A stretch of 64,000 bases of DNA, from contig PLET01000125.1 of the NCBI GenBank assembly GCA_003137095.1, positions 62,001 to 126,000 of the forward strand, in the 5' to 3' direction. Below, piece after piece: positions 1 through 64,000 of the stretch. A model generated the notes under the pieces. That model did not search any database, had not been told where the DNA came from, and saw only the letters and a list, made by a program, of their open reading frames with translations. Source of the stretch: Gammaproteobacteria bacterium (lineage in GTDB: Bacteria; Pseudomonadota; Gammaproteobacteria; Steroidobacterales; Steroidobacteraceae). Numbering within the stretch: position 1 is the stretch's first letter; the number at the start of each line of letters is the position of its first letter. Position numbers and translations under genes: made by a program.

Positions 1-1688
1 GCATTGAGGTTCGAGGTCTTGCCCTGGTCGGTGGCCATGCCGGTCGTCGTATAGCGCTTGACGTGCTCGATGGACCGGAATCCCTCCCGTGCCGCGAGGG
101 CCAGATCGCGGGTCGTGACGTCGTGCTGCCAATCGACGAACGCCTTGTCGGTGGCCGTGGTTTGCGGCTGCGGCAGCGCGCCGAGCCAGCCGCAGCCGCC
201 GGTGGTGCCGGCTTCCGGGAGCGGGCGCCAGGAGCCGCGCACCGGATCGGGCGCGGCCGCCAGACCGGCGGCAGCACCGTCCTCGAGCGCCGCGGTCAGA
301 TCGCCGACGCCGCGGCAGGCGCCGGCGGAACGCTCGCATTCGGCCGAGAGGCCCGGCACGAAAGCCAGCAGCGATTCGTTCCACACCAGCTTGCCGCGCG
401 ACTGGGAGAACAGGTGCACGGAGGGGGTGTAGCCGCCCGACATCAGCACCGCATCGCATGCGAGGCGTGCGGCGGGGCGCACCATACCGCCCTGCACCCG
501 GCCGAGGGAGATCTCGCTCACCCGTCGATCGCCGCGGGTGCCGAGCACCGTTGCCGCCGGCATGATTTCGATGCCGGCGCGACTCACGGCGTCGGGCAGC
601 ACACCCACGGGCTGTGCCCGCACGTCGGCGATTGCCGCAACCGCAACCCCCGCCGCGTGCAGATCGAGCGCGGTCTGATAGGCGGCGTCCGTGGCCGTGA
701 CGACCACGACCCGGACGCCCACCTTCACCCCGTAGCGATTCAAATAGGTACGGGCGGCGCCGGCCAACAGAATACCGGGGCGGTCATTGCCGGGAAACAC
801 CAGCGGCCGCTCGATGGCGCCGGTGGCGAGCACCACCTGGCGCGCCCGCACCATCCACAGGCGTTGGCGCGGCTGCCCTGGATCCGGATCCGCCCGGTGA
901 TCGCCGAGGCGCTGGTTCAAGCCGAGCAGATTGTGCGGGAAATAACCGAACGCGGTGGTCCGCGTGAGCAGCGTCACGCGCGGATTGCCCGCCAGGGTGG
1001 CCAGCGCTCGCAGCGCCCAGTCGAGCGCCGGCACGCCATCGATGCGTGCCATGGTTTCCGCCAACAGGCTGCCGCCCATTTCGGATTGCTCGTCGCACAG
1101 CATCACCCGCGCGCCGGCGTCGGCCGCCGCCAGGGCAGCCGCGATACCCGCTGGTCCCGCGCCCACCACCAGCGTGTCGCAGTGAGCATAGCGCTGCGCG
1201 TAGCGGTCGGGATCGGCGGTCGCCGGCGCACGGCCGAGGCCTGCGGCGCGCCGAATGGCCGGTTCATACACGGACTTCCATGCGCGTTGCGGCCACTTGA
1301 AGGTCTTGTAGTAAAAGCCCGCCGGGAAGAACGCCGACAGCGCATCGTTGACCCGTCCGACGTCGTATTGCAGGCTGGGCCAGCGATGCTGGCTGATCGC
1401 GCGCAGGCCCGGATACAATTCCACCTGGGTGGCGAGCACGTTCGGGGTGTCGCGCGGCGCACCGGGATTCACGGTGACCAGTGCATTCGGCTCCTCGGCG
1501 CCGGCCGACAAGATGCCGCGCGGCCGATGATATTTGAAGGATCTGCCGACCAGATGCACGCCGTTGGCGAGCAGCCCGGAGGCCAGCGTATCGCCCTGCA
1601 GCGCGGCATAGGCCTTGCCGTCGAAGTTGAACTGCAGGCTACGTTCGCGGTCGACTCGGCCGCCGCCCGGCGTGCGCAGGACGCTCAT
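1..1688 (-). CDS. soxA: Sarcosine oxidase alpha subunit, copy 1 (partial)
   Basis: Alpha subunit of heterotetrameric sarcosine oxidase, which oxidises sarcosine to glycine with transfer of the methyl carbon to tetrahydrofolate. The gene starts at an ATG at 1688 and runs off the left edge, so about 562 residues of an expected 950-1000 are present. Visible are the N-terminal region with the RSFKYHRPRGI segment, a GAGPAGIAAALAAADAG dinucleotide-binding motif near residue 170, and the KRYTTTGMATDQGKTSN segment that precedes the GcvT-like C-terminal half. It aligns throughout with the complete copy at 10815-13727. Its start overlaps the soxD stop in an ATGA. A soxG probably follows outside the window. 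Confidence 0.93.
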   Translation of the reverse strand, partial: MSVLRTPGGGRVDRERSLQFNFDGKAYAALQGDTLASGLLANGVHLVGRSFKYHRPRGILSAGAEEPNALVTVNPGAPRDTPNVLATQVELYPGLRAISQHRWPSLQYDVGRVNDALSAFFPAGFYYKTFKWPQRAWKSVYEPAIRRAAGLGRAPATADPDRYAQRYAHCDTLVVGAGPAGIAAALAAADAGARVMLCDEQSEMGGSLLAETMARIDGVPALDWALRALATLAGNPRVTLLTRTTAFGYFPHNLLGLNQRLGDHRADPDPGQPRQRLWMVRARQVVLATGAIERPLVFPGNDRPGILLAGAARTYLNRYGVKVGVRVVVVTATDAAYQTALDLHAAGVAVAAIADVRAQPVGVLPDAVSRAGIEIMPAATVLGTRGDRRVSEISLGRVQGGMVRPAARLACDAVLMSGGYTPSVHLFSQSRGKLVWNESLLAFVPGLSAECERSAGACRGVGDLTAALEDGAAAGLAAAPDPVRGSWRPLPEAGTTGGCGWLGALPQPQTTATDKAFVDWQHDVTTRDLALAAREGFRSIEHVKRYTTTGMATDQGKTSNLN

Positions 1689-1990
1689 GGCGGCGGCACC
1701 GGCTCCGCCGGCTGCTCGATTTGCGGCTGCGGTTCATCGATGCGGTACGTCGCCACGAAATGATCCGTGGTGGTGTCGCGCAGCGCATTGAAGAAGCGGC
1801 CGCAGCCGCGGGCGTGCCGCCAGCGTTCGGCGTGAATGCCCTTGGTGTTGCTGCGCATGTACAGAAACTCGGCCCACGCCTGATCGTCGAGCTCGGACGG
1901 CCGCTCCGGCCGCGTGATGTGCGCCTGGCCGCCGTAGGTGAATTCGATCTCGGGGCGCTTGCCGCAGAATGGACAGACGATGATCAGCAT
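1685..1990 (-). CDS. soxD: Sarcosine oxidase delta subunit, copy 1
   Basis: Small delta subunit (101 aa) of heterotetrameric sarcosine oxidase. It starts MLIIVCPFCGKR and keeps the metal-site pattern of the family: the CPFCG pair near the N-terminus and an ERWRHARGCGRFF segment with His and Cys in the second half, which in characterised enzymes bind one zinc. The ATG at 1990 was chosen because the protein then has the usual family length and begins directly at the conserved CPFCG region. It lies 8 bp after soxB and overlaps soxA by four bases, so translation is probably coupled. The C-terminal tail is Pro- and Glu-rich. Confidence 0.92.
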   Translation of the reverse strand: MLIIVCPFCGKRPEIEFTYGGQAHITRPERPSELDDQAWAEFLYMRSNTKGIHAERWRHARGCGRFFNALRDTTTDHFVATYRIDEPQPQIEQPAEPVPPP

Positions 1991-1998
1991 CCGCGCGC

Positions 1999-3258
1999 TC
2001 AGTGGGCCACGGCGGCGGCGGCGGCTTCGTCGATCAGATAGCCGTCGCGAAACCGCTCGATGGTGAAGGGCGCATTGATCGGGTGCGCCTGATCGCGCGC
2101 CATCGTCCAGGCAAAGACATGCGCGGAGCCGGGGGTCGCCTTGAATCCGCCGGTACCCCAGCCGCAATTCACGTACAAACCCGGCACCGGTGTCTTGGCA
2201 ATGATCGGCGAACGATCCGGCGTCACATCGACGATGCCGCCCCAGTTGCGCAGCATCGCCAGACGGCGGAAATTTGGAAACAATTCGCAGATGGCGTCGA
2301 GCGTGTGCATGTTGATGTGCAGCGCACCGCGCTGGGTGTATGAGGTGTAGGCATCCGTGCCGGCGCCGATGACCAGTTCACCCTTGTCCGATTGGCTGAT
2401 ATAGGCATGAATGGTGTTGGACATCACCACGCACGGGAAAATGGGCTTGATGGGCTCGGACACCAGCGCCTGCAGCGGATAGCTCTCCAATGGCAGCCGG
2501 ACACCCGCCATGGCCATGATCACGCTGGTGTGGCCCGCGGCCGAGACGCCGACCTTGTGCGAGCGGATCACACCGCGCGTGGTTTCGAGCGCCTCCACCG
2601 CGCCGCCCGCATCGCGGCGGATGGCGGTGACCTCGCAATTCTCGATGATGTCGACCCCGAGCGCGTCCGCCGCGCGCGCGTAGCCCCAAGCGACGGCATC
2701 GTGCCGGGCGGTGCCCCCACGGCGCTGCAGGGCGGCGCCGAGCACCGGGTAGCGGATATCGCTCGAGATGTTCAACGGGGGGCAAAACGCCTTTGCCTGC
2801 TCCGGCTCCAGCCATTCGTTGTCGACGCCGTTGCAGCGGTTCGCATGCACGTGCCGCTTGAATACCTGGATGTCGTGCACGGTGTGCGCCAGCATCATCA
2901 CGCCCCGCGGCGAGAACATCACGTTGTAATCGAGCTCCTGCGACAGGCCTTCCCACAGCTTGACCGAGTGGTCGTACAGGGCGGCGCTTTCGTTGAACAG
3001 ATAGTTGGAGCGGATGATGGTGGTATTGCGTCCGGTGTTGCCGCCGCCGATCCAGCCCTTCTCCAGCACCGCGACGTTGCCGATGCCGTGCTCCTTGGCA
3101 AGATAGTAGGCCGCGCCCAAGCCGTGCCCGCCGCCGCCCACGATGATCGCATCATAGGCGGCCTTGGGCTCGGGCTTTCGCCACTGTTCCCGCCAGCCGC
3201 CGTGCCGGGAAAGACCGCGCCACAGCAGCGATAAGGCCGAAAAGTTCTGTCTGCTCAT
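1999..3258 (-). CDS. soxB: Sarcosine oxidase beta subunit, copy 1
   Basis: Beta subunit (419 aa) of heterotetrameric sarcosine oxidase, an FAD-dependent amine oxidase of the DAO fold. The Rossmann motif [14 protein letters not shown] is at about residues 41-54, followed by the family-specific [14 protein letters not shown] segment. The C-terminal [17 protein letters not shown] segment is typical of the subunit and contacts the flavin. It follows the dimethylglycine dehydrogenase-like gene by 15 bp and precedes soxD by 8 bp in one minus-strand operon. A close paralogue is at 9294-10541. Confidence 0.95.
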
Positions 3259-3273
3259 GAATCCGCGGCGCCT

Positions 3274-5742
3274 TCAGGCCCGAAGTTCCCGGTTCTCCGG
3301 GTCGTAAGGCGCATCGACCAGGACCGTGGCGCGCCGGCGAACCCCGAGGATCTCGATCTGCAGTTCACGGCCGACCGCCGCGAACGCGGGCTGCACGTAG
3401 CCGATGGCGAGGCTCTTGCCCAGGGCGTGGCCGTAGTAGCCGGAGGTGGCGCGCCCGACGAGCGTGCCGTCCGCAGCGAACAACGGCTCATTGCCGAGCG
3501 GGTCGGCGTCCCCGACGTCGTGCACCTGCAGGGTGATGAAGCGGTGCGGAACGCCGGCGGCGAGCTGCTTCTCGAGTGCCTCCTTGCCGATGAACGGTCC
3601 CTTGTTCAGGCGCACGAAGCGGTCCAAACCGGCCTCATAGGGCGTGTAGTCGCGGGTCAGATCGGTGCCCCACATGCGGTAGGATTTCTCCATCCGCAGG
3701 GATTCCATGGCGCGCATGCCGCACATCGCGATGTCGAACTCGGCGCCGGCCTCGAACAGCGCATTGAACAGATGATGCGCATACTCGATCGGAAAATGCA
3801 GCTCCCAGCCGAGCGCGCCCACGAAGTTCACGCGCAGCAGGTACACATCCGTGGCCAGCCCGACTTCGGCCACCTTCCCGGTGAGCCAGGGAAAGCCGGC
3901 GTTGTCGAGCGGCTCGTCGGTGAGCTTCGCCAGCACCTGGCGCGCATGCGGACCCGCCAGCACGAAGCAGCCGCGGCTCATGGTGATGTTGCGCAAGGCG
4001 ATGGCCGGCATCTGGGCGGACGCGGGCGGCAGCATCTTGCGCAGATAATCCCCGTCGTAGCGCTCCGCCGCACCGGCGCTGACCACGTAGAAATGCTCCT
4101 CGCCGATCTTGGTTATCGTGAATTCAGAGCGGATGCCGCCGCGGCGGGTCAATGCATGGCACAGGGCGATACGGCCGATCTTGGTGGGCACCTTGTTGGC
4201 GACCAGGCCATCGAGCCAGGCCTCTGCGCCCGGTCCGCTCACCTCGTGCTTGGTGAACGGCGTCAGATCGATGACCCCGACGTGCCGGCGCAGATGCAGC
4301 GCCTCGCGGCCCACGTGTTCGAAGTAATTGGAGCGGCGAAAGCTCCAGTGATCCTCGCGTGGGACACCCGGCGGCGCAAACCAGTTGGCGCGTTCCCAGC
4401 CGTAGCGCTGGCCGAACACCGCGCCCATGCGCGCCAGCCGGTCATAGACCGGGCTGGTCTTGGCCGGGCGGGCATCCGGGCGCTCTTCGTCGGGAAAATG
4501 GATGACGAAGACATTTCGGTAGGTTTCTTCGTTCTTCGCCACCACATAGCGCTTGCCGGTGTAGGGTCCGTAGCGGCGTGGATCGACCGCCAGCATGTCG
4601 ATGCCGGGCTCGCCCTCGGTGAGCCACTCGGCCAGCTGCCAACCCGAGCCCCCGGCGGCGGTTATGCCGAAACTGTGGCCCTCGTTGAGCCACACGTTCG
4701 GCACCCCCCAGGCCGGCCCGATGAGCGGACTGCCGTCCGGGGTATACGCGATCGGGCCGTTGACGATGTCCTTGATCCCGCACGCCGCAAGCGAGGGCAC
4801 GCGGCGCTGCGCAGCCTCGACGTGCGGCAGCAGCCGCTCCAGATCCCCCTCGAACAGGCTCTTGCCGAACCAGTCCGGAACCCCGTCGGCAAACCGCGCC
4901 GGTGCGCCTTTCTCATAGGGACCCAAAATCCAGCCCATGCGCTCCTCGCGCAGATAATACGATTTGTCGGATTCGCGCAGCACCGCGAGTTCCCGGCCGC
5001 CGCCCTGGCGGTAGGCTTTGAGTACGGCCGATTCGTCGTACACGATGTATTGGTGTTCGACCGGTATCGACGGCACGTTGATGCCGAACAGGCGCCCGGT
5101 CTGCCGCGCATAATTGCCGGTGGCGCACACCACGTGTTCGGCGACGATGTCGCCCTTGCTGGTGGACAGCCGCCATTCCCCCGACCCGGTGCGCTGCACG
5201 CCGATGACCTCGGTTTGTTCGTGGATCTCGGCACCGCGCGCCCGCGCGCCTTTGCGCAGCGCCATGGTCAGGTCCGCCGGCGCGATGTGGCCGTCGTCCG
5301 GGTGGTACAGCGCGCCGATGATGGGCGGTGTCTCGTCGTCGCCGAGATTGACGAGGGGCCAGAGTTCCTGCACCCGCTTCGGAGAGATCACCTGGAAGGG
5401 CACGCCGATGGTGTTGGCGGTGCCGCAGTACTTCTGATATTCATCCATGCGTTCGCGGCAGGTCGCCAGGCGCAGGTTGCCGGTCACATGGAAGCTGACA
5501 TCCTGGCCGGTTTCCGCCGGCAGCCGCTTGTACAGATCCACCGAATACTTGTGCAGCTGCCCGACGGTGTAGCTCATGTTGAATAGCGGCAGCAGCCCGG
5601 CGGCATGCCAGGTCGACCCGGCGGTGAGTTCCGCGCGCTCGAGCAGCGCAATGTCGGACCATCCCTTCAGGGCCAGATGATAGAGCGTGCTGACGCCCAC
5701 CACGCCGCCGCCGATGACGACGACGCGGGCATGAGTTTTCAT
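3274..5742 (-). CDS. Dimethylglycine/sarcosine dehydrogenase-like flavoprotein, copy 1
   Basis: An 822-aa FAD/folate enzyme of the dimethylglycine dehydrogenase family, expected to demethylate N,N-dimethylglycine to sarcosine. The order is an N-terminal DAO domain with VVVIGGGVVGVSTLYHLA at residues 7-24, a middle FAO domain, and C-terminal GcvT and GcvT-C folate-binding domains (from about residue 440). The STWHAAGL segment contains the His that carries covalent FAD in characterised dimethylglycine and sarcosine dehydrogenases. The ATG at 5742 is preceded by a GGAG ribosome site. It is first gene of an operon with soxBDA, which fits consecutive demethylation steps. Sarcosine dehydrogenase is the alternative specificity; position beside soxBDA favours dimethylglycine. 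Confidence 0.88.
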   Translation of the reverse strand: MKTHARVVVIGGGVVGVSTLYHLALKGWSDIALLERAELTAGSTWHAAGLLPLFNMSYTVGQLHKYSVDLYKRLPAETGQDVSFHVTGNLRLATCRERMDEYQKYCGTANTIGVPFQVISPKRVQELWPLVNLGDDETPPIIGALYHPDDGHIAPADLTMALRKGARARGAEIHEQTEVIGVQRTGSGEWRLSTSKGDIVAEHVVCATGNYARQTGRLFGINVPSIPVEHQYIVYDESAVLKAYRQGGGRELAVLRESDKSYYLREERMGWILGPYEKGAPARFADGVPDWFGKSLFEGDLERLLPHVEAAQRRVPSLAACGIKDIVNGPIAYTPDGSPLIGPAWGVPNVWLNEGHSFGITAAGGSGWQLAEWLTEGEPGIDMLAVDPRRYGPYTGKRYVVAKNEETYRNVFVIHFPDEERPDARPAKTSPVYDRLARMGAVFGQRYGWERANWFAPPGVPREDHWSFRRSNYFEHVGREALHLRRHVGVIDLTPFTKHEVSGPGAEAWLDGLVANKVPTKIGRIALCHALTRRGGIRSEFTITKIGEEHFYVVSAGAAERYDGDYLRKMLPPASAQMPAIALRNITMSRGCFVLAGPHARQVLAKLTDEPLDNAGFPWLTGKVAEVGLATDVYLLRVNFVGALGWELHFPIEYAHHLFNALFEAGAEFDIAMCGMRAMESLRMEKSYRMWGTDLTRDYTPYEAGLDRFVRLNKGPFIGKEALEKQLAAGVPHRFITLQVHDVGDADPLGNEPLFAADGTLVGRATSGYYGHALGKSLAIGYVQPAFAAVGRELQIEILGVRRRATVLVDAPYDPENRELRA

Positions 5743-5835
5743 TGGACGGTCTCCGTGGCCGGTGCGGGTCAGTGTAACCAGCGGCCGCGCAAACAAGACG
5801 CCATTTGCGACGACCCCGTGTTCAAATGCGTCAGA

Positions 5836-5862
5836 CCGCTGCGGCGGATCAGCCGCCAGCGG
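5836..5862. repeat. GC-rich inverted repeat between the dimethylglycine dehydrogenase-like gene and its regulator
   Basis: CCGCT plus GGCGG pairs with CCGCC plus AGCGG across a 5-base loop, with a 2-base bulge in the left arm. Short outer arms TCAGAC (5831-5836) and GTCTGA (5872-5877) frame the structure. It lies in the 199-bp divergent region and could be a regulator site or a transcript hairpin. Seen directly; function is inference. Confidence 0.4.
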
Positions 5863-5881
5863 CCGGATTCTGTCTGAAATA

Positions 5882-5930
5882 CGACAATGACCTGTCGAAT
5901 TTGAACAATATCCGGCACCGATGTCATAAT
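5882..5930 (+). promoter_or_regulatory. Promoter and inverted repeat upstream of the GbdR-like regulator
   Basis: TTGAAC at 5901-5906 and CATAAT at 5925-5930 form a sigma70-like -35/-10 pair with an 18-base spacer. An inverted repeat CGACA-N6-TGTCG at 5882-5897 sits just upstream of the -35 box, a typical place for an activator or autoregulator site. The -10 box ends only 11 bases before the ATG at 5942, so a transcript from it would have almost no leader. Confidence 0.45.
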
Positions 5931-5941
5931 CGCAGGCTCCT

Positions 5942-6958
5942 ATGCAAACCGCCGTCCAGCTGCGCAAGTGCAAGTACGCGTTCCTGACGCTGCCGAATTA
6001 CTCCCTCATCGCCGTGGCCAATGCCCTCGAACCGCTGCGCATGGCGAACCGCCTGGTCGGACAGGACGTCTATGAGTGGTGCATCGTCAGCACCGACGGC
6101 GCGGCCGTCGCGGCCAGCAGCGGCCTGAACCTCGCGCCCACGATCGCGCTCGAGCAGTTGGGTGCGGTGGACATCTTGTTCGTGTGCGGCGGCATCAACG
6201 TGCGCGAGGCGGTCTCGCCGGCGCTATTGACGACGCTGCGGCGGCTCGCGGACCGGCGCGTCGCGCTCGGAGCCCTTTGCACGGGAGGCTATGCGCTCGC
6301 CCGTGCCGGACTGCTCGATCACTTTCGGGCGACCATCCACTGGGAGAACCTGTCCATGCTGCGCGAGGAATTTCCGCGTGTGCGCATCAGCGATCAGCTG
6401 TTCACCATCGATCGCGACCGTTTCACCTGTTCGGGCGGCACGGCGCCGCTCGACCTCATGCTGAATCTCATCCAATCGAAGCTCGGTGCGAGAATCTCAC
6501 AGCTGGTGTCCGAACAATTCATGGTCGATCGGGTGAGAAATGACGCCGACCGGCAGTACATCCCGCTGCGGGCGCAGATCGGCCTCTCGCACCGCGGGCT
6601 GATCCGGGTGGCGCAGCTGATGGAGGAGCACATCGAAAAGCCGCTGTCGCTCGATCGGATCGCCAAATCCACCGGATTGTCCCGGCGCCAGATCGAGCGT
6701 CTGTTCAAGCGGGATCTGAACTGCGTGCCGAAGCGATATTATCTGCAGATGCGGCTGCGGCGGGCGCGCGAGCTGCTGCTGCAGACCGCGATGCCCATCA
6801 TGGACATCACCACCGCCTGCGGCTTCCAGTCGCCGCCGCATTTTTCGAAATGCTACCGCGCGGAGTATGGAATGCCGCCGAGCGCCGAACGCAAGATCGG
6901 CGGGGCGGCCGCGAGCCGGCCGCGCGCGGCGTCCGCGGCGGCGGAGCTGATCACTTGA
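5942..6958 (+). CDS. GlxA-family transcriptional regulator, GbdR-like
   Basis: A 338-aa regulator with an N-terminal DJ-1/PfpI amidotransferase-like ligand domain (about residues 10-190) and a C-terminal AraC helix-turn-helix domain (about 215-320). The first domain keeps a Cys in GALCTGGYALARAGLL. The FTIDRDRFTCSGGTAPLD stretch and general plan resemble GbdR, the activator of glycine betaine and dimethylglycine catabolism in Pseudomonas. It is divergent from the dimethylglycine dehydrogenase/sox operon and close to purU and gbcA, so control of these genes by betaine or dimethylglycine is likely. Related regulators of carnitine or sarcosine use look alike, so the ligand is not settled. The 3' end overlaps purU convergently by 8 bp. 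Confidence 0.87.
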   Translation: MQTAVQLRKCKYAFLTLPNYSLIAVANALEPLRMANRLVGQDVYEWCIVSTDGAAVAASSGLNLAPTIALEQLGAVDILFVCGGINVREAVSPALLTTLRRLADRRVALGALCTGGYALARAGLLDHFRATIHWENLSMLREEFPRVRISDQLFTIDRDRFTCSGGTAPLDLMLNLIQSKLGARISQLVSEQFMVDRVRNDADRQYIPLRAQIGLSHRGLIRVAQLMEEHIEKPLSLDRIAKSTGLSRRQIERLFKRDLNCVPKRYYLQMRLRRARELLLQTAMPIMDITTACGFQSPPHFSKCYRAEYGMPPSAERKIGGAAASRPRAASAAAELIT

Positions 6959-7820
6959 ATACGACGGTCTTGTTCTCGTCGAGAAACACGCGATGCTCGA
7001 GCAGTAGGCGCACGGCGGTCGACAGGGCGCGCCGCTCGGAGTCGCGGCCCGCCGCCGTCAGCATGTCCGGAGTGAAGCTGTGGTCGACGCGCTCGACGAT
7101 CTGCTCGATGATCGGACCTTCGTCGAGATCGCCCGTCACATAGTGCGCGGTGGCCCCTATCAGCTTCACGCCGCGCGCGTGCGCCTGGTGGTAGGGCTTG
7201 GCGCCTTTGAAGCCCGGCAGAAATGAATGATGGATGTTGACGGCACGGCCGCGCAGCCGCCGGCACAGATCGTCGGAGAAGATCTGCATGTAGCGGGCGA
7301 GCACCACCAGCTCCGTGCCCGTCGTCTCGATGAGCTCCATGAGCTTAGCCTCCTGGTCCGCCTTGGTCTCGGAGGTCACGGGCATCAGGAAATACGGGAT
7401 CTGGTGCTGCTCGGCGACGCGCCGCATGTCCGGATGATTGGAAACTATGGCGCTGACTTCCATGCGCAGTTCCCCGATGCGGTGCCGGTACAGCAGATCT
7501 TCCAGGCAATGGTCGAGCTTGGAGACCATGATCATGACGCGGCTGCGGTGTGCGCCGTCGTGAATGGCCCAGTACATCTGCTCGGCGTTGGCGGTGCTCA
7601 CGAAATCCTCGCGCAGCCGCGCGATGTCGACCGTATCGCCGCTCACCCCGCAAAACGTGATGCGCACGAAGAATCGCCGGGTCAGCACGTCGTCGAACTG
7701 GTGCATCTCCATGATGTAGAGCCGATGGCCGGCGAGAAAACTCGTTACCCTGGCGGTCGTGCCCATGCGGCTGGTGCAGCTGGCGGTCAGGATGTAAGGG
7801 TGGGCGGTGTTGAAGTCCAT
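6951..7820 (-). CDS. purU: Formyltetrahydrofolate deformylase
   Basis: A 289-aa enzyme that hydrolyses 10-formyltetrahydrofolate to formate and tetrahydrofolate. It has an N-terminal ACT-like regulatory domain (about residues 8-85) and a C-terminal formyltransferase-fold domain. The catalytic Asn-His-Asp set is recognisable: an Asn replaced context at VNIHHSFLPGFKGAKPY with the conserved His, and Asp in HYVTGDLDEGPII. The ATG at 7820 fits the family start; a further in-frame ATG at 7880 would add 20 atypical residues. purU commonly sits with sox genes because sarcosine and dimethylglycine demethylation load folate with one-carbon units, which PurU relieves. Confidence 0.93.
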   Translation of the reverse strand: MDFNTAHPYILTASCTSRMGTTARVTSFLAGHRLYIMEMHQFDDVLTRRFFVRITFCGVSGDTVDIARLREDFVSTANAEQMYWAIHDGAHRSRVMIMVSKLDHCLEDLLYRHRIGELRMEVSAIVSNHPDMRRVAEQHQIPYFLMPVTSETKADQEAKLMELIETTGTELVVLARYMQIFSDDLCRRLRGRAVNIHHSFLPGFKGAKPYHQAHARGVKLIGATAHYVTGDLDEGPIIEQIVERVDHSFTPDMLTAAGRDSERRALSTAVRLLLEHRVFLDENKTVVFK

Positions 7821-7913
7821 CCGCGCATGGTACCGGGCGGGGGCCGAGCATTGATAGTCCGGCGCGGCGCGCATGCACAAATCCGCGGCGTCAGCGAATT
7901 TTTAGATGGCACA

Positions 7914-7924
7914 CCACGCGGTGG
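7914..7924. promoter_or_regulatory. Short inverted repeat in the gbcA upstream region
   Basis: CCAC-GCG-GTGG, a perfect 4+4 inverted repeat, lies 67 bp before the gbcA ATG in a 171-bp spacer between divergently transcribed purU and gbcA. It could be part of an operator but is short enough to occur by chance in such GC-rich DNA. No convincing -10/-35 pair was found in this spacer. Confidence 0.2.
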
Positions 7925-7991
7925 CGAACCCTCGCTCGATTATCATGGTTTACCCATCGCGTGGCGCAGCGGAGTGTGCTGAAATCGCTCC

Positions 7992-9254
7992 ATGATCGAG
8001 CCGAAGCGGGACACCGGACACTTGGACATCGGCGTGCGCGATGAACTGCTGCACCGCTTGCGCGAACGCCGGCCGGAAACCCCGCTCACGCGGGATTTTT
8101 ACTGCAGCAGCGAGGATTATCAGATCGACCTCGACGCCATCTGGTACCGGGACTGGCTGTTCGTTGGACATGATTGTGAAGTGCTGAAGCCCGGCGATTA
8201 TTTCACCGTGCAGATCGGCGAGTATCCGGTAATGGTGGTTCGCGACCGGGACCTGACGCTGCGCGCATTTCACAACACCTGCCGGCACCGCGGTTCGCGC
8301 ATCTGCTCGGCGCCCAAGGGCTCGGCGTCGCGGCTGGTGTGCCCTTATCACCAGTGGACCTACCGGCTCGACGGCCGGCTGTTCTCGGCGCGCGACATGG
8401 GCGAGGGATTCGATCGCGCCCATTACAGCCTCGCTCCGGTGCACTGCACCAGCGTGGCGGGATACATTTTCGTGTCGCTGGCGAAGACCGCACCGGACTT
8501 CGAACCGATCCGGACGCGGATCGCCCCGTATCTGGAGCCGCACCGCCTGCATCAGACCAAGGTCGCGTTCGAGTCGACCATCGTCGAGCGCGCCAACTGG
8601 AAACTCGTGTGGGAGAACAATCGCGAGTGCTATCACTGCGGTGCCAATCATCCGGAGCTGCTGCGCACGTTTCCGGAGGATCCGACCCTCACCGGGGTGG
8701 AGGGGGCCGCCGGCAATCCCATGATCTCGGCCCATTGGGCGCGCTGCGAGGCGGCCGGGCTGCCGAGCCGGTTCCACATGTCCGCAAACGGTCAGATGCG
8801 CATCGCGCGCATGCCGCTGCTGCACGAGGCGGTCAGTTTCACCATGTCGGGAGAGGCGGCGGTGCGCCGGCCGTTGTCGGACTCGATCGGCGAACCGAAC
8901 ATCGGCACGCTGCTGCTGTTCCACTACCCATCGACCTGGAATCACGTTCTCGGGGATCATGCACTGTCGTTCCGCGTCCTGCCCATCGGGCCCATGGAGA
9001 CCCAGCTGACCACCAAGTGGCTGGTGCACAAGGACGCGGTGGAGGGCATTGACTACGATTTGCAGGAGTTGACGCGCGTATGGACCGCAACCAACGATGC
9101 AGATCGGCGCGTGTGCCAGGAAAATCAGCTCGGAGTGGTCTCGCCCGCGTACGACCCGGCTCCGTATTCGCCGGTCCACGAGAACGGGGTCACGCAGTTC
9201 GTCAATTGGTATTGCACGCATCTCGAGGGCCGGCTCGCTGAAGGCCCGCGGTAA
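7992..9254 (+). CDS. gbcA: Rieske non-haem iron oxygenase, glycine betaine monooxygenase alpha-like
   Basis: A 420-aa Rieske oxygenase, expected to hydroxylate a methyl group of glycine betaine, giving dimethylglycine and formaldehyde. The Rieske [2Fe-2S] ligands are C97, H99, C117 and H120 (CRH...CPYH). The mononuclear iron site is marked by ENNRECYHCGANH (H215 and H220). The sequence and the tight link to a full soxBDAG set support GbcA over aromatic-ring oxygenases; stachydrine or carnitine oxygenases are relatives. No reductase gene (GbcB) is in the window, so electron transfer must come from elsewhere. It opens a plus-strand operon with soxBDAG. Confidence 0.87.
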   Translation: MIEPKRDTGHLDIGVRDELLHRLRERRPETPLTRDFYCSSEDYQIDLDAIWYRDWLFVGHDCEVLKPGDYFTVQIGEYPVMVVRDRDLTLRAFHNTCRHRGSRICSAPKGSASRLVCPYHQWTYRLDGRLFSARDMGEGFDRAHYSLAPVHCTSVAGYIFVSLAKTAPDFEPIRTRIAPYLEPHRLHQTKVAFESTIVERANWKLVWENNRECYHCGANHPELLRTFPEDPTLTGVEGAAGNPMISAHWARCEAAGLPSRFHMSANGQMRIARMPLLHEAVSFTMSGEAAVRRPLSDSIGEPNIGTLLLFHYPSTWNHVLGDHALSFRVLPIGPMETQLTTKWLVHKDAVEGIDYDLQELTRVWTATNDADRRVCQENQLGVVSPAYDPAPYSPVHENGVTQFVNWYCTHLEGRLAEGPR

Positions 9255-9293
9255 TCCGCCGGATCGAATGCACGTGCCCCGAGCGAGCGTCCC

Positions 9294-10541
9294 GTGAAGT
9301 ATTCCGCCTGGTCCCTGCTTCGCGGTGCGCTCGGCGGCCATCGCCAGTGGCCGCCCGCCTGGCGCGACGCGGCGCCGAAGCCGCGCTATGACGTGGTGAT
9401 CGTCGGCGGCGGCGGTCACGGCCTGGCGGCGGCCTATTATCTTGCCAAGAACCATGGCATCACCAACGTGGCGGTCGTCGAACGCGGCTGGATCGGCGGC
9501 GGCAACACCGGCCGCAACACCACCATCGTGCGCTCGAATTACCTGTACCCCGAAAGCGCGCGGCTCTACGACTTTTCCCTGAAGCTTTACGAGGGCCTCT
9601 CACAGGCGCTCAATTTCAACATCATGCTCAGCCAGCGCGGCCAACTGATGCTCGCCCACAGCCGCCATGATCTGGATTCGATGTCGCGGTGGGCCAATGC
9701 GATGCGCATGAACGGCATCCAGGCGGAGCTGCTGAGCCGGGAAGCGGTGGCTGCGCTCGCGCCCGTGATCGACCTGTCGCCCCAGGCGCGCTTCCCCGTG
9801 CTCGGGGCCTTCATGCAACGGCGCGCGGGCACCGCGCGGCACGATGCGGTCGCCTGGGGATATGCGCGCGCCGCGTCGGCGCTGGGCGTCGACATCATCC
9901 AGAATTGCGAGGTGCGCGGTTTCATCAATGAGGGCGGACGCTGCGTCGGCGTCGATACCGCCCGCGGCGCGCTGCGCGCGGAGCGGGTCGGCATCGCGGC
10001 GGCCGGACACAGCTCGGTGCTCGCGAAACTGGCGGGCTTCCGCCTGCCGGTCACCAGCTACGCCCTGCAGGCGATGGTCACCGAACCGCTCAAGCCCCTG
10101 CTCGACACGGTGGTCATTTCGCCGAGCACCGGCGCCTATGTCAGCCAATCCGACAAGGGTGAGATCGTCATCGGCGCGATGCTGGATCTGTTCCCGTCCT
10201 ATGCGCAGCGCGGCAGCTTCGCGGTGACGCAGGCCATTCTGGCGGCCACGCTGGCGATATTTCCGTCATTCAGCCGTCTTCGCCTGATGCGGCAATGGGC
10301 GGGGATCGTCGACGTGGTGCACGATTCGAGCCCCATCATCGGACCGACGCCGGTGCCGGGGCTGTACATCAACTGCGGTTGGGGCACCGGGGGATTCAAG
10401 GCCATTCCCGCCGGCGGCTGGACGCTTGCGCATGTGCTCGCAACCGGCGCCACACATCCGCTCGCCGAGCCCTTCCAGTTGGGGCGCTTCGTCAGCGGCA
10501 GACTCGTCGATGAGGCGGCGGCCTCCGGCATCGCACATTGA
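9294..10541 (+). CDS. soxB: Sarcosine oxidase beta subunit, copy 2
   Basis: A 415-aa paralogue of the beta subunit at 1999-3258, sharing [28 protein letters not shown] and [17 protein letters not shown]. It is the flavin subunit that oxidises sarcosine. The start is a GTG at 9294; a nine-codon upstream reading frame beginning with ATG at 9268 ends exactly on this GTG in a GTGA overlap, so reinitiation is possible. It lies 39 bp after gbcA and 10 bp before soxD. The second copy is in an operon with the Rieske oxygenase instead of the dehydrogenase, which suggests separate control of the two sets. Confidence 0.94.
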   Translation: MKYSAWSLLRGALGGHRQWPPAWRDAAPKPRYDVVIVGGGGHGLAAAYYLAKNHGITNVAVVERGWIGGGNTGRNTTIVRSNYLYPESARLYDFSLKLYEGLSQALNFNIMLSQRGQLMLAHSRHDLDSMSRWANAMRMNGIQAELLSREAVAALAPVIDLSPQARFPVLGAFMQRRAGTARHDAVAWGYARAASALGVDIIQNCEVRGFINEGGRCVGVDTARGALRAERVGIAAAGHSSVLAKLAGFRLPVTSYALQAMVTEPLKPLLDTVVISPSTGAYVSQSDKGEIVIGAMLDLFPSYAQRGSFAVTQAILAATLAIFPSFSRLRLMRQWAGIVDVVHDSSPIIGPTPVPGLYINCGWGTGGFKAIPAGGWTLAHVLATGATHPLAEPFQLGRFVSGRLVDEAAASGIAH

Positions 10542-10551
10542 GCCCGCGGCC

Positions 10552-10818
10552 ATGATGCACATTCCCTGTCCCTGGTGCGGTGCGCGCGACGAGAACGAGT
10601 TCGTGTGCGGGGGCACCTCGCACCTGCAGCGTCCGGCGTTGGACGTCAGCGACGAGGTGTGGGGCGCCTATCTGTTCTTTCGGGACAATCCCAAGGGCGT
10701 GCATCTCGAGCGCTGGCGTCACGTACACGGCTGCGGACAGTGGTTCAACGCGGCGCGCAACACGCTCACTCACGAGATTCTGTCGGTCTATCGCATGACC
10801 GACCCGGTACCCCAATGA
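10552..10818 (+). CDS. soxD: Sarcosine oxidase delta subunit, copy 2
   Basis: An 88-aa delta subunit with CPWCGARDENEF at the N-terminus and a HLERWRHVHGCGQWF segment, matching the Cys/His metal-binding pattern of the family. It begins at one of two adjacent ATG codons (10552 or 10555), 10 bp after soxB, and its stop overlaps the soxA start in an ATGA. It lacks the Pro/Glu tail of copy 1. Confidence 0.92.
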   Translation: MMHIPCPWCGARDENEFVCGGTSHLQRPALDVSDEVWGAYLFFRDNPKGVHLERWRHVHGCGQWFNAARNTLTHEILSVYRMTDPVPQ

Positions 10819-13727
10819 CGGGCCGCCGGTTGCAGGAGCCGCTCGGCACGCGGCTGGATCGCGCGCGGCGCATCGGCTTCGAGTTCAACGGCCGGCCGTT
10901 GTCCGGCTTCGCGGGCGACACGCTCGCATCGGCGCTGCTGGCGAACGGCGTGCAGCTGGTCGGGCGCAGTTTCAAGCTGCACCGGCCGCGCGGCATCTTC
11001 TCCTGCGGCGTGGAAGAGCCCACCGGCCTGGTCGACGTCGGAGCCGGCGCGCAGCGCACGCCCAACACACGCGCTACCCTGGTCGAGATTCACGAGGGTC
11101 TGATCGCGAGCAGCGTCAATTGCTGGCCCAGCGTGGGTTTCGATCTGGCGGCGCTCAACAACGGCTTCTCAGCGCTGCTGCCGGCCGGCTTCTATTACAA
11201 GACCTTCAAGTGGCCCGGCTGGAGAGTGTTCGAACCCTCCATCCGGCGCCTGGCGGGCCTGGGGCGCGCTTCGGGCGAGCGCGACCCGGACCGCTACGAG
11301 GAGTTGTCGGCGGCCGCGGAGGTGGCGGTGATCGGCGCCGGCATCGCGGGCTTGAGTGCCGCGGTGGCGGCCGCCGAAGCCGGTGCCGCCACCGTGCTGC
11401 TGACGAGCTCGGCCGCACCCGGCGGCTCCCTCGGCTGGCGCGCCGGCCCCGACCGGCAGCGTGTGGCCGATCTCGCCGCGCGCGCCGCCGCACTCGGAGT
11501 GAAGCTGCTCACCCGCACGATGGCATTTGGAATCTATGACCACAATCTGCTGTGCGCAGCCGAAAGCCTGCCCGCCGGCACGCAGGCCGCATCGGCGGGG
11601 CGCCTGCGCGAACGGCTGTGGAAGATCCGTGCGCGCGCGGTGATCGCCGCCACGGGTGCGTTCGAACGGCCGATGTTGTTCCCCGACAATGACCGCCCGG
11701 GCGTGATGCTGGCCGCGGCCGCGGACAAGTACGCGCAGGCCTACGGGGTCGCCTGCGGTGGCCGCGTGGTCATCGCCGCCAACAGCGACTCCGGCTACGC
11801 CGTGGCGGCGTCGCTGCGCGCCGCGGGCATCGATGTGGCGGCGCTCATCGACCGCCGTCCGCCGTCCGACATCGCGGCCTCGCAGCCGGGCCTGCGCATC
11901 ATTACGGGCGCCGCCATATCCCGGGTTTTCGGCCGCCGCAGCGTCCGCGGCTGCACCATCGTGGCGGCGGATGGGCAGGGGATCCGACCGGAGCGCATCG
12001 ATTGCGATCTGATCCTGAGCGCCGGCGGCCATGCCCCCGCCGTGCACTTGCACACCCAGGCCGGCGGCCGGCTGCGGTGGGTGGACGACTGTGCCATGTT
12101 CGTTCCAGAAGGCCACACACCCGGTCTGGCGAGCGCCGGTGCCTGTGCCGGGGTCTTTGCCATGGAGGATGCCGCCGGGCACGCCACAGAGCTCGGCCGT
12201 GCCTTGGCCCGGGGCCAGGCGGCGCCGGCCGCACCGGTGGGCGGCGCCGGTCGCTCGCTCGCCGCCGCCTACATGCCCAATGTGCGCGGCAAGCAGTTCG
12301 TCGACCTACAAAATGACGTGGCCGTCAGCGACGTGGGACTGGCGGCGCAGGAGAACTTCCGTTCCGTCGAGCATTTGAAGCGCTATACGACGACCGGCAT
12401 GGGTACCGATCAGGGCAAGACCAGCAACGTGAATGCCCTGGTCTTGATGGGTGAATTCACGGGACGCCATCCGGGCCAGGTGGGCACCACGCGGTTCAGA
12501 CCGCCGTTTGCGCCGACCAGCGTCGGTTTGCTCGTCGGGCGCCGGGTAGGTGAACTCTACCGCCCGCTCAAGCGGCTGTCCGCCGAGGACTGGCACGCGG
12601 CGCGCGGCGCGCTGTTCGAGAACTTCGGTAATTGGCGCCGTCCCGCAGCCTATCCGCTGGCAGGCGAGAGCCTCGATGCAGCGGCGCAGCGCGAGGCGGC
12701 GGCGGTGCGCCGGACCGCCGGCCTGCTGGACGGTTCGCCGCTCGGCAAACTCGAGATCTTCGGGCCCGATGCCGCTGAATTTCTCGATCTGATGTATGTC
12801 GGCACCCTATCGAATATGCGCATCGGCCAGGCACGCTATGGATTGCTGCTCAATGAGCACGGGGTCGTCATGGATGACGGCATCGTCGCGCGACTTGGCG
12901 CGCAGCGCTTTTGGGTGAACACCACCAGCGCCGGAATCGAACGCAGCAGCGCGGCTTTCGAGGAGTGGCTGCAGTGCGAATTCACGAGCTTGAAGGTGCT
13001 GGTGACGCCGGTGACTTCGCGCTGGGGCAACCTCACCGTGGCCGGACCCGAGGCGTGGAACTGGCTCGCCGCGGCGGGATTCGACCCGGCGCTGGCGCCG
13101 CAGCGCATGGCGCACATGACGATGCAGGAGTGCGAACTGGACGGTGTCGAATTGCGGGTGCTGCGCGCGAGTTTCAGCGGCGAATTGGGTTATGAGATCA
13201 ATCTGCCGGACGCTGCGAGCCACGCGCTCATCGAACGGCTGTGGGCGCTCGCGCCGCGATTCGGGGCGGTGCCGTACGGCATCGAGGCGCTCGAGATCCT
13301 GCGTACCGAGAAGGGCTATATCCACGTCGGGACCGACACCGACGGCACCACGCTGCCCGGGGATATCGGTTTCGGCCGGGCGATCGAGCGCAAGGCCGCG
13401 AACTTCGTCGGCCGCCGCTCGCTGCTGACGCCGGCGGCGCGCGATCCGGGCCGCTTGCAATTGGTGGCGCTGCTGCCCACGGATCGGCGCACGCGGCTGC
13501 CGGTGGGTGCGCAAATCGCCGCCCGGCCGCCGCCGACGTTGACCGAAGGGCACGTGACGTCGAGTTATCACAGTCCCGAACTGGGCATGCCGGTGGCTCT
13601 CGGCATGCTGGCACGGGGTTCACAACGCCTCGGCGAACGCGTGCGCGTGCATCACCTCGGCAGCCGCATCGAGGCTGAGGTGGTCAAAGCGCCCTTCGTG
13701 GATCCGGCCGGCGAGCGGCTCAAGTGA
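10815..13727 (+). CDS. soxA: Sarcosine oxidase alpha subunit, copy 2 (complete)
   Basis: A complete 970-aa alpha subunit. The N-terminal region carries the RSFKLHRPRGIFSCGVEEP segment, followed by a nucleotide-binding domain with VIGAGIAGLSAAVAAAEAG near residues 170-190, the KRYTTTGMGTDQGKTSN segment near 520, and the C-terminal GcvT and GcvT-C domains (about 590-960) that handle tetrahydrofolate. It overlaps soxD by ATGA and soxG by GTGA, so the four subunits are translationally coupled. Its length is normal for the family. Confidence 0.95.
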   Translation: MTGRRLQEPLGTRLDRARRIGFEFNGRPLSGFAGDTLASALLANGVQLVGRSFKLHRPRGIFSCGVEEPTGLVDVGAGAQRTPNTRATLVEIHEGLIASSVNCWPSVGFDLAALNNGFSALLPAGFYYKTFKWPGWRVFEPSIRRLAGLGRASGERDPDRYEELSAAAEVAVIGAGIAGLSAAVAAAEAGAATVLLTSSAAPGGSLGWRAGPDRQRVADLAARAAALGVKLLTRTMAFGIYDHNLLCAAESLPAGTQAASAGRLRERLWKIRARAVIAATGAFERPMLFPDNDRPGVMLAAAADKYAQAYGVACGGRVVIAANSDSGYAVAASLRAAGIDVAALIDRRPPSDIAASQPGLRIITGAAISRVFGRRSVRGCTIVAADGQGIRPERIDCDLILSAGGHAPAVHLHTQAGGRLRWVDDCAMFVPEGHTPGLASAGACAGVFAMEDAAGHATELGRALARGQAAPAAPVGGAGRSLAAAYMPNVRGKQFVDLQNDVAVSDVGLAAQENFRSVEHLKRYTTTGMGTDQGKTSNVNALVLMGEFTGRHPGQVGTTRFRPPFAPTSVGLLVGRRVGELYRPLKRLSAEDWHAARGALFENFGNWRRPAAYPLAGESLDAAAQREAAAVRRTAGLLDGSPLGKLEIFGPDAAEFLDLMYVGTLSNMRIGQARYGLLLNEHGVVMDDGIVARLGAQRFWVNTTSAGIERSSAAFEEWLQCEFTSLKVLVTPVTSRWGNLTVAGPEAWNWLAAAGFDPALAPQRMAHMTMQECELDGVELRVLRASFSGELGYEINLPDAASHALIERLWALAPRFGAVPYGIEALEILRTEKGYIHVGTDTDGTTLPGDIGFGRAIERKAANFVGRRSLLTPAARDPGRLQLVALLPTDRRTRLPVGAQIAARPPPTLTEGHVTSSYHSPELGMPVALGMLARGSQRLGERVRVHHLGSRIEAEVVKAPFVDPAGERLK

Positions 13728-14272
13728 CTGTCGCTGCGCGGTTGTCGCAGCGCCCGGACGCCGCGGTGGCATCCCTGCGCTATTTCGACGCCGACGGCTT
13801 CGGCGCCGCATTGCGCGAGGTCACCGGAACCGTGCTGCCGGGCACGGGCCAGGCCATCCGAGCCGCGCCGGCGGCGGCTGGATCCGGCGAGTGCCTGCTG
13901 GCGTGGCGCAGTCCGTCCGAGACGCTGATGGTGGGCAATCGCGCGCTGCTGGCGCAGGTTGCGGCGCGCACCGCCGCATCGGCGCACGGCTATGTGGTGG
14001 ATCAAACCGGCGGCATCAGCCTGCTCGTCGTCGGCGGCGAGCGCGGCGCCCTGCTGCTCGCGCGGCTCGGCTCGCTCGGCTCGCGCGACTGCGTTCCGGC
14101 GCCGGGCGAGGCGAGAACGGGCCGACTGGCGGATTTGAGCGTGCTGACCCTGTGCGTCCGGCCGCTGGAGTGGCTGCTGCTGGTGGAGCGGGTGTATGCC
14201 CGGCATCTGCGCCACTGGATCCAGGTGACGCTCGATGACGATGATCTTAGTGAAATCCATCCCCATGACTGA
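13724..14272 (+). CDS. soxG: Sarcosine oxidase gamma subunit
   Basis: A 182-aa gamma subunit, recognised mainly by its place directly after soxBDA and by the GcvT-like fold pattern (DQTGGISLLVVGG in the middle, and the C-terminal LLLVERVYARHLRHWI). This subunit is the least conserved of the complex. The start is a GTG whose last two bases form part of the soxA stop. An Ala-rich stretch (about residues 40-55) is longer than usual. Confidence 0.84.
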   Translation: MTVAARLSQRPDAAVASLRYFDADGFGAALREVTGTVLPGTGQAIRAAPAAAGSGECLLAWRSPSETLMVGNRALLAQVAARTAASAHGYVVDQTGGISLLVVGGERGALLLARLGSLGSRDCVPAPGEARTGRLADLSVLTLCVRPLEWLLLVERVYARHLRHWIQVTLDDDDLSEIHPHD

Positions 14273-14282
14273 GGAGTGCCGG

Positions 14283-15590
14283 ATGCGTCTGTCTTCCCTG
14301 TCGAACGTCTTGATCGCGTTCATGATCTGTACAGGCGGCTTGGCCGGCGCGCGCGAGACGGCGCCGCTGCCGCAGGCCTCGCCGCAGTCGGTGGGACTGT
14401 CGGCCGAACGCTTGGAGCGGATGGCCGGGCACTTCGAGCAGCAGAGCGCCGCGGCGGCGGCGGCCGGCTATGTCCTGATGGTGGCGCGCGACGGTCGGCT
14501 GGTCTTCTCCAGGGCGATCGGCCACCGCGACATGGAACGGCAGGTGCCCATGAGCCTGGACACGCGCTTTCGCATCGCCAGTATGACCAAACCCGTGACC
14601 GCGGTCGCCGTGCTCATGCTGATCGAGGAGGGCCGGATTCAGCTCGATGATCCCGTTGCCCGCTACCTGCCGGAATTCGCGAATTCCCGGGTTTACACCG
14701 GCACCGATGCGCAGGGCAATCTGCTGACCGAGCCGGCGAAGCGCAACATCAGCATCCGGGACCTGCTGACCCACGCCAGTGGCTTGGGCTACGCCCGGTT
14801 CTTCGACACCCAAAGCCCACTCGGCAAGGCCTACGGCGCCCTGCCGCTCGATGCCCACGATTCCCTGGCCGAGGTCGTGCGCCGCATCGCCGGTGTGCCG
14901 CTCTATTTTCATCCCGGCGAGGGATGGCGATACAGTTACGCCTACGATGTTCTCGGTCGGCTGGTCGAAGCGGTATCCGGAACACCGTTCGCGCAATTCC
15001 TGAACCAGCGGCTGTTCATGCCGCTGAAGATGACGTCCACGGGCTTTTCGCTGCCCGCATCCGAGTTGCCGCTGCTGGCGACGGTGTATCGCCACGCCGC
15101 CGCGGGCGGCCTCGAGCCCAGCAAGGCGATGTTGGGTGATCCCACGGACGTCGCCCGCTGGCCCTCGGGGGGCGGCGGTTTGATCTCGACGGCCGGCGAT
15201 TACCTGCGATTTGCGCAGATGCTGGCAAACGGCGGCAGCCTCGAAGGCCGTCAATATCTGTCGCCGGTCACCGTTTCACTCATGACGCAAGATCAAGTGC
15301 CGGAGGACGCCTTATTCAAGTACTGGGGTTCAAACTCCCTGGGTCTGGGCTACGGGCTCGGTGTGGCCATGCAGATGGATGTGCGGCATGCACCATACCT
15401 GGGCTTCGTCGGGGACTATGCCTGGGGCGGTGCCTTGGACACCCATTGGCTGGTCAGCCCGAAGACCGGGCTGGTGGCCGTGCTGCTCACGCAGATCGAT
15501 CCCTCGGGCAACAAGGAACCGCAGCGCACCGACACCGATTTCCGCGATTTGCTGTTCGCCGCGGTCACGGCGGGTCGAGGAATCGATTGA
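14283..15590 (+). CDS. Exported serine hydrolase, class C beta-lactamase/EstB type
   Basis: A 435-aa protein with a Sec signal peptide (residues 1-23). The fold is that of class C beta-lactamases, D-Ala-D-Ala peptidases and EstB-like esterases. SMTK at residues 100-103 carries the Ser nucleophile and Lys, a YSY segment near residue 218 would supply the Tyr, and DYAWGGALDTHW near 380 is typical of EstB-type esterases. Its substrate is unknown; ester or lactone hydrolysis is more likely than antibiotic cleavage. GAGGAG precedes the ATG at 14283. It follows soxG by 10 bp, and its 3' end overlaps the convergent hydrolase gene by 26 bp. Confidence 0.83.
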   Translation: MRLSSLSNVLIAFMICTGGLAGARETAPLPQASPQSVGLSAERLERMAGHFEQQSAAAAAAGYVLMVARDGRLVFSRAIGHRDMERQVPMSLDTRFRIASMTKPVTAVAVLMLIEEGRIQLDDPVARYLPEFANSRVYTGTDAQGNLLTEPAKRNISIRDLLTHASGLGYARFFDTQSPLGKAYGALPLDAHDSLAEVVRRIAGVPLYFHPGEGWRYSYAYDVLGRLVEAVSGTPFAQFLNQRLFMPLKMTSTGFSLPASELPLLATVYRHAAAGGLEPSKAMLGDPTDVARWPSGGGGLISTAGDYLRFAQMLANGGSLEGRQYLSPVTVSLMTQDQVPEDALFKYWGSNSLGLGYGLGVAMQMDVRHAPYLGFVGDYAWGGALDTHWLVSPKTGLVAVLLTQIDPSGNKEPQRTDTDFRDLLFAAVTAGRGID

Positions 15591-16470
15591 TCACCTGGGC
15601 GACCGCCTGCGGCTCCTCCCAGAAAGGGTTGTGACCCAGACCCTCGAAGACCTTGACCTGCGCCGCCGGCAGGGCTTCTCGCAGGGTGGCGCGCGACTCA
15701 TCCGTCACGAGCGGATCCTCGCTGCCCCAGATCAGCAGCGCCGGTGCCTTGAGCCGCGGCAGAGTTCTGCGCAGATCGCCCATGGCCAGTCCTTGATCGA
15801 GGACCGCCAGCCATACCCGCAGCGGAATGGCCGCCGCATCCCGGCGTTGGCGCCTGATGAAATCCTCGTCGACCGGCTTGGGCGAGGACCACCAGGCAAT
15901 CATGAACGGCGAATCCGGATCCAGGGGTTCTTTGAGCTTGGCGATCTCGCCGGCGAAATCGAACGCCGGCTTCTTGGGCTGCTCGCCAGGACGCGGCCCC
16001 CCCGAGGATGAAATCAGCACCACGCGCCGCACCCGCTCGGGCCAATACTCCGCCAGAGTCTGTGTGATGATGCTGCCGAGCGAATGGCCGACGATGTCGG
16101 CGCGTTCGATATGCAGCGCATCCAGCAGCAGTTTGATGTCGTAGGCGAAGTCGAGACGCGTGTAGCAACACTCCGGTTTGTCCGAGCGGCCATGGCCACG
16201 GATATCCACCAGGATGATGCGATGCTGCCCGGACAAATAGGGCAGCAGGGGCGCCCAGTCGCGTGCGTTGTCGGTGAATCCGTGGATCAGCACCACGGGC
16301 GATCCCTTAGGGTCGCCGGTATCGATGTAGGCCAGGGTCATGCCGTTCGACAGGGTGCGGGTTTTCTTCAGCGCTTCGAAGGCATCCAGGTCGATCTTGA
16401 GGGGCGGCGCCGCCTGCGCGGCGAGGGTGATGAAGGTCATGGCTAGCAGCAGCTGGGTCTTCCACATCAT
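15565..16470 (-). CDS. Exported alpha/beta hydrolase
   Basis: A 301-aa alpha/beta hydrolase with a signal peptide (about residues 1-20). The oxyanion-hole segment LIHGFTDN is at 61-68, the nucleophile elbow VGHSLG has Ser at about residue 130, and the C-terminal GHNPFWEEP carries the catalytic His. An adjacent Cys pair (KPECCY, residues 101-102) is shared with the paralogue at 48024-48947. Substrate unknown. It is the last gene of the long minus-strand run that begins with the TonB receptor at 24895, with its ATG overlapping the stop of the transporter gene (ATGA). Confidence 0.85.
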   Translation of the reverse strand: MMWKTQLLLAMTFITLAAQAAPPLKIDLDAFEALKKTRTLSNGMTLAYIDTGDPKGSPVVLIHGFTDNARDWAPLLPYLSGQHRIILVDIRGHGRSDKPECCYTRLDFAYDIKLLLDALHIERADIVGHSLGSIITQTLAEYWPERVRRVVLISSSGGPRPGEQPKKPAFDFAGEIAKLKEPLDPDSPFMIAWWSSPKPVDEDFIRRQRRDAAAIPLRVWLAVLDQGLAMGDLRRTLPRLKAPALLIWGSEDPLVTDESRATLREALPAAQVKVFEGLGHNPFWEEPQAVAQVINRFLDPP

Positions 16471-17801
16471 GGCTCCGGACTCCTGCGCAGCAGCGGAATG
16501 GCGATGAGCGCGACGGCCGCCGCCAGCATGACATACCAGGCCGGAGCAAACAGCGAACCCCCGGGCCGCTGCTTCAGCCAGGTCAATATCAGCGGTGCGA
16601 AGCCGCCGAACAGGGTGAAAGCGGCATTGTAGATGAGCGAGGTGCCGGTCGAGCGGACCCCGGTCGCGAAGATCTCGGACAGGGCGGCCGGTGCGACGCC
16701 GACGAAACCCGCCACCAGGACGCAGCAGGCCGATTGCACCAGGATCAGCGTCATGGTGGTCGGTGCGGCCTGCAGCCACAGGAAGAGAGGCAGCACGCAC
16801 ACCAGCAGCGCAGTGCTGCTGATGAACAGCATGGTGCGCCGTCCGATCCGATCCGACAGGGATCCGAAAGCCAGGCAGCCGATGACGAACGGGATGTTGC
16901 CGATCAGGGAGGCGCCGAAGGCCTGGCTGGCGCTGAAGTTGAAGGTGTCGGCGCGCTGCACGTACACCGGCATGAATATCATCAGCACATAGACGGCAAC
17001 CGCCCACAGCACCGCCACGCAAAAGGCGGCGAGCAGCGCCCGGCGATGGGTGCGAAAAATTTCGAGCAGCGGCGCTCGGTTGCGGCCCGCAGCCATCCGG
17101 CGTTCGGCTTCGACTCGAAAGGCGTCGGTTTCCTGCAGCGAGCGGCGCAGCAGCAAGCCCACCGGCGCGATCGCCAATCCGATCACGAACGGGATGCGCC
17201 AGCCGAAGGACAGCACCTCGCCCACGCTCCACAACGAGGTGACCGAGAATGCGACCAGGGCGCCGAGGATGTTCGACATGCCCATGCTGGCCTCCAACCA
17301 GGAGGCCACCTGGCCGCGCCGCGCCGGTTCGGCGCTCTCCAGGAGATAGGCCGTCGCCCCGCCGATCTCGCCGCCGGCGGAGAATCCCTGCAGCACCCGC
17401 CCGAGCAGCAGCAAAACCGGAGCGCCGACCCCGATGGCCGCATAGGTCGGCGCAAAAGCGATCACGGCGGTGCCGGCCGCCATGAGCAGGATGGTCAGGG
17501 TAAGCGCCGCCTTGCGGCCCGCGCGATCGCCATAGTTGCCGATGAGCACGGCGCCGAGCGGCCGGACCACGAAACCCAACCCGAAGGTGAGGAAGGCATA
17601 GAGCAGGCCGCCTTTCGGATCGCCGCCGGGAAAAAAATTCCGGGCGATGTAGCCCGCGAACAGCGCGTACACCGTGAAGTCATACCATTCCAGCATATTG
17701 CCCACGGCGGTTGCGGCAATCGCCCGGGTCTTGCTGGACAGCAGCGTGCGCCTCCCGGTCAGAGGTTGCAGGGCCGCCAACGCATCTTCGGAGACATTCA
17801 A
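16467..17801 (-). CDS. MFS transporter, metabolite:H+ symporter (ProP/ShiA) family
   Basis: A 444-aa inner-membrane permease with about 12 predicted membrane segments. GNMLEWYDFTVYALFAGYIA (residues 35-54) and the GDRAGRKAAL loop are hallmarks of the MHS family, which includes ProP, a proline and glycine betaine symporter, and shikimate and citrate carriers. The betaine-related context makes a quaternary amine or the carboxylate product of the adjacent lyase a reasonable cargo, but this is inference. The only start that keeps the N-terminus is a TTG at 17801, 10 bp after the desaturase gene. Its stop overlaps the hydrolase start. Confidence 0.86.
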   Translation of the reverse strand: MNVSEDALAALQPLTGRRTLLSSKTRAIAATAVGNMLEWYDFTVYALFAGYIARNFFPGGDPKGGLLYAFLTFGLGFVVRPLGAVLIGNYGDRAGRKAALTLTILLMAAGTAVIAFAPTYAAIGVGAPVLLLLGRVLQGFSAGGEIGGATAYLLESAEPARRGQVASWLEASMGMSNILGALVAFSVTSLWSVGEVLSFGWRIPFVIGLAIAPVGLLLRRSLQETDAFRVEAERRMAAGRNRAPLLEIFRTHRRALLAAFCVAVLWAVAVYVLMIFMPVYVQRADTFNFSASQAFGASLIGNIPFVIGCLAFGSLSDRIGRRTMLFISSTALLVCVLPLFLWLQAAPTTMTLILVQSACCVLVAGFVGVAPAALSEIFATGVRSTGTSLIYNAAFTLFGGFAPLILTWLKQRPGGSLFAPAWYVMLAAAVALIAIPLLRRSPEP

Positions 17802-17811
17802 CGGCTGCGGC

Positions 17812-18714
17812 CTAGTGGGTGGGATGCACCGGGATGAACACCGGTCTCAGTAAATAGCGGACAACCAGTTCGAAATAGCCGCGGTAGATGAAATGGCCGT
17901 TCTCCTCCAGGAGCCGCGTTTTGTTCTCGCGGTAATATCGCGGTATGTCGTACCAAGGCATGGTCGGATACAGGTGATGCGCGACGTGCAGGTTGTTGTT
18001 GAGAAACAGTAGACCGAACACGAGGTTCGATTCCACCGAGGCGATGCGCTCGGTGGGATTCGGCGCCGCCCGATGCTCGATGAAGGCCCGCAGCAGACCC
18101 AGGCTCATGCCGGGATAGGCCACCAGCAGGCAATACTGCCACGCGGGAAAGCCGCAGATCCCGGAAACGAACCAGAACAAGACGGCGAGCGCGACCCCAT
18201 GCACGGCCCAGTGCGGCAGATGGCTGAAATCGCGCTCGCGCAGCCGGCGGGCCTCGCGGGCGAGCAGGCCCCACAGCCGCAGCGGCGGCCCGATGATCAT
18301 CCGCCCCGCGAGGGTTTGATTGACGATCAGGAGCGTGCGGTGCAAGCGGCCCATCCGCTGCCAGTCGGCGCGTTTCACGTAATAGGATTCCGGATCCACT
18401 CCGGGCAGCGTGAGATTGACGTCCCGATGGTGGGTGCTGTGGCTCTTCCGATAGAGCGGATACGGGAACCACAGGCCGAGCGGCGGGAATACCAGCGCGA
18501 AGCGCAGCCAGGCGGGCACGCCGCGGAACGCGTGGATGGCTTCGTGCTGCAGCGAAAATTGCCAGGCCACCAAATAGGCGCCGACGGGTAGGATCAGCCA
18601 CCAGGGCAGCAGCGCGTGGTACCAGACGAGCAGGAACCAGATGCCGTAAATCGCCGCGGCCACCAGCCAGGTGGGTCCGTCGTAGCGCCGAAAAGTCAGG
18701 GCGATCGGTTCCAT
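17812..18714 (-). CDS. Membrane fatty-acid desaturase/hydroxylase family protein
   Basis: A 300-aa integral membrane di-iron enzyme. The three histidine boxes are H57-EAI-H61, H92-STHH96 and HVAHH near residue 240, and several hydrophobic stretches surround them. Such enzymes desaturate or hydroxylate acyl chains, alkanes or carotenoids using oxygen and an external electron donor. No ferredoxin or reductase is nearby. Its inclusion in a run with the lyase and TauD-like genes suggests a small-molecule or membrane-lipid substrate tied to that pathway, but nothing in the sequence fixes it. Confidence 0.82.
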   Translation of the reverse strand: MEPIALTFRRYDGPTWLVAAAIYGIWFLLVWYHALLPWWLILPVGAYLVAWQFSLQHEAIHAFRGVPAWLRFALVFPPLGLWFPYPLYRKSHSTHHRDVNLTLPGVDPESYYVKRADWQRMGRLHRTLLIVNQTLAGRMIIGPPLRLWGLLAREARRLRERDFSHLPHWAVHGVALAVLFWFVSGICGFPAWQYCLLVAYPGMSLGLLRAFIEHRAAPNPTERIASVESNLVFGLLFLNNNLHVAHHLYPTMPWYDIPRYYRENKTRLLEENGHFIYRGYFELVVRYLLRPVFIPVHPTH

Positions 18715-18760
18715 AGGAGAGCATTGAACGACGGAAGGGCGGCGCCGGCAAGGGGTCGCC

Positions 18761-19609
18761 TCAATAGGGCCGATCGCCGAGGATGGTGGCCCGATGCATC
18801 ACCCGCCGCGCCGGGCGATAGTCATCGGCCGCATAGTGCTGGGTCAGCCGATTATCCCAGAAGGCCACGTCCCCGGCGCTCCATTTCCAGCGCACCACGA
18901 ACTCCGGTTTCGCCGAGTGCACATACAGGAAGTTCAGAAGCAGGCGGCTTTCCGCGGCCGACAGCTCATTGATGTGCGTGGTGAATCCATCGTTGACGAA
19001 AATCCCCTGCCGGCCGGATTCCGGGTGGGTGCGCACCACCGGATGGGATACCGGCGGGTTCGTGCGTTTCGCCTCCTCGAGGCGTTCGCGTGCCTGCGCT
19101 GTCAGCCCGAACCGCTCGACCGGAAACGAATGGGCGATGAAATGCGTGGCGGTCAAGCCGCGCAAGAATTGCTGCATGGGCGCGGAGAGCGCCTCGTAGG
19201 CGGCGATGTTGCTCGACCATAGTGTGTCGCCGCCCTGCGCCGGCAGCACCTGGGCCGACAGCACCGCACCCATCGGCGGTGCGGTGGTGAAGGTCACGTC
19301 GGTGTGCCACAGCGCGTTGTCCTTAAGGTCGGTGACCTCGGTGTCGAGCACCATGATCTCGTGGGCCTCGGCGTGCTGTGGATAGATCGGATGAACGTGC
19401 AAGGGGCCGAACTGCGCCGCGAAATTGCGCTGCTCCGCCGGTGTGAGGCGCTGCTCCCGGAAAAACAGCACGTGATGCGCGGCGAGTGCATTTTTCATCG
19501 CGCGCAGCCGCGCATCGGAGAGCGGCTCGGCGATCTGCATGCCCTCCACCACCGCGCCGATGCTCGGCGTCAATGGGGTTATGGAAAGTTCCGAAGTATT
19601 GCTGATCAA
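18761..19609 (-). CDS. tauD: TauD-like 2-oxoglutarate-dependent dioxygenase
   Basis: A 282-aa Fe(II)/2-oxoglutarate dioxygenase very close in sequence to taurine dioxygenase, which hydroxylates the carbon beside a sulfonate so that sulfite is released. Iron ligands are in WHTDV (His, Asp) and MHRATILGD (His, with the 2-oxoglutarate Arg in the C-terminal segment). HPIYP and the Asn four residues before the HTD His correspond to taurine-binding positions in E. coli TauD. The start is a TTG at 19609 that overlaps the stop of the preceding gene (TTGA) and gives the normal family N-terminus. A sulfonate substrate is likely; taurine itself is unproven. Confidence 0.83.
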
Positions 19610-20463
19610 TTCGCGTGGCCGCCGCCGAACAGCTGATTGAACGCCGGATGAACGGCCGCCGCAAGTGGCCGTGCGCCCCAATAGCGCGCCGCGGCTTCGA
19701 ATTCGTTCCGCAGCCGGTCGTAATCGGCAGAATCCGGGCGCACGAAGCGCGCCAGCAGCAACTCATCCATCAGGGACCGCAGGGTGGCGTCCCGATGCGC
19801 CTGCAGGAAAGCGGCTTGCAGCGCGGCCGCGCCTGCCGAGTTCGACACCAGCGGCGGTATCGCGGTGCGGGCGGTCCTCGCCACCACCCGCGACCGCGCG
19901 CAGGACTCGGGACGGAATTTGCGCAGCAGGGCATAGGCATAGGCATCGATGGGCGCCACGTCCGCCGCACCCTCGATCACCGCGCGCAGGGCGCCGAGCG
20001 GCGTCCCGGTCGGGGCGATGATTTCCCGGTACAGGGGTTGCGCAGGGCCGGACCGCTCAGCGGCCGCGGTCATGAAATACACCAGCGCCGCTGCACACCC
20101 TGACTGGGAATCGGGCACGGTCAACGCGAGCCGTCGGCCATACGTGTCCTCGATCGAACGGAACGCGCTGTCCTCGCGCACGACCAGTTCGCTCCAGTAT
20201 TGCGGCTGGTCCGCAAAATCCGCGGGCGATGGCACCGGTGCGGCCAGCAACTGCGGCCGCGATACACTGCGCGAATAGGGCAATCCGCACATGAACACCG
20301 CACCCTTGTCGGGGCGGCGCCACAAGTCGTCGATGGCCGCGGGCGCGGCGTGCTCGACCCACTCGAGCGGAACCGCGGCAGAGCGGGCAATCGCCGCCAG
20401 CAGGTCACGCCATAAGGACGCCGCCGGCGCGCTCACCGCGTACATCCGGGCGTTGGCGATCAT
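19606..20463 (-). CDS. PhnD-like periplasmic-binding-fold protein without a signal peptide
   Basis: A 285-aa protein resembling the phosphate/phosphonate/SsuA-type substrate-binding proteins: an internal [14 protein letters not shown] segment near residue 110 and [13 protein letters not shown] near 170 are typical of PhnD-type folds. There is no export signal or lipobox at the N-terminus ([12 protein letters not shown]), and no ABC permease or ATPase gene is nearby. It overlaps the lyase gene by ATGA and the TauD-like gene by TTGA. It may be a cytoplasmic sensor or carrier for a small anion, or an enzyme built on this fold. Family assignment is moderate. Confidence 0.68.
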
Positions 20464-22319
20464 TCGTTGATATGCCGGCGATTGACCGATTCGGGCTCGC
20501 GGTTGTTGTTGGGGTAGAACTCGTCCGCCGGATGGCTGCGTATGAACTCGGCCGCGATCTCATGAATGGGTTGTTTCAGAGCCGCGGCGCCATCGCCCTT
20601 GAACGGGATGACGCCGCGAAAGGCGGTCCAGACCGAGTTCGGGGAGGAACCGAAGCGGCGGCCCGGATTCTGGCCCTTGCGCAGATCCAGCCAATAGGTA
20701 CCCGTCAGCAGATCCTCGGCCAAGAGATCAACGGTGTCGTCGACGGCCTGGCGGGCACGGCGCACCTTCAGGCGGGTCTGTGTCTGCAGATCCTCCACCG
20801 TTTGGATCAATGCATTGCCCTCCGGGGGCACCGGATTGATCAGCCCCTTGATCTCCTGCATCAGCGCGGCGGAATCGATGTCGCTGCCCTGCGATACGCC
20901 GAAACGGCCGGGCTCGCCGGGCACCTCCGGCGGCGGCGATATCACGGTGAAGAAGGTGTTGGTGAAGCGCAGCATGCGCTGCGACACCGCGATGTCCATG
21001 TTGGCGAGCGCGATGGTGAAGGCCTCGATCTGGTTGGCCATGGGATACGGGTCCCAATTCGCGTTCGAGAAAATGAATCCGTGCTTGCCGTTGCTGCGCG
21101 GGCCGCCTTTGACATAGAACTGCAGCAGCTGCGGCGAAGCCAGTTCCCAGGAATCGCCGGGCGAGGCGTCGACCCGCACGGCCGGATTATGGTCGGACGA
21201 GTTCATCTGGATCAACACGTCGTCGCGCAGTGCCGCCCAGGCCTGCCACGCGGACCCCTGTCGAATCGAAGACGCACGCAGACTTTCCGGATCCTGGATG
21301 ATGCGCTGCTCGTCGAGTTCGAACAGATAACTGCCACGCAGCATGTCGAGCACCCGTGATGCATTCCAGTTGAGCCACTTGAAGGGCCGGTTTGCCTGTA
21401 CCGGCTGCGACAGCGGCGAGATGCTGCTGTTCATGCCATTGAGGTCGATGGCGTAGGTCAGATCGGCCCAGGACAGGGCCTCGCGGGCGTCGTGAACCAG
21501 CAGCGCGGCCTGCGCCGTGGCGTAGGCGTTGGTGCTCTCCAGTTCGCTGTCATCGGCACCGAAGGGTGCGAGCGGTGCCAATCCCGCCGCCTTCAGTGCC
21601 TCGTCGGCGGACATGCGCACGCCTTGATAATAGGCGGTGCCGGCTCCCACCATGGTGGCGCCCACGTTGGTGAACGGACCGAGGTCGCCTTCTCCGACCG
21701 TGCCGCGGGATTGCACCACGGGGGTGATGCGACGGTTCAGCAGGTCGAGCAGCCGCTCTGTGAGCTGCGGGCTCGCGGCCTCGAAACTCATGGTGTTGGC
21801 GCGGATCACCAGCATGGCACGGACGATCTCCTCCTCGCCGATTTCCGGTCCGAGGCCCGCCAGCGCGCCGCGCCGGAAGATGGCCAGCTGCCGGGACTCC
21901 AGCATGGACTTGTTGGCTGGAGACAGCGGGTCACCGGTGAAGATGTATTTTTCGCGCCCGGATCCGGAGCCGCGGTTGAACCAATACACCGATACACCCT
22001 CGGCGGCGGCTTCCAGCAGCAAGCCATAGGCATCGGCCGAGCGCTGCCGGGCCTCGGGGGAGAGCGCCACCTTCGCGCCGTGACGGGCCACGTCGACCAC
22101 CTGGTCGATGCTGAGATCACGGCCCGTGAGCACGATGGTCTTGTCCGCCATGCTCACGCTGATGGGCCGGTAGGGCGGATCGGCCGCGGCGTCGGCTGTG
22201 CCGGCGGGCGCGCAGGCCGCCACGCCGACCATCAGCGCAACGATCGTTCCACTGATCGCCGGTCGCGACAGCCGTCCATCGATGGTGGGCAACACTTTAG
22301 CACCCCGAGGCTGCGTCAA
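20460..22319 (-). CDS. Exported aromatic amino acid lyase superfamily protein lacking the MIO motif, copy 1
   Basis: A 619-aa homologue of histidine/phenylalanine ammonia-lyases. The family core is clear: Y112 in VYWFN, N264, QDPESLR (342-348) and SSDHNPA (374-380). The usual Ala-Ser-Gly triad that cyclises to MIO is missing: RGTVGEGDL (205-213) has Glu and one residue fewer. Relative to P. putida histidine ammonia-lyase, the substrate His of the SHAAG segment is Ala and the QDPYSLR Tyr is Glu345. The N-terminus is an export signal with a possible lipobox, VAAC at 33-36, so it may be a periplasmic lipoprotein. Ergothionase is a MIO-independent superfamily member that eliminates trimethylamine from a betaine, so a similar lyase is my best guess. 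The TTG start overlaps the receptor stop (TTGA). Confidence 0.8.
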   Translation of the reverse strand: MTQPRGAKVLPTIDGRLSRPAISGTIVALMVGVAACAPAGTADAAADPPYRPISVSMADKTIVLTGRDLSIDQVVDVARHGAKVALSPEARQRSADAYGLLLEAAAEGVSVYWFNRGSGSGREKYIFTGDPLSPANKSMLESRQLAIFRRGALAGLGPEIGEEEIVRAMLVIRANTMSFEAASPQLTERLLDLLNRRITPVVQSRGTVGEGDLGPFTNVGATMVGAGTAYYQGVRMSADEALKAAGLAPLAPFGADDSELESTNAYATAQAALLVHDAREALSWADLTYAIDLNGMNSSISPLSQPVQANRPFKWLNWNASRVLDMLRGSYLFELDEQRIIQDPESLRASSIRQGSAWQAWAALRDDVLIQMNSSDHNPAVRVDASPGDSWELASPQLLQFYVKGGPRSNGKHGFIFSNANWDPYPMANQIEAFTIALANMDIAVSQRMLRFTNTFFTVISPPPEVPGEPGRFGVSQGSDIDSAALMQEIKGLINPVPPEGNALIQTVEDLQTQTRLKVRRARQAVDDTVDLLAEDLLTGTYWLDLRKGQNPGRRFGSSPNSVWTAFRGVIPFKGDGAAALKQPIHEIAAEFIRSHPADEFYPNNNREPESVNRRHINE

Positions 22320-24895
22320 AACTTATAGGTGAACCTCAATCCGAGCGTGCGCGGGCGGCTCACCGTGCGTGCGTCGACGAATTGATTGGGGTTCTCGTAA
22401 AGATCCGCGCGCACGTCCGTGAGGTTCTCGCCGTACAGATGCACCATCCACGCATCCTTGCCGATGCCCGCGGAGGCATCGTACTGAGTCCAGCCCGGCT
22501 GGTTGTACGCATACCCCGGCTGGTCCGGGAACGCCGTGGTGGTGCTGGCGATCGAGGAGATCGAATGCGCCTGATGCACGCCGCCCACCTGCCAGAACGC
22601 GTTGTAGCTCGCGATCGGCATCTCGTAGCGGATGCGAAGGTTCGCCTGCAGCGCCGGCGACAGGGCGAGCGGCACGCCCGGATCGCCGAATGCCCGCACC
22701 GAGGTGATCGGATTGCCGTTGACATCGTTCAGGTAGGCGACGTTGACTTGGTCGCTGCTGTTCCATGCCGCGGAAGCGTTCACCGACAGGCCGCGCACCG
22801 GGCGTGCGATGGCCTCCATTTCCACGCCGCGCACGCGGTAATTCGGCCCGTTGGCCACGAAGCTCAAGTTGCCAAAATCGGCCGGCAGGAACAGTTCCAC
22901 CTGGATGTTCTTCCAATCCTCCTGATAAACGGCGCCGTTGAATTCGAAACGATGATCCGCCCATTGGGTTTTGAAGCCGATCTCGTTGTTGACCAGCGTA
23001 TCCGGGGTGAAGGAGGGCGGCGTCTTGAAAGTATATGTCGCGGTTGTGAACTGCGTGGAGCCGCGGTTGAAGCCGCCGGGCCTGAAGCCCTGCGACCAGG
23101 TGTAATACAAGAGCACGTCGTCGGTGACCTTCCAGCTCAAATTCGCGCGGCTGCGGAATCCCGAATACGTCCTGTTGAAATTGTTGGCGGTCTCGTTGTT
23201 CGAATCGATGCCCTGGGAATTGCCATTGATCTGGTTGCCCGTGCAGGGAGGCGGTCCGTCCTCGAAGCAGCCGAAGCTGCTGGCCGAAAACCCGACCTCC
23301 GTGGTGTTGATGCGGTAGTAGCGCGTGCCCACGGTGACGGTGAGCTTCTTCGGAATGATGTCGAAGTCCGCCGAGCCGAACAGCGCCGTCTGCCGGTAGC
23401 CGCGCGTGATGTCGTCGAAGTAGGATTCATTGTCCGGACGGATGTTCGGGTTGTTCACCTGCGCGCCTGCGGGCGGGCCCACATCCGTGAGGCAGTTGAC
23501 GTCGTTGGTGGCCGTGCAGGCCGGCACCGACTTGTAGAACCAGTCGATGTTCTCGTGGATGACGTACTCCTCCCAGAACGCGCCGAAGATCCCGCGCAGA
23601 CGCCAATTATCCGGCGTGCTTAAGCGAAGCTCCTGGCTGTCGTGGGTGTTCTTCTCGGTGTCGTGCCAGAAGGCCGCCGGCGAATAGCAGGCGTTTTGCG
23701 CCGGCGTCGCGCCGGTGATGCATTGATAGTAGGCGGCATTGAAGCCGCGCGAATACGCGGTGTAATCGCCCTGCTGCTCGACGTTGCGCACCAGGTAGCC
23801 GCCCGTATAGACCAGCTTCAGATCGCCGAGATGGCCGTTGACCGTCAGCGCCGTGTTCTCGAAGCTGTCGTAGTCATAGGCGGGCTCGAACAGCTGTACG
23901 GACAGGTCCGGCAGCGGCTGCTGCAGCGCGGGATCGACGCTGGAGCTGTGCGGCATTTCGTAGAACACGCCGTCCTGATGCATGGATTGATAGGACTGCG
24001 TCAGCAACGCATCCCAATCGTTGTTGATCTTGTATGCAACCGACAGCCGGATACCTTGGTATTTAACCGTGTTGATATCGTCGGCCGCCAGCAAGTCGTT
24101 GCTGATGGTGTTCACGGAGCCGGCGCCGTCGGGCACCACCCCGTTGTAACCGTAGGTCGGGCCCGCGATGCTATAGTCGCTCGCCTGCCGCGTGAAGGTC
24201 GAGGGGATGTTGTTGATGTAGCCGCCGCGCGAGTCGCTGTAGACCACGGCGCGAAGCGCCAGGGTGTCTTCGACCAGCGGCAGGTTGATCATCGCCTGCA
24301 CGTTGGCGCTCGGATCGCCGTGCGCCGTGACCTCGTAGGCGGCGCTGACATTGCCCTCGGTGACGTCGATTTTAGGCTTGTTCGTGATGTAGCGCAGCAC
24401 GCCGGATTCCGCGCCGGCTCCGAACAGCGTGCCTTGCGGGCCCTCGAGCACCTCGATGCGTTCGAGGTCGGCGGCGTACACGTCCAGGTTGCGTCCGGGC
24501 AGGGCGCCCGATTGTTCGTCCAGATAAATCGCGACGCTCGAGAAGCTGCCGACGCCGCCCGACCCCTGCGTACCCGCCAGCGTCGTCGACAGGCCGCGCA
24601 TGAAGATCGCACTCTGGCCCGGTCCGCTGCTCGCGGCGGTGACGTTCGGCAGATATTTCACGAAATCGTCGAAAGTCTGCACGTTCAGCTGGGTCAGGGT
24701 TTCCGCGGTCAACGCCTGGATGGAAATCGGCACGTCCTGCAGGTTTTCCGCGCGGCGCTGCGCGGTCACCGTGATCTCGGCGATTTGATCGGTTGACGCT
24801 TCGGTGTCCGCGGCGCCGGCCGCGAACGACGAACCGGGAGCAGCTCCGCTCAGAATCGCAGCGATCGCACACGACAATTTTTGATCAGGTTTCAC
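22316..24895 (-). CDS. TonB-dependent outer-membrane receptor, copy 1
   Basis: An 859-aa receptor with a signal peptide (residues 1-25), a TonB-box-like EITVTAQRR, a plug domain (about 45-190, with the RIEVLEGPQGTLFGAGA segment) and a beta-barrel ending in the C-terminal aromatic RFTYKF. It would import a substrate into the periplasm using TonB energy. Its GTG start at 24895 follows an AAGGGG ribosome site, and its stop overlaps the lyase start, so receptor and lyase are translationally linked. The closest relative in the window is the receptor at 27441-30026, which is beside the second lyase. Barrel loops contain several Cys pairs that may form disulfides. Substrate unknown. Confidence 0.92.
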   Translation of the reverse strand: MKPDQKLSCAIAAILSGAAPGSSFAAGAADTEASTDQIAEITVTAQRRAENLQDVPISIQALTAETLTQLNVQTFDDFVKYLPNVTAASSGPGQSAIFMRGLSTTLAGTQGSGGVGSFSSVAIYLDEQSGALPGRNLDVYAADLERIEVLEGPQGTLFGAGAESGVLRYITNKPKIDVTEGNVSAAYEVTAHGDPSANVQAMINLPLVEDTLALRAVVYSDSRGGYINNIPSTFTRQASDYSIAGPTYGYNGVVPDGAGSVNTISNDLLAADDINTVKYQGIRLSVAYKINNDWDALLTQSYQSMHQDGVFYEMPHSSSVDPALQQPLPDLSVQLFEPAYDYDSFENTALTVNGHLGDLKLVYTGGYLVRNVEQQGDYTAYSRGFNAAYYQCITGATPAQNACYSPAAFWHDTEKNTHDSQELRLSTPDNWRLRGIFGAFWEEYVIHENIDWFYKSVPACTATNDVNCLTDVGPPAGAQVNNPNIRPDNESYFDDITRGYRQTALFGSADFDIIPKKLTVTVGTRYYRINTTEVGFSASSFGCFEDGPPPCTGNQINGNSQGIDSNNETANNFNRTYSGFRSRANLSWKVTDDVLLYYTWSQGFRPGGFNRGSTQFTTATYTFKTPPSFTPDTLVNNEIGFKTQWADHRFEFNGAVYQEDWKNIQVELFLPADFGNLSFVANGPNYRVRGVEMEAIARPVRGLSVNASAAWNSSDQVNVAYLNDVNGNPITSVRAFGDPGVPLALSPALQANLRIRYEMPIASYNAFWQVGGVHQAHSISSIASTTTAFPDQPGYAYNQPGWTQYDASAGIGKDAWMVHLYGENLTDVRADLYENPNQFVDARTVSRPRTLGLRFTYKF

Positions 24896-24932
24896 GCGCG
24901 CACCCCTTCTGTGTTGTTTGCCAATTCCCGAT

Positions 24933-24962
24933 CCACCGACACGCCCGCCACCGACACGCCCG
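24933..24962. repeat. Tandem 15-bp repeat, two units
   Basis: CCACCGACACGCCCG occurs twice head to tail without a gap, 38 bp upstream of the receptor start. It may be a slippage product or a protein-binding element near the receptor promoter. Confidence 0.6.
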
Positions 24963-25003
24963 CCGCAAATGCGCCGGCAACGATATCACTTGCAACACCG
25001 AAA

Positions 25004-25018
25004 AAGCACTCAGTGCTT
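25004..25018. promoter_or_regulatory. Perfect inverted repeat AAGCACT-C-AGTGCTT
   Basis: A perfect 7+7 inverted repeat with a one-base centre, 109 bp from the receptor start and 199 bp from the lyase start, is a good candidate operator for the divergent pair. Function is inferred from place and symmetry only. Confidence 0.45.
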
Positions 25019-25100
25019 GCCTGGGGTTCTCGTGATGAGGCGCTATCTTGCGCACGGCAGACCGGTGCCGGAAAACAGGTCTGCGAGCATGGCCGTGCGC

Positions 25101-25130
25101 TTGCATGTTGGTAAAGATACTTGCATGCTG
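25101..25130 (+). promoter_or_regulatory. Two direct repeats TTGCATGYTG, 20-bp period
   Basis: TTGCATGTTG (25101-25110) and TTGCATGCTG (25121-25130) are two helical turns apart, as expected for two monomers of an AraC-type activator on one DNA face. The second repeat overlaps a possible -35 box of the lyase gene. Confidence 0.4.
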
Positions 25131-25216
25131 ATTAATGATACCGTGAATACGCAGCATCGCAAATGCGACCGACGGCGGTCTCAATGCCGGTCACGCTCAA
25201 ACCCGAGGGCAACATC

Positions 25217-27043
25217 ATGAGTGAGGCGATCCGTAGCGAGGCAATGATGCGCAGGCCGTGGGCAAGGTTCATCGGCTGGATAATCGGCTGCTGGCTGGCG
25301 TCAGGCACCGCGGCGCTCGCGGCGGGCGATTATCAGCCCATCCTACCCTCCCTGTCGGATAAGACGATCACGCTGACCGGCCGCGATCTGACCATCGAAC
25401 AGCTGGTCGATGTGGCGCGCTTCGGGGCGAAGGTGCAGCTGAGTCCCGAAGCCAGGCAACGCCAGGCCGACAATCATGGGCTGCTGCTCGAGGCCGCCGC
25501 CGAGGGGATCGCTGTGTATTGGTTCAACCGCGGGGCCGGCGATCAGCGTGAGACCGTCATGTTTTCCGGCGATCCCCTGACGCCCGAAAACCGCGCGTAT
25601 CTCGAAAAGAGCCAGCTGCGGGAATTCCAGCGCGGCGCGGCCGCGGGCTTCGGACCCGAGGTCCGCGAGGAGGAGATCGTGCGCGCGATGATGGTGGTCC
25701 GGGCCAATGCGATGACCCACAACGCCCCGAGCCCGCAACTGTCGCAAATGCTGCTCGACCTGTTGAACCATCGCGTCACGCCGGTGGTGCAGTCGCGGGG
25801 CACGCTCGGCGAGGGTGATTTGGCGCAGTTGAGCAACGTCGCGGCAACCATGGTCGGTTCCGGAGACGCCTATTACCAGGGCGCGCGCATGCCGGCGGCG
25901 GCGGCGCTGGCGAAAGCGGGCCTGAGTCCGATCAAGCCGTTCGCCGCCGACACCAACGCGCTCACCAGCAGCGATGCCTACGCCACCGGCATCGCGGCGC
26001 TGGTCGTCAATGATGCACGGCGCGCCCTCGAATGGGCCGATCTGATCTATGCGATGGATCTCGACGGCATGAATTCCAGCATCACGCCGCTGAGTGCGGT
26101 GGTGCAGCGGGATCGGCAGTTCAGATGGCTGAATTGGGACGCGGCCCGTGTGCTCGACATGCTGAAGGGCAGCTACCTGTTCGCCGACGATCCGAAGCGC
26201 ATCATCCAGGATCCGGAGAGCCTGCGGGCATCCTCGATCCGCCAGGCCTCGGCCTGGGAGGATTGGGGCGCGCTGCGCGATGCGGTGGTTCTACAGATCA
26301 ATTCCTCGGATCACAATCCGGCGGTGCGCACCGATCTGTCGCCCGAGGATTCGTGGGAACTCGCCACCCCGCAAATGATGAAGTTCTACGTCAAGGGCGG
26401 CCTGAACAGCCACGGCAAGCACGGCTACATCGTCTCGAATGCCAACTGGGATCCGTATCCAATGGCCAACAAGCTGGAGTCGTTCGTCATTGCACTCGCC
26501 AACATGGACATTGCCGTGTCGCTGCGCATCGATCGCTTCAGCAATCCGTTCTTCACCCAGATCACGCCGGCACAGGTGCTGCATGCGCCGCCCGGCAGCG
26601 GTCCGGGTTTCTTTCGCCTCGGCGGGGGCGGCTTCACCCCGGTGGATTTGGAACAGGAAATCCAGAGCCTCACCAATCCCATCGCACCTTCCGGCCAGGC
26701 CATCGTGGGCACGGTGGAGGATTTGCAGGCGCAAACCCGCATCAAGGCCTATCGCGCACGCCAGGCGGTGGACACCACGTTCGATCTGTTGGCGCACGAT
26801 ATCGTGACCGCGGCCTTCTGGCTGGATGTGCGCAAGGCGCAGGACCCGGCACGGCAATTCGGTCCCGCTCCGACCGCGGCCTGGTCGGCGTTCCGCCAGA
26901 TCGTGCCATTGATGCCCGCCGCGGACGACACCTCGGTGCGTTCGCGGCCGATGATGGCAGCGGCCTTCCTGCGCGGCACTGCAGCGAGCCAGTTCTACGG
27001 CAGCTCCCCACCCATGCCCGCCGCGTCGGAAAATCGCGAATGA
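25217..27043 (+). CDS. Exported aromatic amino acid lyase superfamily protein lacking the MIO motif, copy 2
   Basis: A 608-aa paralogue of the lyase at 20460-22319, with long shared blocks over the whole length. It has a Sec signal peptide (cleavage likely after ALA at about residue 36) and no lipobox, so it is probably soluble in the periplasm. The MIO triad is again absent: RGTLGEGDL at 194-202. Y101, QDPESLR (331-337) and SSDHNPA (363-369) are kept, but the position of N264 in copy 1 is Asp253 here, a hint of different substrate binding. The ATG at 25217 has a GAGGG ribosome site seven bases upstream. A methylated-amine lyase role is inferred as for copy 1. Confidence 0.8.
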   Translation: MSEAIRSEAMMRRPWARFIGWIIGCWLASGTAALAAGDYQPILPSLSDKTITLTGRDLTIEQLVDVARFGAKVQLSPEARQRQADNHGLLLEAAAEGIAVYWFNRGAGDQRETVMFSGDPLTPENRAYLEKSQLREFQRGAAAGFGPEVREEEIVRAMMVVRANAMTHNAPSPQLSQMLLDLLNHRVTPVVQSRGTLGEGDLAQLSNVAATMVGSGDAYYQGARMPAAAALAKAGLSPIKPFAADTNALTSSDAYATGIAALVVNDARRALEWADLIYAMDLDGMNSSITPLSAVVQRDRQFRWLNWDAARVLDMLKGSYLFADDPKRIIQDPESLRASSIRQASAWEDWGALRDAVVLQINSSDHNPAVRTDLSPEDSWELATPQMMKFYVKGGLNSHGKHGYIVSNANWDPYPMANKLESFVIALANMDIAVSLRIDRFSNPFFTQITPAQVLHAPPGSGPGFFRLGGGGFTPVDLEQEIQSLTNPIAPSGQAIVGTVEDLQAQTRIKAYRARQAVDTTFDLLAHDIVTAAFWLDVRKAQDPARQFGPAPTAAWSAFRQIVPLMPAADDTSVRSRPMMAAAFLRGTAASQFYGSSPPMPAASENRE

Positions 27044-27440
27044 TTGTCGTGTTTGAGCAACGAGGCGCACGGCACGATGCCTATTTGGCATGAGCCGATG
27101 CATTTATTAGGCATCCCGGCAATCGTACTATCACCGTGATTTGGCCGCGGCGCTGCGCCGGCCGGGACCCCCGACTGCGGCCCGATACGTCCGCCGCGGC
27201 CGCTGTTGTGAAATATCCAAAAGTTCAAAAATATTTTTCAAAAATTATGGGAATTCGATCACGGGCGTGATATTCATAGCCGCAGCCGGTATTCCTCCAC
27301 AGAGAGATTTCGGCCGGAGGGATTCCAGACAATCGGTTGCACCGGCCACGGTCGGTGGCGTGAGGCGTCGCTCGCCTGGGCGCGATTTGGGTCTTGGATC
27401 ACGCGGGTCTTGCGTCTCGAATAATTTTAGGGAGAGAACA
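27044..27440. promoter_or_regulatory. 397-bp leader between lyase 2 and receptor 2
   Basis: No convincing gene. The middle (about 27205-27260) is strikingly AT-rich against the surrounding GC-rich DNA and looks like a promoter or UP-element region. It holds the palindrome AAAAATATTTTT (27227-27238) and, 20 bp downstream, ATCACG-GG-CGTGAT (27258-27271). About 170 bases of untranslated leader would separate these from the TTG start at 27441. Confidence 0.45.
27227..27271. promoter_or_regulatory. AT palindrome and ATCACG-GG-CGTGAT operator-like repeat
   Basis: The 12-bp palindrome AAAAATATTTTT at 27227-27238 lies in the AT-rich promoter-like zone, and a perfect 6+6 inverted repeat with a 2-base centre lies at 27258-27271. 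Their spacing suggests a promoter followed by an operator for the second receptor. Confidence 0.4.
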
Positions 27441-30026
27441 TTGAAGCCGAACCATAAGCTGTCTTATGCGATTTGCTCCATCCTCGGTGTCAATGGTGCG
27501 TCTGCCCTGGCGGCAGATGCGCCCGGGGAGAGTTCCGATGCGATCTCCGAGATCACCGTCACGGCCCAGCGCCGCACGGAAAACATCCAGGACGTGCCCA
27601 TCACAATCCAGGCGCTCACGGCGGAATCGCTGTCCCAGCTGAACGTGGCGACCTTCGACGATTTCGTCAAATACCTGCCCAACGTGACCACCGGCACCAT
27701 CGGACCCGGCCAGGGCAACATCTACATGCGCGGCCTGAGCACGGGCGCCGGCGGCACCCAGGGTTATGGATCCGTCGGTCAATTCCCCAATGTGGCGGTG
27801 TATCTCGACGATCAATCGACGGCACTGCCGGGCCGCAATCTCGATGTGTATGCCGCCGACATGGAGCGCGTCGAAGTCCTGGAAGGTCCGCAGGGGACCT
27901 TGTTCGGTGCGGGAGCGGAGGCGGGCGTCGTGCGCTACATCACCAACAAGCCCAAGCTCGACAGAACCGAGGGCGCGGTCACCGCCGATTACGGCACCAC
28001 CGCCCACGGCGACCCGAATTCCAAAGTGGAGGCCATGATCAACCTGCCGCTGATCCCCGACACGCTGGCGGTGCGCGCGGTGGTCTACGACGACGCCCGC
28101 GGCGGCTACATCACCAATCAGCAGAGCATTTTCCAGCGGCTGCCGACGGACTATGGCCTGGCCCATCACAACGGCGGCGTGGTCCCCACGGACAGCGTGG
28201 TGATCAACAACGACAATCTCAGCGGCCCCGCCATCAACCCGCTGACCTATCAGGGCCTGCGCGTGTCGGCGCTGCTCAAGCTCAATGACGATTGGAACGC
28301 GTTGCTGGTGCAGAGCTACCAGAACATGAACGCGCAGGGTGTGTTCTACGAGATGCCCATCGGGTCGGAGCTCACGCCGCTGCCGCCCCTGTCCGTCACC
28401 TTGTTCAATCCATCCTACGACAAGGACAAATACGAAAACACCGCGCTCACCATCAACGGCCAGTTCGGTCCTGTGAAGGCCGTGTACAGCGGTTCCTACC
28501 TGGTGCGCAACGTGGACCAGGTGCAGGATTACACGAATTACGCCCGCGGCGCGTACGGCTACTACTATCAGTGCGCGGGATACTCGAAGACCAATGCAAA
28601 CGCCGGCACCTGCTACACCCCGAGTTCGGTGTGGAAGGATCAGGAGCGCAACACCAACCAAAGCCACGAACTGCGGGCGAGCACGCCGGACGATTGGCGG
28701 ATTCGCGGCCTGCTCGGGTTGTTCTGGCAGAAACAGATCATCGAGGACGACACCCAATGGCTGTACCGCAGCGTACCCACGTGCTCGCCGACCGGCCTGG
28801 ACGTGAACTGCTATCTCAACACCCAGCCGTTCCCGGGTCAGCCGGTGTTCAATCCGTCGTCCTTCAGCCAGCCGGATCTGGGTTTCTCGGATGATTTCAC
28901 GCGGCAATACACCCAGAAAGCCGTGTTCGGATCCATCGACGTCGACATCATTCCGAAGGTCCTCACCGCGACTTTCGGCACGCGCTACTTCAACATCAAT
29001 AATTCGCAGTTTGGCGGCAACCCCGGCAGCTTCTATTGCAAGCAATTCACGCCGACCACCTATTTCGGACCCTGTCCGACCAGCGTGGAATACGGCAATC
29101 TGCTCACCGCCCAGAATACGACCTCGAGCCACAAGAGCCGGGCGAACCTGAGCTGGAAACCGACCCAGGACACCATGCTGTATTACACCTGGTCGCAGGG
29201 TTTCCGTGTGGCCGGATTCAACCGCTCCTCGCTGGCCGTGGACAAGGACGCGGCCGGGATTCCGCAATACATCACGCCGCTGTCTTTCAATTCCGACCAG
29301 CTGACCAACAACGAGTTTGGTTTCAAAACCGAATGGCTGGACCACCGCCTGCAGGTGAACGGCACGTATTACAAGGAACAGTGGAACGGCGTGCCGCTGC
29401 CGGTATTCGCCCCCGAGGATGGCCTGGGAAACCTCACTTTCGTGGTGGATGGCCCGAATTTCGTGGTCAAGGGATTCGAGCTGCAGATCGTCGGCCGCGT
29501 CGTGCAGGGCTTGACCATCCAGGGATCCGCGGCCTGGAACAGCAGCAACCAGGTCACCAATCCCAGCGTGGTCGACAACAATTGCAGCGGCGGCGTATCC
29601 GGAGGCGTGGCATTTCCAGCGAGCCCGGGATGCGGCAAGTCGCTGCCCCTGGTCACTCCGCTGTTCACACCCGTCGGCTCGCCCTTGGGCGAATCCCCGC
29701 CCTTCGAAGCCAATCTGCGCGCGCGCTATGAGTGGGCGTTCGGCGAGTACCATGCGTTCGCCCAGGTCGGCGGCTCGCACCAGGCGCATTCGTACGGTTC
29801 GTTGGCCGTCAATCCGGTGGTCATGCCGAACTGGACCCAATATGACGCATCGGTGGGCTTCACCAAGGGCGACTGGGGCTTTCAATTCTTCGGCCAGAAC
29901 CTGACCGATGTGAACGCCAGCCTGCTCACGACGTCGACCATCGGCGGATCGCTGATCACCGAGACGCCGACGCGGCCGCGGGTGCTGGGCCTGCGGTTCG
30001 ATTACCGGTTCGCCGACCTCAAGTGA
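27441..30026 (+). CDS. TonB-dependent outer-membrane receptor, copy 2
   Basis: An 861-aa receptor paralogous to the one at 22316-24895: nearly equal length, the same N-terminus (KPNHKLSY against KPDQKLSC), the same EITVTAQRR TonB-box region and plug segment RVEVLEGPQGTLFGAGAEAG, and a C-terminal beta-strand RFDYRF followed by ADLK. The start is a TTG at 27441 with GGGAGAG just upstream; earlier in-frame starts would extend into the AT-rich leader. Loops differ from copy 1, so the ligands may differ. Its last 8 bp overlap the convergent regulator gene. Confidence 0.91.
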   Translation: MKPNHKLSYAICSILGVNGASALAADAPGESSDAISEITVTAQRRTENIQDVPITIQALTAESLSQLNVATFDDFVKYLPNVTTGTIGPGQGNIYMRGLSTGAGGTQGYGSVGQFPNVAVYLDDQSTALPGRNLDVYAADMERVEVLEGPQGTLFGAGAEAGVVRYITNKPKLDRTEGAVTADYGTTAHGDPNSKVEAMINLPLIPDTLAVRAVVYDDARGGYITNQQSIFQRLPTDYGLAHHNGGVVPTDSVVINNDNLSGPAINPLTYQGLRVSALLKLNDDWNALLVQSYQNMNAQGVFYEMPIGSELTPLPPLSVTLFNPSYDKDKYENTALTINGQFGPVKAVYSGSYLVRNVDQVQDYTNYARGAYGYYYQCAGYSKTNANAGTCYTPSSVWKDQERNTNQSHELRASTPDDWRIRGLLGLFWQKQIIEDDTQWLYRSVPTCSPTGLDVNCYLNTQPFPGQPVFNPSSFSQPDLGFSDDFTRQYTQKAVFGSIDVDIIPKVLTATFGTRYFNINNSQFGGNPGSFYCKQFTPTTYFGPCPTSVEYGNLLTAQNTTSSHKSRANLSWKPTQDTMLYYTWSQGFRVAGFNRSSLAVDKDAAGIPQYITPLSFNSDQLTNNEFGFKTEWLDHRLQVNGTYYKEQWNGVPLPVFAPEDGLGNLTFVVDGPNFVVKGFELQIVGRVVQGLTIQGSAAWNSSNQVTNPSVVDNNCSGGVSGGVAFPASPGCGKSLPLVTPLFTPVGSPLGESPPFEANLRARYEWAFGEYHAFAQVGGSHQAHSYGSLAVNPVVMPNWTQYDASVGFTKGDWGFQFFGQNLTDVNASLLTTSTIGGSLITETPTRPRVLGLRFDYRFADLK

Positions 30027-31110
30027 TCGAAGCGAGGCGGCGGACCGGATCCCCGGTTCGCTGCCTCGAATCCCGGGCGGCAATCGAGGCACGCGGTTTG
30101 GTTTTGCCGCTCGAGCCGGAAGTCCCGGAACGGCGGCGATCCTGGGTCGGGGAAACCCCGAACTCGCGCTTGTAGGCGTGATAGAAGTGCGACGTCGAGC
30201 CGAAACCGCATTCGAGCGCGATGCCGATGACGGGATTGATGGTCTGGCGCAGCAGTGCACGCGCCCGTGACAGCCGGAGATTCAAATAAAACGCCTTGGG
30301 CGAGGTGCGCAGGTGTTCCCGAAACAGGCGCTCGACCTGGCGTGCGGACAGGCCGACGCAGTCCGCCAGCTGGCGCATGTCCGGCGGTTTCGCTGTGGTG
30401 CCCTCCATGAGCCGGATGATTTCCTTGAGTTTAGGACTGCCGATGGAACGGCTGGGGTTCGGCTCCAGTCGCTGATGATCCTCGCGCCGGCGAATCTGCG
30501 GATGGATGAACTGCTCGGCGACGGCCACCGCAACGCCGGGTGCAGATGCCTCGCTGACGAAATGCAGCATCATGTCGAGCGCGGCCGTGCCGCCCGAGCA
30601 GGTGAACACGCCGCGATCCACCACGTACAGCTCGCGGCTGACCTCGAGCGTGGGATGCCGCGCGCGGAACAGGTCCGCATATTCCCAGTGCACCGTGCAG
30701 CGGCGGCCGGCGAGCAATCCGGCGTCCGCCAAAATGAACGAGCCGCTGCTGATGGCGCCGATCATCGAGCCGCTGCGGGCGAGGCGCCGCAGGTGCCGGT
30801 GCATCCCGTGGCTGCGGCCGAATTGCGCCGGCTCGAGCCCCGCGCACACGATCAGCATGTCGGTCTTGCGCAGCTTGGCCAGGGACTCATGCGCCGCAAT
30901 GCCGATGCCGTTGCTGGCAGCGACCTCGCCGCCGTCGACCGATACCAGCCGCCAGTCGAACAGATGGCGTTCGCTCATCCGATTGGCCGAGCGTAGAGGT
31001 TCGATGGCGGCGGAAAACGCCATCATGGAGAACTGCGGAATCAGCAGAAACGCAATGCGCAGCGGCGCGCCGGAGCCGCCGGGCGTCGGTAAAACGTCGC
31101 TGTTGATCAT
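30019..31110 (-). CDS. GlxA-family transcriptional regulator, copy 2
   Basis: A 363-aa regulator with an N-terminal DJ-1/PfpI-like domain starting RIAFLLIPQFSMMAFSAAIE and an AraC helix-turn-helix domain (about residues 225-325, with DMRQLADCVGLSARQVERLFREH). The Cys of the amidotransferase-like domain is Ser here (AISSGSFILADAGLL), so this is a ligand sensor rather than an enzyme. A Ser/Arg-rich tail of about 40 residues is extra. It lies between the receptor/lyase cassettes and the MttB-like operon, with which it is divergent, and probably controls one or both. The start is ATG 31110, or the adjoining GTG at 31113. Confidence 0.86.
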   Translation of the reverse strand: MINSDVLPTPGGSGAPLRIAFLLIPQFSMMAFSAAIEPLRSANRMSERHLFDWRLVSVDGGEVAASNGIGIAAHESLAKLRKTDMLIVCAGLEPAQFGRSHGMHRHLRRLARSGSMIGAISSGSFILADAGLLAGRRCTVHWEYADLFRARHPTLEVSRELYVVDRGVFTCSGGTAALDMMLHFVSEASAPGVAVAVAEQFIHPQIRRREDHQRLEPNPSRSIGSPKLKEIIRLMEGTTAKPPDMRQLADCVGLSARQVERLFREHLRTSPKAFYLNLRLSRARALLRQTINPVIGIALECGFGSTSHFYHAYKREFGVSPTQDRRRSGTSGSSGKTKPRASIAARDSRQRTGDPVRRLASIT

Positions 31111-31136
31111 CACGAGGTCGTATTCCCAGGAAGGCG

Positions 31137-31159
31137 CTGCGCGTAGCGCAGACTATAAT
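31137..31159 (+). promoter_or_regulatory. Inverted repeat and -10 box upstream of the MttB-like gene
   Basis: CTGCGC-GTA-GCGCAG (31137-31151), a perfect 6+6 inverted repeat, ends two bases before a consensus TATAAT (31154-31159). No good -35 box is present, as in many activator-dependent promoters. A protein on the repeat would touch the promoter spacer. Confidence 0.45.
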
Positions 31160-31209
31160 CGCTGCATCGCACGGCCGCCACGAATGCCTTTGGGCCGAGG
31201 GGAAGTGAC

Positions 31210-32745
31210 ATGGATATCAACCGCCGGCGCCAGGGCGGGCGCGGCAGACGGCTGGTGGGAAGCCACCTGCCGCAGCTGCCGTGGGCCGAGGTGAACAATC
31301 CGTACCCGCCTATGGAGCTGTTGTCCGCGGATCAGGTGGAGGCCATTCATCTGACGTCGCTGCGCATCCTCGAGGATCTCGGCATGGAAGTGATGTCGCC
31401 GCGGGCACTGGCGCTGCTCAAGACCGCGGGCGCCGACGTGGATCCGGCAACGCAGATGGTGCGTGTGGATCGCGGCCTGGTCGATGCCGCCCTGCGCCGG
31501 GCGCCTGCCGCGTTTGCGCTAACCCCCCGCAATCCGGCCAGGCAGGTGAGCATGGGGGCAAGCCGGGTCAATTTCGGCCTGGTCGCCGGTCCGCCCAATG
31601 TGCACGATTGCGAACGCGGCAGGCGCGCCGGAAATTACCAGGATTACTGCGACTTCATCCGCCTCGCCCAGTATTTCAACGTCATTCACCTGATCGGAAA
31701 TCAGGTCTGTGCACCCGTCGATCTGCCCGCCAATTCCCGCCATCTGGACACGTATCGGGCGAACCTCAAGTTTTCGGACAAGGTTTTTCATTGCACCGCC
31801 ATCGGCGCCGGACGCGCACTCGACGGCATCCGGATGATGGCGCTGGCGCGCGGCATCTCGCTCGAGCAGATCGCCGCCAGCCCCGGCGTCATCACCATCA
31901 TCTCGGTGAACAGCCCGCGGCGATTCGACCAGGCCATGAGCGAAGGACTGATCGCCATGGCGGAGCACGGCCAGGCGGTGGTCATCACGCCGTTTACGCT
32001 GATGGGTGCCATGGCACCGGTGTCGCTGGCGGCGGCGCTCGCGCAACAGAATGCGGAGGCGCTGTTCGGGGTGGTTCTCGCCCAGGCGGCGCGGCCGGGC
32101 AGCCCGGTGATGTACGGCGCCTTCACCTCGAATGTGGACATGCGCTCCGGAGCGCCCGCGTTCGGAACACCCGAGAACGCCAAGGCGAACATCGCGAGCG
32201 GCCAATTGGCGCGCCGCTACCGGCTGCCCTACCGCACCTCCAACGCCAGCGCTTCCAACGCGGCCGACGCGCAGGGCGCCTACGAGACCGAGATGTCCCT
32301 GTGGGGCGCCATTCTCGGCCATGGCAATCTCGTCTATCACGCCGCCGGCTGGCAGGAAGGCGGCCTCACCGCCTCGTACGAAAAGCTGGTGCTCGACGTG
32401 GAGATGCTGCAGATGATGATCGAGTTCCTCAAGCCCATCGTGGTCGATGAGCAGGAACTCGGCTTCGAAGCCATCCGCGGCGTACCCACCGGCGGGCACT
32501 TCTTCGGGGAACCGCACACCCTGCATCGCTACGAGCATGCGTTCTATCGGCCGCTGGTGTCGAATTGGCAGAACTACGAGAATTGGCAGCTCGGCGGCGG
32601 CCGGGACGCGACGCAACGGGCCACGGGGATCTGGAAACAGGCACTCGACGACTATTCACAGCCGCCGATGGACGCCGCCGTGAGCGAGTCGCTCGATGCC
32701 TACGTCGAGCAGCGCCGCGCCGAGATCGGCGCCGGGGAGCCTTAG
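31210..32745 (+). CDS. MttB-superfamily (trimethylamine/betaine) methyltransferase, non-pyrrolysine
   Basis: A 511-aa member of the COG5598/MttB family. Archaeal MttB uses pyrrolysine, encoded by an in-frame TAG; this gene has no internal stop, so it belongs to the non-pyrrolysine group, which includes glycine betaine methyltransferase MtgB. Members transfer a methyl group from a quaternary or tertiary amine to a corrinoid protein. No corrinoid-protein gene is in the window. The start at 31210 has a GAGGGG ribosome site. The stop is 4 bp before a dimethylglycine dehydrogenase-like gene, so betaine to dimethylglycine to sarcosine is the simplest reading. Confidence 0.86.
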   Translation: MDINRRRQGGRGRRLVGSHLPQLPWAEVNNPYPPMELLSADQVEAIHLTSLRILEDLGMEVMSPRALALLKTAGADVDPATQMVRVDRGLVDAALRRAPAAFALTPRNPARQVSMGASRVNFGLVAGPPNVHDCERGRRAGNYQDYCDFIRLAQYFNVIHLIGNQVCAPVDLPANSRHLDTYRANLKFSDKVFHCTAIGAGRALDGIRMMALARGISLEQIAASPGVITIISVNSPRRFDQAMSEGLIAMAEHGQAVVITPFTLMGAMAPVSLAAALAQQNAEALFGVVLAQAARPGSPVMYGAFTSNVDMRSGAPAFGTPENAKANIASGQLARRYRLPYRTSNASASNAADAQGAYETEMSLWGAILGHGNLVYHAAGWQEGGLTASYEKLVLDVEMLQMMIEFLKPIVVDEQELGFEAIRGVPTGGHFFGEPHTLHRYEHAFYRPLVSNWQNYENWQLGGGRDATQRATGIWKQALDDYSQPPMDAAVSESLDAYVEQRRAEIGAGEP

Positions 32746-32749
32746 AAAC

Positions 32750-35176
32750 ATGCGTTCGGAGGCGCGGGCGGTGGTCATCGGCGGCGGCGTGGTGGGCGCA
32801 TCGGTCCTGTACCATCTGGCGAAATTCGGCTGGACCGATTCGCTGCTGCTCGAACGCGACGAACTCACCTCGGGATCGACCTGGCACGCCGCCGGCGGCA
32901 TGCATACCATCAACGGCGATCCGAACGTCGCCAAACTCCAGAAATACACCATCGATTTGTACAAGGAGATCGAGGCGCTGTCCGGCCAGAGCACCGGCAT
33001 GCACCTCACCGGCGGGGTGATGCTGGCGGCGACCGAGGCGCGTTTCGACTGGTTGAAGAGCCTGGTCGCCAAGGGCCGCTATCTCGGCATCGACGCCAAG
33101 ATCATCAGCCCGCAGCGCGCCCACGAACTCATGCCCCTGCTCGATCCGGATTGTTTCGTCGGCGCCCTGGAGACGGTGGTCGACGGACATCTGGATCCAT
33201 CGGGAACCACCCAGGCGTACGCCAAGGCCGCCCGCAAGCTCGGGGCCGCAGTGGAGCGCTTCACCCAGGTCGACCAGCTCATCCAGAATGCCGACCGCTC
33301 CTGGCGGGTGATCACCAGCAACGGCGAGGTGCGCGCGCAGCACGTGATCAATGCCGGCGGATTGTGGGCTCGAGAAGTGGGCCGGATGGCCGGACGCGAG
33401 CATCCGGTGCTGGCGATGGAGCACATGTACCTGATCACCGACGACATGCCGGAGGTGGCCGCGATCAACGCCGCCACCGGCAAGGAAGTGCTGCACGCGA
33501 TCGATTTCGATGGCGAACTGTATCTGCGCCAGGAACGCGGCGGCATGTTGATGGGAACCTACGAGAAGGCGTGCAAGGCGTGGTCCGAGCACGAAACACC
33601 CTGGAGCTTCGGGCATGAACTGCTGGCGCCGGATATCGATCGAATCGCACCCTCGCTCGAGCTCGGCTTCCGACACTTTCCGGCCTTCCAGCGGGCCGGC
33701 ATCAAGAAGATAGTCAACGGACCGTTCACCTTCGCGCCGGACGGCAACCCGCTGGTCGGACCCGTGCCCGGTCTGACGGGCTACTGGTGCGCCATCGGCG
33801 TGATGGCCGGTTTCAGCCAGGGCGGGGGCGTCGGCCTGGCGCTCGCCAACTGGATGATCCACGGCGATCCCGGCTTCGACGTGTGGGCCATGGATGTGGC
33901 GCGATTCGGCTCCTGGGCGAGCAAGGCCTACACCGGCGCGAAAGTGCGGGAAAACTATTCCCGAAGGTTCTCCATCCGCTTTCCGAATGAGGAATTGCCC
34001 GCCGCGCGGCCGCTCAAGACATCGCCGCTGTACGACCGGCTGAAGGCGGCCGGAGCGCAATTCGGGGCCGCCGCCGGTCTCGAGGTGCCGTTGTGGTATG
34101 CACCCGGCGGATTGACGGACAGCTTCAGTTGGCGCCGCTCGACGGATTTCGACACGGTTGCGGCGGAGGTGCAGGCGGTGCGTCAGGGCGTGGGACTCAT
34201 CGAAACCACGAATTTTGCGAAGTACGGCATTCGCGGCGGCGGCGCACACGCGTGGCTCGACCGGCTGCTCGCCTGCCGGATTCCGGCCCCGGGACGCATG
34301 ACGCTCGCACCGATGTTGAAGCACGACGGCCGGCTCATCGGCGATTTCACGCTCGCGAATCTCGGCGCGGACGGCTTCTTCCTCGTCGGATCGGGCATCG
34401 CCGAGGACTATCACATGCGCTGGTTCGGACAGCATTTGCCCGGGGACGGCTCCGTGCAGATCATCGCGCACGGCATGTCCATCGCCGGGCTCGCATTCGC
34501 TGGGCCACGGGCGCGCGAGCTGCTCGCGGCGGTGACCACGGCGGACGTTTCGCCTCAAGGCTTCAAGTTCATGGAAGTGCGGCGCATGCCGGTGGGCATG
34601 GCGTCCGCCCGGGTCGGCCGCGTGAGCTACACGGGGGACCTCGGCTACGAAATCTGGTGCGATCCCGCCAACCTGGTGCATGTCTTCGACACGCTGATGG
34701 AGGCGGGGCGGCAGTTCGGGGTGCGACTGTTCGGTTCGCGGGCGCTCAATGCGCTTCGACTGGAAAAGGCCTACGGCTCCTGGGCGCGCGAGTACCGTCC
34801 GATCTACTCGCCGGTGGAGGCCGGGCTGGAGCGCTTCGTCGCGCTCGGCAAGAACGCGGATTTCATCGGCAAGTCCGCCGCGATAGGGGAGCAGCAAGGC
34901 GGCGGCAAACTCAGGCTGTGCTGCTTCGTGGTGGCCGCCGACGATGCCGACGTGATCGGTGACGAGCCGATCTGGCACGCAGAGGCCGTCGTCGGATGGG
35001 TGACGTCGGGCGGCTTTGCTCATGGCTCCGGCGTTTCGGTTGCCCTCGGGTATGTGTCCCGGGAACTGGCCGACGCCGAGGAAGGCTGGACGATCGAGAT
35101 CCTCGGCCGACGCCTTCCGGCACGCCCGCAGCGCCGGCCCCTGTTCGATCCCGACGGCAGGCGAATGACCGGCTGA
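32750..35176 (+). CDS. Dimethylglycine/sarcosine dehydrogenase-like flavoprotein, copy 2
   Basis: An 808-aa paralogue of the protein at 3274-5742 with the same order of domains: DAO (VVIGGGVVGASVLYHLA at residues 7-23, STWHAAGG with the flavin-linking His), FAO middle domain, GcvT and GcvT-C. It would remove a methyl group from dimethylglycine or sarcosine and pass it to folate or release formaldehyde. The ATG is 4 bp after the MttB-like stop, so the two are certainly co-transcribed. It is clearly diverged from copy 1, for example GGMHTINGD where copy 1 has GLLPLFNMS, suggesting a different amine substrate. Confidence 0.87.
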   Translation: MRSEARAVVIGGGVVGASVLYHLAKFGWTDSLLLERDELTSGSTWHAAGGMHTINGDPNVAKLQKYTIDLYKEIEALSGQSTGMHLTGGVMLAATEARFDWLKSLVAKGRYLGIDAKIISPQRAHELMPLLDPDCFVGALETVVDGHLDPSGTTQAYAKAARKLGAAVERFTQVDQLIQNADRSWRVITSNGEVRAQHVINAGGLWAREVGRMAGREHPVLAMEHMYLITDDMPEVAAINAATGKEVLHAIDFDGELYLRQERGGMLMGTYEKACKAWSEHETPWSFGHELLAPDIDRIAPSLELGFRHFPAFQRAGIKKIVNGPFTFAPDGNPLVGPVPGLTGYWCAIGVMAGFSQGGGVGLALANWMIHGDPGFDVWAMDVARFGSWASKAYTGAKVRENYSRRFSIRFPNEELPAARPLKTSPLYDRLKAAGAQFGAAAGLEVPLWYAPGGLTDSFSWRRSTDFDTVAAEVQAVRQGVGLIETTNFAKYGIRGGGAHAWLDRLLACRIPAPGRMTLAPMLKHDGRLIGDFTLANLGADGFFLVGSGIAEDYHMRWFGQHLPGDGSVQIIAHGMSIAGLAFAGPRARELLAAVTTADVSPQGFKFMEVRRMPVGMASARVGRVSYTGDLGYEIWCDPANLVHVFDTLMEAGRQFGVRLFGSRALNALRLEKAYGSWAREYRPIYSPVEAGLERFVALGKNADFIGKSAAIGEQQGGGKLRLCCFVVAADDADVIGDEPIWHAEAVVGWVTSGGFAHGSGVSVALGYVSRELADAEEGWTIEILGRRLPARPQRRPLFDPDGRRMTG

Positions 35177-35196
35177 AGCGCGTCGCGCCGCGCCAA

Positions 35197-35988
35197 CTAA
35201 GCTTGCGGGTACAACCTTCTCAGGAGGTCCACCGAGGCCTTCTGTCCGGCCAGCTGTCCGCCGTCGATGATGAACACCTGACCGGTGATGAAGGCCGCTT
35301 CATCGCCTGCGAGGAACACGAACAGGGGCGCGACATCCTCCACCTTGCCGCTGCGGCCGAGCGGAATGTAGCGATCGACGAAATCCCGCACGAACTCGGG
35401 GCTGTCGATGGCTTCGGACATGGGCGTCTGCAGGTAGCCCGGTGCGACCGCGTTGACGCGGATTCCAAACTGGGCCAGTTCCAGCGCCATGGTCCTGGTC
35501 AGCATCACCACACCGCCCTTGCTGGCATTGTAATGCGCATATCCGGCCTCGCCGTCGAACGCGTTCTTGCTCGCCATGTTGAGAATGACGCCGCGGCGCC
35601 GGGCCGCCATGCGCCGCGCCAGCGTCTGCGCGACGAAGAACATTCCCGTGAGATTGACGTCGAGCACCCGGCGCCATTCAGCCGCAGCGATGTCGAGAAA
35701 AGACGTCTCGAGGGCGATGCCGGCGTTGTTCACCAGAACGTCGATCGGCGCGCGCCGCTCCGCTTCGTCCACGGCCGCGGCCACCGCCGCCTCGTCGGTC
35801 ACGTCGAGCACGTGACCGTTCGCGACCGCACCGGTGGCGCGCAGCGCCCGCAGCGACCGGTCGAGATTCTCGGCGTTATTGTCCAGCAGCGATAGCACCG
35901 CTCGTTCCCGACCGAAGGCCTCCGCGATGGCGAGGCCGATGCCCCGCGCGCCGCCGGTGACCAGGATGTGCCTGCCCGCAACGCTCAT
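35197..35988 (-). CDS. Short-chain dehydrogenase/reductase
   Basis: A 263-aa classical SDR. The cofactor motif TGGARGIG is at residues 11-18, NNAG at 87-90, and the catalytic Ser140, Tyr153 and Lys157 (SKNAF...YNASK) are present. Asp36 at the end of the second strand favours NAD+ over NADP+. The C-terminal ITGQVFIIDGGQ is usual. Substrate unknown; sugar or polyol dehydrogenases are frequent among such relatives. It is 12 bp after the transporter gene and so co-transcribed with it, and converges on the MttB operon with 20 bp between stops. Confidence 0.86.
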   Translation of the reverse strand: MSVAGRHILVTGGARGIGLAIAEAFGRERAVLSLLDNNAENLDRSLRALRATGAVANGHVLDVTDEAAVAAAVDEAERRAPIDVLVNNAGIALETSFLDIAAAEWRRVLDVNLTGMFFVAQTLARRMAARRRGVILNMASKNAFDGEAGYAHYNASKGGVVMLTRTMALELAQFGIRVNAVAPGYLQTPMSEAIDSPEFVRDFVDRYIPLGRSGKVEDVAPLFVFLAGDEAAFITGQVFIIDGGQLAGQKASVDLLRRLYPQA

Positions 35989-36000
35989 GGCGAGCCGGCC

Positions 36001-36957
36001 TCAGCGGCGCGCCGCGGCGGCGGCGCGCATGCGGGGCACGTAGTGCTCCTCGTACACGGTGACCAGCAGGGTGCTCCCCAGCACCACCAGTCCGCCGATC
36101 GCCATGCGCGCGGTGAGCCGCTCGCCGAGCACGCCCGCCGCGATCATGACGCCGAACACGGGGATCAGGTAATTCGACAATCCGGCCTGCGCGGCATCGA
36201 GGCGGGTCAGCACCGTGAGGAACAGGATCATGGAGAGGAAATACTGCAGGCCGGCGAGCAGCGCAATGCCCAGCCACACTTTCGGACCGAAGGACATCAC
36301 GCTGTGGAATGAGCCGGGCTCGAGGTAGAGGGTCAATGGAACCAGACATACGAGCACCGCGTAGTAGCTGTACAGCAGCACCTCCAGCGGCGTGTAGCGG
36401 TCGAGGAGCTTCTTGCCATAAACATTGTAGAACGCACTGCCGAGAACCCCGGACATGATCAGCAGATTCCCCGCCACGACGCCGCCGCTGGCAAAACGCA
36501 GATCATTCCAGTCGATTCCGGAGCATTGCAACACGCCGGCGACCGCGAGGGCGAAGCTGATCCAGCGCACCGGCGTCATGCGCTCGCCGAGCAACAGATA
36601 GGCGATCACCGCGGTGGCTATCGGCAGCGTCAGCGACAACAGCGCCGCATTCGATGCCGGCGCCAGGCCGACGCCCCAGGTGATCCCCAACTGTGCCACC
36701 ACCTGGCCGAACACGCCGATGACGGCGAAGCGCAAAATGTCCGCTGCACCGATCGCCGGCGCCCGTCCGGCCCGTCGCTGCTGCCGATGCACCAGGGGCA
36801 CCAGGCAGGCGGTGGCGATGGCCATCGGCAGCAGGGTAGCGAATATCGGACCCATCTGTTCCTGGACCAGCTTGGCGAGCACGAACTGGCTGGCCCAGAT
36901 TAAATTGCACAGGATCAGAAGGCACCAATCCCGCAATCGGGAGGACGCACCACTCAT
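36001..36957 (-). CDS. DMT-superfamily transporter (EamA type)
   Basis: A 318-aa inner-membrane protein with about ten predicted membrane segments arranged as two EamA repeats (residues about 10-145 and 160-300). Such proteins mostly export metabolites. The ATG at 36957 is used here; a TTG at 36963 that overlaps the preceding stop (TTGA) would add two residues and cannot be excluded. It sits between a serine hydrolase and an SDR gene. Cargo unknown. Confidence 0.84.
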   Translation of the reverse strand: MSGASSRLRDWCLLILCNLIWASQFVLAKLVQEQMGPIFATLLPMAIATACLVPLVHRQQRRAGRAPAIGAADILRFAVIGVFGQVVAQLGITWGVGLAPASNAALLSLTLPIATAVIAYLLLGERMTPVRWISFALAVAGVLQCSGIDWNDLRFASGGVVAGNLLIMSGVLGSAFYNVYGKKLLDRYTPLEVLLYSYYAVLVCLVPLTLYLEPGSFHSVMSFGPKVWLGIALLAGLQYFLSMILFLTVLTRLDAAQAGLSNYLIPVFGVMIAAGVLGERLTARMAIGGLVVLGSTLLVTVYEEHYVPRMRAAAAARR

Positions 36958-36959
36958 GC

Positions 36960-38771
36960 TCAAAACGGCGCCAGCCGCTCGACGGCGCGAATCGTCACGG
37001 GGCCCTCGTCCGAGCGGGTCTTCTCCGGTCCGAGCACTTCGACCGACGCCTTGGCCATGACAATCGACACCGTGTGATTCGGGTACAGGATCACTTCGTT
37101 GTCGCCGGAACCATGCATGCTCGGCAGATACAGGACCGCACCGTTCGCATTGACATAGCGCAGGAAGTGGAAACCCATCTTATACAGCCCGTCTTCGGTC
37201 GATTCCGGCAGCGGTCCTGGCACGGGGCCGAGCGATGCGTCGGCGTTCTTGACAATGGCATCGCGCGCCGCCATCAATTCCGTGGTGAGTTCGCGATTGA
37301 GTATTTGCACGCCGCCGTGGGCGCCGCGGGCCTCATACAGCAGGGCGATCTTCGCGAGGTCATCCAGCGTCGGGTAATACCCGGCGTTGCACCATACCAT
37401 TCCGTCCCGACCGCCGCTCTCCCGCGTCCTGACGGTCGGTGCCTGATGAATGCCGATCGGGGTAAAGACCTCCGACTGAACCATGTCGCCGAGATCGGCC
37501 TGGGGACCGCGCACCGACTTGAGAAATCCCTCGATCGCGGCGCCGAGCAGATAATAGTCCTGGTCGCGGTAGCGCATCACGGTGCCCGGATTCCATGGAT
37601 AGGGATGCAGGGATGCGGCGATCTGGTGGATCTTGTCGGCATGCGAGGGCGCCGTATACCAGGCGTCGTAGTCGCCGCCCAGGTAACCGTCGAAGATGTC
37701 GTTCGGATGGGTTTTCGTGCTGCCCGTACCGCCGAAACCCGTGGACATGTTCGCCGCATCGATGAAGCGCACATGCCGCCATTTCGGATCGAGGCCCGGC
37801 ACGAAATCGCCGACCTCGAGCGTCAGCACCCACGGTCCGTACACCTGCGCAAGGCGCAGCAGCGCAAGGGGAGCAAACACGCTCTTCGTCACCGAGCGAA
37901 CGCCGAACCGCATCTCGAGCGGATAAGGATACTTGCCGTACGGGGTCTCGGGTTCCTGATAATAAAGAGTGCCGCCCTGTACCAGCGCCACGGCCACCTG
38001 CCACTTGGGGTAGATCGGCCCGCCGAAGCCGTCGAGCGTGCCGGGCGGCACGGTTTTCAGCAGTTCACCCCAGGGTTTCGCCGGCAGCCGGTCGGCGAGC
38101 TCACGCAGAGCCTGCGTACGCCGCGGTTCCAAGGCGGCGGCATCGCCCGGGGAAAAGTCGGCCGGCGCGTAACCCCAGGCCACGAAGTATTGTTTGATCA
38201 GGTACGGGCCGGTCTGCTGAATGAACTGCACCATGAGCCCGCTGACCTGGCCGGGCCGGTACAGAAAGGTGGCCAGACCCTGGTGGGCATGATTTTCGGT
38301 GTCGTTGACCAGCATGACGGGAAACGCCGCGCGCGCCCAGTCGCCGTCGCCCTTTTCGCGCCACACCCTGCCGAACTGCGGGATGATGCGCCAGTAACTC
38401 GGGGTTGCACCGCCGCCGCTCTCGCGCACCATCTGTCCACGCTGCACCGGCACCAGCACATCGCCGACCGTGAAGAATTCCAGCTGCGCACCCGGGAAAA
38501 CGCGGGTATCGCGCCCCTGGATCAGGGGCTGCGTGAGCACCGGCAGGGTCTGCATGGGCGCGGCACGGATCTTCAGAACACCGGCGAAGGCCGGCGCCGG
38601 CAACGCCCCCGCGTCAGGGGCGAATGCCGAATTCGCCACCGGTGCGTCGAGCGGGTGCGCGGCCTCGAACACGCGGACCGGCAGAATCTCGGCGCTTGCG
38701 GCACGGGCGCCGTGAGGACCACTCGCGATCAGCAGCCCGAGGGCCGCAGCAAATGCCGTTCTCAACCACAT
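36960..38771 (-). CDS. Exported serine hydrolase, beta-lactamase/PBP4-like fold
   Basis: A 603-aa protein with a signal peptide (residues 1-25). After an unusual N-terminal region of about 240 residues of unknown fold, the second half has beta-lactamase-family features: SVTK at 293-296 as Ser/Lys pair, YRDQDYYLLG as the Tyr segment, and MHGSGDN near the C-terminus. It probably cleaves an ester or amide outside the cytoplasm. The ATG at 38771 has a GAGG ribosome site. A 40-bp element with an inverted repeat lies 97 bp upstream and is shared with the secreted protein gene at 41439-43121. Confidence 0.8.
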   Translation of the reverse strand: MWLRTAFAAALGLLIASGPHGARAASAEILPVRVFEAAHPLDAPVANSAFAPDAGALPAPAFAGVLKIRAAPMQTLPVLTQPLIQGRDTRVFPGAQLEFFTVGDVLVPVQRGQMVRESGGGATPSYWRIIPQFGRVWREKGDGDWARAAFPVMLVNDTENHAHQGLATFLYRPGQVSGLMVQFIQQTGPYLIKQYFVAWGYAPADFSPGDAAALEPRRTQALRELADRLPAKPWGELLKTVPPGTLDGFGGPIYPKWQVAVALVQGGTLYYQEPETPYGKYPYPLEMRFGVRSVTKSVFAPLALLRLAQVYGPWVLTLEVGDFVPGLDPKWRHVRFIDAANMSTGFGGTGSTKTHPNDIFDGYLGGDYDAWYTAPSHADKIHQIAASLHPYPWNPGTVMRYRDQDYYLLGAAIEGFLKSVRGPQADLGDMVQSEVFTPIGIHQAPTVRTRESGGRDGMVWCNAGYYPTLDDLAKIALLYEARGAHGGVQILNRELTTELMAARDAIVKNADASLGPVPGPLPESTEDGLYKMGFHFLRYVNANGAVLYLPSMHGSGDNEVILYPNHTVSIVMAKASVEVLGPEKTRSDEGPVTIRAVERLAPF

Positions 38772-38867
38772 ATCGGCAACCTCTTCGCAATTCCCCGCTG
38801 ACCGTGCGGTCGCTTGCTTTTCGCGCGTGCTTACCGTGCGGATGATAGTCCTGTGGCCGCGCGAATG

Positions 38868-38907
38868 GTACGCACACCCGACACCGGGATGTCTGGCTGC
38901 GACATCC
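38868..38907. promoter_or_regulatory. 40-bp shared operator-like element, site A
   Basis: Contains the perfect inverted repeat GGATGTC (38887-38893), 7 bases, GACATCC (38901-38907), preceded by GTACGCA (38868-38874). By direct comparison 35 of 40 positions are identical to 43174-43213. It lies upstream of the exported serine hydrolase gene. Conservation of a long intergenic element at two loci points to one regulator; its identity is unknown. Confidence 0.65.
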
Positions 38908-38931
38908 TGGCGCGCCCGTGGTCGCGGCCAT

Positions 38932-39981
38932 TCACGGCGGTGTCGACCGGGCGCTGAAGACGAACACGGTGCTGGACGTCCACAGCGCACCGGGTTCGAG
39001 AACGGTGCTCGGGAATCCCGGCTGGTTGGGGGAGTCCGGAAAGTGCTGCGCCTCGAGCGCAACGCCGTCGCCTTGCCGGTATAGCCGGCGACCCTTGCCG
39101 ATGACCGAGCCGTCGAGAAAGTTGCCGGTGTAGAGCTGCAAACCCGGTGCGGTGGTCAGAACCTCGAGCACACGGCCGGAGCGCGGGTCCTCGAGGCGCG
39201 CCGCCCGTCGCAGCAGGCCGGCCGCGCCGCGCAGAACGAAATTGTGGTCATAGCCGCGCCCGACACGCAGTTGCGGCTCGGATGCGTCGCGGATCCTCGA
39301 GTCAATGAACTGCGGGGACCTGAAATCGAAGACGCTGCCCGCCACCGGACGCAGCTCGCCGGTGGGTATCAGCAGGGTATCCACCGGTGTGTAGGAATCC
39401 GCGTCGATCGACAGCTGCGCATGCAACGCATCGCCCGCGGCGGCACCGGCCAGGTTCCAGTAGCTGTGATGTGCCAGATTGACGACGGTGGCGGCGGACG
39501 CCGTGGCGCGGTAGTCGATCCGCAACGCATCGTCGTCGGTCAGGGTGTAAGTCACCTGGGTGCGCAGTTCACCCGGGAAGCCCTGGTCGCCGTCGGGACT
39601 CACCAGCGACAAGCACACCGCCGCGCCATGCGCATGGCGGATCGAATCGACGGTCCAGAGGCGCCGATCGAATCCCTCGATGCCGCCATGCTCGCAATTC
39701 GGTCCATCGTTCTGCGTCAATTGGTGGCGCCTGCCCGCGAGGCTGAAGCTGCCGCCGGCGATGCGATTGGCATAGCGTCCGAGGGTGGCGCCGAAGTAGT
39801 GGCGTCCGCGCAGGTACTCTTCGGCGGTATCGAAGCCGAGCACGATGTCGTCGCGATCCCCGCGAGCATCGGCCACGAGCAGTCGGCGCAGCGTCGCACC
39901 GAGGGTGAGAATGCCGGCCTCGGTCCCCGAGCCGTTGGTCAGCCGGCATTCGAGGATCTCGCGCCCCGCCAGAGTGCCCAC
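38932..39981 (-). CDS. Aldose 1-epimerase (galactose mutarotase) family protein
   Basis: A beta-sandwich epimerase, 349 aa from the GTG at 39981, that interconverts alpha and beta anomers of aldoses. Catalytic residues are visible: His in NCEHGG, His in HHSYWNL and Glu in GVALEAQHFPDSPNQP. The start is uncertain: a GTG at 40062 would add 27 residues and overlap the permease gene by 50 bp. The gene order after an APC permease and a secreted helical-barrel protein suggests a carbohydrate-use unit. No signal peptide is obvious. Confidence 0.85.
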   Translation of the reverse strand: MGTLAGREILECRLTNGSGTEAGILTLGATLRRLLVADARGDRDDIVLGFDTAEEYLRGRHYFGATLGRYANRIAGGSFSLAGRRHQLTQNDGPNCEHGGIEGFDRRLWTVDSIRHAHGAAVCLSLVSPDGDQGFPGELRTQVTYTLTDDDALRIDYRATASAATVVNLAHHSYWNLAGAAAGDALHAQLSIDADSYTPVDTLLIPTGELRPVAGSVFDFRSPQFIDSRIRDASEPQLRVGRGYDHNFVLRGAAGLLRRAARLEDPRSGRVLEVLTTAPGLQLYTGNFLDGSVIGKGRRLYRQGDGVALEAQHFPDSPNQPGFPSTVLEPGALWTSSTVFVFSARSTPP

Positions 39982-40012
39982 GACCGACTGTGATACCGTG
40001 GCTGCGATCTGC

Positions 40013-41458
40013 TCATCCTCTCGTGTCGGCCGCCGGTGCGAGCGAGCGGAACACCAGCGCACCGATGAGCGCCCATGCGATCAGCAGGATCCACTCAATG
40101 GGCAGTCCTCCGTTGCCGGATATTACAGGTTCCGCGAGGGAGAACGCCGCCATGACAGCGGATCCGGCCAGGCCGACCCCGATCGCCCAGCCGCCGCCCG
40201 GCAGCCTGGCACCGCGGCTGCCGCGCACCCCCGAGCGGCGCAGCTTCAGCACCTCGAGGAAACCCAGCACGAAAGTTCCGGCGAGGCACAGCGAGCCCAT
40301 GTCCACGATGGGCAGCAACGCGCCGCGGCCCAGCATGACGCCCGCGACGGTCAGCGCACCCACCAACAGCGACGCGCGCGCCGGTGTCTGGTAGGCGGGG
40401 TGGATGGCGGCCAACCAGGCGGGCAGGAGGTTCTCCCGCGCCTGCGCCATGAACAGGCGGCCCGCCATGAGAGCGAGCGCATTCCAGGTCTTGAGCAGCG
40501 ACGCCGCCGCCGCGATCAGCACCACCAGCGCCAGAAATCTGCCCGGCCTCAAGCTCGACAGCGCCGCAGCCGTGGTCATGGCCTGGCCGGCCGTCGATTG
40601 CCACGGCGCCGCCATGCCGACCCCAAGCACCACCAGGCACAGGAACAAGGCGGCGAGCGCCACCGACGAGACCATCACGCGGAATACCGTGCGCGCCGAG
40701 ACGCCCTCTGCTCGCTCCTCGATGGCCTGAGGTACGGCCTGGAAACCGGTCAGAAAATAGGCGCTGGTCGCAAAGATCGACAGCGCACCGAACCACGGCG
40801 CCCGGCCATGCGAGCGGATGAACAGCGGCTGCAGATTGACCGCGTGGCCGAGGCTGATGCCGACGATGACCACCGCGAAAGCGACGATCAGGAAGCCGTA
40901 GGTCACGACGCTTTGGAATCCGACCGCCAGGCGCACATCGCGGTAATTCATGAACGTGACGAGTGCGGCGCCGGCGAGGCCGATGCCGACGCCGCCGGCC
41001 GTGACGGAATGGCCCAGGCAGACGTAGAGCGTGGGTCCCTCGAGCGCCGGCAGCAGCGTCTTGAGGATGGCCGCCAGTGCAATTGCCTCGAATGCCGTGG
41101 AGGCGACGAGATACAAGGTGAGGAACCATCCCACCACGAAACCCGCGCCGCGGCCGAACAGTTTGAACGCAAAGATGAACTCGCCGCCCGCCACGGGAAT
41201 GGCCGCCGCCAATTCCGCATACGCGGCGGCAACCAGCAGCATCACCACACCGCCGATGGCGAATCCGAGAATGGCGCCGCCCGGCCCGCCGAGCTCCAGC
41301 AGATCCCCGATCAGCACCACCCATGCCGATCCGATGATCACCCCGATCGCCAGCGCGAAGAACTGGAACGGTCCGATGCTCTTGCGCAGGCCGCTGCTCA
41401 CGGGCGCCGCACGACCGCCGGGGACGCCGTCCTCATGATCAGCCCAGATCAACGTCAC
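40013..41458 (-). CDS. APC-superfamily permease
   Basis: A 481-aa inner-membrane permease of the amino acid/polyamine/organocation superfamily with about 12 membrane segments. The first segment with ALAIGVIIGSAWVVLIGDLL and the following GGPGGAILGFAIGG match the substrate- and ion-binding unwound helix region of the family. It would take up an amine or amino acid; the exact cargo is not evident. The start is a GTG at 41458 that overlaps the end of the secreted-protein gene by 20 bp, which suggests coupling. Confidence 0.85.
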   Translation of the reverse strand: MTLIWADHEDGVPGGRAAPVSSGLRKSIGPFQFFALAIGVIIGSAWVVLIGDLLELGGPGGAILGFAIGGVVMLLVAAAYAELAAAIPVAGGEFIFAFKLFGRGAGFVVGWFLTLYLVASTAFEAIALAAILKTLLPALEGPTLYVCLGHSVTAGGVGIGLAGAALVTFMNYRDVRLAVGFQSVVTYGFLIVAFAVVIVGISLGHAVNLQPLFIRSHGRAPWFGALSIFATSAYFLTGFQAVPQAIEERAEGVSARTVFRVMVSSVALAALFLCLVVLGVGMAAPWQSTAGQAMTTAAALSSLRPGRFLALVVLIAAAASLLKTWNALALMAGRLFMAQARENLLPAWLAAIHPAYQTPARASLLVGALTVAGVMLGRGALLPIVDMGSLCLAGTFVLGFLEVLKLRRSGVRGSRGARLPGGGWAIGVGLAGSAVMAAFSLAEPVISGNGGLPIEWILLIAWALIGALVFRSLAPAADTRG

Positions 41459-43121
41459 CCGAATCGACGTGCCGAATCCGCACCACCCAGTCGCCTCCGG
41501 GAAGCGGTTGCAACGTATAGCCGGCCGCTCGCGGATCGGTGCCCTGGTGCAATGCCACGCCTCCGGCGGTCACGTGCGACGGTTTGAAGCTCAGGCGCAG
41601 CACTTCGACGGCCGCGGCGTCGAAGGTGCGGTACGCGACATGGTGCGGGCCATAGGTGACCTTTTGGACCACGGAACTCGAGCGCAGCAAATGGTCGGCG
41701 CCGGCCGGCGCAAATTCCGGAATCGCGCCCATGGCCCATAGGAAATGGCGCATGTAGTCCGAGTAGCCGTCGCTGAACCAATATGAATCCTGATAATCGA
41801 CGCCGCAACAGGCGATCCGGCCGTCCGAGCCGGCGAAATAGGTCCCATAGTTCAGCGATCGGAACGCATCCTCGCGCGCCTGTCCGTCATGGGTCTTCTC
41901 GAAGAACATGGCGTTGATCGCCGCCCAACGCGCGGTGTGATCGCCCTGTCCGGCCCGCGAGCAGCAGCCGAAGGAGGCATCCGGCGTCGTCTGTTCGTCG
42001 ATTGCCTGGGCGCCGAAGAAGGGCCCGCGGCCGAGCTTGATCCGCACCCAGTCGAGCAACCGGCCGACGTGGCCCATCCACAGCGGGTCGACTTCCGCCG
42101 GATCATCGCGCGCCAGAATGTAGTAGGCAGCCATCATCGGGGTGAGCTGGTTGACGTCGTCGGTGTGTCGCGGAATGTCCTCGAAATAGCCGGCCCATTT
42201 GTTCCACGCACGGCTGTCGTGATTGAGCGGATAGTCGAGCAGCCATTTCAATGCCGTGTCGCGGGCGGCGCGAAATGCCGCCACGTCGCCCGCATTCAGG
42301 CTGATCAGCAGGTCGAACAGCCGCAGCGGTCCCGCGACGCTGCCGCCATACTCCTCGAGCGCGAGCGTCACGCCGGTGCGCGCGTCGACGCGAAACGGCC
42401 ACGGGGTGTGTTCGGCGTCGCCCGCACGCACATGCCGTGCGAGCGCCCGGCCGCAGCTGATCGCGGCGTCGAGGTATTTGCGCTCGCCGGTCAGCTTGTA
42501 GAAAAGTGCATATCCGGTGCCGAGTTCGCCGACCTTGTCGGTCTCAATCCCGCCGTAGAATTCGTGCGGCATGTCCTGGACGCAGCCCCCGTACTCGCGT
42601 TCATCGCCGCAGCTGGTGGCGAACGGCACGTCCGGCCATTCCCACTTCGAGTCCGTGGTGCCGTGCGCGAGCTGGTAGTCGAGCATGCCGCGCACCGCCT
42701 GCACCGCCTCCTGGTCGCCCGAGTAGGGGAACCAGCCGACCAGCGAGTCGACGAAGGACGCAAACACCATGGCCGGGTTGTGCTGGTAATAGGTTCCCTG
42801 CATGGTCTTGCCGTCGTAGACGGAATTGATCAGATAGATCTTCAGGCCGGTGCCGTGCCGCGTGTCGACCGGAATCTTGTGCTCGATGAAATCCCAGGCG
42901 AGGCGCACGACGTGGTCATAGCCGAGATTCTTCTGCGGCTGGTACCAGGCGAGCAGCTTGCCTTGCGCATCCAGAACGACCGGATGCCAGGGCACTTGTG
43001 CGTTGACATAGACATCCGGCGCACTGACGTAGGATTGCCCGGCGCCCGCCACCAGCGGCAGGCAGAGCGCCGCCGCCACGATGATTGTCGCGCGAAAGAA
43101 TGGCGGCGTGGCTGTTCTCAT
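41439..43121 (-). CDS. Secreted protein with a probable (alpha/alpha)-barrel glycan-active fold
   Basis: A 560-aa protein with a signal peptide (residues 1-27). Repeated helical segments with Trp/Tyr-rich loops (for example GWFPYSGDQEAV and GTGYALFYKLTGERKY) recall the alpha/alpha-barrel folds of glycoside hydrolases, polysaccharide lyases and epimerases, but I cannot name a family. Several Cys pairs (SFGCCSR, IACCGVDY) may form disulfides. Neighbours are a permease and an aldose epimerase, fitting sugar or glycoside use. GGAGAG precedes the ATG. The shared 40-bp element starts 53 bp upstream. Confidence 0.72.
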   Translation of the reverse strand: MRTATPPFFRATIIVAAALCLPLVAGAGQSYVSAPDVYVNAQVPWHPVVLDAQGKLLAWYQPQKNLGYDHVVRLAWDFIEHKIPVDTRHGTGLKIYLINSVYDGKTMQGTYYQHNPAMVFASFVDSLVGWFPYSGDQEAVQAVRGMLDYQLAHGTTDSKWEWPDVPFATSCGDEREYGGCVQDMPHEFYGGIETDKVGELGTGYALFYKLTGERKYLDAAISCGRALARHVRAGDAEHTPWPFRVDARTGVTLALEEYGGSVAGPLRLFDLLISLNAGDVAAFRAARDTALKWLLDYPLNHDSRAWNKWAGYFEDIPRHTDDVNQLTPMMAAYYILARDDPAEVDPLWMGHVGRLLDWVRIKLGRGPFFGAQAIDEQTTPDASFGCCSRAGQGDHTARWAAINAMFFEKTHDGQAREDAFRSLNYGTYFAGSDGRIACCGVDYQDSYWFSDGYSDYMRHFLWAMGAIPEFAPAGADHLLRSSSVVQKVTYGPHHVAYRTFDAAAVEVLRLSFKPSHVTAGGVALHQGTDPRAAGYTLQPLPGGDWVVRIRHVDSGDVDLG

Positions 43122-43173
43122 GTTCTCTCCGTGCGGGCGTCGCCCGATATTCTACCGGCCCGATGCGCCGGGT

Positions 43174-43213
43174 GTACGCAGATCCGACGCCGTGATGTCT
43201 GGGTGCGACATCC
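43174..43213. promoter_or_regulatory. 40-bp shared operator-like element, site B
   Basis: Second copy of the element at 38868-38907, with the inverted repeat GATGTC (43194-43199), 7 bases, GACATC (43207-43212). It sits in the 177-bp spacer between the secreted-protein gene and the divergent aminotransferase gene and could control both. Confidence 0.65.
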
Positions 43214-43298
43214 GGACCTTGGGCGGCTGGACGCCGCGACGCCGCCTCATGTAACGTTGCCGCACGCTGCTTCCACTGCCCGAATTCATGAGAAAACT

Positions 43299-44657
43299 AT
43301 GCCGGCGCCGGTAAGCGACGCACTTGCCACCCTGTTGTCCCGGAACGCCGCTTACATTCCGGGCGGCGTGAGTTCGATCAATCGAGTCATCGATCCGCCC
43401 ATCAGTTTCGTGAAGGGCGAGGGCGCCTATCTGTGGGACATCGACGGCAAGCGCTACGTCGATTATCACGCGGCGTTCGCGCCGCACTTTCTCGGCCACA
43501 ACTTCGCGCCGGTCAACGCCGCGGTGATCGATGCGCTGCACGGCGGCGAGAGCCTGTTCGGCGCCGGGCCTACACAGCTGGAGGGCCGGCTGGCGGAGCT
43601 GATCTGCCGTAATGTGGCCGCGGTGGAAAAGGTGTGCCTGCAAAACACCGGCAGCGAGGCGACCGCCCTGGCCATCCGCCTCAGCCGCGCCATCACCGGC
43701 CGCCAGCACGTGATCGTCGTGCAGGGCGGTTACAACGGCAACGGCGACGAACTCGCCTGCAATGTGTTCAACACGCTGGCTGAAATCGGACCGCGGGTGT
43801 CGCCGGGCGAATACCCATTGCGGCCGCTGGGAGCCGGCACGACGATCGAGGCCACGCGCTTCGTGCATCCGGTGAATTTCAACGACCCGGAATCCATCCG
43901 CTACGTCTGCCGCCGCTATCCAGTCGCCGCCATGATCACGGAGCCGATCCTGCAGAACATCGGGGTGGTCAAGCCGCGCGCGGGATATTTGGAGGCGCTG
44001 CGCATGCTCGCCGACGAATTCGGCTTCCTGCTGATTTTCGACGAGGTGAAGACGGGATTTCGCCACGCCATCGGCGGCTACAGCGAGATTTGCGGCGTGA
44101 AGCCGGATCTCGTGACCTACGGCAAGGCGGTGGCCAATGGCTTTCCGCTGGCCCTGGTCGGCGGCAAGCGCGAGTACATGGACTACGTCGTGCATCCGGA
44201 CCCGGCGAAGCGCCCTCTGGTCAGCGGCACCTACAACGGCCATCCGGTTGCGGTCACGGCGGCCATCCGCACGTTGGAGTATCTGATCGCCAATAAAACG
44301 CCCGTGTACCAGCACGTCGAGGCGCTCGGGCGGCAGATGGAGACGGGACTTCGGGACATATTCGCGGCGCACGGCGTGACGGCCTCGATCGCCCGGCAGG
44401 GCTCGGCCTTCTCCTATTATCTGATGCCGCGGGTTCCGGAGGACTTTCACGACATCATCGAGGAGCATGATTTCGAACGCGACGTGGCGCTGCGGCGCGC
44501 GGTGATCGATCTGGGGGTTTTTCTGGTGCCGATCGCCACCAAGCAATGTTCGATCTCCGCGGCACACACGGCCGACGACATCCGCCTGACGCTCGCGCAA
44601 TTCGACCGTGCCGTGGCAACCGTCTGGCCGCGGGGCGCGGCCGCCTCACAACGCTGA
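43299..44657 (+). CDS. Class III PLP-dependent aminotransferase (GSA-aminomutase-like)
   Basis: A 452-aa fold-type I PLP enzyme. The phosphate-binding NTGSEAT is at residues 116-122, the pyridine-binding Asp at 248 (IFDEVKTGF), and the Schiff-base Lys at 276 (LVTYGKAVANG). Its N-terminal PGGVSS resembles glutamate-1-semialdehyde aminomutase, but the body is that of the broader aspartate aminotransferase family acting on omega-amino acids or amines. The true haem-pathway enzyme would not be expected here. It is divergent from the secreted-protein gene and 13 bp from the convergent SMP-30 gene. Substrate unknown. Confidence 0.86.
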   Translation: MPAPVSDALATLLSRNAAYIPGGVSSINRVIDPPISFVKGEGAYLWDIDGKRYVDYHAAFAPHFLGHNFAPVNAAVIDALHGGESLFGAGPTQLEGRLAELICRNVAAVEKVCLQNTGSEATALAIRLSRAITGRQHVIVVQGGYNGNGDELACNVFNTLAEIGPRVSPGEYPLRPLGAGTTIEATRFVHPVNFNDPESIRYVCRRYPVAAMITEPILQNIGVVKPRAGYLEALRMLADEFGFLLIFDEVKTGFRHAIGGYSEICGVKPDLVTYGKAVANGFPLALVGGKREYMDYVVHPDPAKRPLVSGTYNGHPVAVTAAIRTLEYLIANKTPVYQHVEALGRQMETGLRDIFAAHGVTASIARQGSAFSYYLMPRVPEDFHDIIEEHDFERDVALRRAVIDLGVFLVPIATKQCSISAAHTADDIRLTLAQFDRAVATVWPRGAAASQR

Positions 44658-44670
44658 ACGAGCGCCGGCC

Positions 44671-45570
44671 TCAACCCCCAAAGCGCGCCGCCGGCAGGCC
44701 GCCGACGTCCAGATCGACGGCGAACACGGCACCCGCGAGTCCGCCGGTGTTTGCGCCGGGGTCTATGCCCGAGGCCGCCGAGGTCACGAAAAGACGCTTG
44801 AAGTCCGCGCCGCCGAAAGTGCAGCTCGTGGGCTGGGCGACCGGCAGCTCGATGAACTCGATCAGCTCGCCGGCCGGATCGAAGCGAGATACCCGGGACC
44901 CGCCCCAGTGCGCGATCCACACGCAGCCGTCGGCATCACAGGTCAGACCGTCCGGAAAGCCCCAGCCGGGCTGATCGAATCGACGGAAGATCCGGCCCTC
45001 GGACAGGTCGCCCGCCGGCGTCAAATCGTGGCGATACACGGTCTTGCCGTAGCTGTCGACGCAATACATGATTCTGCCGTCCGGCGCGAACGCAGGGCCG
45101 TTGGTGCAGACGTACGGCCCGAGCATGCTCACCAGGCCGCGGGCGTCGAAGCGGTAGAACCAGCCCGTCGCCTCGCTGTTCGACTGGTCATAGGTGCCGA
45201 CCCAGAAGCGCCCCTGCGCATCGCACTTGCCGTCGTTACAGCGGGTGTGGGCCGACTGCGGCACCTGTGCCACGGGCGTCATTGTCAGGGGATTCAACGT
45301 AAGGTATGCCAGCGAGCATTCCAGACCGGCGATGAATCCCGGCTGGTCGGCGCGCAGCGCCACGCACCCGATCTTCTGGCCGATCGGCCAGCTGGATTCC
45401 GCCGAGCCGTCCGCCCGACAGTGATGCAATTCCCCGCGTTCGATGTCCACCCAATACAGGATTTGAGCGCGCTCGTCCCAGACCGGCCCCTCCCCGAGAA
45501 CCGCGCGGCTGGCTCGCGTGAGCAGCCGCGGCGTGTGCCGCGACCGTCCGGCGTGCGGGGCTACTCGCAC
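44671..45570 (-). CDS. SMP-30/gluconolactonase/regucalcin-family lactonase
   Basis: A 299-aa six-bladed beta-propeller that hydrolyses sugar lactones using a divalent metal. LGEGPVWDE near residue 30 gives the metal-binding Glu, NDGKCD the Asn, and PDGLTCDADGCVWIA the Asp. The GTG at 45570 overlaps the stop of the regulator gene and was chosen because no other start precedes the conserved blade; the true start may be up to 20 residues later. Transcribed after an MFS transporter and a GlxA-type regulator, so a regulated sugar-acid uptake and lactone unit is likely. Confidence 0.86.
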   Translation of the reverse strand: MRVAPHAGRSRHTPRLLTRASRAVLGEGPVWDERAQILYWVDIERGELHHCRADGSAESSWPIGQKIGCVALRADQPGFIAGLECSLAYLTLNPLTMTPVAQVPQSAHTRCNDGKCDAQGRFWVGTYDQSNSEATGWFYRFDARGLVSMLGPYVCTNGPAFAPDGRIMYCVDSYGKTVYRHDLTPAGDLSEGRIFRRFDQPGWGFPDGLTCDADGCVWIAHWGGSRVSRFDPAGELIEFIELPVAQPTSCTFGGADFKRLFVTSAASGIDPGANTGGLAGAVFAVDLDVGGLPAARFGG

Positions 45571-46538
45571 AACAGACCGGAGCGGCTGCGCTCTTCCATG
45601 GGGGCAAGGCCGAACACCCGCTTGTAGGCGTGGCAAAAATGCGAGGTCGAGGTGAATCCGCATTCGAGGGCGACGCTTTGAATGGGATTCATGGTCTGGC
45701 GCAGCAGGGTTCTCGCCTTGGCGACGCGCAACTGCAAGTAAAACGCATGCGGCGACACCGCGAGGTACTCGCGAAACAGCCGCTCGACCTGCCGCGCCGA
45801 GATGCCCACGCGCACCGCGATGTCCATCACGTCGAAGGGATCCTCGATCGCGCCCTCCATCAGGGCGATGATCTCCACCAGTTTCGGGCTTTCGATGCGA
45901 TAGCGGGCGTGCAGCGCGAGCCGCTGGTGCTCCTTGCGGTCGCGGATCTGCGTATGCATGAACTGCTCGGCCACATCGCGCGCCAGCGCCGGTCCCGACG
46001 CCTCGCCGATGAAATGCAGCATCATGTCCAACGCCGCGGTTCCTCCGGAACACGTAAAGACGTCGCGATCGACGACATAAAGATCCCCGGTCAGCGTGAG
46101 CGTCGGGTAGCGTGAGCGGAACAGGTCGGCGTACTCCCAATGCACCGTGCAGCGCCGGTTGGCCAGCAGCCCGGCATCCGCCAGGATGAACGATGCTCCG
46201 CTGATGCCGCCGACCATGGCGCCATGGCGCGCCAGGCGACGCAGGGCGTGGTGAACGCGCTGACTGCGCCCGAATTGCAGAGGATCCAGGCCGACGCACA
46301 CCACCAGCATGTCGATTCTGCCGAGTTCATCGAGCGGCTTGTGGACGGAGATCGGGATCCCGTTGCTCGCCGGCACGGCATTGCCGTCGACGGACACCAG
46401 TTGATAGTCGAATATTCCGCGTCCGCTCATGCGGTTGGCCGAGCGCAGCGGCTCCATCGCGGCGGAAAACGCCATCATCGAGAATTGCGGCACCAGCAGA
46501 AAGGCGATGCGGATGGGCGCGCCGTGTAGGACGGTCAC
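45561..46538 (-). CDS. GlxA-family transcriptional regulator, copy 3
   Basis: A 325-aa regulator and close paralogue of the protein at 30019-31110: RIAFLLVPQFSMMAFSAAME at the N-terminus and DIAVRVGISARQVERLFREY in the AraC domain. The position of the amidotransferase Cys is Gly (GGISGASFILADAGLL). The start is a GTG that overlaps the transporter stop (GTGA). It is unusual for the regulator to lie between transporter and lactonase in one transcript; it may regulate its own operon. The family usually senses amines or betaines, so its ligand here may be an amino compound. Confidence 0.86.
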   Translation of the reverse strand: MTVLHGAPIRIAFLLVPQFSMMAFSAAMEPLRSANRMSGRGIFDYQLVSVDGNAVPASNGIPISVHKPLDELGRIDMLVVCVGLDPLQFGRSQRVHHALRRLARHGAMVGGISGASFILADAGLLANRRCTVHWEYADLFRSRYPTLTLTGDLYVVDRDVFTCSGGTAALDMMLHFIGEASGPALARDVAEQFMHTQIRDRKEHQRLALHARYRIESPKLVEIIALMEGAIEDPFDVMDIAVRVGISARQVERLFREYLAVSPHAFYLQLRVAKARTLLRQTMNPIQSVALECGFTSTSHFCHAYKRVFGLAPMEERSRSGLLCE

Positions 46539-47962
46539 GGCGACTCCAAAGAATCCGAATCCATGCGCCCCGACGCCGCCTCGCGATCCAGGGCCTGCAG
46601 GCTCTGGAATCTCGTTTCCGGCGCCCAGCGCTGGCAAGCGACCGCACCGATGGCGAGCACCGCCACGCAGGCGCCGAGCGCACTTCGCACACCATAGGCC
46701 GACACCACCAGCGGCAGCACGAAGGTGCTGGCCGCCGAGCCGATGCGGCTCGCAGCCACCGCGAGCCCGATTCCCGAGGCCCGCAGGTCCGTCGGGAACA
46801 GCTCCGGCAGGTATACATAGCAGAGATTGGACGCCGCCGACAGCACCCCGGCGAACATGGCGAACAGCAGGATGGTCGCACCGGCCGGGAGGTTCGGATC
46901 CACACTGAGGATCAGCATGGTCACGCCGGCGGCGGAGAAACTGCCGATCAGGAAGGCCCTGCGCGAGATCCGATCTACGATCAGGAGTCCTGCGATGGCC
47001 CCGCCGAACAGTGCGAGATTGTAAATGAGGCCGCCCCCCGACCGGCTTTTCAAATTCAGCGCCGTCATCACCTGGGTGACGAAGGTGCCCACCGCGAAAT
47101 ATGGAATCACCTGACAGGTGAAGAACGTGCAGCCGAGCAGGGTGCGGGTGCGCGAGCGGGCCGAGAGCAGTTGCCGCCATCGGCCGGTCCGGTTGACGGC
47201 GGCCGGTATCCTCGCCGGCGGGCGGATGTCGGCACCGAGCTTCGCGCGCACCACGCGGGCCGCCTCGTCGGCGCGGTCATGGTTGGCGAGCCACAACGGG
47301 GATTCCGGCAGGGTGATGCGCAGTGGAGCGATGAGCAGGCAGGGCGCTGCGCTCGCCAGCAGCATCCAGCGCCACGACTGCGGGCCGAGTGAACTGAGCA
47401 CGAAGCCCACCAGGTAGGCGCAGGCGTAGCCGCCCGCCCAGGCCACCGATAAAAGTCCAAGAATGCGGCCGCGCACGCGCAGCGGCACGAATTCCGTCAG
47501 CAACGTCTTGCTGACCACGTAGTCCGTGCCGAGCAGGAAACCGATCCCGAGCCGCAACAGGAACAGCTCCGTGATGGATGCCACGGAGAATTGCAGGGCG
47601 GACAGGGCGGCGACGCACAGCATGTTGCAGGCGAAAATCGGCCGCCGTCCGAAACGGTCCGCCGTCGGGCCGGTCACGAGTGCACCGGCGAACAGCCCCG
47701 CCAGCGAAGCGCCACCGATCAACCCTATCCAGACGGCACCGAGCCGAAGTTCGGGCGCGGCCAGACTGAGGGCGATGCCGATGATGCCGAGCCCGAAACC
47801 ATCCGCAAAGACGCCGCCGGTGCTCGCGACGCATACGCGCAAATGAAACGGTCTCAGCGGCGCATCGTCGTAGTCCATCTGCGGCACGCTGCCGGCCTGC
47901 GCCGGCGGGGAGAGTGTCTGTGCGTAGCTAACGGCGTTCTCCGACCGATAACGAGGGTTCAT
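46535..47962 (-). CDS. MFS transporter, sugar/aromatic-acid porter type
   Basis: A 475-aa permease with about 12 membrane segments. GPTADRFGRRPIF (loop 2-3), the RLGIGFLLGTDYVVSKTLLTEFVP region and the PELFPTDLRASGIGL segment match the sugar-porter and aromatic-acid:H+ symporter groups. It is the first gene of the transporter, regulator, lactonase unit, so sugar acids are plausible. The ATG at 47962 directly abuts an AGGGG, so the ATG at 47878 (28 residues later) is a possible true start. Confidence 0.85.
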   Translation of the reverse strand: MNPRYRSENAVSYAQTLSPPAQAGSVPQMDYDDAPLRPFHLRVCVASTGGVFADGFGLGIIGIALSLAAPELRLGAVWIGLIGGASLAGLFAGALVTGPTADRFGRRPIFACNMLCVAALSALQFSVASITELFLLRLGIGFLLGTDYVVSKTLLTEFVPLRVRGRILGLLSVAWAGGYACAYLVGFVLSSLGPQSWRWMLLASAAPCLLIAPLRITLPESPLWLANHDRADEAARVVRAKLGADIRPPARIPAAVNRTGRWRQLLSARSRTRTLLGCTFFTCQVIPYFAVGTFVTQVMTALNLKSRSGGGLIYNLALFGGAIAGLLIVDRISRRAFLIGSFSAAGVTMLILSVDPNLPAGATILLFAMFAGVLSAASNLCYVYLPELFPTDLRASGIGLAVAASRIGSAASTFVLPLVVSAYGVRSALGACVAVLAIGAVACQRWAPETRFQSLQALDREAASGRMDSDSLESP

Positions 47963-48023
47963 CCCCTACAATGCTCGAAATCGCCGGGTTTGAAAAGAAT
48001 CGCCGGCAGAGTAAGGTGGCGGC

Positions 48024-48947
48024 ATGCAACGCACCGCCATCGCCGTGATCTGCTTGGCCGCCACCTTGTCGTGCCCCCACCGGGTGCGGGCAGCGGCCGA
48101 TCCGGGCATCGATCTGGATGCATTCGATCGCGGGATGCACGAGGCCTTGCTGCCCGACGGCATCAAGCTTGCCTATGCCGACCTCGGTCCCCGCGATGGA
48201 AAACCCGTGGTTCTGATCCACGGCTATACGAACGATGCCCGCAACTGGGCGCCGTTGATACCCCGGCTCGAGGCCGGACTGCGGCTGATCCTCGTCGACA
48301 TGCGCGGTCACGGCCGCTCGAGCAAACCGGACTGCTGTTACAGCACCGTCGACATGGCCTACGACATCGTGCTGCTGCTGGACCGGCTGGGCATCAAGTC
48401 GGCGGACGTGGTCGGTCACTCGCTCGGCAGCCTGGTTGCGCAGGCGCTCGCCGAACATTGGCCGGACCGCGTCGGTCGCGTCGTGCTGATTTCCTCGAGC
48501 GGCGGCATCCGCCCCGGATGCGCGGCTGCCGGCCCGGCGGCGCCGCCGCTGCCGTGGCTGCGGGCGCGGCTGGTCGCATTGCATGATCCCATCGATCCGA
48601 ATTCGCGCTTCATCACGGACTGGTATGGAACTCCGCCGCCGGATTCGGAATTGCTGCGACGGCAAAAGCGCGACGCCGCGGCCATTCCCGTGAAGATCTG
48701 GCTCGCGCTGCTGGATCAAGCCGTCACCGGAATCGATCTGCAGAGCACCCTGATGTGGCTGCGCGCGCCGACGCTGTTGATCTGGGGCGCAAAGGATGCG
48801 CTGATCGACGAGCCGCTCCGCTGTGCGCTGCGCGAAGGCCTTCCGGGGGCCCAGGTGAAGGTATTTCCGGATTACGGACACAATCCGTTCTGGGAGGATC
48901 CGGCGGCGGTCGCCGCCGTGATCAATCCGTTTTTGTCCGGCAATTGA
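48024..48947 (+). CDS. Exported alpha/beta hydrolase, paralogue of 15565-16470
   Basis: A 307-aa alpha/beta hydrolase with a signal peptide (about residues 1-24). LIHGYTND, VGHSLG (Ser133) and GHNPFWEDP supply the oxyanion loop, nucleophile and His. It shares the adjacent Cys pair (KPDCCY, 104-105) and the RRQKRDAAAIP segment with the hydrolase at 15565-16470, so the two are recent paralogues. An insertion rich in Ala/Pro/Gly (about 165-180) is special to this copy. Its 3' end is 16 bp from the convergent reductase gene. Confidence 0.85.
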   Translation: MQRTAIAVICLAATLSCPHRVRAAADPGIDLDAFDRGMHEALLPDGIKLAYADLGPRDGKPVVLIHGYTNDARNWAPLIPRLEAGLRLILVDMRGHGRSSKPDCCYSTVDMAYDIVLLLDRLGIKSADVVGHSLGSLVAQALAEHWPDRVGRVVLISSSGGIRPGCAAAGPAAPPLPWLRARLVALHDPIDPNSRFITDWYGTPPPDSELLRRQKRDAAAIPVKIWLALLDQAVTGIDLQSTLMWLRAPTLLIWGAKDALIDEPLRCALREGLPGAQVKVFPDYGHNPFWEDPAAVAAVINPFLSGN

Positions 48948-48963
48948 CCGCCCGTTGGATGTT

Positions 48964-49947
<984 letters not shown>

Positions 49948-50032
49948 GATGGTTGATTGCAGCTAAGGCGCCGGGCTAACACAAATCGTCCCGCTGGAAT
50001 ACTATAGCAACACTCGTCGGCCGCGTTGCAGC

Positions 50033-50051
50033 GACCCGCGGCCTGCGGGTC
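50033..50051. repeat. Hairpin GACCCGC-N5-GCGGGTC before the redox operon
   Basis: A perfect 7-bp stem with a 5-base loop lies 35 bp upstream of the GTG at 50087, in a 139-bp divergent spacer. It may be a repressor site or a leader hairpin affecting translation of the first gene. Confidence 0.4.
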
Positions 50052-50086
50052 CTTGGGGGCATTCCATCGCAACAAAGGGCGGTACA

Positions 50087-52909
50087 GTGGTGACCGGGAA
50101 GATTCCCGCATGCAGTCGGCTCATCGGCGGAGCCGCGCTCCTTGCCATGTTGATGCTGCCGGCCCCGCCCGGCGAGGCGGCGAGTACGGTCAGAAGCTTC
50201 GTACTCAGCTATTTCTATCCGGCCAATTATTATGGCGAGGACACCTGTCCGAACGGACTGAATCCACTGCCGGATGTGTTTTTCAAACGCGATCTGAAAA
50301 TCCTCGGCCTGCCGCAGTCCGAGGTCAATGCAATGTTCGACAAGGACTACAGTATTCAGAACGGCAAGACGACGACCCGTTGGGTGTCGGTGGTCGCCAC
50401 CCGCGGCAACGGCCGGGACAATGTCTATCTGCATCCGACCACCGTCCGTGATGCGCAGTTGATGCCGGCGGTGGGGCGTTTCGGTTACGGCTTCAATCTC
50501 GACGGCAAGGGTGCTGCATCACCCAATGGTTTCGAGGACCCGCAGACGCATGAAAAAGGCGTCAATAACCAGCTGTTTCGCGCGATCGGCTGCCTGCAGG
50601 CCTACAAGGGGTATCCGCCGCCTCAGCCGCCCCTGGAGGCCGAATACCGATGGGATTATTCGCGGGCGGGCATGGGTGCGTGGCTCATCTCGATCAGCGG
50701 CGCCGACTTCGACCGGGACGGCGAGGTCACCGTGACCTTCGAAAGCTCCATGGACCCCGTCACGACACAGGACGCCAATGCGCACATTCAAAGTGACATG
50801 ACCTATCGCGTGGCTGCGCATCCGGCGTCGCATAACGTGTTGCACGGCAGGATTCACGATGGCGTGATCATCACGGAACCGGCCACGATCCGCATGCACT
50901 GTGATGCCTACATCCAGCCGCTGTACGAATTTTTCAAAGCTCGCCTGCGCCTGCGCCTCAAGCCCGACGGCACACTGGAGGGCGTGCTCGGGGGCTACCA
51001 GCCGTGGTATCCGGTGTACTGGAGCCATGCCAAGGTGGGCTACATCGATGAGCGCGGTTTCGGCGTCGACGCCCCCGCGCTTTATTACGCGCTGCGCCGC
51101 GACGCAGACGCCTATCCTGACCCGGACACCGGCCAGAACACCGCGATCTCGGCCGCCTACATGATCGAAGCGGTGCCGGCGTTCACGGCGCGCGTCGGCG
51201 AGGCCGCGGACGGGCTGCTTGGCCGTACCACCGCCGCTGCGGGCGCCGCCGCCGCTGCGGGCGCCGCCGGCGAATCCGCGGGCCCGCTGCGCGCGCTCTG
51301 GCAGGCGCAACCGCAATCACCCGGAGCGCCGGCCCTTGCACGGCGCCTCGCGCCCGATCAGTACCGCCAGGTGATCGCGGACGTGTTCGGTCCGTCGATC
51401 ACCATCGAAGGCCGCTTCGAGCCCGAACTGCGCGATGGCGGCCTGCTGGCCGTGGGCGCCGGGCATGTCGGCGTCACCGCCGCCGGCCTGGAGCAGTATG
51501 ACGCCATGGCCCGTGGCATCGCCGCGCAGGTGGTGAGCGAGCGGCACCGGGCCACGTTGATCCCGTGCACGCCGCGATCGCCGACGGCGCCGGACGATGA
51601 CTGTGCGGCCCGGTTCTTCGCGACGGCAGGGCCCTTGCTATATCGCCGGCCGTTGGCGCCGGGCGAGCTCAAGGCTGCCGTGCTGCTCGCCGATCTCACG
51701 GCGCAGTCGCTCAAGAATTTCTATCAAGGGCTCGAGTTGAGTCTTGCCGGGATGCTCGAATCGCCGCAATTTCTGTTCCGCAGCGAGATCGCCGAAGCGG
51801 ATCCGGACCACGCCGGCTGGTATCGGCTGGACGCCTACAGCAAGGCGTCGCAGCTGAGTTTTTTCCTGTGGAACGCCGGTCCCGATCCGAAGTTGATGGC
51901 GGCCGCGCGCAGCGGCGGGCTCGACACCGCGTCCGGCCTCTCCGCCGAGGTGGACCGGATGCTCAACTCGCCGCGGGTGGCGGCGGGTATGCGCGCCTTC
52001 TTCACCGACATGTTGCAGTTCGATCTTTTCGAGTCGCTGGCGAAGGATGCGACGATTTACCCGAAATGGACCTTCAAGGTCGGGCGTGACGCGCAGGAGC
52101 AGACGCTGCGCACGATCGTCGATCTGCTGTTGACGCAAAACGGCGATTACCGCGATCTGTTCACCACGCGCCGGACGTTCCTGACCCCTCTGCTCGGCTC
52201 GATCTACCGCGTGCCGTTGGCCGGCAGTCCGGCGCGCTGGCAGCCCTACGAGTTCGCACCAGGCGATCCGCGCGCGGGCATCCAATCACAGCCGAGCTTC
52301 GTCGCGCTGCATTCGCACGAAGGTTTGAGTTCGCCGACGTTGCGCGGCAAGGCGCTGCGCGAGCTGTTGTTGTGCGAGCCCATACCCGCCCCGCCGGGGA
52401 ACGTCAATTTCGCCGTGGCCCAGGACACGCATAATCCGAACTTCAAGACCATGCGCGACCGGCTGACCGCGCATCGCACCGAGGCCACCTGCGCCGGATG
52501 CCACAAGCTGATGGATCCCATCGGCCTCGCGCTGGAGAACTTCGATTCGGACGCGGGCTATCGCACGACCGAGAACGGCCAGCGGCTTGACACGGGCGGC
52601 GAACTCGACGGAGTTCGCTTCAGCGACGCCGCCGGGCTCGGCCGGGCGATACACGACAATCCGGCGACCGGTGCCTGCGTGGTGCGGCGGCTGTATTCCT
52701 ATGCCACCGGACGGGCGCCAGCGCGGCGCGACATCGCCTGGATACGCTCTCTCGAGCGCGATTTCGCCGGCGACGGCTACCGCGTGCCCGCGCTCATGCG
52801 GCGCATTGCAACCAGCGCGAATCTCTACCGTGTCGCCGCGCCGGCGGGCGCCGGGCCCACGGCGACCCTGGCGGCGCTTGACGGCACGGTCGGGAAGGGT
52901 GCGAAATGA
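50087..52909 (+). CDS. Exported DUF1592/DUF1588 multi-domain haem-motif protein
   Basis: A 940-aa exported protein (signal peptide about residues 1-31). The C-terminal half follows the DUF1592-DUF1588-DUF1585 order known from Planctomycetes, Myxobacteria and some gammaproteobacteria, with CAGCHKLMDPIGLALENFD near residue 803 giving a CxxCH haem-binding motif. The first 370 residues are different from the usual N-terminus and have no family I recognise. An Ala/Gly-rich linker (about 383-405) separates the halves. The start is GTG (50087 or 50090). It overlaps the DUF1552 gene by ATGA, the typical partner. Role unknown; probably an extracytoplasmic redox enzyme. Confidence 0.82.
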   Translation: MVTGKIPACSRLIGGAALLAMLMLPAPPGEAASTVRSFVLSYFYPANYYGEDTCPNGLNPLPDVFFKRDLKILGLPQSEVNAMFDKDYSIQNGKTTTRWVSVVATRGNGRDNVYLHPTTVRDAQLMPAVGRFGYGFNLDGKGAASPNGFEDPQTHEKGVNNQLFRAIGCLQAYKGYPPPQPPLEAEYRWDYSRAGMGAWLISISGADFDRDGEVTVTFESSMDPVTTQDANAHIQSDMTYRVAAHPASHNVLHGRIHDGVIITEPATIRMHCDAYIQPLYEFFKARLRLRLKPDGTLEGVLGGYQPWYPVYWSHAKVGYIDERGFGVDAPALYYALRRDADAYPDPDTGQNTAISAAYMIEAVPAFTARVGEAADGLLGRTTAAAGAAAAAGAAGESAGPLRALWQAQPQSPGAPALARRLAPDQYRQVIADVFGPSITIEGRFEPELRDGGLLAVGAGHVGVTAAGLEQYDAMARGIAAQVVSERHRATLIPCTPRSPTAPDDDCAARFFATAGPLLYRRPLAPGELKAAVLLADLTAQSLKNFYQGLELSLAGMLESPQFLFRSEIAEADPDHAGWYRLDAYSKASQLSFFLWNAGPDPKLMAAARSGGLDTASGLSAEVDRMLNSPRVAAGMRAFFTDMLQFDLFESLAKDATIYPKWTFKVGRDAQEQTLRTIVDLLLTQNGDYRDLFTTRRTFLTPLLGSIYRVPLAGSPARWQPYEFAPGDPRAGIQSQPSFVALHSHEGLSSPTLRGKALRELLLCEPIPAPPGNVNFAVAQDTHNPNFKTMRDRLTAHRTEATCAGCHKLMDPIGLALENFDSDAGYRTTENGQRLDTGGELDGVRFSDAAGLGRAIHDNPATGACVVRRLYSYATGRAPARRDIAWIRSLERDFAGDGYRVPALMRRIATSANLYRVAAPAGAGPTATLAALDGTVGKGAK

Positions 52910-54267
52910 CGGCCATGCGATGCCTTTCAAAGATGAGCCGGCGGCGGGTGCTGCGCGGGATGCTGGGCGGCGCAGCCGTCACGGTGGGCCTGCCGTTGCT
53001 CGATTGCTTCCTCGATTCGAACGGTGCGGCGCTCGCCGCAGGTGCACCCCTGCCGCCTTGCTTCGGCACCTGGTTCTATGGCTGCGGACTCAACCCCGGT
53101 CGCTGGGAGCCGAGCACCGTGGGTCCGAACTATGAATTCGGCGTCGAGTTGCAGTCGCTTCGCGCCTTCAAGGCCAAAATCAATGTCTACAGCCGGATGT
53201 CGGCGCTGCTCGACGGCCATCCGCCGGGTGCGCACACCGTGGGTCCGGCCGTGATCATCCAGGGAGCGGCTCCGCCGACCCTGGAGCATCCGATGAATCC
53301 CGAACCCACGCTGGATGCCATGATCGCCGACGTGATCGGGCCACACACGCGCTTCCGTTCGCTGGAGGTCTCCTGCACCGGCAGGCCCAACAGCAGCCAC
53401 AGCAAGCGCAGCGGCTTCGCCATGAATCCGTCGGAGGTCTCGCCGCTGGCACTGTATGCGCGGGTGTTCGGCGCGGATTTCAAGGATCCGAATGCAGCAG
53501 GCTTCGCGCCGGATCCGACCGTAATGGCGCGCCGCAGCGTGCTGTCGGCGGTGGGCGAACAGGCCAGGGGTTTCATGAGTCAGCTGGGTGCCGCCGACCG
53601 CGCGCAGCTCGATCAATATTTCACGTCGCTGCGGGAACTCGAACAGCAGCTCGACTTGCAGCTGCAGAAGCCGGCGCCCCTGGCGGCATGTTCGTTGCCG
53701 GCCAGGCCGGACGACACTCGGATCGGGTCCGAAGTCGGGGAGGTCACCGTCAATCATCGGCTGTTCTGCAGGCTGCTGGCGCACGCCTTGGCCTGCGATC
53801 AGACGCGCGTTTTCAACATCATGCTGACCGACGGGTTGTCGCAACTGCGCTTTGCTGGCGAGGCCAATACCCACCATTTGTTCACGCATGAGGATCCGAT
53901 CGACGTGAAGCTCGGCTATCAGCCTAATGTCGCGAAATTCTTCCCGACGATTCTCGGCATGTTCAACACGTTGCTCGCCGAATTGGACGGTATTCGCGAG
54001 GGCGACAGGACCTTGCTCGACCGCACGCTGGTATTCAATTACACCGATTCGGGCTATGCCAAGAACCACACCACCGACAACATTCCGATGATCACCGCAG
54101 GCAGCGCCGGCGGCCGGATGAAGACGGGAATCCACTTCGCCGCGCCCAAGGGCGACCCCGTGACCCGCGTATCGCTGACGGTGCAACAGGCCATGGGCGT
54201 TCCCATCAGCAGCTTCGGCTCGGAATCCAACAAGACCGCGAAGACCATCACCGACGTGATGGCCTAG
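52906..54267 (+). CDS. Tat-exported DUF1552 protein
   Basis: A 453-aa protein with a twin-arginine signal (SRRRVLRGMLGGAAVTVGLP at residues 11-30), so it is folded, perhaps with a cofactor, before export. The body matches DUF1552, a family almost always encoded beside DUF1592/DUF1588 proteins. Its core includes GPAVIIQG, FNYTDSGYAKNHTTDNIPMI and DPV... segments resembling alkaline-phosphatase/sulfatase-type DUF1501 relatives, but catalytic residues cannot be assigned. It probably forms a periplasmic complex with the protein encoded just upstream. Confidence 0.84.
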   Translation: MTAMRCLSKMSRRRVLRGMLGGAAVTVGLPLLDCFLDSNGAALAAGAPLPPCFGTWFYGCGLNPGRWEPSTVGPNYEFGVELQSLRAFKAKINVYSRMSALLDGHPPGAHTVGPAVIIQGAAPPTLEHPMNPEPTLDAMIADVIGPHTRFRSLEVSCTGRPNSSHSKRSGFAMNPSEVSPLALYARVFGADFKDPNAAGFAPDPTVMARRSVLSAVGEQARGFMSQLGAADRAQLDQYFTSLRELEQQLDLQLQKPAPLAACSLPARPDDTRIGSEVGEVTVNHRLFCRLLAHALACDQTRVFNIMLTDGLSQLRFAGEANTHHLFTHEDPIDVKLGYQPNVAKFFPTILGMFNTLLAELDGIREGDRTLLDRTLVFNYTDSGYAKNHTTDNIPMITAGSAGGRMKTGIHFAAPKGDPVTRVSLTVQQAMGVPISSFGSESNKTAKTITDVMA

Positions 54268-54289
54268 CCGCACCCCGGACGGCGTCGAG

Positions 54290-55594
54290 ATGAATCGGGG
54301 CGCGCTTATCGGGCTTTGCGCGATCGCGGTGCTGGCGGCGGCCGCGCTGCGTTGGCTGCCGCGGCACAGGGCCGCGGATGCGCCACCCGCCGTGGCTCTC
54401 TCGACGCCGCCGGGAATCACCCTGCAGCTGCGCACCACGGCCGGACGGCCGCGCGGAAACGGTCAAATCCTGTACGCCGACGCGAACGGCATGACCCTGT
54501 ACGTGCGCAACCCGGATCAGGCGCCCGGATCGGCGCAATGCCAGGATGATTGCGCCTCGGCCTGGCTGCCCGCGCTGGCTCCGCCCGGCGCCGCGAGCGC
54601 CGGCGATTGGTCGCTGCTGGACCGGACCGGATCGAGACAGTGGGCTTTGCGCGGCGCGCCGCTGTACCGGTTCCTCCACGATACGGAAGTCGGCGACAGC
54701 AACGGCGAGGGCACCGGCGCGTGGCGCGTGGCGGCCTTCCATCCCGGGGACGGAATGATGCTGCCGGATGCCATTGCGGTCCGGGAGATCGATGGCGCCG
54801 GGGGCGCAGGGCTGGTGGACTCGCTCGGCATGACGCTGTATGTGTTCGACGGCGAGGCCGCTGCCGCGGAGTGCGCCGCGGCCGGCTGCCCGCACTGGCT
54901 ACCCCTGCAGGCGCCCCAGATCGCCAAACCGATCGGCGATTTTTCCGTGATTGCGCGCAACGACGGCATCAGCCAATGGGCCTTTCGCGGCCAACAGCTG
55001 TATCGATTCGAAGGCGACCAGCAGCCGGGTGAGGTGTCCGGCGTCGGCATCGATGGCCGGGCTCATCCCGCGCTGATCATGCGGCATTTCATGCCTGCCG
55101 ACGCCATGATACGGCGCAATCCGGAGCTCGGCGATATTTTGACGACGGCAGGCGGCGCGACGCTGTACGAACGCGACCGGCCGGCCACGGACGCGGGCCA
55201 CAGTTTCCGGGAGAATCACGGCTGGCCGGCGCTCGGACGGATGTTTGGCACGGCCAGCTGCGATGCGGCCTGCGCCAGGACCTGGCCGCCATTCATCGCA
55301 CCGTCGGATGCGCTGCCGTCCGGCTACTGGGGCATTGCCACACACTCGGATGGAAAGCGGCAGTGGGTGTACAAGGGCTATGCGCTGTACACCCATGCGG
55401 CGGAGGCACCCGGCGCCATCGACGGGAATTTGACCTACGATCTGGCACCCGTGGTCGAGGCTCGCGATACGGACGCCGATGCCCGCCGGGCGGCGTCCCA
55501 CATAACTCGCGGCGTGGACCCGTTCGTGCCCGCCGGCGGTGACGTGGCCGGCATCGGGGTCGGCGCCCTGTTCTGGCACGCGGTGGTGCCATGA
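54290..55594 (+). CDS. Membrane-anchored protein with three secreted-repeat (COG4315-like) domains
   Basis: A 434-aa protein with an N-terminal anchor (residues 5-24) and three copies of a repeat of the COG4315/PF03640 type, each with a GxTLY strand, a Cys pair and W-x-P: about residues 58-98, 175-210 and 283-340. Each is followed by a WALRG/WAFRG/WVYKG-x-x-LY strand. The function of this repeat is unknown; it is frequent in exported proteins near cytochromes. Here it is between the DUF1552 gene and a tri-haem cytochrome gene, so a role in periplasmic electron transfer or assembly is plausible. Confidence 0.8.
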   Translation: MNRGALIGLCAIAVLAAAALRWLPRHRAADAPPAVALSTPPGITLQLRTTAGRPRGNGQILYADANGMTLYVRNPDQAPGSAQCQDDCASAWLPALAPPGAASAGDWSLLDRTGSRQWALRGAPLYRFLHDTEVGDSNGEGTGAWRVAAFHPGDGMMLPDAIAVREIDGAGGAGLVDSLGMTLYVFDGEAAAAECAAAGCPHWLPLQAPQIAKPIGDFSVIARNDGISQWAFRGQQLYRFEGDQQPGEVSGVGIDGRAHPALIMRHFMPADAMIRRNPELGDILTTAGGATLYERDRPATDAGHSFRENHGWPALGRMFGTASCDAACARTWPPFIAPSDALPSGYWGIATHSDGKRQWVYKGYALYTHAAEAPGAIDGNLTYDLAPVVEARDTDADARRAASHITRGVDPFVPAGGDVAGIGVGALFWHAVVP

Positions 55595-55617
55595 CCTCGA
55601 TTCGGCGCGGTCGCTGA

Positions 55618-56919
55618 TTGGGCGGCTTTGCAAGGCGGACGGGGGGCGGTGCCCTGATGCTCATGGTCATGGCCGGGGCGGGCGCACAGCCCGCTGCCCC
55701 GGCGTCGCCGGCAGCGCTGATCGAAGCGGGCCGCTATCTCGCGGCGGCCGGCGATTGCGTTTCCTGCCATACGCAGCCCGATGGCCAGCCCTTTGCCGGC
55801 GGTGTGGCGATCGACACGCCGTTCGGCGTGATCTTCTCGGCGAACATCACGCCGGACCCCGGCTCCGGTATTGGCAGCTGGTCGGAGCCGCAGTTCGCCC
55901 GTGCGCTGCGCGAGGGTATTGCGGCCGATGGACGCCACCTGTATCCGGCGTTTCCCTACACCGCGTACAGCAAGATCACCGATCAGGACGTGCACGCGAT
56001 TTACGCCTATTTGCGGTCGTTGAAGCCGGTACGCTACACGCCACCCGCAAATCGCCTGCTGTTTCCGTTCGGCCTGAGGTCATTGTTGGCCGTCTGGAAC
56101 CTGCTGTTTTTCGAGGCGGGACGCTATGCGCCGGATGACTCGAAAAGCGCGCAGTGGAACCGCGGTGCCTATCTCGTTCAGGCCCTCGGTCATTGCGGCG
56201 CCTGCCATACGCCGCACAATGCCCTGGGCGCGGAGCGTCATGCCGAGATGCTGAGAGGCGGTGTGTATCTCGACGAGATCGCCGATGAGGTGGTGGACGG
56301 TGTGCTCACCCCCCTGGATGAGCGAACCCTGCGCGCCTGGTCCGCGGCGAATCTCACGCCGGCGCCCGGCGGACTCGGCGCCTGGTCGCGCGATCAAATC
56401 GCCGCCTACCTGAAGACCGGCCACAGCGCGCGCGCCGCGGCTTTCGGTCCGATGAGCAAGGTGGTGGTCAACAGCACCAGTCTTCTGACCGACGCGGATG
56501 TCCATGCCATTGCCGATTATCTGGCGAGCCTGCCGCCTGCTGCATCAGCCACACCCTCCACGGACGCGGATCGGCGGCGCGCCGGCGAAATCGTCTACAC
56601 CACGCGGTGCGCCGACTGCCATCTGCCCACCGGCCTCGGCGTGCCGCGCTCGGCCGCTGCGGACCCGGGCAAGACGGCGCCGCCGCTCGCCGGTAGCGCC
56701 GCCCTGCAGGCGCCGGATCCGGCAAGCCTGATCAATGTGATTTTGTACGGCGCCCACGAATCCGGCAGCAGCCAGGGCGCATGGCCGAAGATGAGCGGGT
56801 TCGAGCTCAGCGTCGGCCTGGACGACGCGCAGATCGCGGACTTGTGCACCTACCTACGGTCCAGCTGGGGCAATCGGGCCGGCGCGGTGGATGCCGCCGC
56901 CGTCGCCAGACAACGTTGA
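55618..56919 (+). CDS. Tri-haem c-type cytochrome (dehydrogenase cytochrome subunit type)
   Basis: A 433-aa exported cytochrome with three CxxCH motifs: CVSCH at 47-51, CGACH near 194 and CADCH near 332. The arrangement, and repeats such as GVAIDTPFGVIFSANITPD, match the cytochrome subunit of membrane alcohol, gluconate and sorbose dehydrogenases, which passes electrons to quinone. No matching GMC or PQQ dehydrogenase is in this operon; the GMC protein at 62287-63948 is a distant candidate. TTG at 55618 gives a proper signal peptide (RR then hydrophobic); ATG at 55657 is an alternative that would remove the charged region. Confidence 0.86.
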   Translation: MGGFARRTGGGALMLMVMAGAGAQPAAPASPAALIEAGRYLAAAGDCVSCHTQPDGQPFAGGVAIDTPFGVIFSANITPDPGSGIGSWSEPQFARALREGIAADGRHLYPAFPYTAYSKITDQDVHAIYAYLRSLKPVRYTPPANRLLFPFGLRSLLAVWNLLFFEAGRYAPDDSKSAQWNRGAYLVQALGHCGACHTPHNALGAERHAEMLRGGVYLDEIADEVVDGVLTPLDERTLRAWSAANLTPAPGGLGAWSRDQIAAYLKTGHSARAAAFGPMSKVVVNSTSLLTDADVHAIADYLASLPPAASATPSTDADRRRAGEIVYTTRCADCHLPTGLGVPRSAAADPGKTAPPLAGSAALQAPDPASLINVILYGAHESGSSQGAWPKMSGFELSVGLDDAQIADLCTYLRSSWGNRAGAVDAAAVARQR

Positions 56920-56935
56920 AACATCGGAGGACGGG

Positions 56936-58090
56936 ATGAAACACCTATTGACCGCGGCTGCCTTGTGCAGCTGCCTCGCGGGCCTGCCGGCAGCGGCGGC
57001 TTCCCAGTGCGACAATTTTTTTGGCCAGCGCTGCCTCATCGATCTGTCGACGGGCGTTCACATGAGCTACTTCGACCTCGGACGCGAGTCCGGCGAGACG
57101 CTGATTCTGCTGCATACGGACACGACCAGTGCGGTGGAGTGGGCCTGGACGGCGAACGCGTTGCTCGAGTTGGATCCGACCCTGCACGTCTATGCGCTGG
57201 ATCAACGCGGCGCGGGGTCGACCGACCTGCCGAACACGGCGGCGTGCTGGATCACGCCGAACCTGTGCATCACCCAGGCCGACCTCGCAGCCGACGTCCT
57301 GGCGTTCATGGACGCCAGAGGCATTGCGAAGGCGACTCTGGTCGGCCATGCGCTCGGTGCGGGCGCCGCCCGCAGCGTGGCGCTCAGTCATCCGCAGCGC
57401 GTGGTGCGGCTGATCCTCTCGGGAACCGGCGCGCCGCGGCCGGCCGGCACCACTGAGCCACGGCGCACGCGCTTCTCGCCCTTGGACGCGCTCGGCTGGA
57501 AGAAGATGCTGGAGGCGAAGGGCGTGCGGTGGCCCGAGCGCGCCCTGCACATGCGACCCCTCGACATCGACCCCGATGCGGTGGCAAACATCATCCGGCA
57601 TTGGGATATTTCGGCAATAGCCGCTCCGCAGGTTGTGGAGGCGATCGCGGCGCAGACCGCCGGAGAGTCCCTGGCCAGCTGGGGAGTGATCGATCCGACG
57701 GCGGTACCTCAGGCACCTCCGGAGAATTTAGCAAGCCTGTCCGTTCCGACCCTGGTGCTCTGGGGGAGCGAGGATGCAGGCCTCGACCGGGCCTCTCAAG
57801 ATCGTCTGATCGCCCTCCTCAAACAGGCGAGCGTCGCCAACCCCGCCATGTATTTCTATTGGAAGCAATATGGCGTGCGCGCTGCCCCGGCATCCGGCGA
57901 CAAGCACGACGCCGACGACATCGGCCACAATCTGTCCTGGGAGGCGCCACGCCAGCTGGCGGCCGACATCGAGAGCTTCGTGCGAACGGGGGCGCCCACG
58001 CGCGACCGCTACCGTACCGACGCGCCCGCCGACAAGCGGCGCATTCTGGTGGAACCCGGGCAAGCCACCTGGGTGTCCTCCAGACCATAG
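56936..58090 (+). CDS. Exported alpha/beta hydrolase-fold protein with Ala at the nucleophile position
   Basis: A 384-aa protein with a signal peptide (residues 1-22) and an alpha/beta hydrolase core. The nucleophile elbow reads VGHALGAG, with Ala139 where Ser is expected (compare VGHSLG in the other two hydrolases of the window), and the oxyanion segment is LLHTDT instead of LIHG. A C-terminal His in DIGHNLSWEAP is kept. It may be a binding protein or use a different chemistry. GGAGG precedes the ATG. Seven Cys in the mature N-terminal half may form disulfides. It closes the operon after the tri-haem cytochrome. Confidence 0.82.
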   Translation: MKHLLTAAALCSCLAGLPAAAASQCDNFFGQRCLIDLSTGVHMSYFDLGRESGETLILLHTDTTSAVEWAWTANALLELDPTLHVYALDQRGAGSTDLPNTAACWITPNLCITQADLAADVLAFMDARGIAKATLVGHALGAGAARSVALSHPQRVVRLILSGTGAPRPAGTTEPRRTRFSPLDALGWKKMLEAKGVRWPERALHMRPLDIDPDAVANIIRHWDISAIAAPQVVEAIAAQTAGESLASWGVIDPTAVPQAPPENLASLSVPTLVLWGSEDAGLDRASQDRLIALLKQASVANPAMYFYWKQYGVRAAPASGDKHDADDIGHNLSWEAPRQLAADIESFVRTGAPTRDRYRTDAPADKRRILVEPGQATWVSSRP

Positions 58091-58110
58091 CCAAGATCCG
58101 GCAGGCGAGC

Positions 58111-58122
58111 GATCCTAGGATC
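58111..58122. repeat. 12-bp palindrome between convergent genes
   Basis: GATCCTAGGATC is a perfect palindrome in the 39-bp space between the hydrolase-fold gene and the sulfotransferase gene. It is near a duplicated GCGGACTCAGG (58124-58134 and 58147-58157). It lacks a T-run and is a weak terminator candidate. Confidence 0.3.
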
Positions 58123-58129
58123 CGCGGAC

Positions 58130-60136
58130 TCAGGATCCCGCGGCGAGCGGACTCAGGGCCGTCTTCAAAGGATCGAGCCATGGTTCGAAATTCCGCCACT
58201 GGTCCAGCCCCTCCTTGAAGATCGGCTGGCGAACCTGCTCGGAACTCGCCGTGTGCACACTGCGCCGGGTCTTGTGGAAATCCACGCACGCTGGCTCGAA
58301 ATCGAGTCCGCAATAGTCGAGAATCCGCCCGACGCTGCCCTCCAGGTCCGCGACCACGGTCTCGTAGTCCACGCGCAGGATCCTGCCAGGTAGCACGTCA
58401 TTCCAATGCGCCATCAGATCCACGTACATGCGGTAGTAGCGGGTGATGTCCTCGATGCTGTAGGTGAACTGCTGACCGGAGGCGAACAACTGCTTCAGGT
58501 TGCTGAAACAGCAGGCGAGCGGCTCGCGGCGCGCGTCTATGATCCTTGCATTGGGCAGCATCAGATGAATCAGCCCCAGATGCCGGAAATTGTTCGGCAT
58601 CTTGTCGATGAATGACGGCTTGCCGGTGCGATAGACGAGCGTGTCGCTGAGATATCGCTCCCCCATGCGCTTGAATTCGCCGGGCTCCAGCGCTGCAAGA
58701 ACCGCGGGGTATTTCGGTTCGGCGCCATGGGTTTCGCGCCCCTGCAGCTCCTGCACGAGACGCGGAATGTCGGCGAGCTCCATGGTGCCCTCGACCCGGG
58801 AATGCGAGGCGAGAATCTGCTCAATGAGCGTGGAGCCGGATCTCGGAAGGCCGACGATGAAAATCGGCGCCGCGCTCCCGCAGCCGAAACCGCGCCGGGC
58901 GTCGAAGAATTCTCGGCTGCATACGGTCTTCTGCAGCTGTGCGTTGCGCTCGAGCGGCTCCGGGCGATACAGGCACTCGGTTTTCTTCAGGGCGTTGCCG
59001 CGTTCATAATAGCGGAACGAATCGGCGTATTCGCCGCGATCCTCCAATGCCTTGCCGACCGCGAAGCACAGATGATAGCGATCCGCCAGGCGAATGTCGG
59101 CGCGAGCCTCAAGCGCGCGCATGCGCGAAATCTCCTCGTCGGTAAAGCGATAGGTCTTGAGATTTGCCAGGCTCCAGTAGGCCTCGCCAAAGTCGGGGCG
59201 GGCGGCGGCGGCGGCGCGGTACGAGTCGATCGCCTCCCGCGTCCTGCCGAGCGTCTTCAGCGAGTGCGCGATCGACAGGTGCAAATCGGGTTCATTGGGA
59301 GTCTGGCTGAGGACCTCCCGGTAGATGGGCAGCGCCTGCTCGTGTTCTCCGAATCCCGTGCGAACCGTCGCCAGGGTGGTGCGATAAGCCAGATTATCCG
59401 GGTCGATTTTCAGCAGCTTTTCCATCTCCTCGCGCGCCCGGACGTGTTTGTGCCGCTTGAGCAGCACGATGGCATACTCATAGCGGGCCACATGATGGTT
59501 CGGAGCGAGTTCCAGCAGCTTCTCGAGCAGCAATTCGGCGTCGTCCGCGACGTCCATCCGCATGCCGATTTCGGCGAGCAGGCGCATGCCCTCGACGTGA
59601 TCGCCATGAGTCAGCAGGTATTGCCGCACAACGTGCTCCGCGGAGAGGATGTCGCCGTCGGCGTACAGGCTGAAGGCCGTGACGATCTCGCGCGGCAGCG
59701 CGGCCAGATTGGCGGCGTTCGCGGCGGCCTGTTCGGCGTCGGCGACCCGGCCGGACATGCGATACAGCACTTGCAATGCGTTCCAGCTGGCGGGCAGCGA
59801 GGAGTTGAGCACGACGGCGCGGGAAAAGGCCAGGATGGCCGGTTCCGTGGCACGCAGTGTCGCGTAGCAATGGCCGCGCTCCTGGTACAGCCAGGCATAA
59901 TTCGGGTGATAACGCTCCAGACGGGCGAGCGTCTCCAGGGCCTCGGGCAGGCGACCGAGGCAACGCTGGCTGACCGCGGACAGGAACATCACGTCGCGGT
60001 TTTCGGGCGCTTCGGCGAGCAGCCTCTGCGCCGCCTCCTGTGCCGGCAGGAACTGTCCACGCTCGATCAACGCGCGGATTCTCAGCACCTCGGATTCGAT
60101 CCGGGATCGTGGTCGATCGAGGCTGGCGGCTGACAT
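58130..60136 (-). CDS. TPR-repeat sulfotransferase family protein
   Basis: A 668-aa protein with about ten tetratricopeptide repeats (residues about 15-350) and a C-terminal sulfotransferase domain. The PAPS 5'-phosphosulfate loop is GLPRSGSTLIEQILASH near residue 430, and DARREPLACCFS near 545 corresponds to the 3'-phosphate-binding segment. TPR-sulfotransferases of this type are common in proteobacteria and act on unknown peptides or metabolites. No signal peptide. It is 47 bp after the 3-hydroxyisobutyrate-dehydrogenase-like gene, so it may share its transcript although the function looks unrelated. Confidence 0.87.
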   Translation of the reverse strand: MSAASLDRPRSRIESEVLRIRALIERGQFLPAQEAAQRLLAEAPENRDVMFLSAVSQRCLGRLPEALETLARLERYHPNYAWLYQERGHCYATLRATEPAILAFSRAVVLNSSLPASWNALQVLYRMSGRVADAEQAAANAANLAALPREIVTAFSLYADGDILSAEHVVRQYLLTHGDHVEGMRLLAEIGMRMDVADDAELLLEKLLELAPNHHVARYEYAIVLLKRHKHVRAREEMEKLLKIDPDNLAYRTTLATVRTGFGEHEQALPIYREVLSQTPNEPDLHLSIAHSLKTLGRTREAIDSYRAAAAARPDFGEAYWSLANLKTYRFTDEEISRMRALEARADIRLADRYHLCFAVGKALEDRGEYADSFRYYERGNALKKTECLYRPEPLERNAQLQKTVCSREFFDARRGFGCGSAAPIFIVGLPRSGSTLIEQILASHSRVEGTMELADIPRLVQELQGRETHGAEPKYPAVLAALEPGEFKRMGERYLSDTLVYRTGKPSFIDKMPNNFRHLGLIHLMLPNARIIDARREPLACCFSNLKQLFASGQQFTYSIEDITRYYRMYVDLMAHWNDVLPGRILRVDYETVVADLEGSVGRILDYCGLDFEPACVDFHKTRRSVHTASSEQVRQPIFKEGLDQWRNFEPWLDPLKTALSPLAAGS

Positions 60137-60183
60137 CAGCCCATTCTAATGCAGCACGGCGCGTGCGGTCAGCCTTGGGCGGC

Positions 60184-61101
60184 TCAATCCTCCGGGCCCA
60201 GGCGCGCGGGAAACCCCGGCGACCGCAGCGGCGTCCCCACCGCATCCTCCAGCAGTTTGACGATCATCGAGGACCAGGCGCCGCCGCCATAGCGGGCGCG
60301 CCCCTCGATGAAAGTCTGTTCCATCAGGCCTGCGAGGCGCAGCGGAACCCCGAACCGGCGCCCGAATTCGACGGCGAATCCGGCGTCCTTGCAGGCCAAA
60401 TCCATCGTGAAACCAATGTCATAGCTGCCGTTCAAAATCACCTGACTCTCGGTTTCGTGAACGAAGCTGTTGCCGGAACTCGCCGCAATCGCATCGAACG
60501 CGCTGCGCAGATCCACCCCGCCCCTGGCGCACAGCATCAGAGCTTCTCCGGCCGCGATCAGGTGGATGAACGCAAGCATGTTGGTCACGACCTTGGTCAC
60601 CGCGGCCTGCTCGATGCCGCCGAGGTAGATCACCCGGCCGCCCATGGCCGCCAGGGCCGCCCGGTGGGACTCGAACGTCGCCTGCGGGCCGCCGACCAGA
60701 ACGGTGATCTTGCCGGCCTCGGCACGATGTACGCCGCCCGTCACCGGGCAGGCCAGCGTCGCGATCCCCCGGTCGGCCGCCTGCACCGCCAGCGCCTCGA
60801 CCTCGGTGAAGTCATTGGTGCTCATCTCGATCCAGGTGCTGCCGCCGCGCATGGCGGGCAGCGCCGCATCGACCACGATCCGGGAGGCCGCGGGCGAGGG
60901 CAGGCAGGTGATCAGTCCGTCGCAGGCCGCGGCGACCGCAGCGATCGAATCGCCCCAGCGGGCACCCGCCGCGATGGCCGCATCGGCGGCGCTGCGATCG
61001 AGATCGTAGACGCTCACCTCGAAGCCGCCGCGCGCAAGACTCGCCGCCAGGTGCCTGCCCAGGTTACCGAGTCCGATGAATCCGTAGCGCATGTCCTTCA
61101 T
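60184..61101 (-). CDS. NAD(P)-dependent beta-hydroxyacid dehydrogenase (3-hydroxyisobutyrate dehydrogenase family)
   Basis: A 305-aa oxidoreductase of the HIBADH/tartronate semialdehyde reductase/GarR family. The cofactor motif GFIGLGNLG is at residues 7-15, the substrate segment reads CPVTGGVHRAEAGKI where the family has DAPVSGG, and Lys in TKVVTNML near 170 is catalytic. Substrates are short 3-hydroxy acids. Its ATG overlaps the stop of the enolase-superfamily gene (ATGA), so it probably acts on a product of that dehydratase, in line with sugar-acid breakdown. Confidence 0.87.
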   Translation of the reverse strand: MKDMRYGFIGLGNLGRHLAASLARGGFEVSVYDLDRSAADAAIAAGARWGDSIAAVAAACDGLITCLPSPAASRIVVDAALPAMRGGSTWIEMSTNDFTEVEALAVQAADRGIATLACPVTGGVHRAEAGKITVLVGGPQATFESHRAALAAMGGRVIYLGGIEQAAVTKVVTNMLAFIHLIAAGEALMLCARGGVDLRSAFDAIAASSGNSFVHETESQVILNGSYDIGFTMDLACKDAGFAVEFGRRFGVPLRLAGLMEQTFIEGRARYGGGAWSSMIVKLLEDAVGTPLRSPGFPARLGPED

Positions 61102-62285
61102 CCCAGTGGGCGATCGATCATTTCGAGGTGCAGCGGACCGCCGGGATACGGATTGGCCAGCGCCACGGCTTCATCGAGTTCGACCCCGAGGCCCGGTGAG
61201 GTCGGCGGAATCACGTAGCCCTGTTCGAAGCGGATGGGGGTCTTCAGGATCTTCGCGTGGAATCCCCCCCACTGTTGAATGCTCTCCAGAATCAGGAAAT
61301 TCGGCGAGCAGGCCGCTATTTGAATGTTCGCCGCGCCGACCACGGGACCGCAATACAGATGCGGTGCGATCTGCGCGTAATGCACCTCCGCCAGTGCCGC
61401 AACCTTCTTCGCCTCGAGAATGCCGCCGACGCGGCCGAGGTTCATCTGCAGGATGTTGGCCGCGCCGGCCGCCAGCACACGGGCAAACTCGTATTTCGTC
61501 GTCAACCGCTCGCCGGTCGCGATCGGAATGCCGGTGCCGCGGGCCACGATGGCCATCTGCTCGGGCATCTCGGGCGGCACCGGCTCCTCGAACCAGAGCG
61601 GATCGTAGGCTTCGAGCCGCCGGCCGAGGCGGATGGCTCCCGAGGTGGTGAATTGACCGTGTGTTCCCACCAGGAGGTCCGCCTTGATACCGACGGCCTC
61701 GCGAATCAGGCGCACCAGCCGGACGGTGCGCTCGAGGGCCTCCTGGGTCGGCTGGCGCGGATCGTAGGCGGAAAATCCGCCGGTGGGGTCGAATTTCAGG
61801 CCGGTAAATCCCTGCGCGACATATTCCGCGGCACGCGCGGCCGAACGCTCCGCATCGAGATAGAAATCGTCACTCTCGCCCTCGGCCGGATACAGGTAGG
61901 TGTAGCAACGCAGGCGCTCGTGCACCAGGCCGCCGAGCAGTTTGTACACCGGTTTATCCACCGCCTTGCCGATGATGTCCCAGCAGGCCATTTCCAATCC
62001 GCTGAGCACACCCATCAGGGTGGCGTCCGGCCGCAGGGTGAAGCCCGAGCCGTAGGTCTCGCGCCACATCGATTCGACTTTGAACGGCTCGCGCCCCACG
62101 AAGCGGCGCGCGAACACGTCATGGATCATCGCCGCCACGACCTGCGGTCCGAAAGTGGCGGCATACACCTCGCCGACGCCCTCGATGCCGCAGGCGGTCC
62201 GCAACTTCAGAAACACGAAGTACCGGCCGCCAAAAGCGGGCGGCGGATTGCCGACGACGAAGACCTTCACGCTATCGAGTTTCAT
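61098..62285 (-). CDS. Enolase-superfamily sugar-acid dehydratase/cycloisomerase (mandelate racemase group)
   Basis: A 395-aa member of the mandelate racemase/muconate lactonizing group. The N-terminal capping domain is followed by a TIM barrel with LKFDPTGGF, the second and third metal ligands in WFEEP and ATGERL, and PHLYCGP near 310. The stretch expected to give the first metal ligand reads VGTHGQFT, with no Asp at the usual place (galactonate dehydratase has VDFHG there). Acid-sugar dehydration or ring opening is likely but not assignable. It is 1 bp after the GMC gene and overlaps the hydroxyacid dehydrogenase gene, so the three form an operon. Confidence 0.84.
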   Translation of the reverse strand: MKLDSVKVFVVGNPPPAFGGRYFVFLKLRTACGIEGVGEVYAATFGPQVVAAMIHDVFARRFVGREPFKVESMWRETYGSGFTLRPDATLMGVLSGLEMACWDIIGKAVDKPVYKLLGGLVHERLRCYTYLYPAEGESDDFYLDAERSAARAAEYVAQGFTGLKFDPTGGFSAYDPRQPTQEALERTVRLVRLIREAVGIKADLLVGTHGQFTTSGAIRLGRRLEAYDPLWFEEPVPPEMPEQMAIVARGTGIPIATGERLTTKYEFARVLAAGAANILQMNLGRVGGILEAKKVAALAEVHYAQIAPHLYCGPVVGAANIQIAACSPNFLILESIQQWGGFHAKILKTPIRFEQGYVIPPTSPGLGVELDEAVALANPYPGGPLHLEMIDRPLG

Positions 62286-62286
62286 A

Positions 62287-63948
62287 TTATTTGCCCAAGA
62301 TGAGGTCGGCGGCCTTCTGGGCCACCATCAGGGTGGGCGCGTTGGTGTTCGCGGAGGTCACCGCGGGGAACACCGACGCATCCACCACACGCAGCCGCTC
62401 GCAGCCGCGCACCTTCAGCTCCGCGTCGAGCACCGATTCGTCCGGGTCCGCACCCATGCGGCAGGTGCCGACGGGATGGTAAACGGTGGCGGCACGCGCG
62501 CGAAAATCGCCGAGCATCTCGGCGGCGCCCATGCCATCGAGGTCAGGCGCAATGGCCTCGCGGATCAGCGTGCGAATTGCACGCGTCCGCGCCAGCGCCT
62601 GCACCAGCAGGCCGCCGTGCACGGCATCGGCAATGTCCTTGTCCGTGGACAGGTAATTCGGCGCTATCGACGGCGGCTGCCGGAAGTCCGGGCTAGTGAT
62701 GTCGATCCGGCCGCGGCTGGTCGGCCGCGTGGGCTGGTAGCAGAGGATGAACCCGGAGAACGGATCGACCTCGATGCGCTTGCGGTTCGCATCGGCCGCA
62801 CCGTAGGTGACCGGATTGAAGTACAACTGCACGTCGGGGCGTGTCGCCGCCGGATCCGCCCGCAGAAATCCGCCGAATTGGTTGACGCTCAGCGCGAGCG
62901 GACCGCTGCGGGCAAAGAAGTAACGCAGACCCGCGCGCAACTGGCCCATGTTCGAGCGCAGCTCGTCGTTCAAGGTCGGCTGGGTGGCCTTGTAGGAATA
63001 CGTCAAACCGAGATGGTCCTGCAGCCAGCCGCCCACCGCAGGCCGGTCGACGAGCACGTCGATTCCGAGCGCGGCGAGCTTCTTTCCCGGCCCGATCCCC
63101 GACAGCTGCAACAGCTGCGGCGAATTCACCGCACCGGCGCTCAAGATCAATTCTCGGTCCGCGGCGGCGTATCGCGCCTGGCCGTCGCGCACGTAATCCA
63201 CACCGATCGCGCGGCGGCCGTCGAAGCGTATCTTGCTGACCCATGCACCGGTTTCCAGGCGCACATTGGAGCGGCGCAGGGCGGGGCGCAGAAAGGCGTC
63301 GGCGGCCGACCAGCGCTTGCCGCGGCGGATGTTGACCCGATAGCAGCCGAGCCCTTCGGGCGACGGCCCGTTGAAATCGTCCGTGACCGGCACTCGCAGC
63401 TCCGCCGCGGCGGCCAGCCAATTCGCGCCCATGGCGTGCAGATGGGGCGTCACGTCCTTGACGTCCAAGGGCCCCTCGCCGCTCCCCCGTCCCGCGGCAT
63501 CGACGCGCCGCTCCGAGCGTTCGAAGTAGCGGACCACATCCGTCCATCCCCACCCCACGTTGCCCATCTGCCGCCAATCGTCGAAATCCGCCGGCATGCC
63601 GCGGCAGTAGACCAGCGCGTTGATGGAACTCGAGCCGCCGACCACGCGGCCGCGCGGCCAGTACATGGTACGGCCGTTCAGCCCGGGATTTGGCTGGGAC
63701 TGGTATTTCCAATTCACCGCAGAATCGGCAAAGGTGCGCCCGTACCCGATCGGCGTCCGGATCCAGAATTTCGAATCCGACTCGCCGGCCTCGAGCACCA
63801 GCACCCGATCGCGGCCGCCCGCCGATAATCGGTCGGCCAGTACACAGCCCGCGGAGCCGGCGCCGACGATGATGTAGTCGAAATTGGCCACTTCGGGGAG
63901 CTTAGCCTGATCGTCCGTTGCCGCTATGCCATTTCGCGATCCGCCCAT
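62287..63948 (-). CDS. GMC-family FAD oxidoreductase (choline dehydrogenase-like)
   Basis: A 553-aa flavoprotein of the glucose-methanol-choline family. GAGSAG at residues 29-34 binds FAD, the GMC signature regions GRVVGGSSSINALVYCRG and GAVNSPQLLQLSGIG are present, and the active-site His is in YHPVGTCRMG with Asn in SANTNAPTLM. Relatives include choline dehydrogenase BetA and many alcohol/polyol dehydrogenases. The operon with an enolase-superfamily enzyme and a hydroxyacid dehydrogenase favours a sugar alcohol or aldose substrate, but choline would link it to the betaine genes. The ATG at 63948 has no clear ribosome site; 52 bp of upstream sequence remain in the window. Confidence 0.88.
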   Translation of the reverse strand: MGGSRNGIAATDDQAKLPEVANFDYIIVGAGSAGCVLADRLSAGGRDRVLVLEAGESDSKFWIRTPIGYGRTFADSAVNWKYQSQPNPGLNGRTMYWPRGRVVGGSSSINALVYCRGMPADFDDWRQMGNVGWGWTDVVRYFERSERRVDAAGRGSGEGPLDVKDVTPHLHAMGANWLAAAAELRVPVTDDFNGPSPEGLGCYRVNIRRGKRWSAADAFLRPALRRSNVRLETGAWVSKIRFDGRRAIGVDYVRDGQARYAAADRELILSAGAVNSPQLLQLSGIGPGKKLAALGIDVLVDRPAVGGWLQDHLGLTYSYKATQPTLNDELRSNMGQLRAGLRYFFARSGPLALSVNQFGGFLRADPAATRPDVQLYFNPVTYGAADANRKRIEVDPFSGFILCYQPTRPTSRGRIDITSPDFRQPPSIAPNYLSTDKDIADAVHGGLLVQALARTRAIRTLIREAIAPDLDGMGAAEMLGDFRARAATVYHPVGTCRMGADPDESVLDAELKVRGCERLRVVDASVFPAVTSANTNAPTLMVAQKAADLILGK

Positions 63949-64000
63949 GTTATTTTTAGAATCCGAGGGGGAGTGCCGCCGTCGCGCAACGCAGCCGAAC

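Follow-up and report, generated by a model that had tools for sequence, protein, structure and literature searches.

Ergothionase is an ergothioneine trimethylamine lyase. The histidine, phenylalanine and tyrosine ammonia-lyases are cytoplasmic enzymes that use the MIO cofactor and release ammonia, and the known Tmm-Tdm-Dmm and TMADH clusters are concerned with the uptake of free trimethylamine or TMAO. To our knowledge, the fate of ergothioneine in soil is poorly understood. PMC7653990 names fungi and actinobacteria as its producers, PMC9732360 describes a bacterial ABC importer specific for the compound, and PMC13405746, a paper from 2026, reports a survey that left divergent ergothionase homologues unaccounted for and refers to an ergothioneine sulfonate pathway in print. 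The exported lyases described here are a candidate for the homologues outside the survey. Our literature search, which for the most part covered papers outside subscription, recognised no exported ergothionase and no receptor-lyase pair.

The locus lies in a 64,000-nucleotide stretch of DNA (the window) from an uncultured bacterium. It holds two PF00221 lyases, lyA and lyB, each adjoining one of two TonB-dependent receptors (Table 1); the domain models confirm the four genes where the first-pass annotation had placed them, and the receptors are paralogues at 52% identity. The lyases share 61% identity across 575 aligned positions. Inspection of candidate starts indicates that lyB likely begins between 25217 and 25247, and the second receptor probably begins at the TTG at 27441 rather than at the ORF start at 27141, because GGGAGAG lies upstream and the alignment matches the start of the first receptor. 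A heuristic gave signal-peptide-like N-termini for lyA, lyB and most of their relatives (44 of 48 rows in all), and lyA has a possible lipobox (VAAC); on this heuristic, both would be exported and presumably periplasmic.

Table 1. Features of the window, in order of position, with the support for each assignment
Feature	Position	Strand	Support
GbcA-type Rieske oxygenase	7992-9254	+	NF058607 482.9 bits (cut-off 670)
soxB-soxA-soxG-like sarcosine oxidase genes	9294-14272	+	soxB TIGR01373 676.7 (cut-off 529); soxA and soxG judged by eye on the translations
MFS transporter, candidate importer of lyase product	16467-17801	-	domain model
Fatty-acid-desaturase-like membrane protein (PF00487)	17812-18714	-	domain model
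TauD-family dioxygenase in lyA run	18761-19681	-	NF007104 445.4 bits (cut-off 313)
PhnD/SsuA-like substrate-binding protein (PF12974), overlaps lyA end	19606-20463	-	domain model
lyA, exported-looking MIO-less PF00221 lyase (lyA clade)	20460-22319	-	PF00221 313.8 bits (cut-off 27.3)
TonB-dependent receptor upstream of lyA	22316-24895	-	Plug and TonB_dep_Rec domains
lyB, exported-looking MIO-less PF00221 lyase	25163-27043	+	PF00221 328.1 bits (cut-off 27.3)
Second TonB-dependent receptor	27441-30026 (mechanical ORF from 27141)	+	Plug and TonB_dep_Rec domains
GbdR-like AraC regulator (DJ-1/PfpI and HTH)	30019-31113	-	NF052371 305.3 bits (cut-off 480)
MttB-superfamily methyltransferase	31210-32745	+	PF06253 655.7 bits
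DMGDH/GcvT-type flavoprotein	32696-35176	+	GcvT and soxA models, both under cut-off

We propose, with a probability of roughly 0.7, that lyA and lyB belong to the ergothionase branch of the ammonia-lyase superfamily and act, after export and without a cofactor, as trimethylamine lyases on ergothioneine-type betaines, the reaction and substrate being read from relatives. That they are MIO-less, as claimed at first pass, is borne out by alignment: the HutH of the same genome reads GSVGASGDL where lyA has GTVGE-GDL and lyB GTLGE-GDL, so that GEGD, whose Glu is E217 in lyB, replaces the triad, as in T. denticola ergothionase (6s7j/6s7q). The triad is absent in all 43 exported-family rows read. Both lyases share the PF00221 fold with the T. 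denticola enzyme and retain equivalents of its Tyr53, Arg280 and Glu411, which, along with Leu277 and the Lys of TIQK, we take to be active-site residues. The two differ, however, in several respects. Identity in the structural alignment is 23%; neither the TIQK Lys nor Leu277 is conserved in the exported clade; the T. denticola enzyme has Leu where the exported lyases have the Glu of QDPES; and the window lyases add a signal-peptide-like N-terminal extension and a receptor neighbour, whereas the T. denticola enzyme has no export signal.

Sequence places both lyases, and the Foldseek E-value lyB, closer to ergothionase than to the ammonia-lyases, although TM-scores do not discriminate. The best PDB sequence match of lyB is ergothionase 6s7j (E 6.7e-41; next 3.1e-24), and Foldseek with its AF2 model (pLDDT 86.5) gave 4.7e-28 for 6s7j versus 5.0e-23 for HAL, with TM-scores of 0.70/0.88 and 0.72/0.87, respectively. 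In a midpoint-rooted tree that carries a long-branch warning, T. denticola ergothionase grouped with the MIO-less rows (100/100), lyB shared a clade with lyases from ergothioneine (Ert) clusters (99/99), and lyA fell in a clade of its own.

Gene clusters of relatives point to trimethylamine as the product. Genes for PurU, FolD, GcvT, DmmA, DmmC, HODM, Tdm and Tmm lie within 13 kb of an exported lyase in Sphingomonas formosensis (L032/L144) and within 17 kb of one in S. oleivorans (L036/L145), with Tdm scores of 1237 and 1228 (cut-off 1100) and Tmm scores of 838 and 842 (cut-off 675); a TMAO permease (846; cut-off 690) is also near the L032 lyase. Relative to known Tmm-Tdm-Dmm clusters, these appear to have gained a secreted lyase upstream, joined in S. 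formosensis by a receptor gene. TMADH or Dmm genes also occur 4-10 kb from lyB-type lyases in two related MAGs: in L011, whose lyase is the sister of lyB, a TMADH 4 kb away is 91% identical to that of the window genome, and in L014, DmmA, DmmC and HODM are 6-9 kb away, together with a permease cut by the locus end. Within the fetched flanks, trimethylamine genes were found in 3 of 42 loci, those of a fourth (L036) lying mostly just beyond. None was found in 14 HutH and six plasmid control loci, which amount to half as many bases and are too small to be a real test of association.

Another contig of the window genome itself, C5, carries a TMADH-ETF-permease-Dmm cluster, comprising a TMADH that matches 1djn over its full length (1427.9 bits, residues 2-729), ETF alpha, a permease (813.6; cut-off 690), DmmA, DmmC and HODM. 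This cluster is a better trimethylamine sink than the MttB and sox genes suggested originally, as the window's MttB-superfamily protein fails the trimethylamine methyltransferase model (TIGR02369, 298.5; cut-off 525). The related claim of methylamine genes on both sides holds for N-methyl catabolism of the glycine-betaine/sarcosine kind: assigned partly by model and otherwise by eye, sarcosine-oxidase, DMGDH-like, PurU-like, GbcA-like and GbdR-like genes lie on the left and GbdR-like, MttB-superfamily and DMGDH-like genes on the right, but tblastn at 1e-15 with the genome's own TMADH, TMAO-type permease, DmmA, DmmC and HODM gave no match in the window. The right-hand regulator scores under the NF052371 cut-off and is therefore related to that family, not a member. 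Near lyA-type or degenerate homologues, soxA recurs in L029 (with soxB) and L116.

Among 23 genomes of the genus, ten have a TMADH at ≥85% identity. It was present in 6/7 genomes with a lyB-type lyase versus 4/16 without (one-sided Fisher, P 0.012), in 6/11 versus 4/12 for lyA (P 0.27, no link) and in 8/13 versus 2/10 for any intact lyase (P 0.057); kinship was ignored in all three comparisons, and the co-occurrence therefore counts for little. A trimethylamine monooxygenase was considered for the window genome and set aside, the only FMO-family match having 45 bits and lying on another contig; TMADH was found instead. Two more TMADH-like genes are present there, one nearer histamine dehydrogenase and one nearer TMADH (737 bits). 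Elsewhere, the PF00724 gene of L038, at first suspected to be a TMADH, fits a mycofactocin-type OYE model best, with a score below cut-off, and the FAD protein adjoining the P. aminophilus lyase matched no trimethylamine monooxygenase model.

The substrate is best approached through two sphingomonads. In S. formosensis, another exported lyase (L040), which belongs to lyB's clade, is part of a complete Ert cluster, which by NCBIfam scores contains thiohydantoin desulfurase (596.5; cut-off 440), thiourocanate hydratase (989.9; 930), ErtE (581.2; 520) and ErtD (763; 600), as well as an MFS transporter. The Ert cluster of a Sphingosinicella MAG (L033), complete as well and also with a lyB-clade exported lyase, has the desulfurase (580) and hydratase (977.9), both over cut-off, and ErtD/ErtE at 72/68% identity. 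Relatives of lyB thus fill the lyase slot of the Ert pathway (NF058529, NF058530, NF058538, NF058540). S. formosensis has four PF00221 genes and the MAG two; one in each scores as HutH-type (610 and 602 bits) and the others are exported, and no other candidate for the slot was seen. We infer that ergothioneine is the substrate of these sister lyases, and it is likely that of lyB. Ert genes were found in the fetched flanks of 2 of 42 loci, and L037, of the same subclade, has neither Ert nor trimethylamine genes nearby. Of the original proposal, then, trimethylamine release draws support from relatives' Tmm/Tdm/Dmm or TMADH neighbours, and an ergothioneine-type substrate does so for part of the family.

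The odds are a little short of even that the main substrate in the window organism is a different betaine, such as hercynine, ergothioneine sulfonate (which would give sulfite) or an aromatic betaine from plants or fungi, e.g. hypaphorine. The window genome, which is 92% complete, has no match to PF06032 (the N-domain of thiohydantoin desulfurase), and its single urocanase is canonical HutU by model (941.8, cut-off 375; thiourocanate model 680, cut-off 930). The desulfurase and thiourocanate hydratase of the Ert pathway are thus absent by model, which leaves no known route for thiourocanate in this organism, should that be the product. Hercynine, on the other hand, would yield urocanate for HutU, and the genome has its own HutH. 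(A PF06032 gene in the same-genus genome G021 was set aside, its identity to the Ert enzyme being just 26%.) The separate lyA clade also has neighbours of its own: the PhnD/SsuA-like gene is within three genes of the lyase in 9 of 17 lyA-type loci and the desaturase-like gene in 10 of 17 (window counted in both), and the TauD-family gene is present also in L022 and L112. The MFS of the window is 48 and 50% identical to those of L033 and L040, two Ert clusters in which the MFS gene follows that of the lyase. On plasmids, the desaturase-like protein has homologues with sulfite dehydrogenase, rhodanese or sulfonate-transport genes close by, and one might guess at a link to sulfur metabolism. An ergothioneine sulfonate pathway is referenced in PMC13405746. 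A Rhizobium homologue comes after an acetate-CoA-ligase-family gene. Nevertheless, the plasmid neighbours are mixed, the Rhizobium protein has no signal-peptide-like N-terminus by the same heuristic, and the Ert-cluster lyases fall in lyB's own clade. For lyA, a betaine other than ergothioneine may be the substrate.

If lyA and lyB are trimethylamine lyases as we propose, a receptor would carry an amino-acid betaine over the outer membrane, one with trimethylammonium alpha to the carboxylate whose beta carbon bears an aromatic or imidazole ring. Once the betaine is in the periplasm, the lyase would take the beta proton and trimethylamine would leave, giving an acrylate, namely a thiourocanate-type product from ergothioneine or urocanate from hercynine. 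The acrylate could be imported by an MFS carrier such as that of the lyA run, while trimethylamine would enter separately, to be demethylated by the C5 cluster with its C1 units passing to folate. The ABC importer (PMC9732360) likewise serves bacterial capture but takes up the intact molecule, whereas cleavage is here proposed before the inner membrane.

The role of the receptors in this scheme is suggested by their position. Counting the window and including probable split genes, a receptor is within three genes of the lyase in 12/17 lyA-type and 6/17 lyB-type loci, in 0/4 of the lyC type, 4/4 of the degenerate type and 1/3 of the Ert-clade lyases, against about 5% per locus expected by chance. 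Pairing is therefore common for the lyA type, though not universal, and it does not extend to the lyC type and reaches a minority of the lyB type. It is unlikely, in our view, that the neighbourhood is incidental and that other routes take the substrates through the outer membrane. The 36 receptor barrels of the genome and the low counts for lyB-type and Ert-clade lyases would fit such a case; the lyA-type and degenerate counts, the 4 bp overlap of the lyA and receptor reading frames (from coordinates) and the receptor gene at 7343-9838 of L032, directly before the lyase of that S. formosensis locus, argue otherwise.

Catalysis itself might be questioned from four same-genus homologues (L113-L116), 62-63% identical to lyA and located in a receptor block at the conserved place. 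In these, the Tyr, Gln and Glu positions, of which Tyr and Glu are catalytic, are no longer kept, yet their frames are open, with no stops, and no TMADH at ≥85% identity was found in their four genomes. The conserved Glu is also missing from lyC and its relatives. Such proteins could bind receptor cargo in the periplasm or assist in its handling, the lyase fold being retained and catalysis lost or secondary. Extending this to lyA and lyB is improbable, since both retain all of these positions and exported relatives fill the Ert enzyme slot with no other candidate seen.

With lyA and lyB as trimethylamine lyases, a wider picture can be drawn tentatively: an overlooked nutrient route of soil Proteobacteria in which receptors would capture ergothioneine and other aromatic betaines, periplasmic cofactor-free lyases would cut them, and the halves would enter separately, the acrylate for carbon and trimethylamine for C1 units and nitrogen, with the lyase of one lineage turned into a non-catalytic binding protein. 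The gene neighbourhoods suggest that an uncultured bacterium begins to consume betaine-type amino acids before they reach its cytoplasm. If true, ergothioneine turnover could be followed through a defined gene family, an ammonia-lyase relative would be active beyond the inner membrane, and release of trimethylamine outside the cytoplasm would be an added environmental source of the amine. Carriers in culture collections, S. formosensis and S. oleivorans, make the proposal directly testable.

That the two proteins are instead exported ammonia-lyases for free histidine, phenylalanine or tyrosine is very improbable: they share superfamily (PF00221) and a HAL-like fold with these enzymes, but score only 159.5 (lyA) and 175.2 bits (lyB) with the hutH model (cut-off 539) and have no A/S/C-S-G triad, the genome has a separate HutH, and some relatives have trimethylamine or ergothioneine genes as neighbours. 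A set of distant relatives (L053-L066), used as outgroup and control, was first taken for cytoplasmic ergothionases with Ert genes, and this was withdrawn, the main lyases of L053, L054 and L055 exceeding the hutH cut-off; the A/S/C-S-G triad is present in the 12 of 14 rows read (L059 and L065 were dropped as fragments). L055 has in addition a second, divergent lyase (6047-7627) that scores under the hutH cut-off.

The lyases lyA and lyB, each of which adjoins a TonB-dependent receptor (hereafter receptor), and their exported relatives most likely work like ergothionase, the MIO-less enzyme of T. denticola (6s7j) that releases trimethylamine from ergothioneine, and split off trimethylamine without a cofactor; they are putatively periplasmic, and the lyA type is probably tied to a receptor. 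The twin pairs described in the first-pass annotation were recovered as two PF00221 genes, 61% identical in their products, whose receptors share 52% identity. Among the papers listed by full-text searches of the open literature, none was recognisable as an account of an exported ergothionase or of a receptor-lyase pair.

Features with coordinates (window numbering, or within the locus named)
Feature	Source	Coordinates	Strand	Family
lyA	window	20460-22319	-	PF00221
lyB	window	25163-27043	+	PF00221
Second receptor, probable start	window	27441		
Desaturase-like gene	window	17812-18714		
Apparent TPR-sulfotransferase gene	window	58130-60136		
lyC	L006	9442-11499		PF00221
SVGY-type lyase	L008	8698-10170		
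SVGY-type lyase	L108	6509-9947		
Degenerate lyA homologue	L113	16544-18202		
Degenerate lyA homologue	L114	2849-4507		
Degenerate lyA homologue	L115	1029-2687		
Degenerate lyA homologue	L116	10001-11659		
TPR-sulfotransferase gene	L026	7855-9864		
Second-branch lyase, S. meliloti pSymA	L101	8944-10584		
Annotated dimethylsulfoniopropionate lyase	L101	13259-13927		
Second-branch lyase, Paracoccus saliphilus	L110	10028-11716		

For lyA and lyB, hutH models give 159.5 and 175.2 bits against a cut-off of 539. In agreement with the MIO-less reading at first pass, GE(G/A)D without the MIO triad was found in 43/43 exported-family rows read. Both lyA and lyB retain the positions equivalent to ergothionase Tyr53, Arg280 and Glu411 (numbered as in the printed alignment); the TIQK Lys, which ergothionase shares with Polaromonas and some further rows, is missing from the exported clade. 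These residues have catalytic roles in ergothionase. By sequence, lyB finds its best PDB match in ergothionase. Its AlphaFold2 model (34-row alignment, pLDDT 86.5, pTM 0.86) also matches ergothionase with the best E-value (4.7e-28; HAL next, 5.0e-23). However, the TM-scores to the two are nearly equal (0.70/0.88 versus 0.72/0.87), and thus the predicted fold by itself indicates only the superfamily.

In a tree of 64 rows, from which six fragments (L044, L050-L052, L059, L065) were left out, the exported clade comprises 43 rows (support 100/100), with lyA in a clade of 14 (100/99) and lyB in one of 17 (99/99) together with L033, L037 and L040. Four plasmid rows and the ergothionase of T. denticola group with the exported clade, as opposed to 16 HutH/SVGY-type rows, at 100/100; the tree is midpoint-rooted and carries a long-branch warning. 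The first branch inside the exported clade is formed by L042 and L043, on contigs labelled Solirubrobacterales, reflecting either actinobacterial origin or misbinning.

Export was judged by a heuristic (a hydrophobic stretch, K/R before it, an AxA-like site), which found signal-peptide-like N-termini in 44/48 rows, three of the 44 from a second MIO-less branch, and missed L014, L039, L100 and L102; L020, L044, L050-L052 (fragments) and L113-L116 lay outside it. VAAC in lyA is a possible lipobox, which would make the protein a candidate lipoprotein. The second-branch rows are from S. meliloti, Paraburkholderia (L109) and P. saliphilus, in the last of which the lyase comes after hutI, hutH, hutG and hutU. 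Downstream of the S. meliloti lyase are ABC-transporter genes and an annotated dimethylsulfoniopropionate lyase, which had no NCBIfam match at 1e-15.

One genome scan gave 56 loci, of which 42 are close, at 46-74% identity, and 14 are distant, at 25-31%. Two pairs, L051/L052 and L044/L050, probably each stand for a single gene split across contigs, so that the 42 may represent 40 genes, and in the receptor counts, too, each pair is possibly one gene. With the window counted, a receptor lies at most three genes away in 12/17 lyA-type loci, 4/4 of the degenerate type, 6/17 lyB-type, 1/3 of the Ert (ergothioneine-utilisation) subclade and 1/6 other alphaproteobacterial loci, and in 0/4 lyC-type and 0/2 Solirubrobacterales-labelled ones. 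The neighbourhood described in the first-pass annotation recurs for the lyA type, but not for most lyB-type or any lyC-type loci. Against an expectation of about 5% per locus (36 barrels per genome, 4,400 genes assumed), the binomial P is 8e-13 for the lyA type and 1e-4 for the lyB type, although the loci are related, some contigs are truncated and the count misses receptors that differ from those of the window; of the six lyB-type matches, two are weak (25 and 33% identity). Matches at E <=1e-100 occur in 17/23 same-genus genomes, four of these with a degenerate lyase, and phylum-wide in 2/398 genomes at E 1e-60, the window's own counted; the exported lyases are common locally and rare globally.

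The degenerate homologues, from the same genus and 62-63% identical, have open frames within a receptor-sulfotransferase block and replace the catalytic Tyr by D/E, the QDPES Gln by P and the conserved Glu by H/R; judging from these sequences, they possibly form a pseudoenzyme lineage. TPR-sulfotransferase genes recurrently sit between receptors and lyA-type lyases of relatives; the window's apparent one is about 28 kb from the lyases.

In S. formosensis (L040), genes for thiohydantoin desulfurase, thiourocanate hydratase and an MFS carrier come after an exported lyase, with ErtE and ErtD on the opposite strand; desulfurase, hydratase, ErtE and ErtD each exceed their NCBIfam cut-offs. The same set recurs in a Sphingosinicella MAG (L033), with ErtD and ErtE assigned by 72 and 68% identity. 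These genomes hold four and two PF00221 genes, respectively, one in each being HutH-type by score and the others exported-type, so the ergothionase step has no PF00221 candidate other than the exported lyase. The flanks searched of L037, in the same subclade, contain neither Ert nor trimethylamine genes. In the window's genome (92% complete), PF06032 has no match and the only HutU is canonical; hence either sulfur is removed otherwise, or the thio-acrylate is unused, or else hercynine or another betaine serves as substrate. Among 23 same-genus genomes, one has a PF06032 gene, 26% identical to the Ert enzyme.

Trimethylamine genes were counted at >=38% identity and >=60% coverage inside the fetched flanks, and accompany 3/42 loci; in a fourth (L036), GcvT falls inside and the others lie just beyond. 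In S. formosensis, another lyase gene (L032) lies immediately behind a receptor gene and is followed, at distances of no more than 13 kb, by PurU, FolD, a FolB-like gene (by eye), GcvT, DmmA, DmmC, HODM, TMAO permease, Tdm and Tmm. In S. oleivorans, the exported lyase, the genome's single PF00221 gene, lies within 17 kb of GbdR-like, soxB, soxA, a soxG-sized gene, PurU, FolD- and FolB-like genes (by eye), GcvT, DmmA, DmmC, HODM, Tdm and Tmm. Two MAGs have such genes by lyB-type lyases: TMADH (trimethylamine dehydrogenase) at about 4 kb in L011 (G024), 91% identical to that of the window's genome, and HODM, DmmC and DmmA at 6-9 kb in gammaproteobacterial L014, whose permease, cut by the locus end, scores 388.9, under the cut-off of 690. 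No trimethylamine genes were found at 14 HutH and six plasmid loci, which are unusable as a test because half as many bases were searched; in 10 of the 14 HutH ones, the hydratase query has a 45-52% match, which HutU would be expected to give. One of seven other stretches of the window's genome (L140), fetched for that gene, has a TMADH paralogue (41%).

As to the methylamine catabolic genes reported around the window's pairs, the flanks are indeed of glycine-betaine/sarcosine type (some assigned by eye), but tblastn found no TMADH, permease, DmmA, DmmC or HODM gene in the window. Contig C5 of the same genome encodes TMADH (1428 bits to 1djn), an Fe-S protein, ETF alpha, permease (813.6, above 690), DmmA, DmmC, HODM and a GcvT-like protein (by eye), a set with which the organism could probably oxidise trimethylamine.

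Since the lyA frame overlaps both its receptor's and that of a PhnD-like gene by 4 bp (from coordinates), receptor, lyA, PhnD-like, TauD-like, desaturase-like and MFS genes, in this order, look like one transcription unit. The PhnD-, desaturase- and TauD-like genes are kept in 9, 10 and 3 loci of the clade, window counted; their conservation is confined to part of the lyA clade, and the ergothionase reading leaves their role unexplained. Plasmid homologues of the desaturase-like protein (L104, L105, L107) lie near sulfite dehydrogenase, rhodanese, C-P lyase or sulfonate-transport genes.

The window's genome (4.74 Mb; window at G000:C105:62001-126000) has five PF00221 genes: lyA, lyB, lyC, a HutH that has the ASG triad and a lyase in which SVGY takes the place of the triad. 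lyC, 48% identical to lyB, has an exported-looking N-terminus and GEAD and lacks the conserved Glu; its neighbour resembles a glycoside hydrolase (by eye). The SVGY type is a distinct lyase type, preceded in Rhizobium daejeonense by PhnD-like and desaturase-like genes, the same pair as beside lyA.
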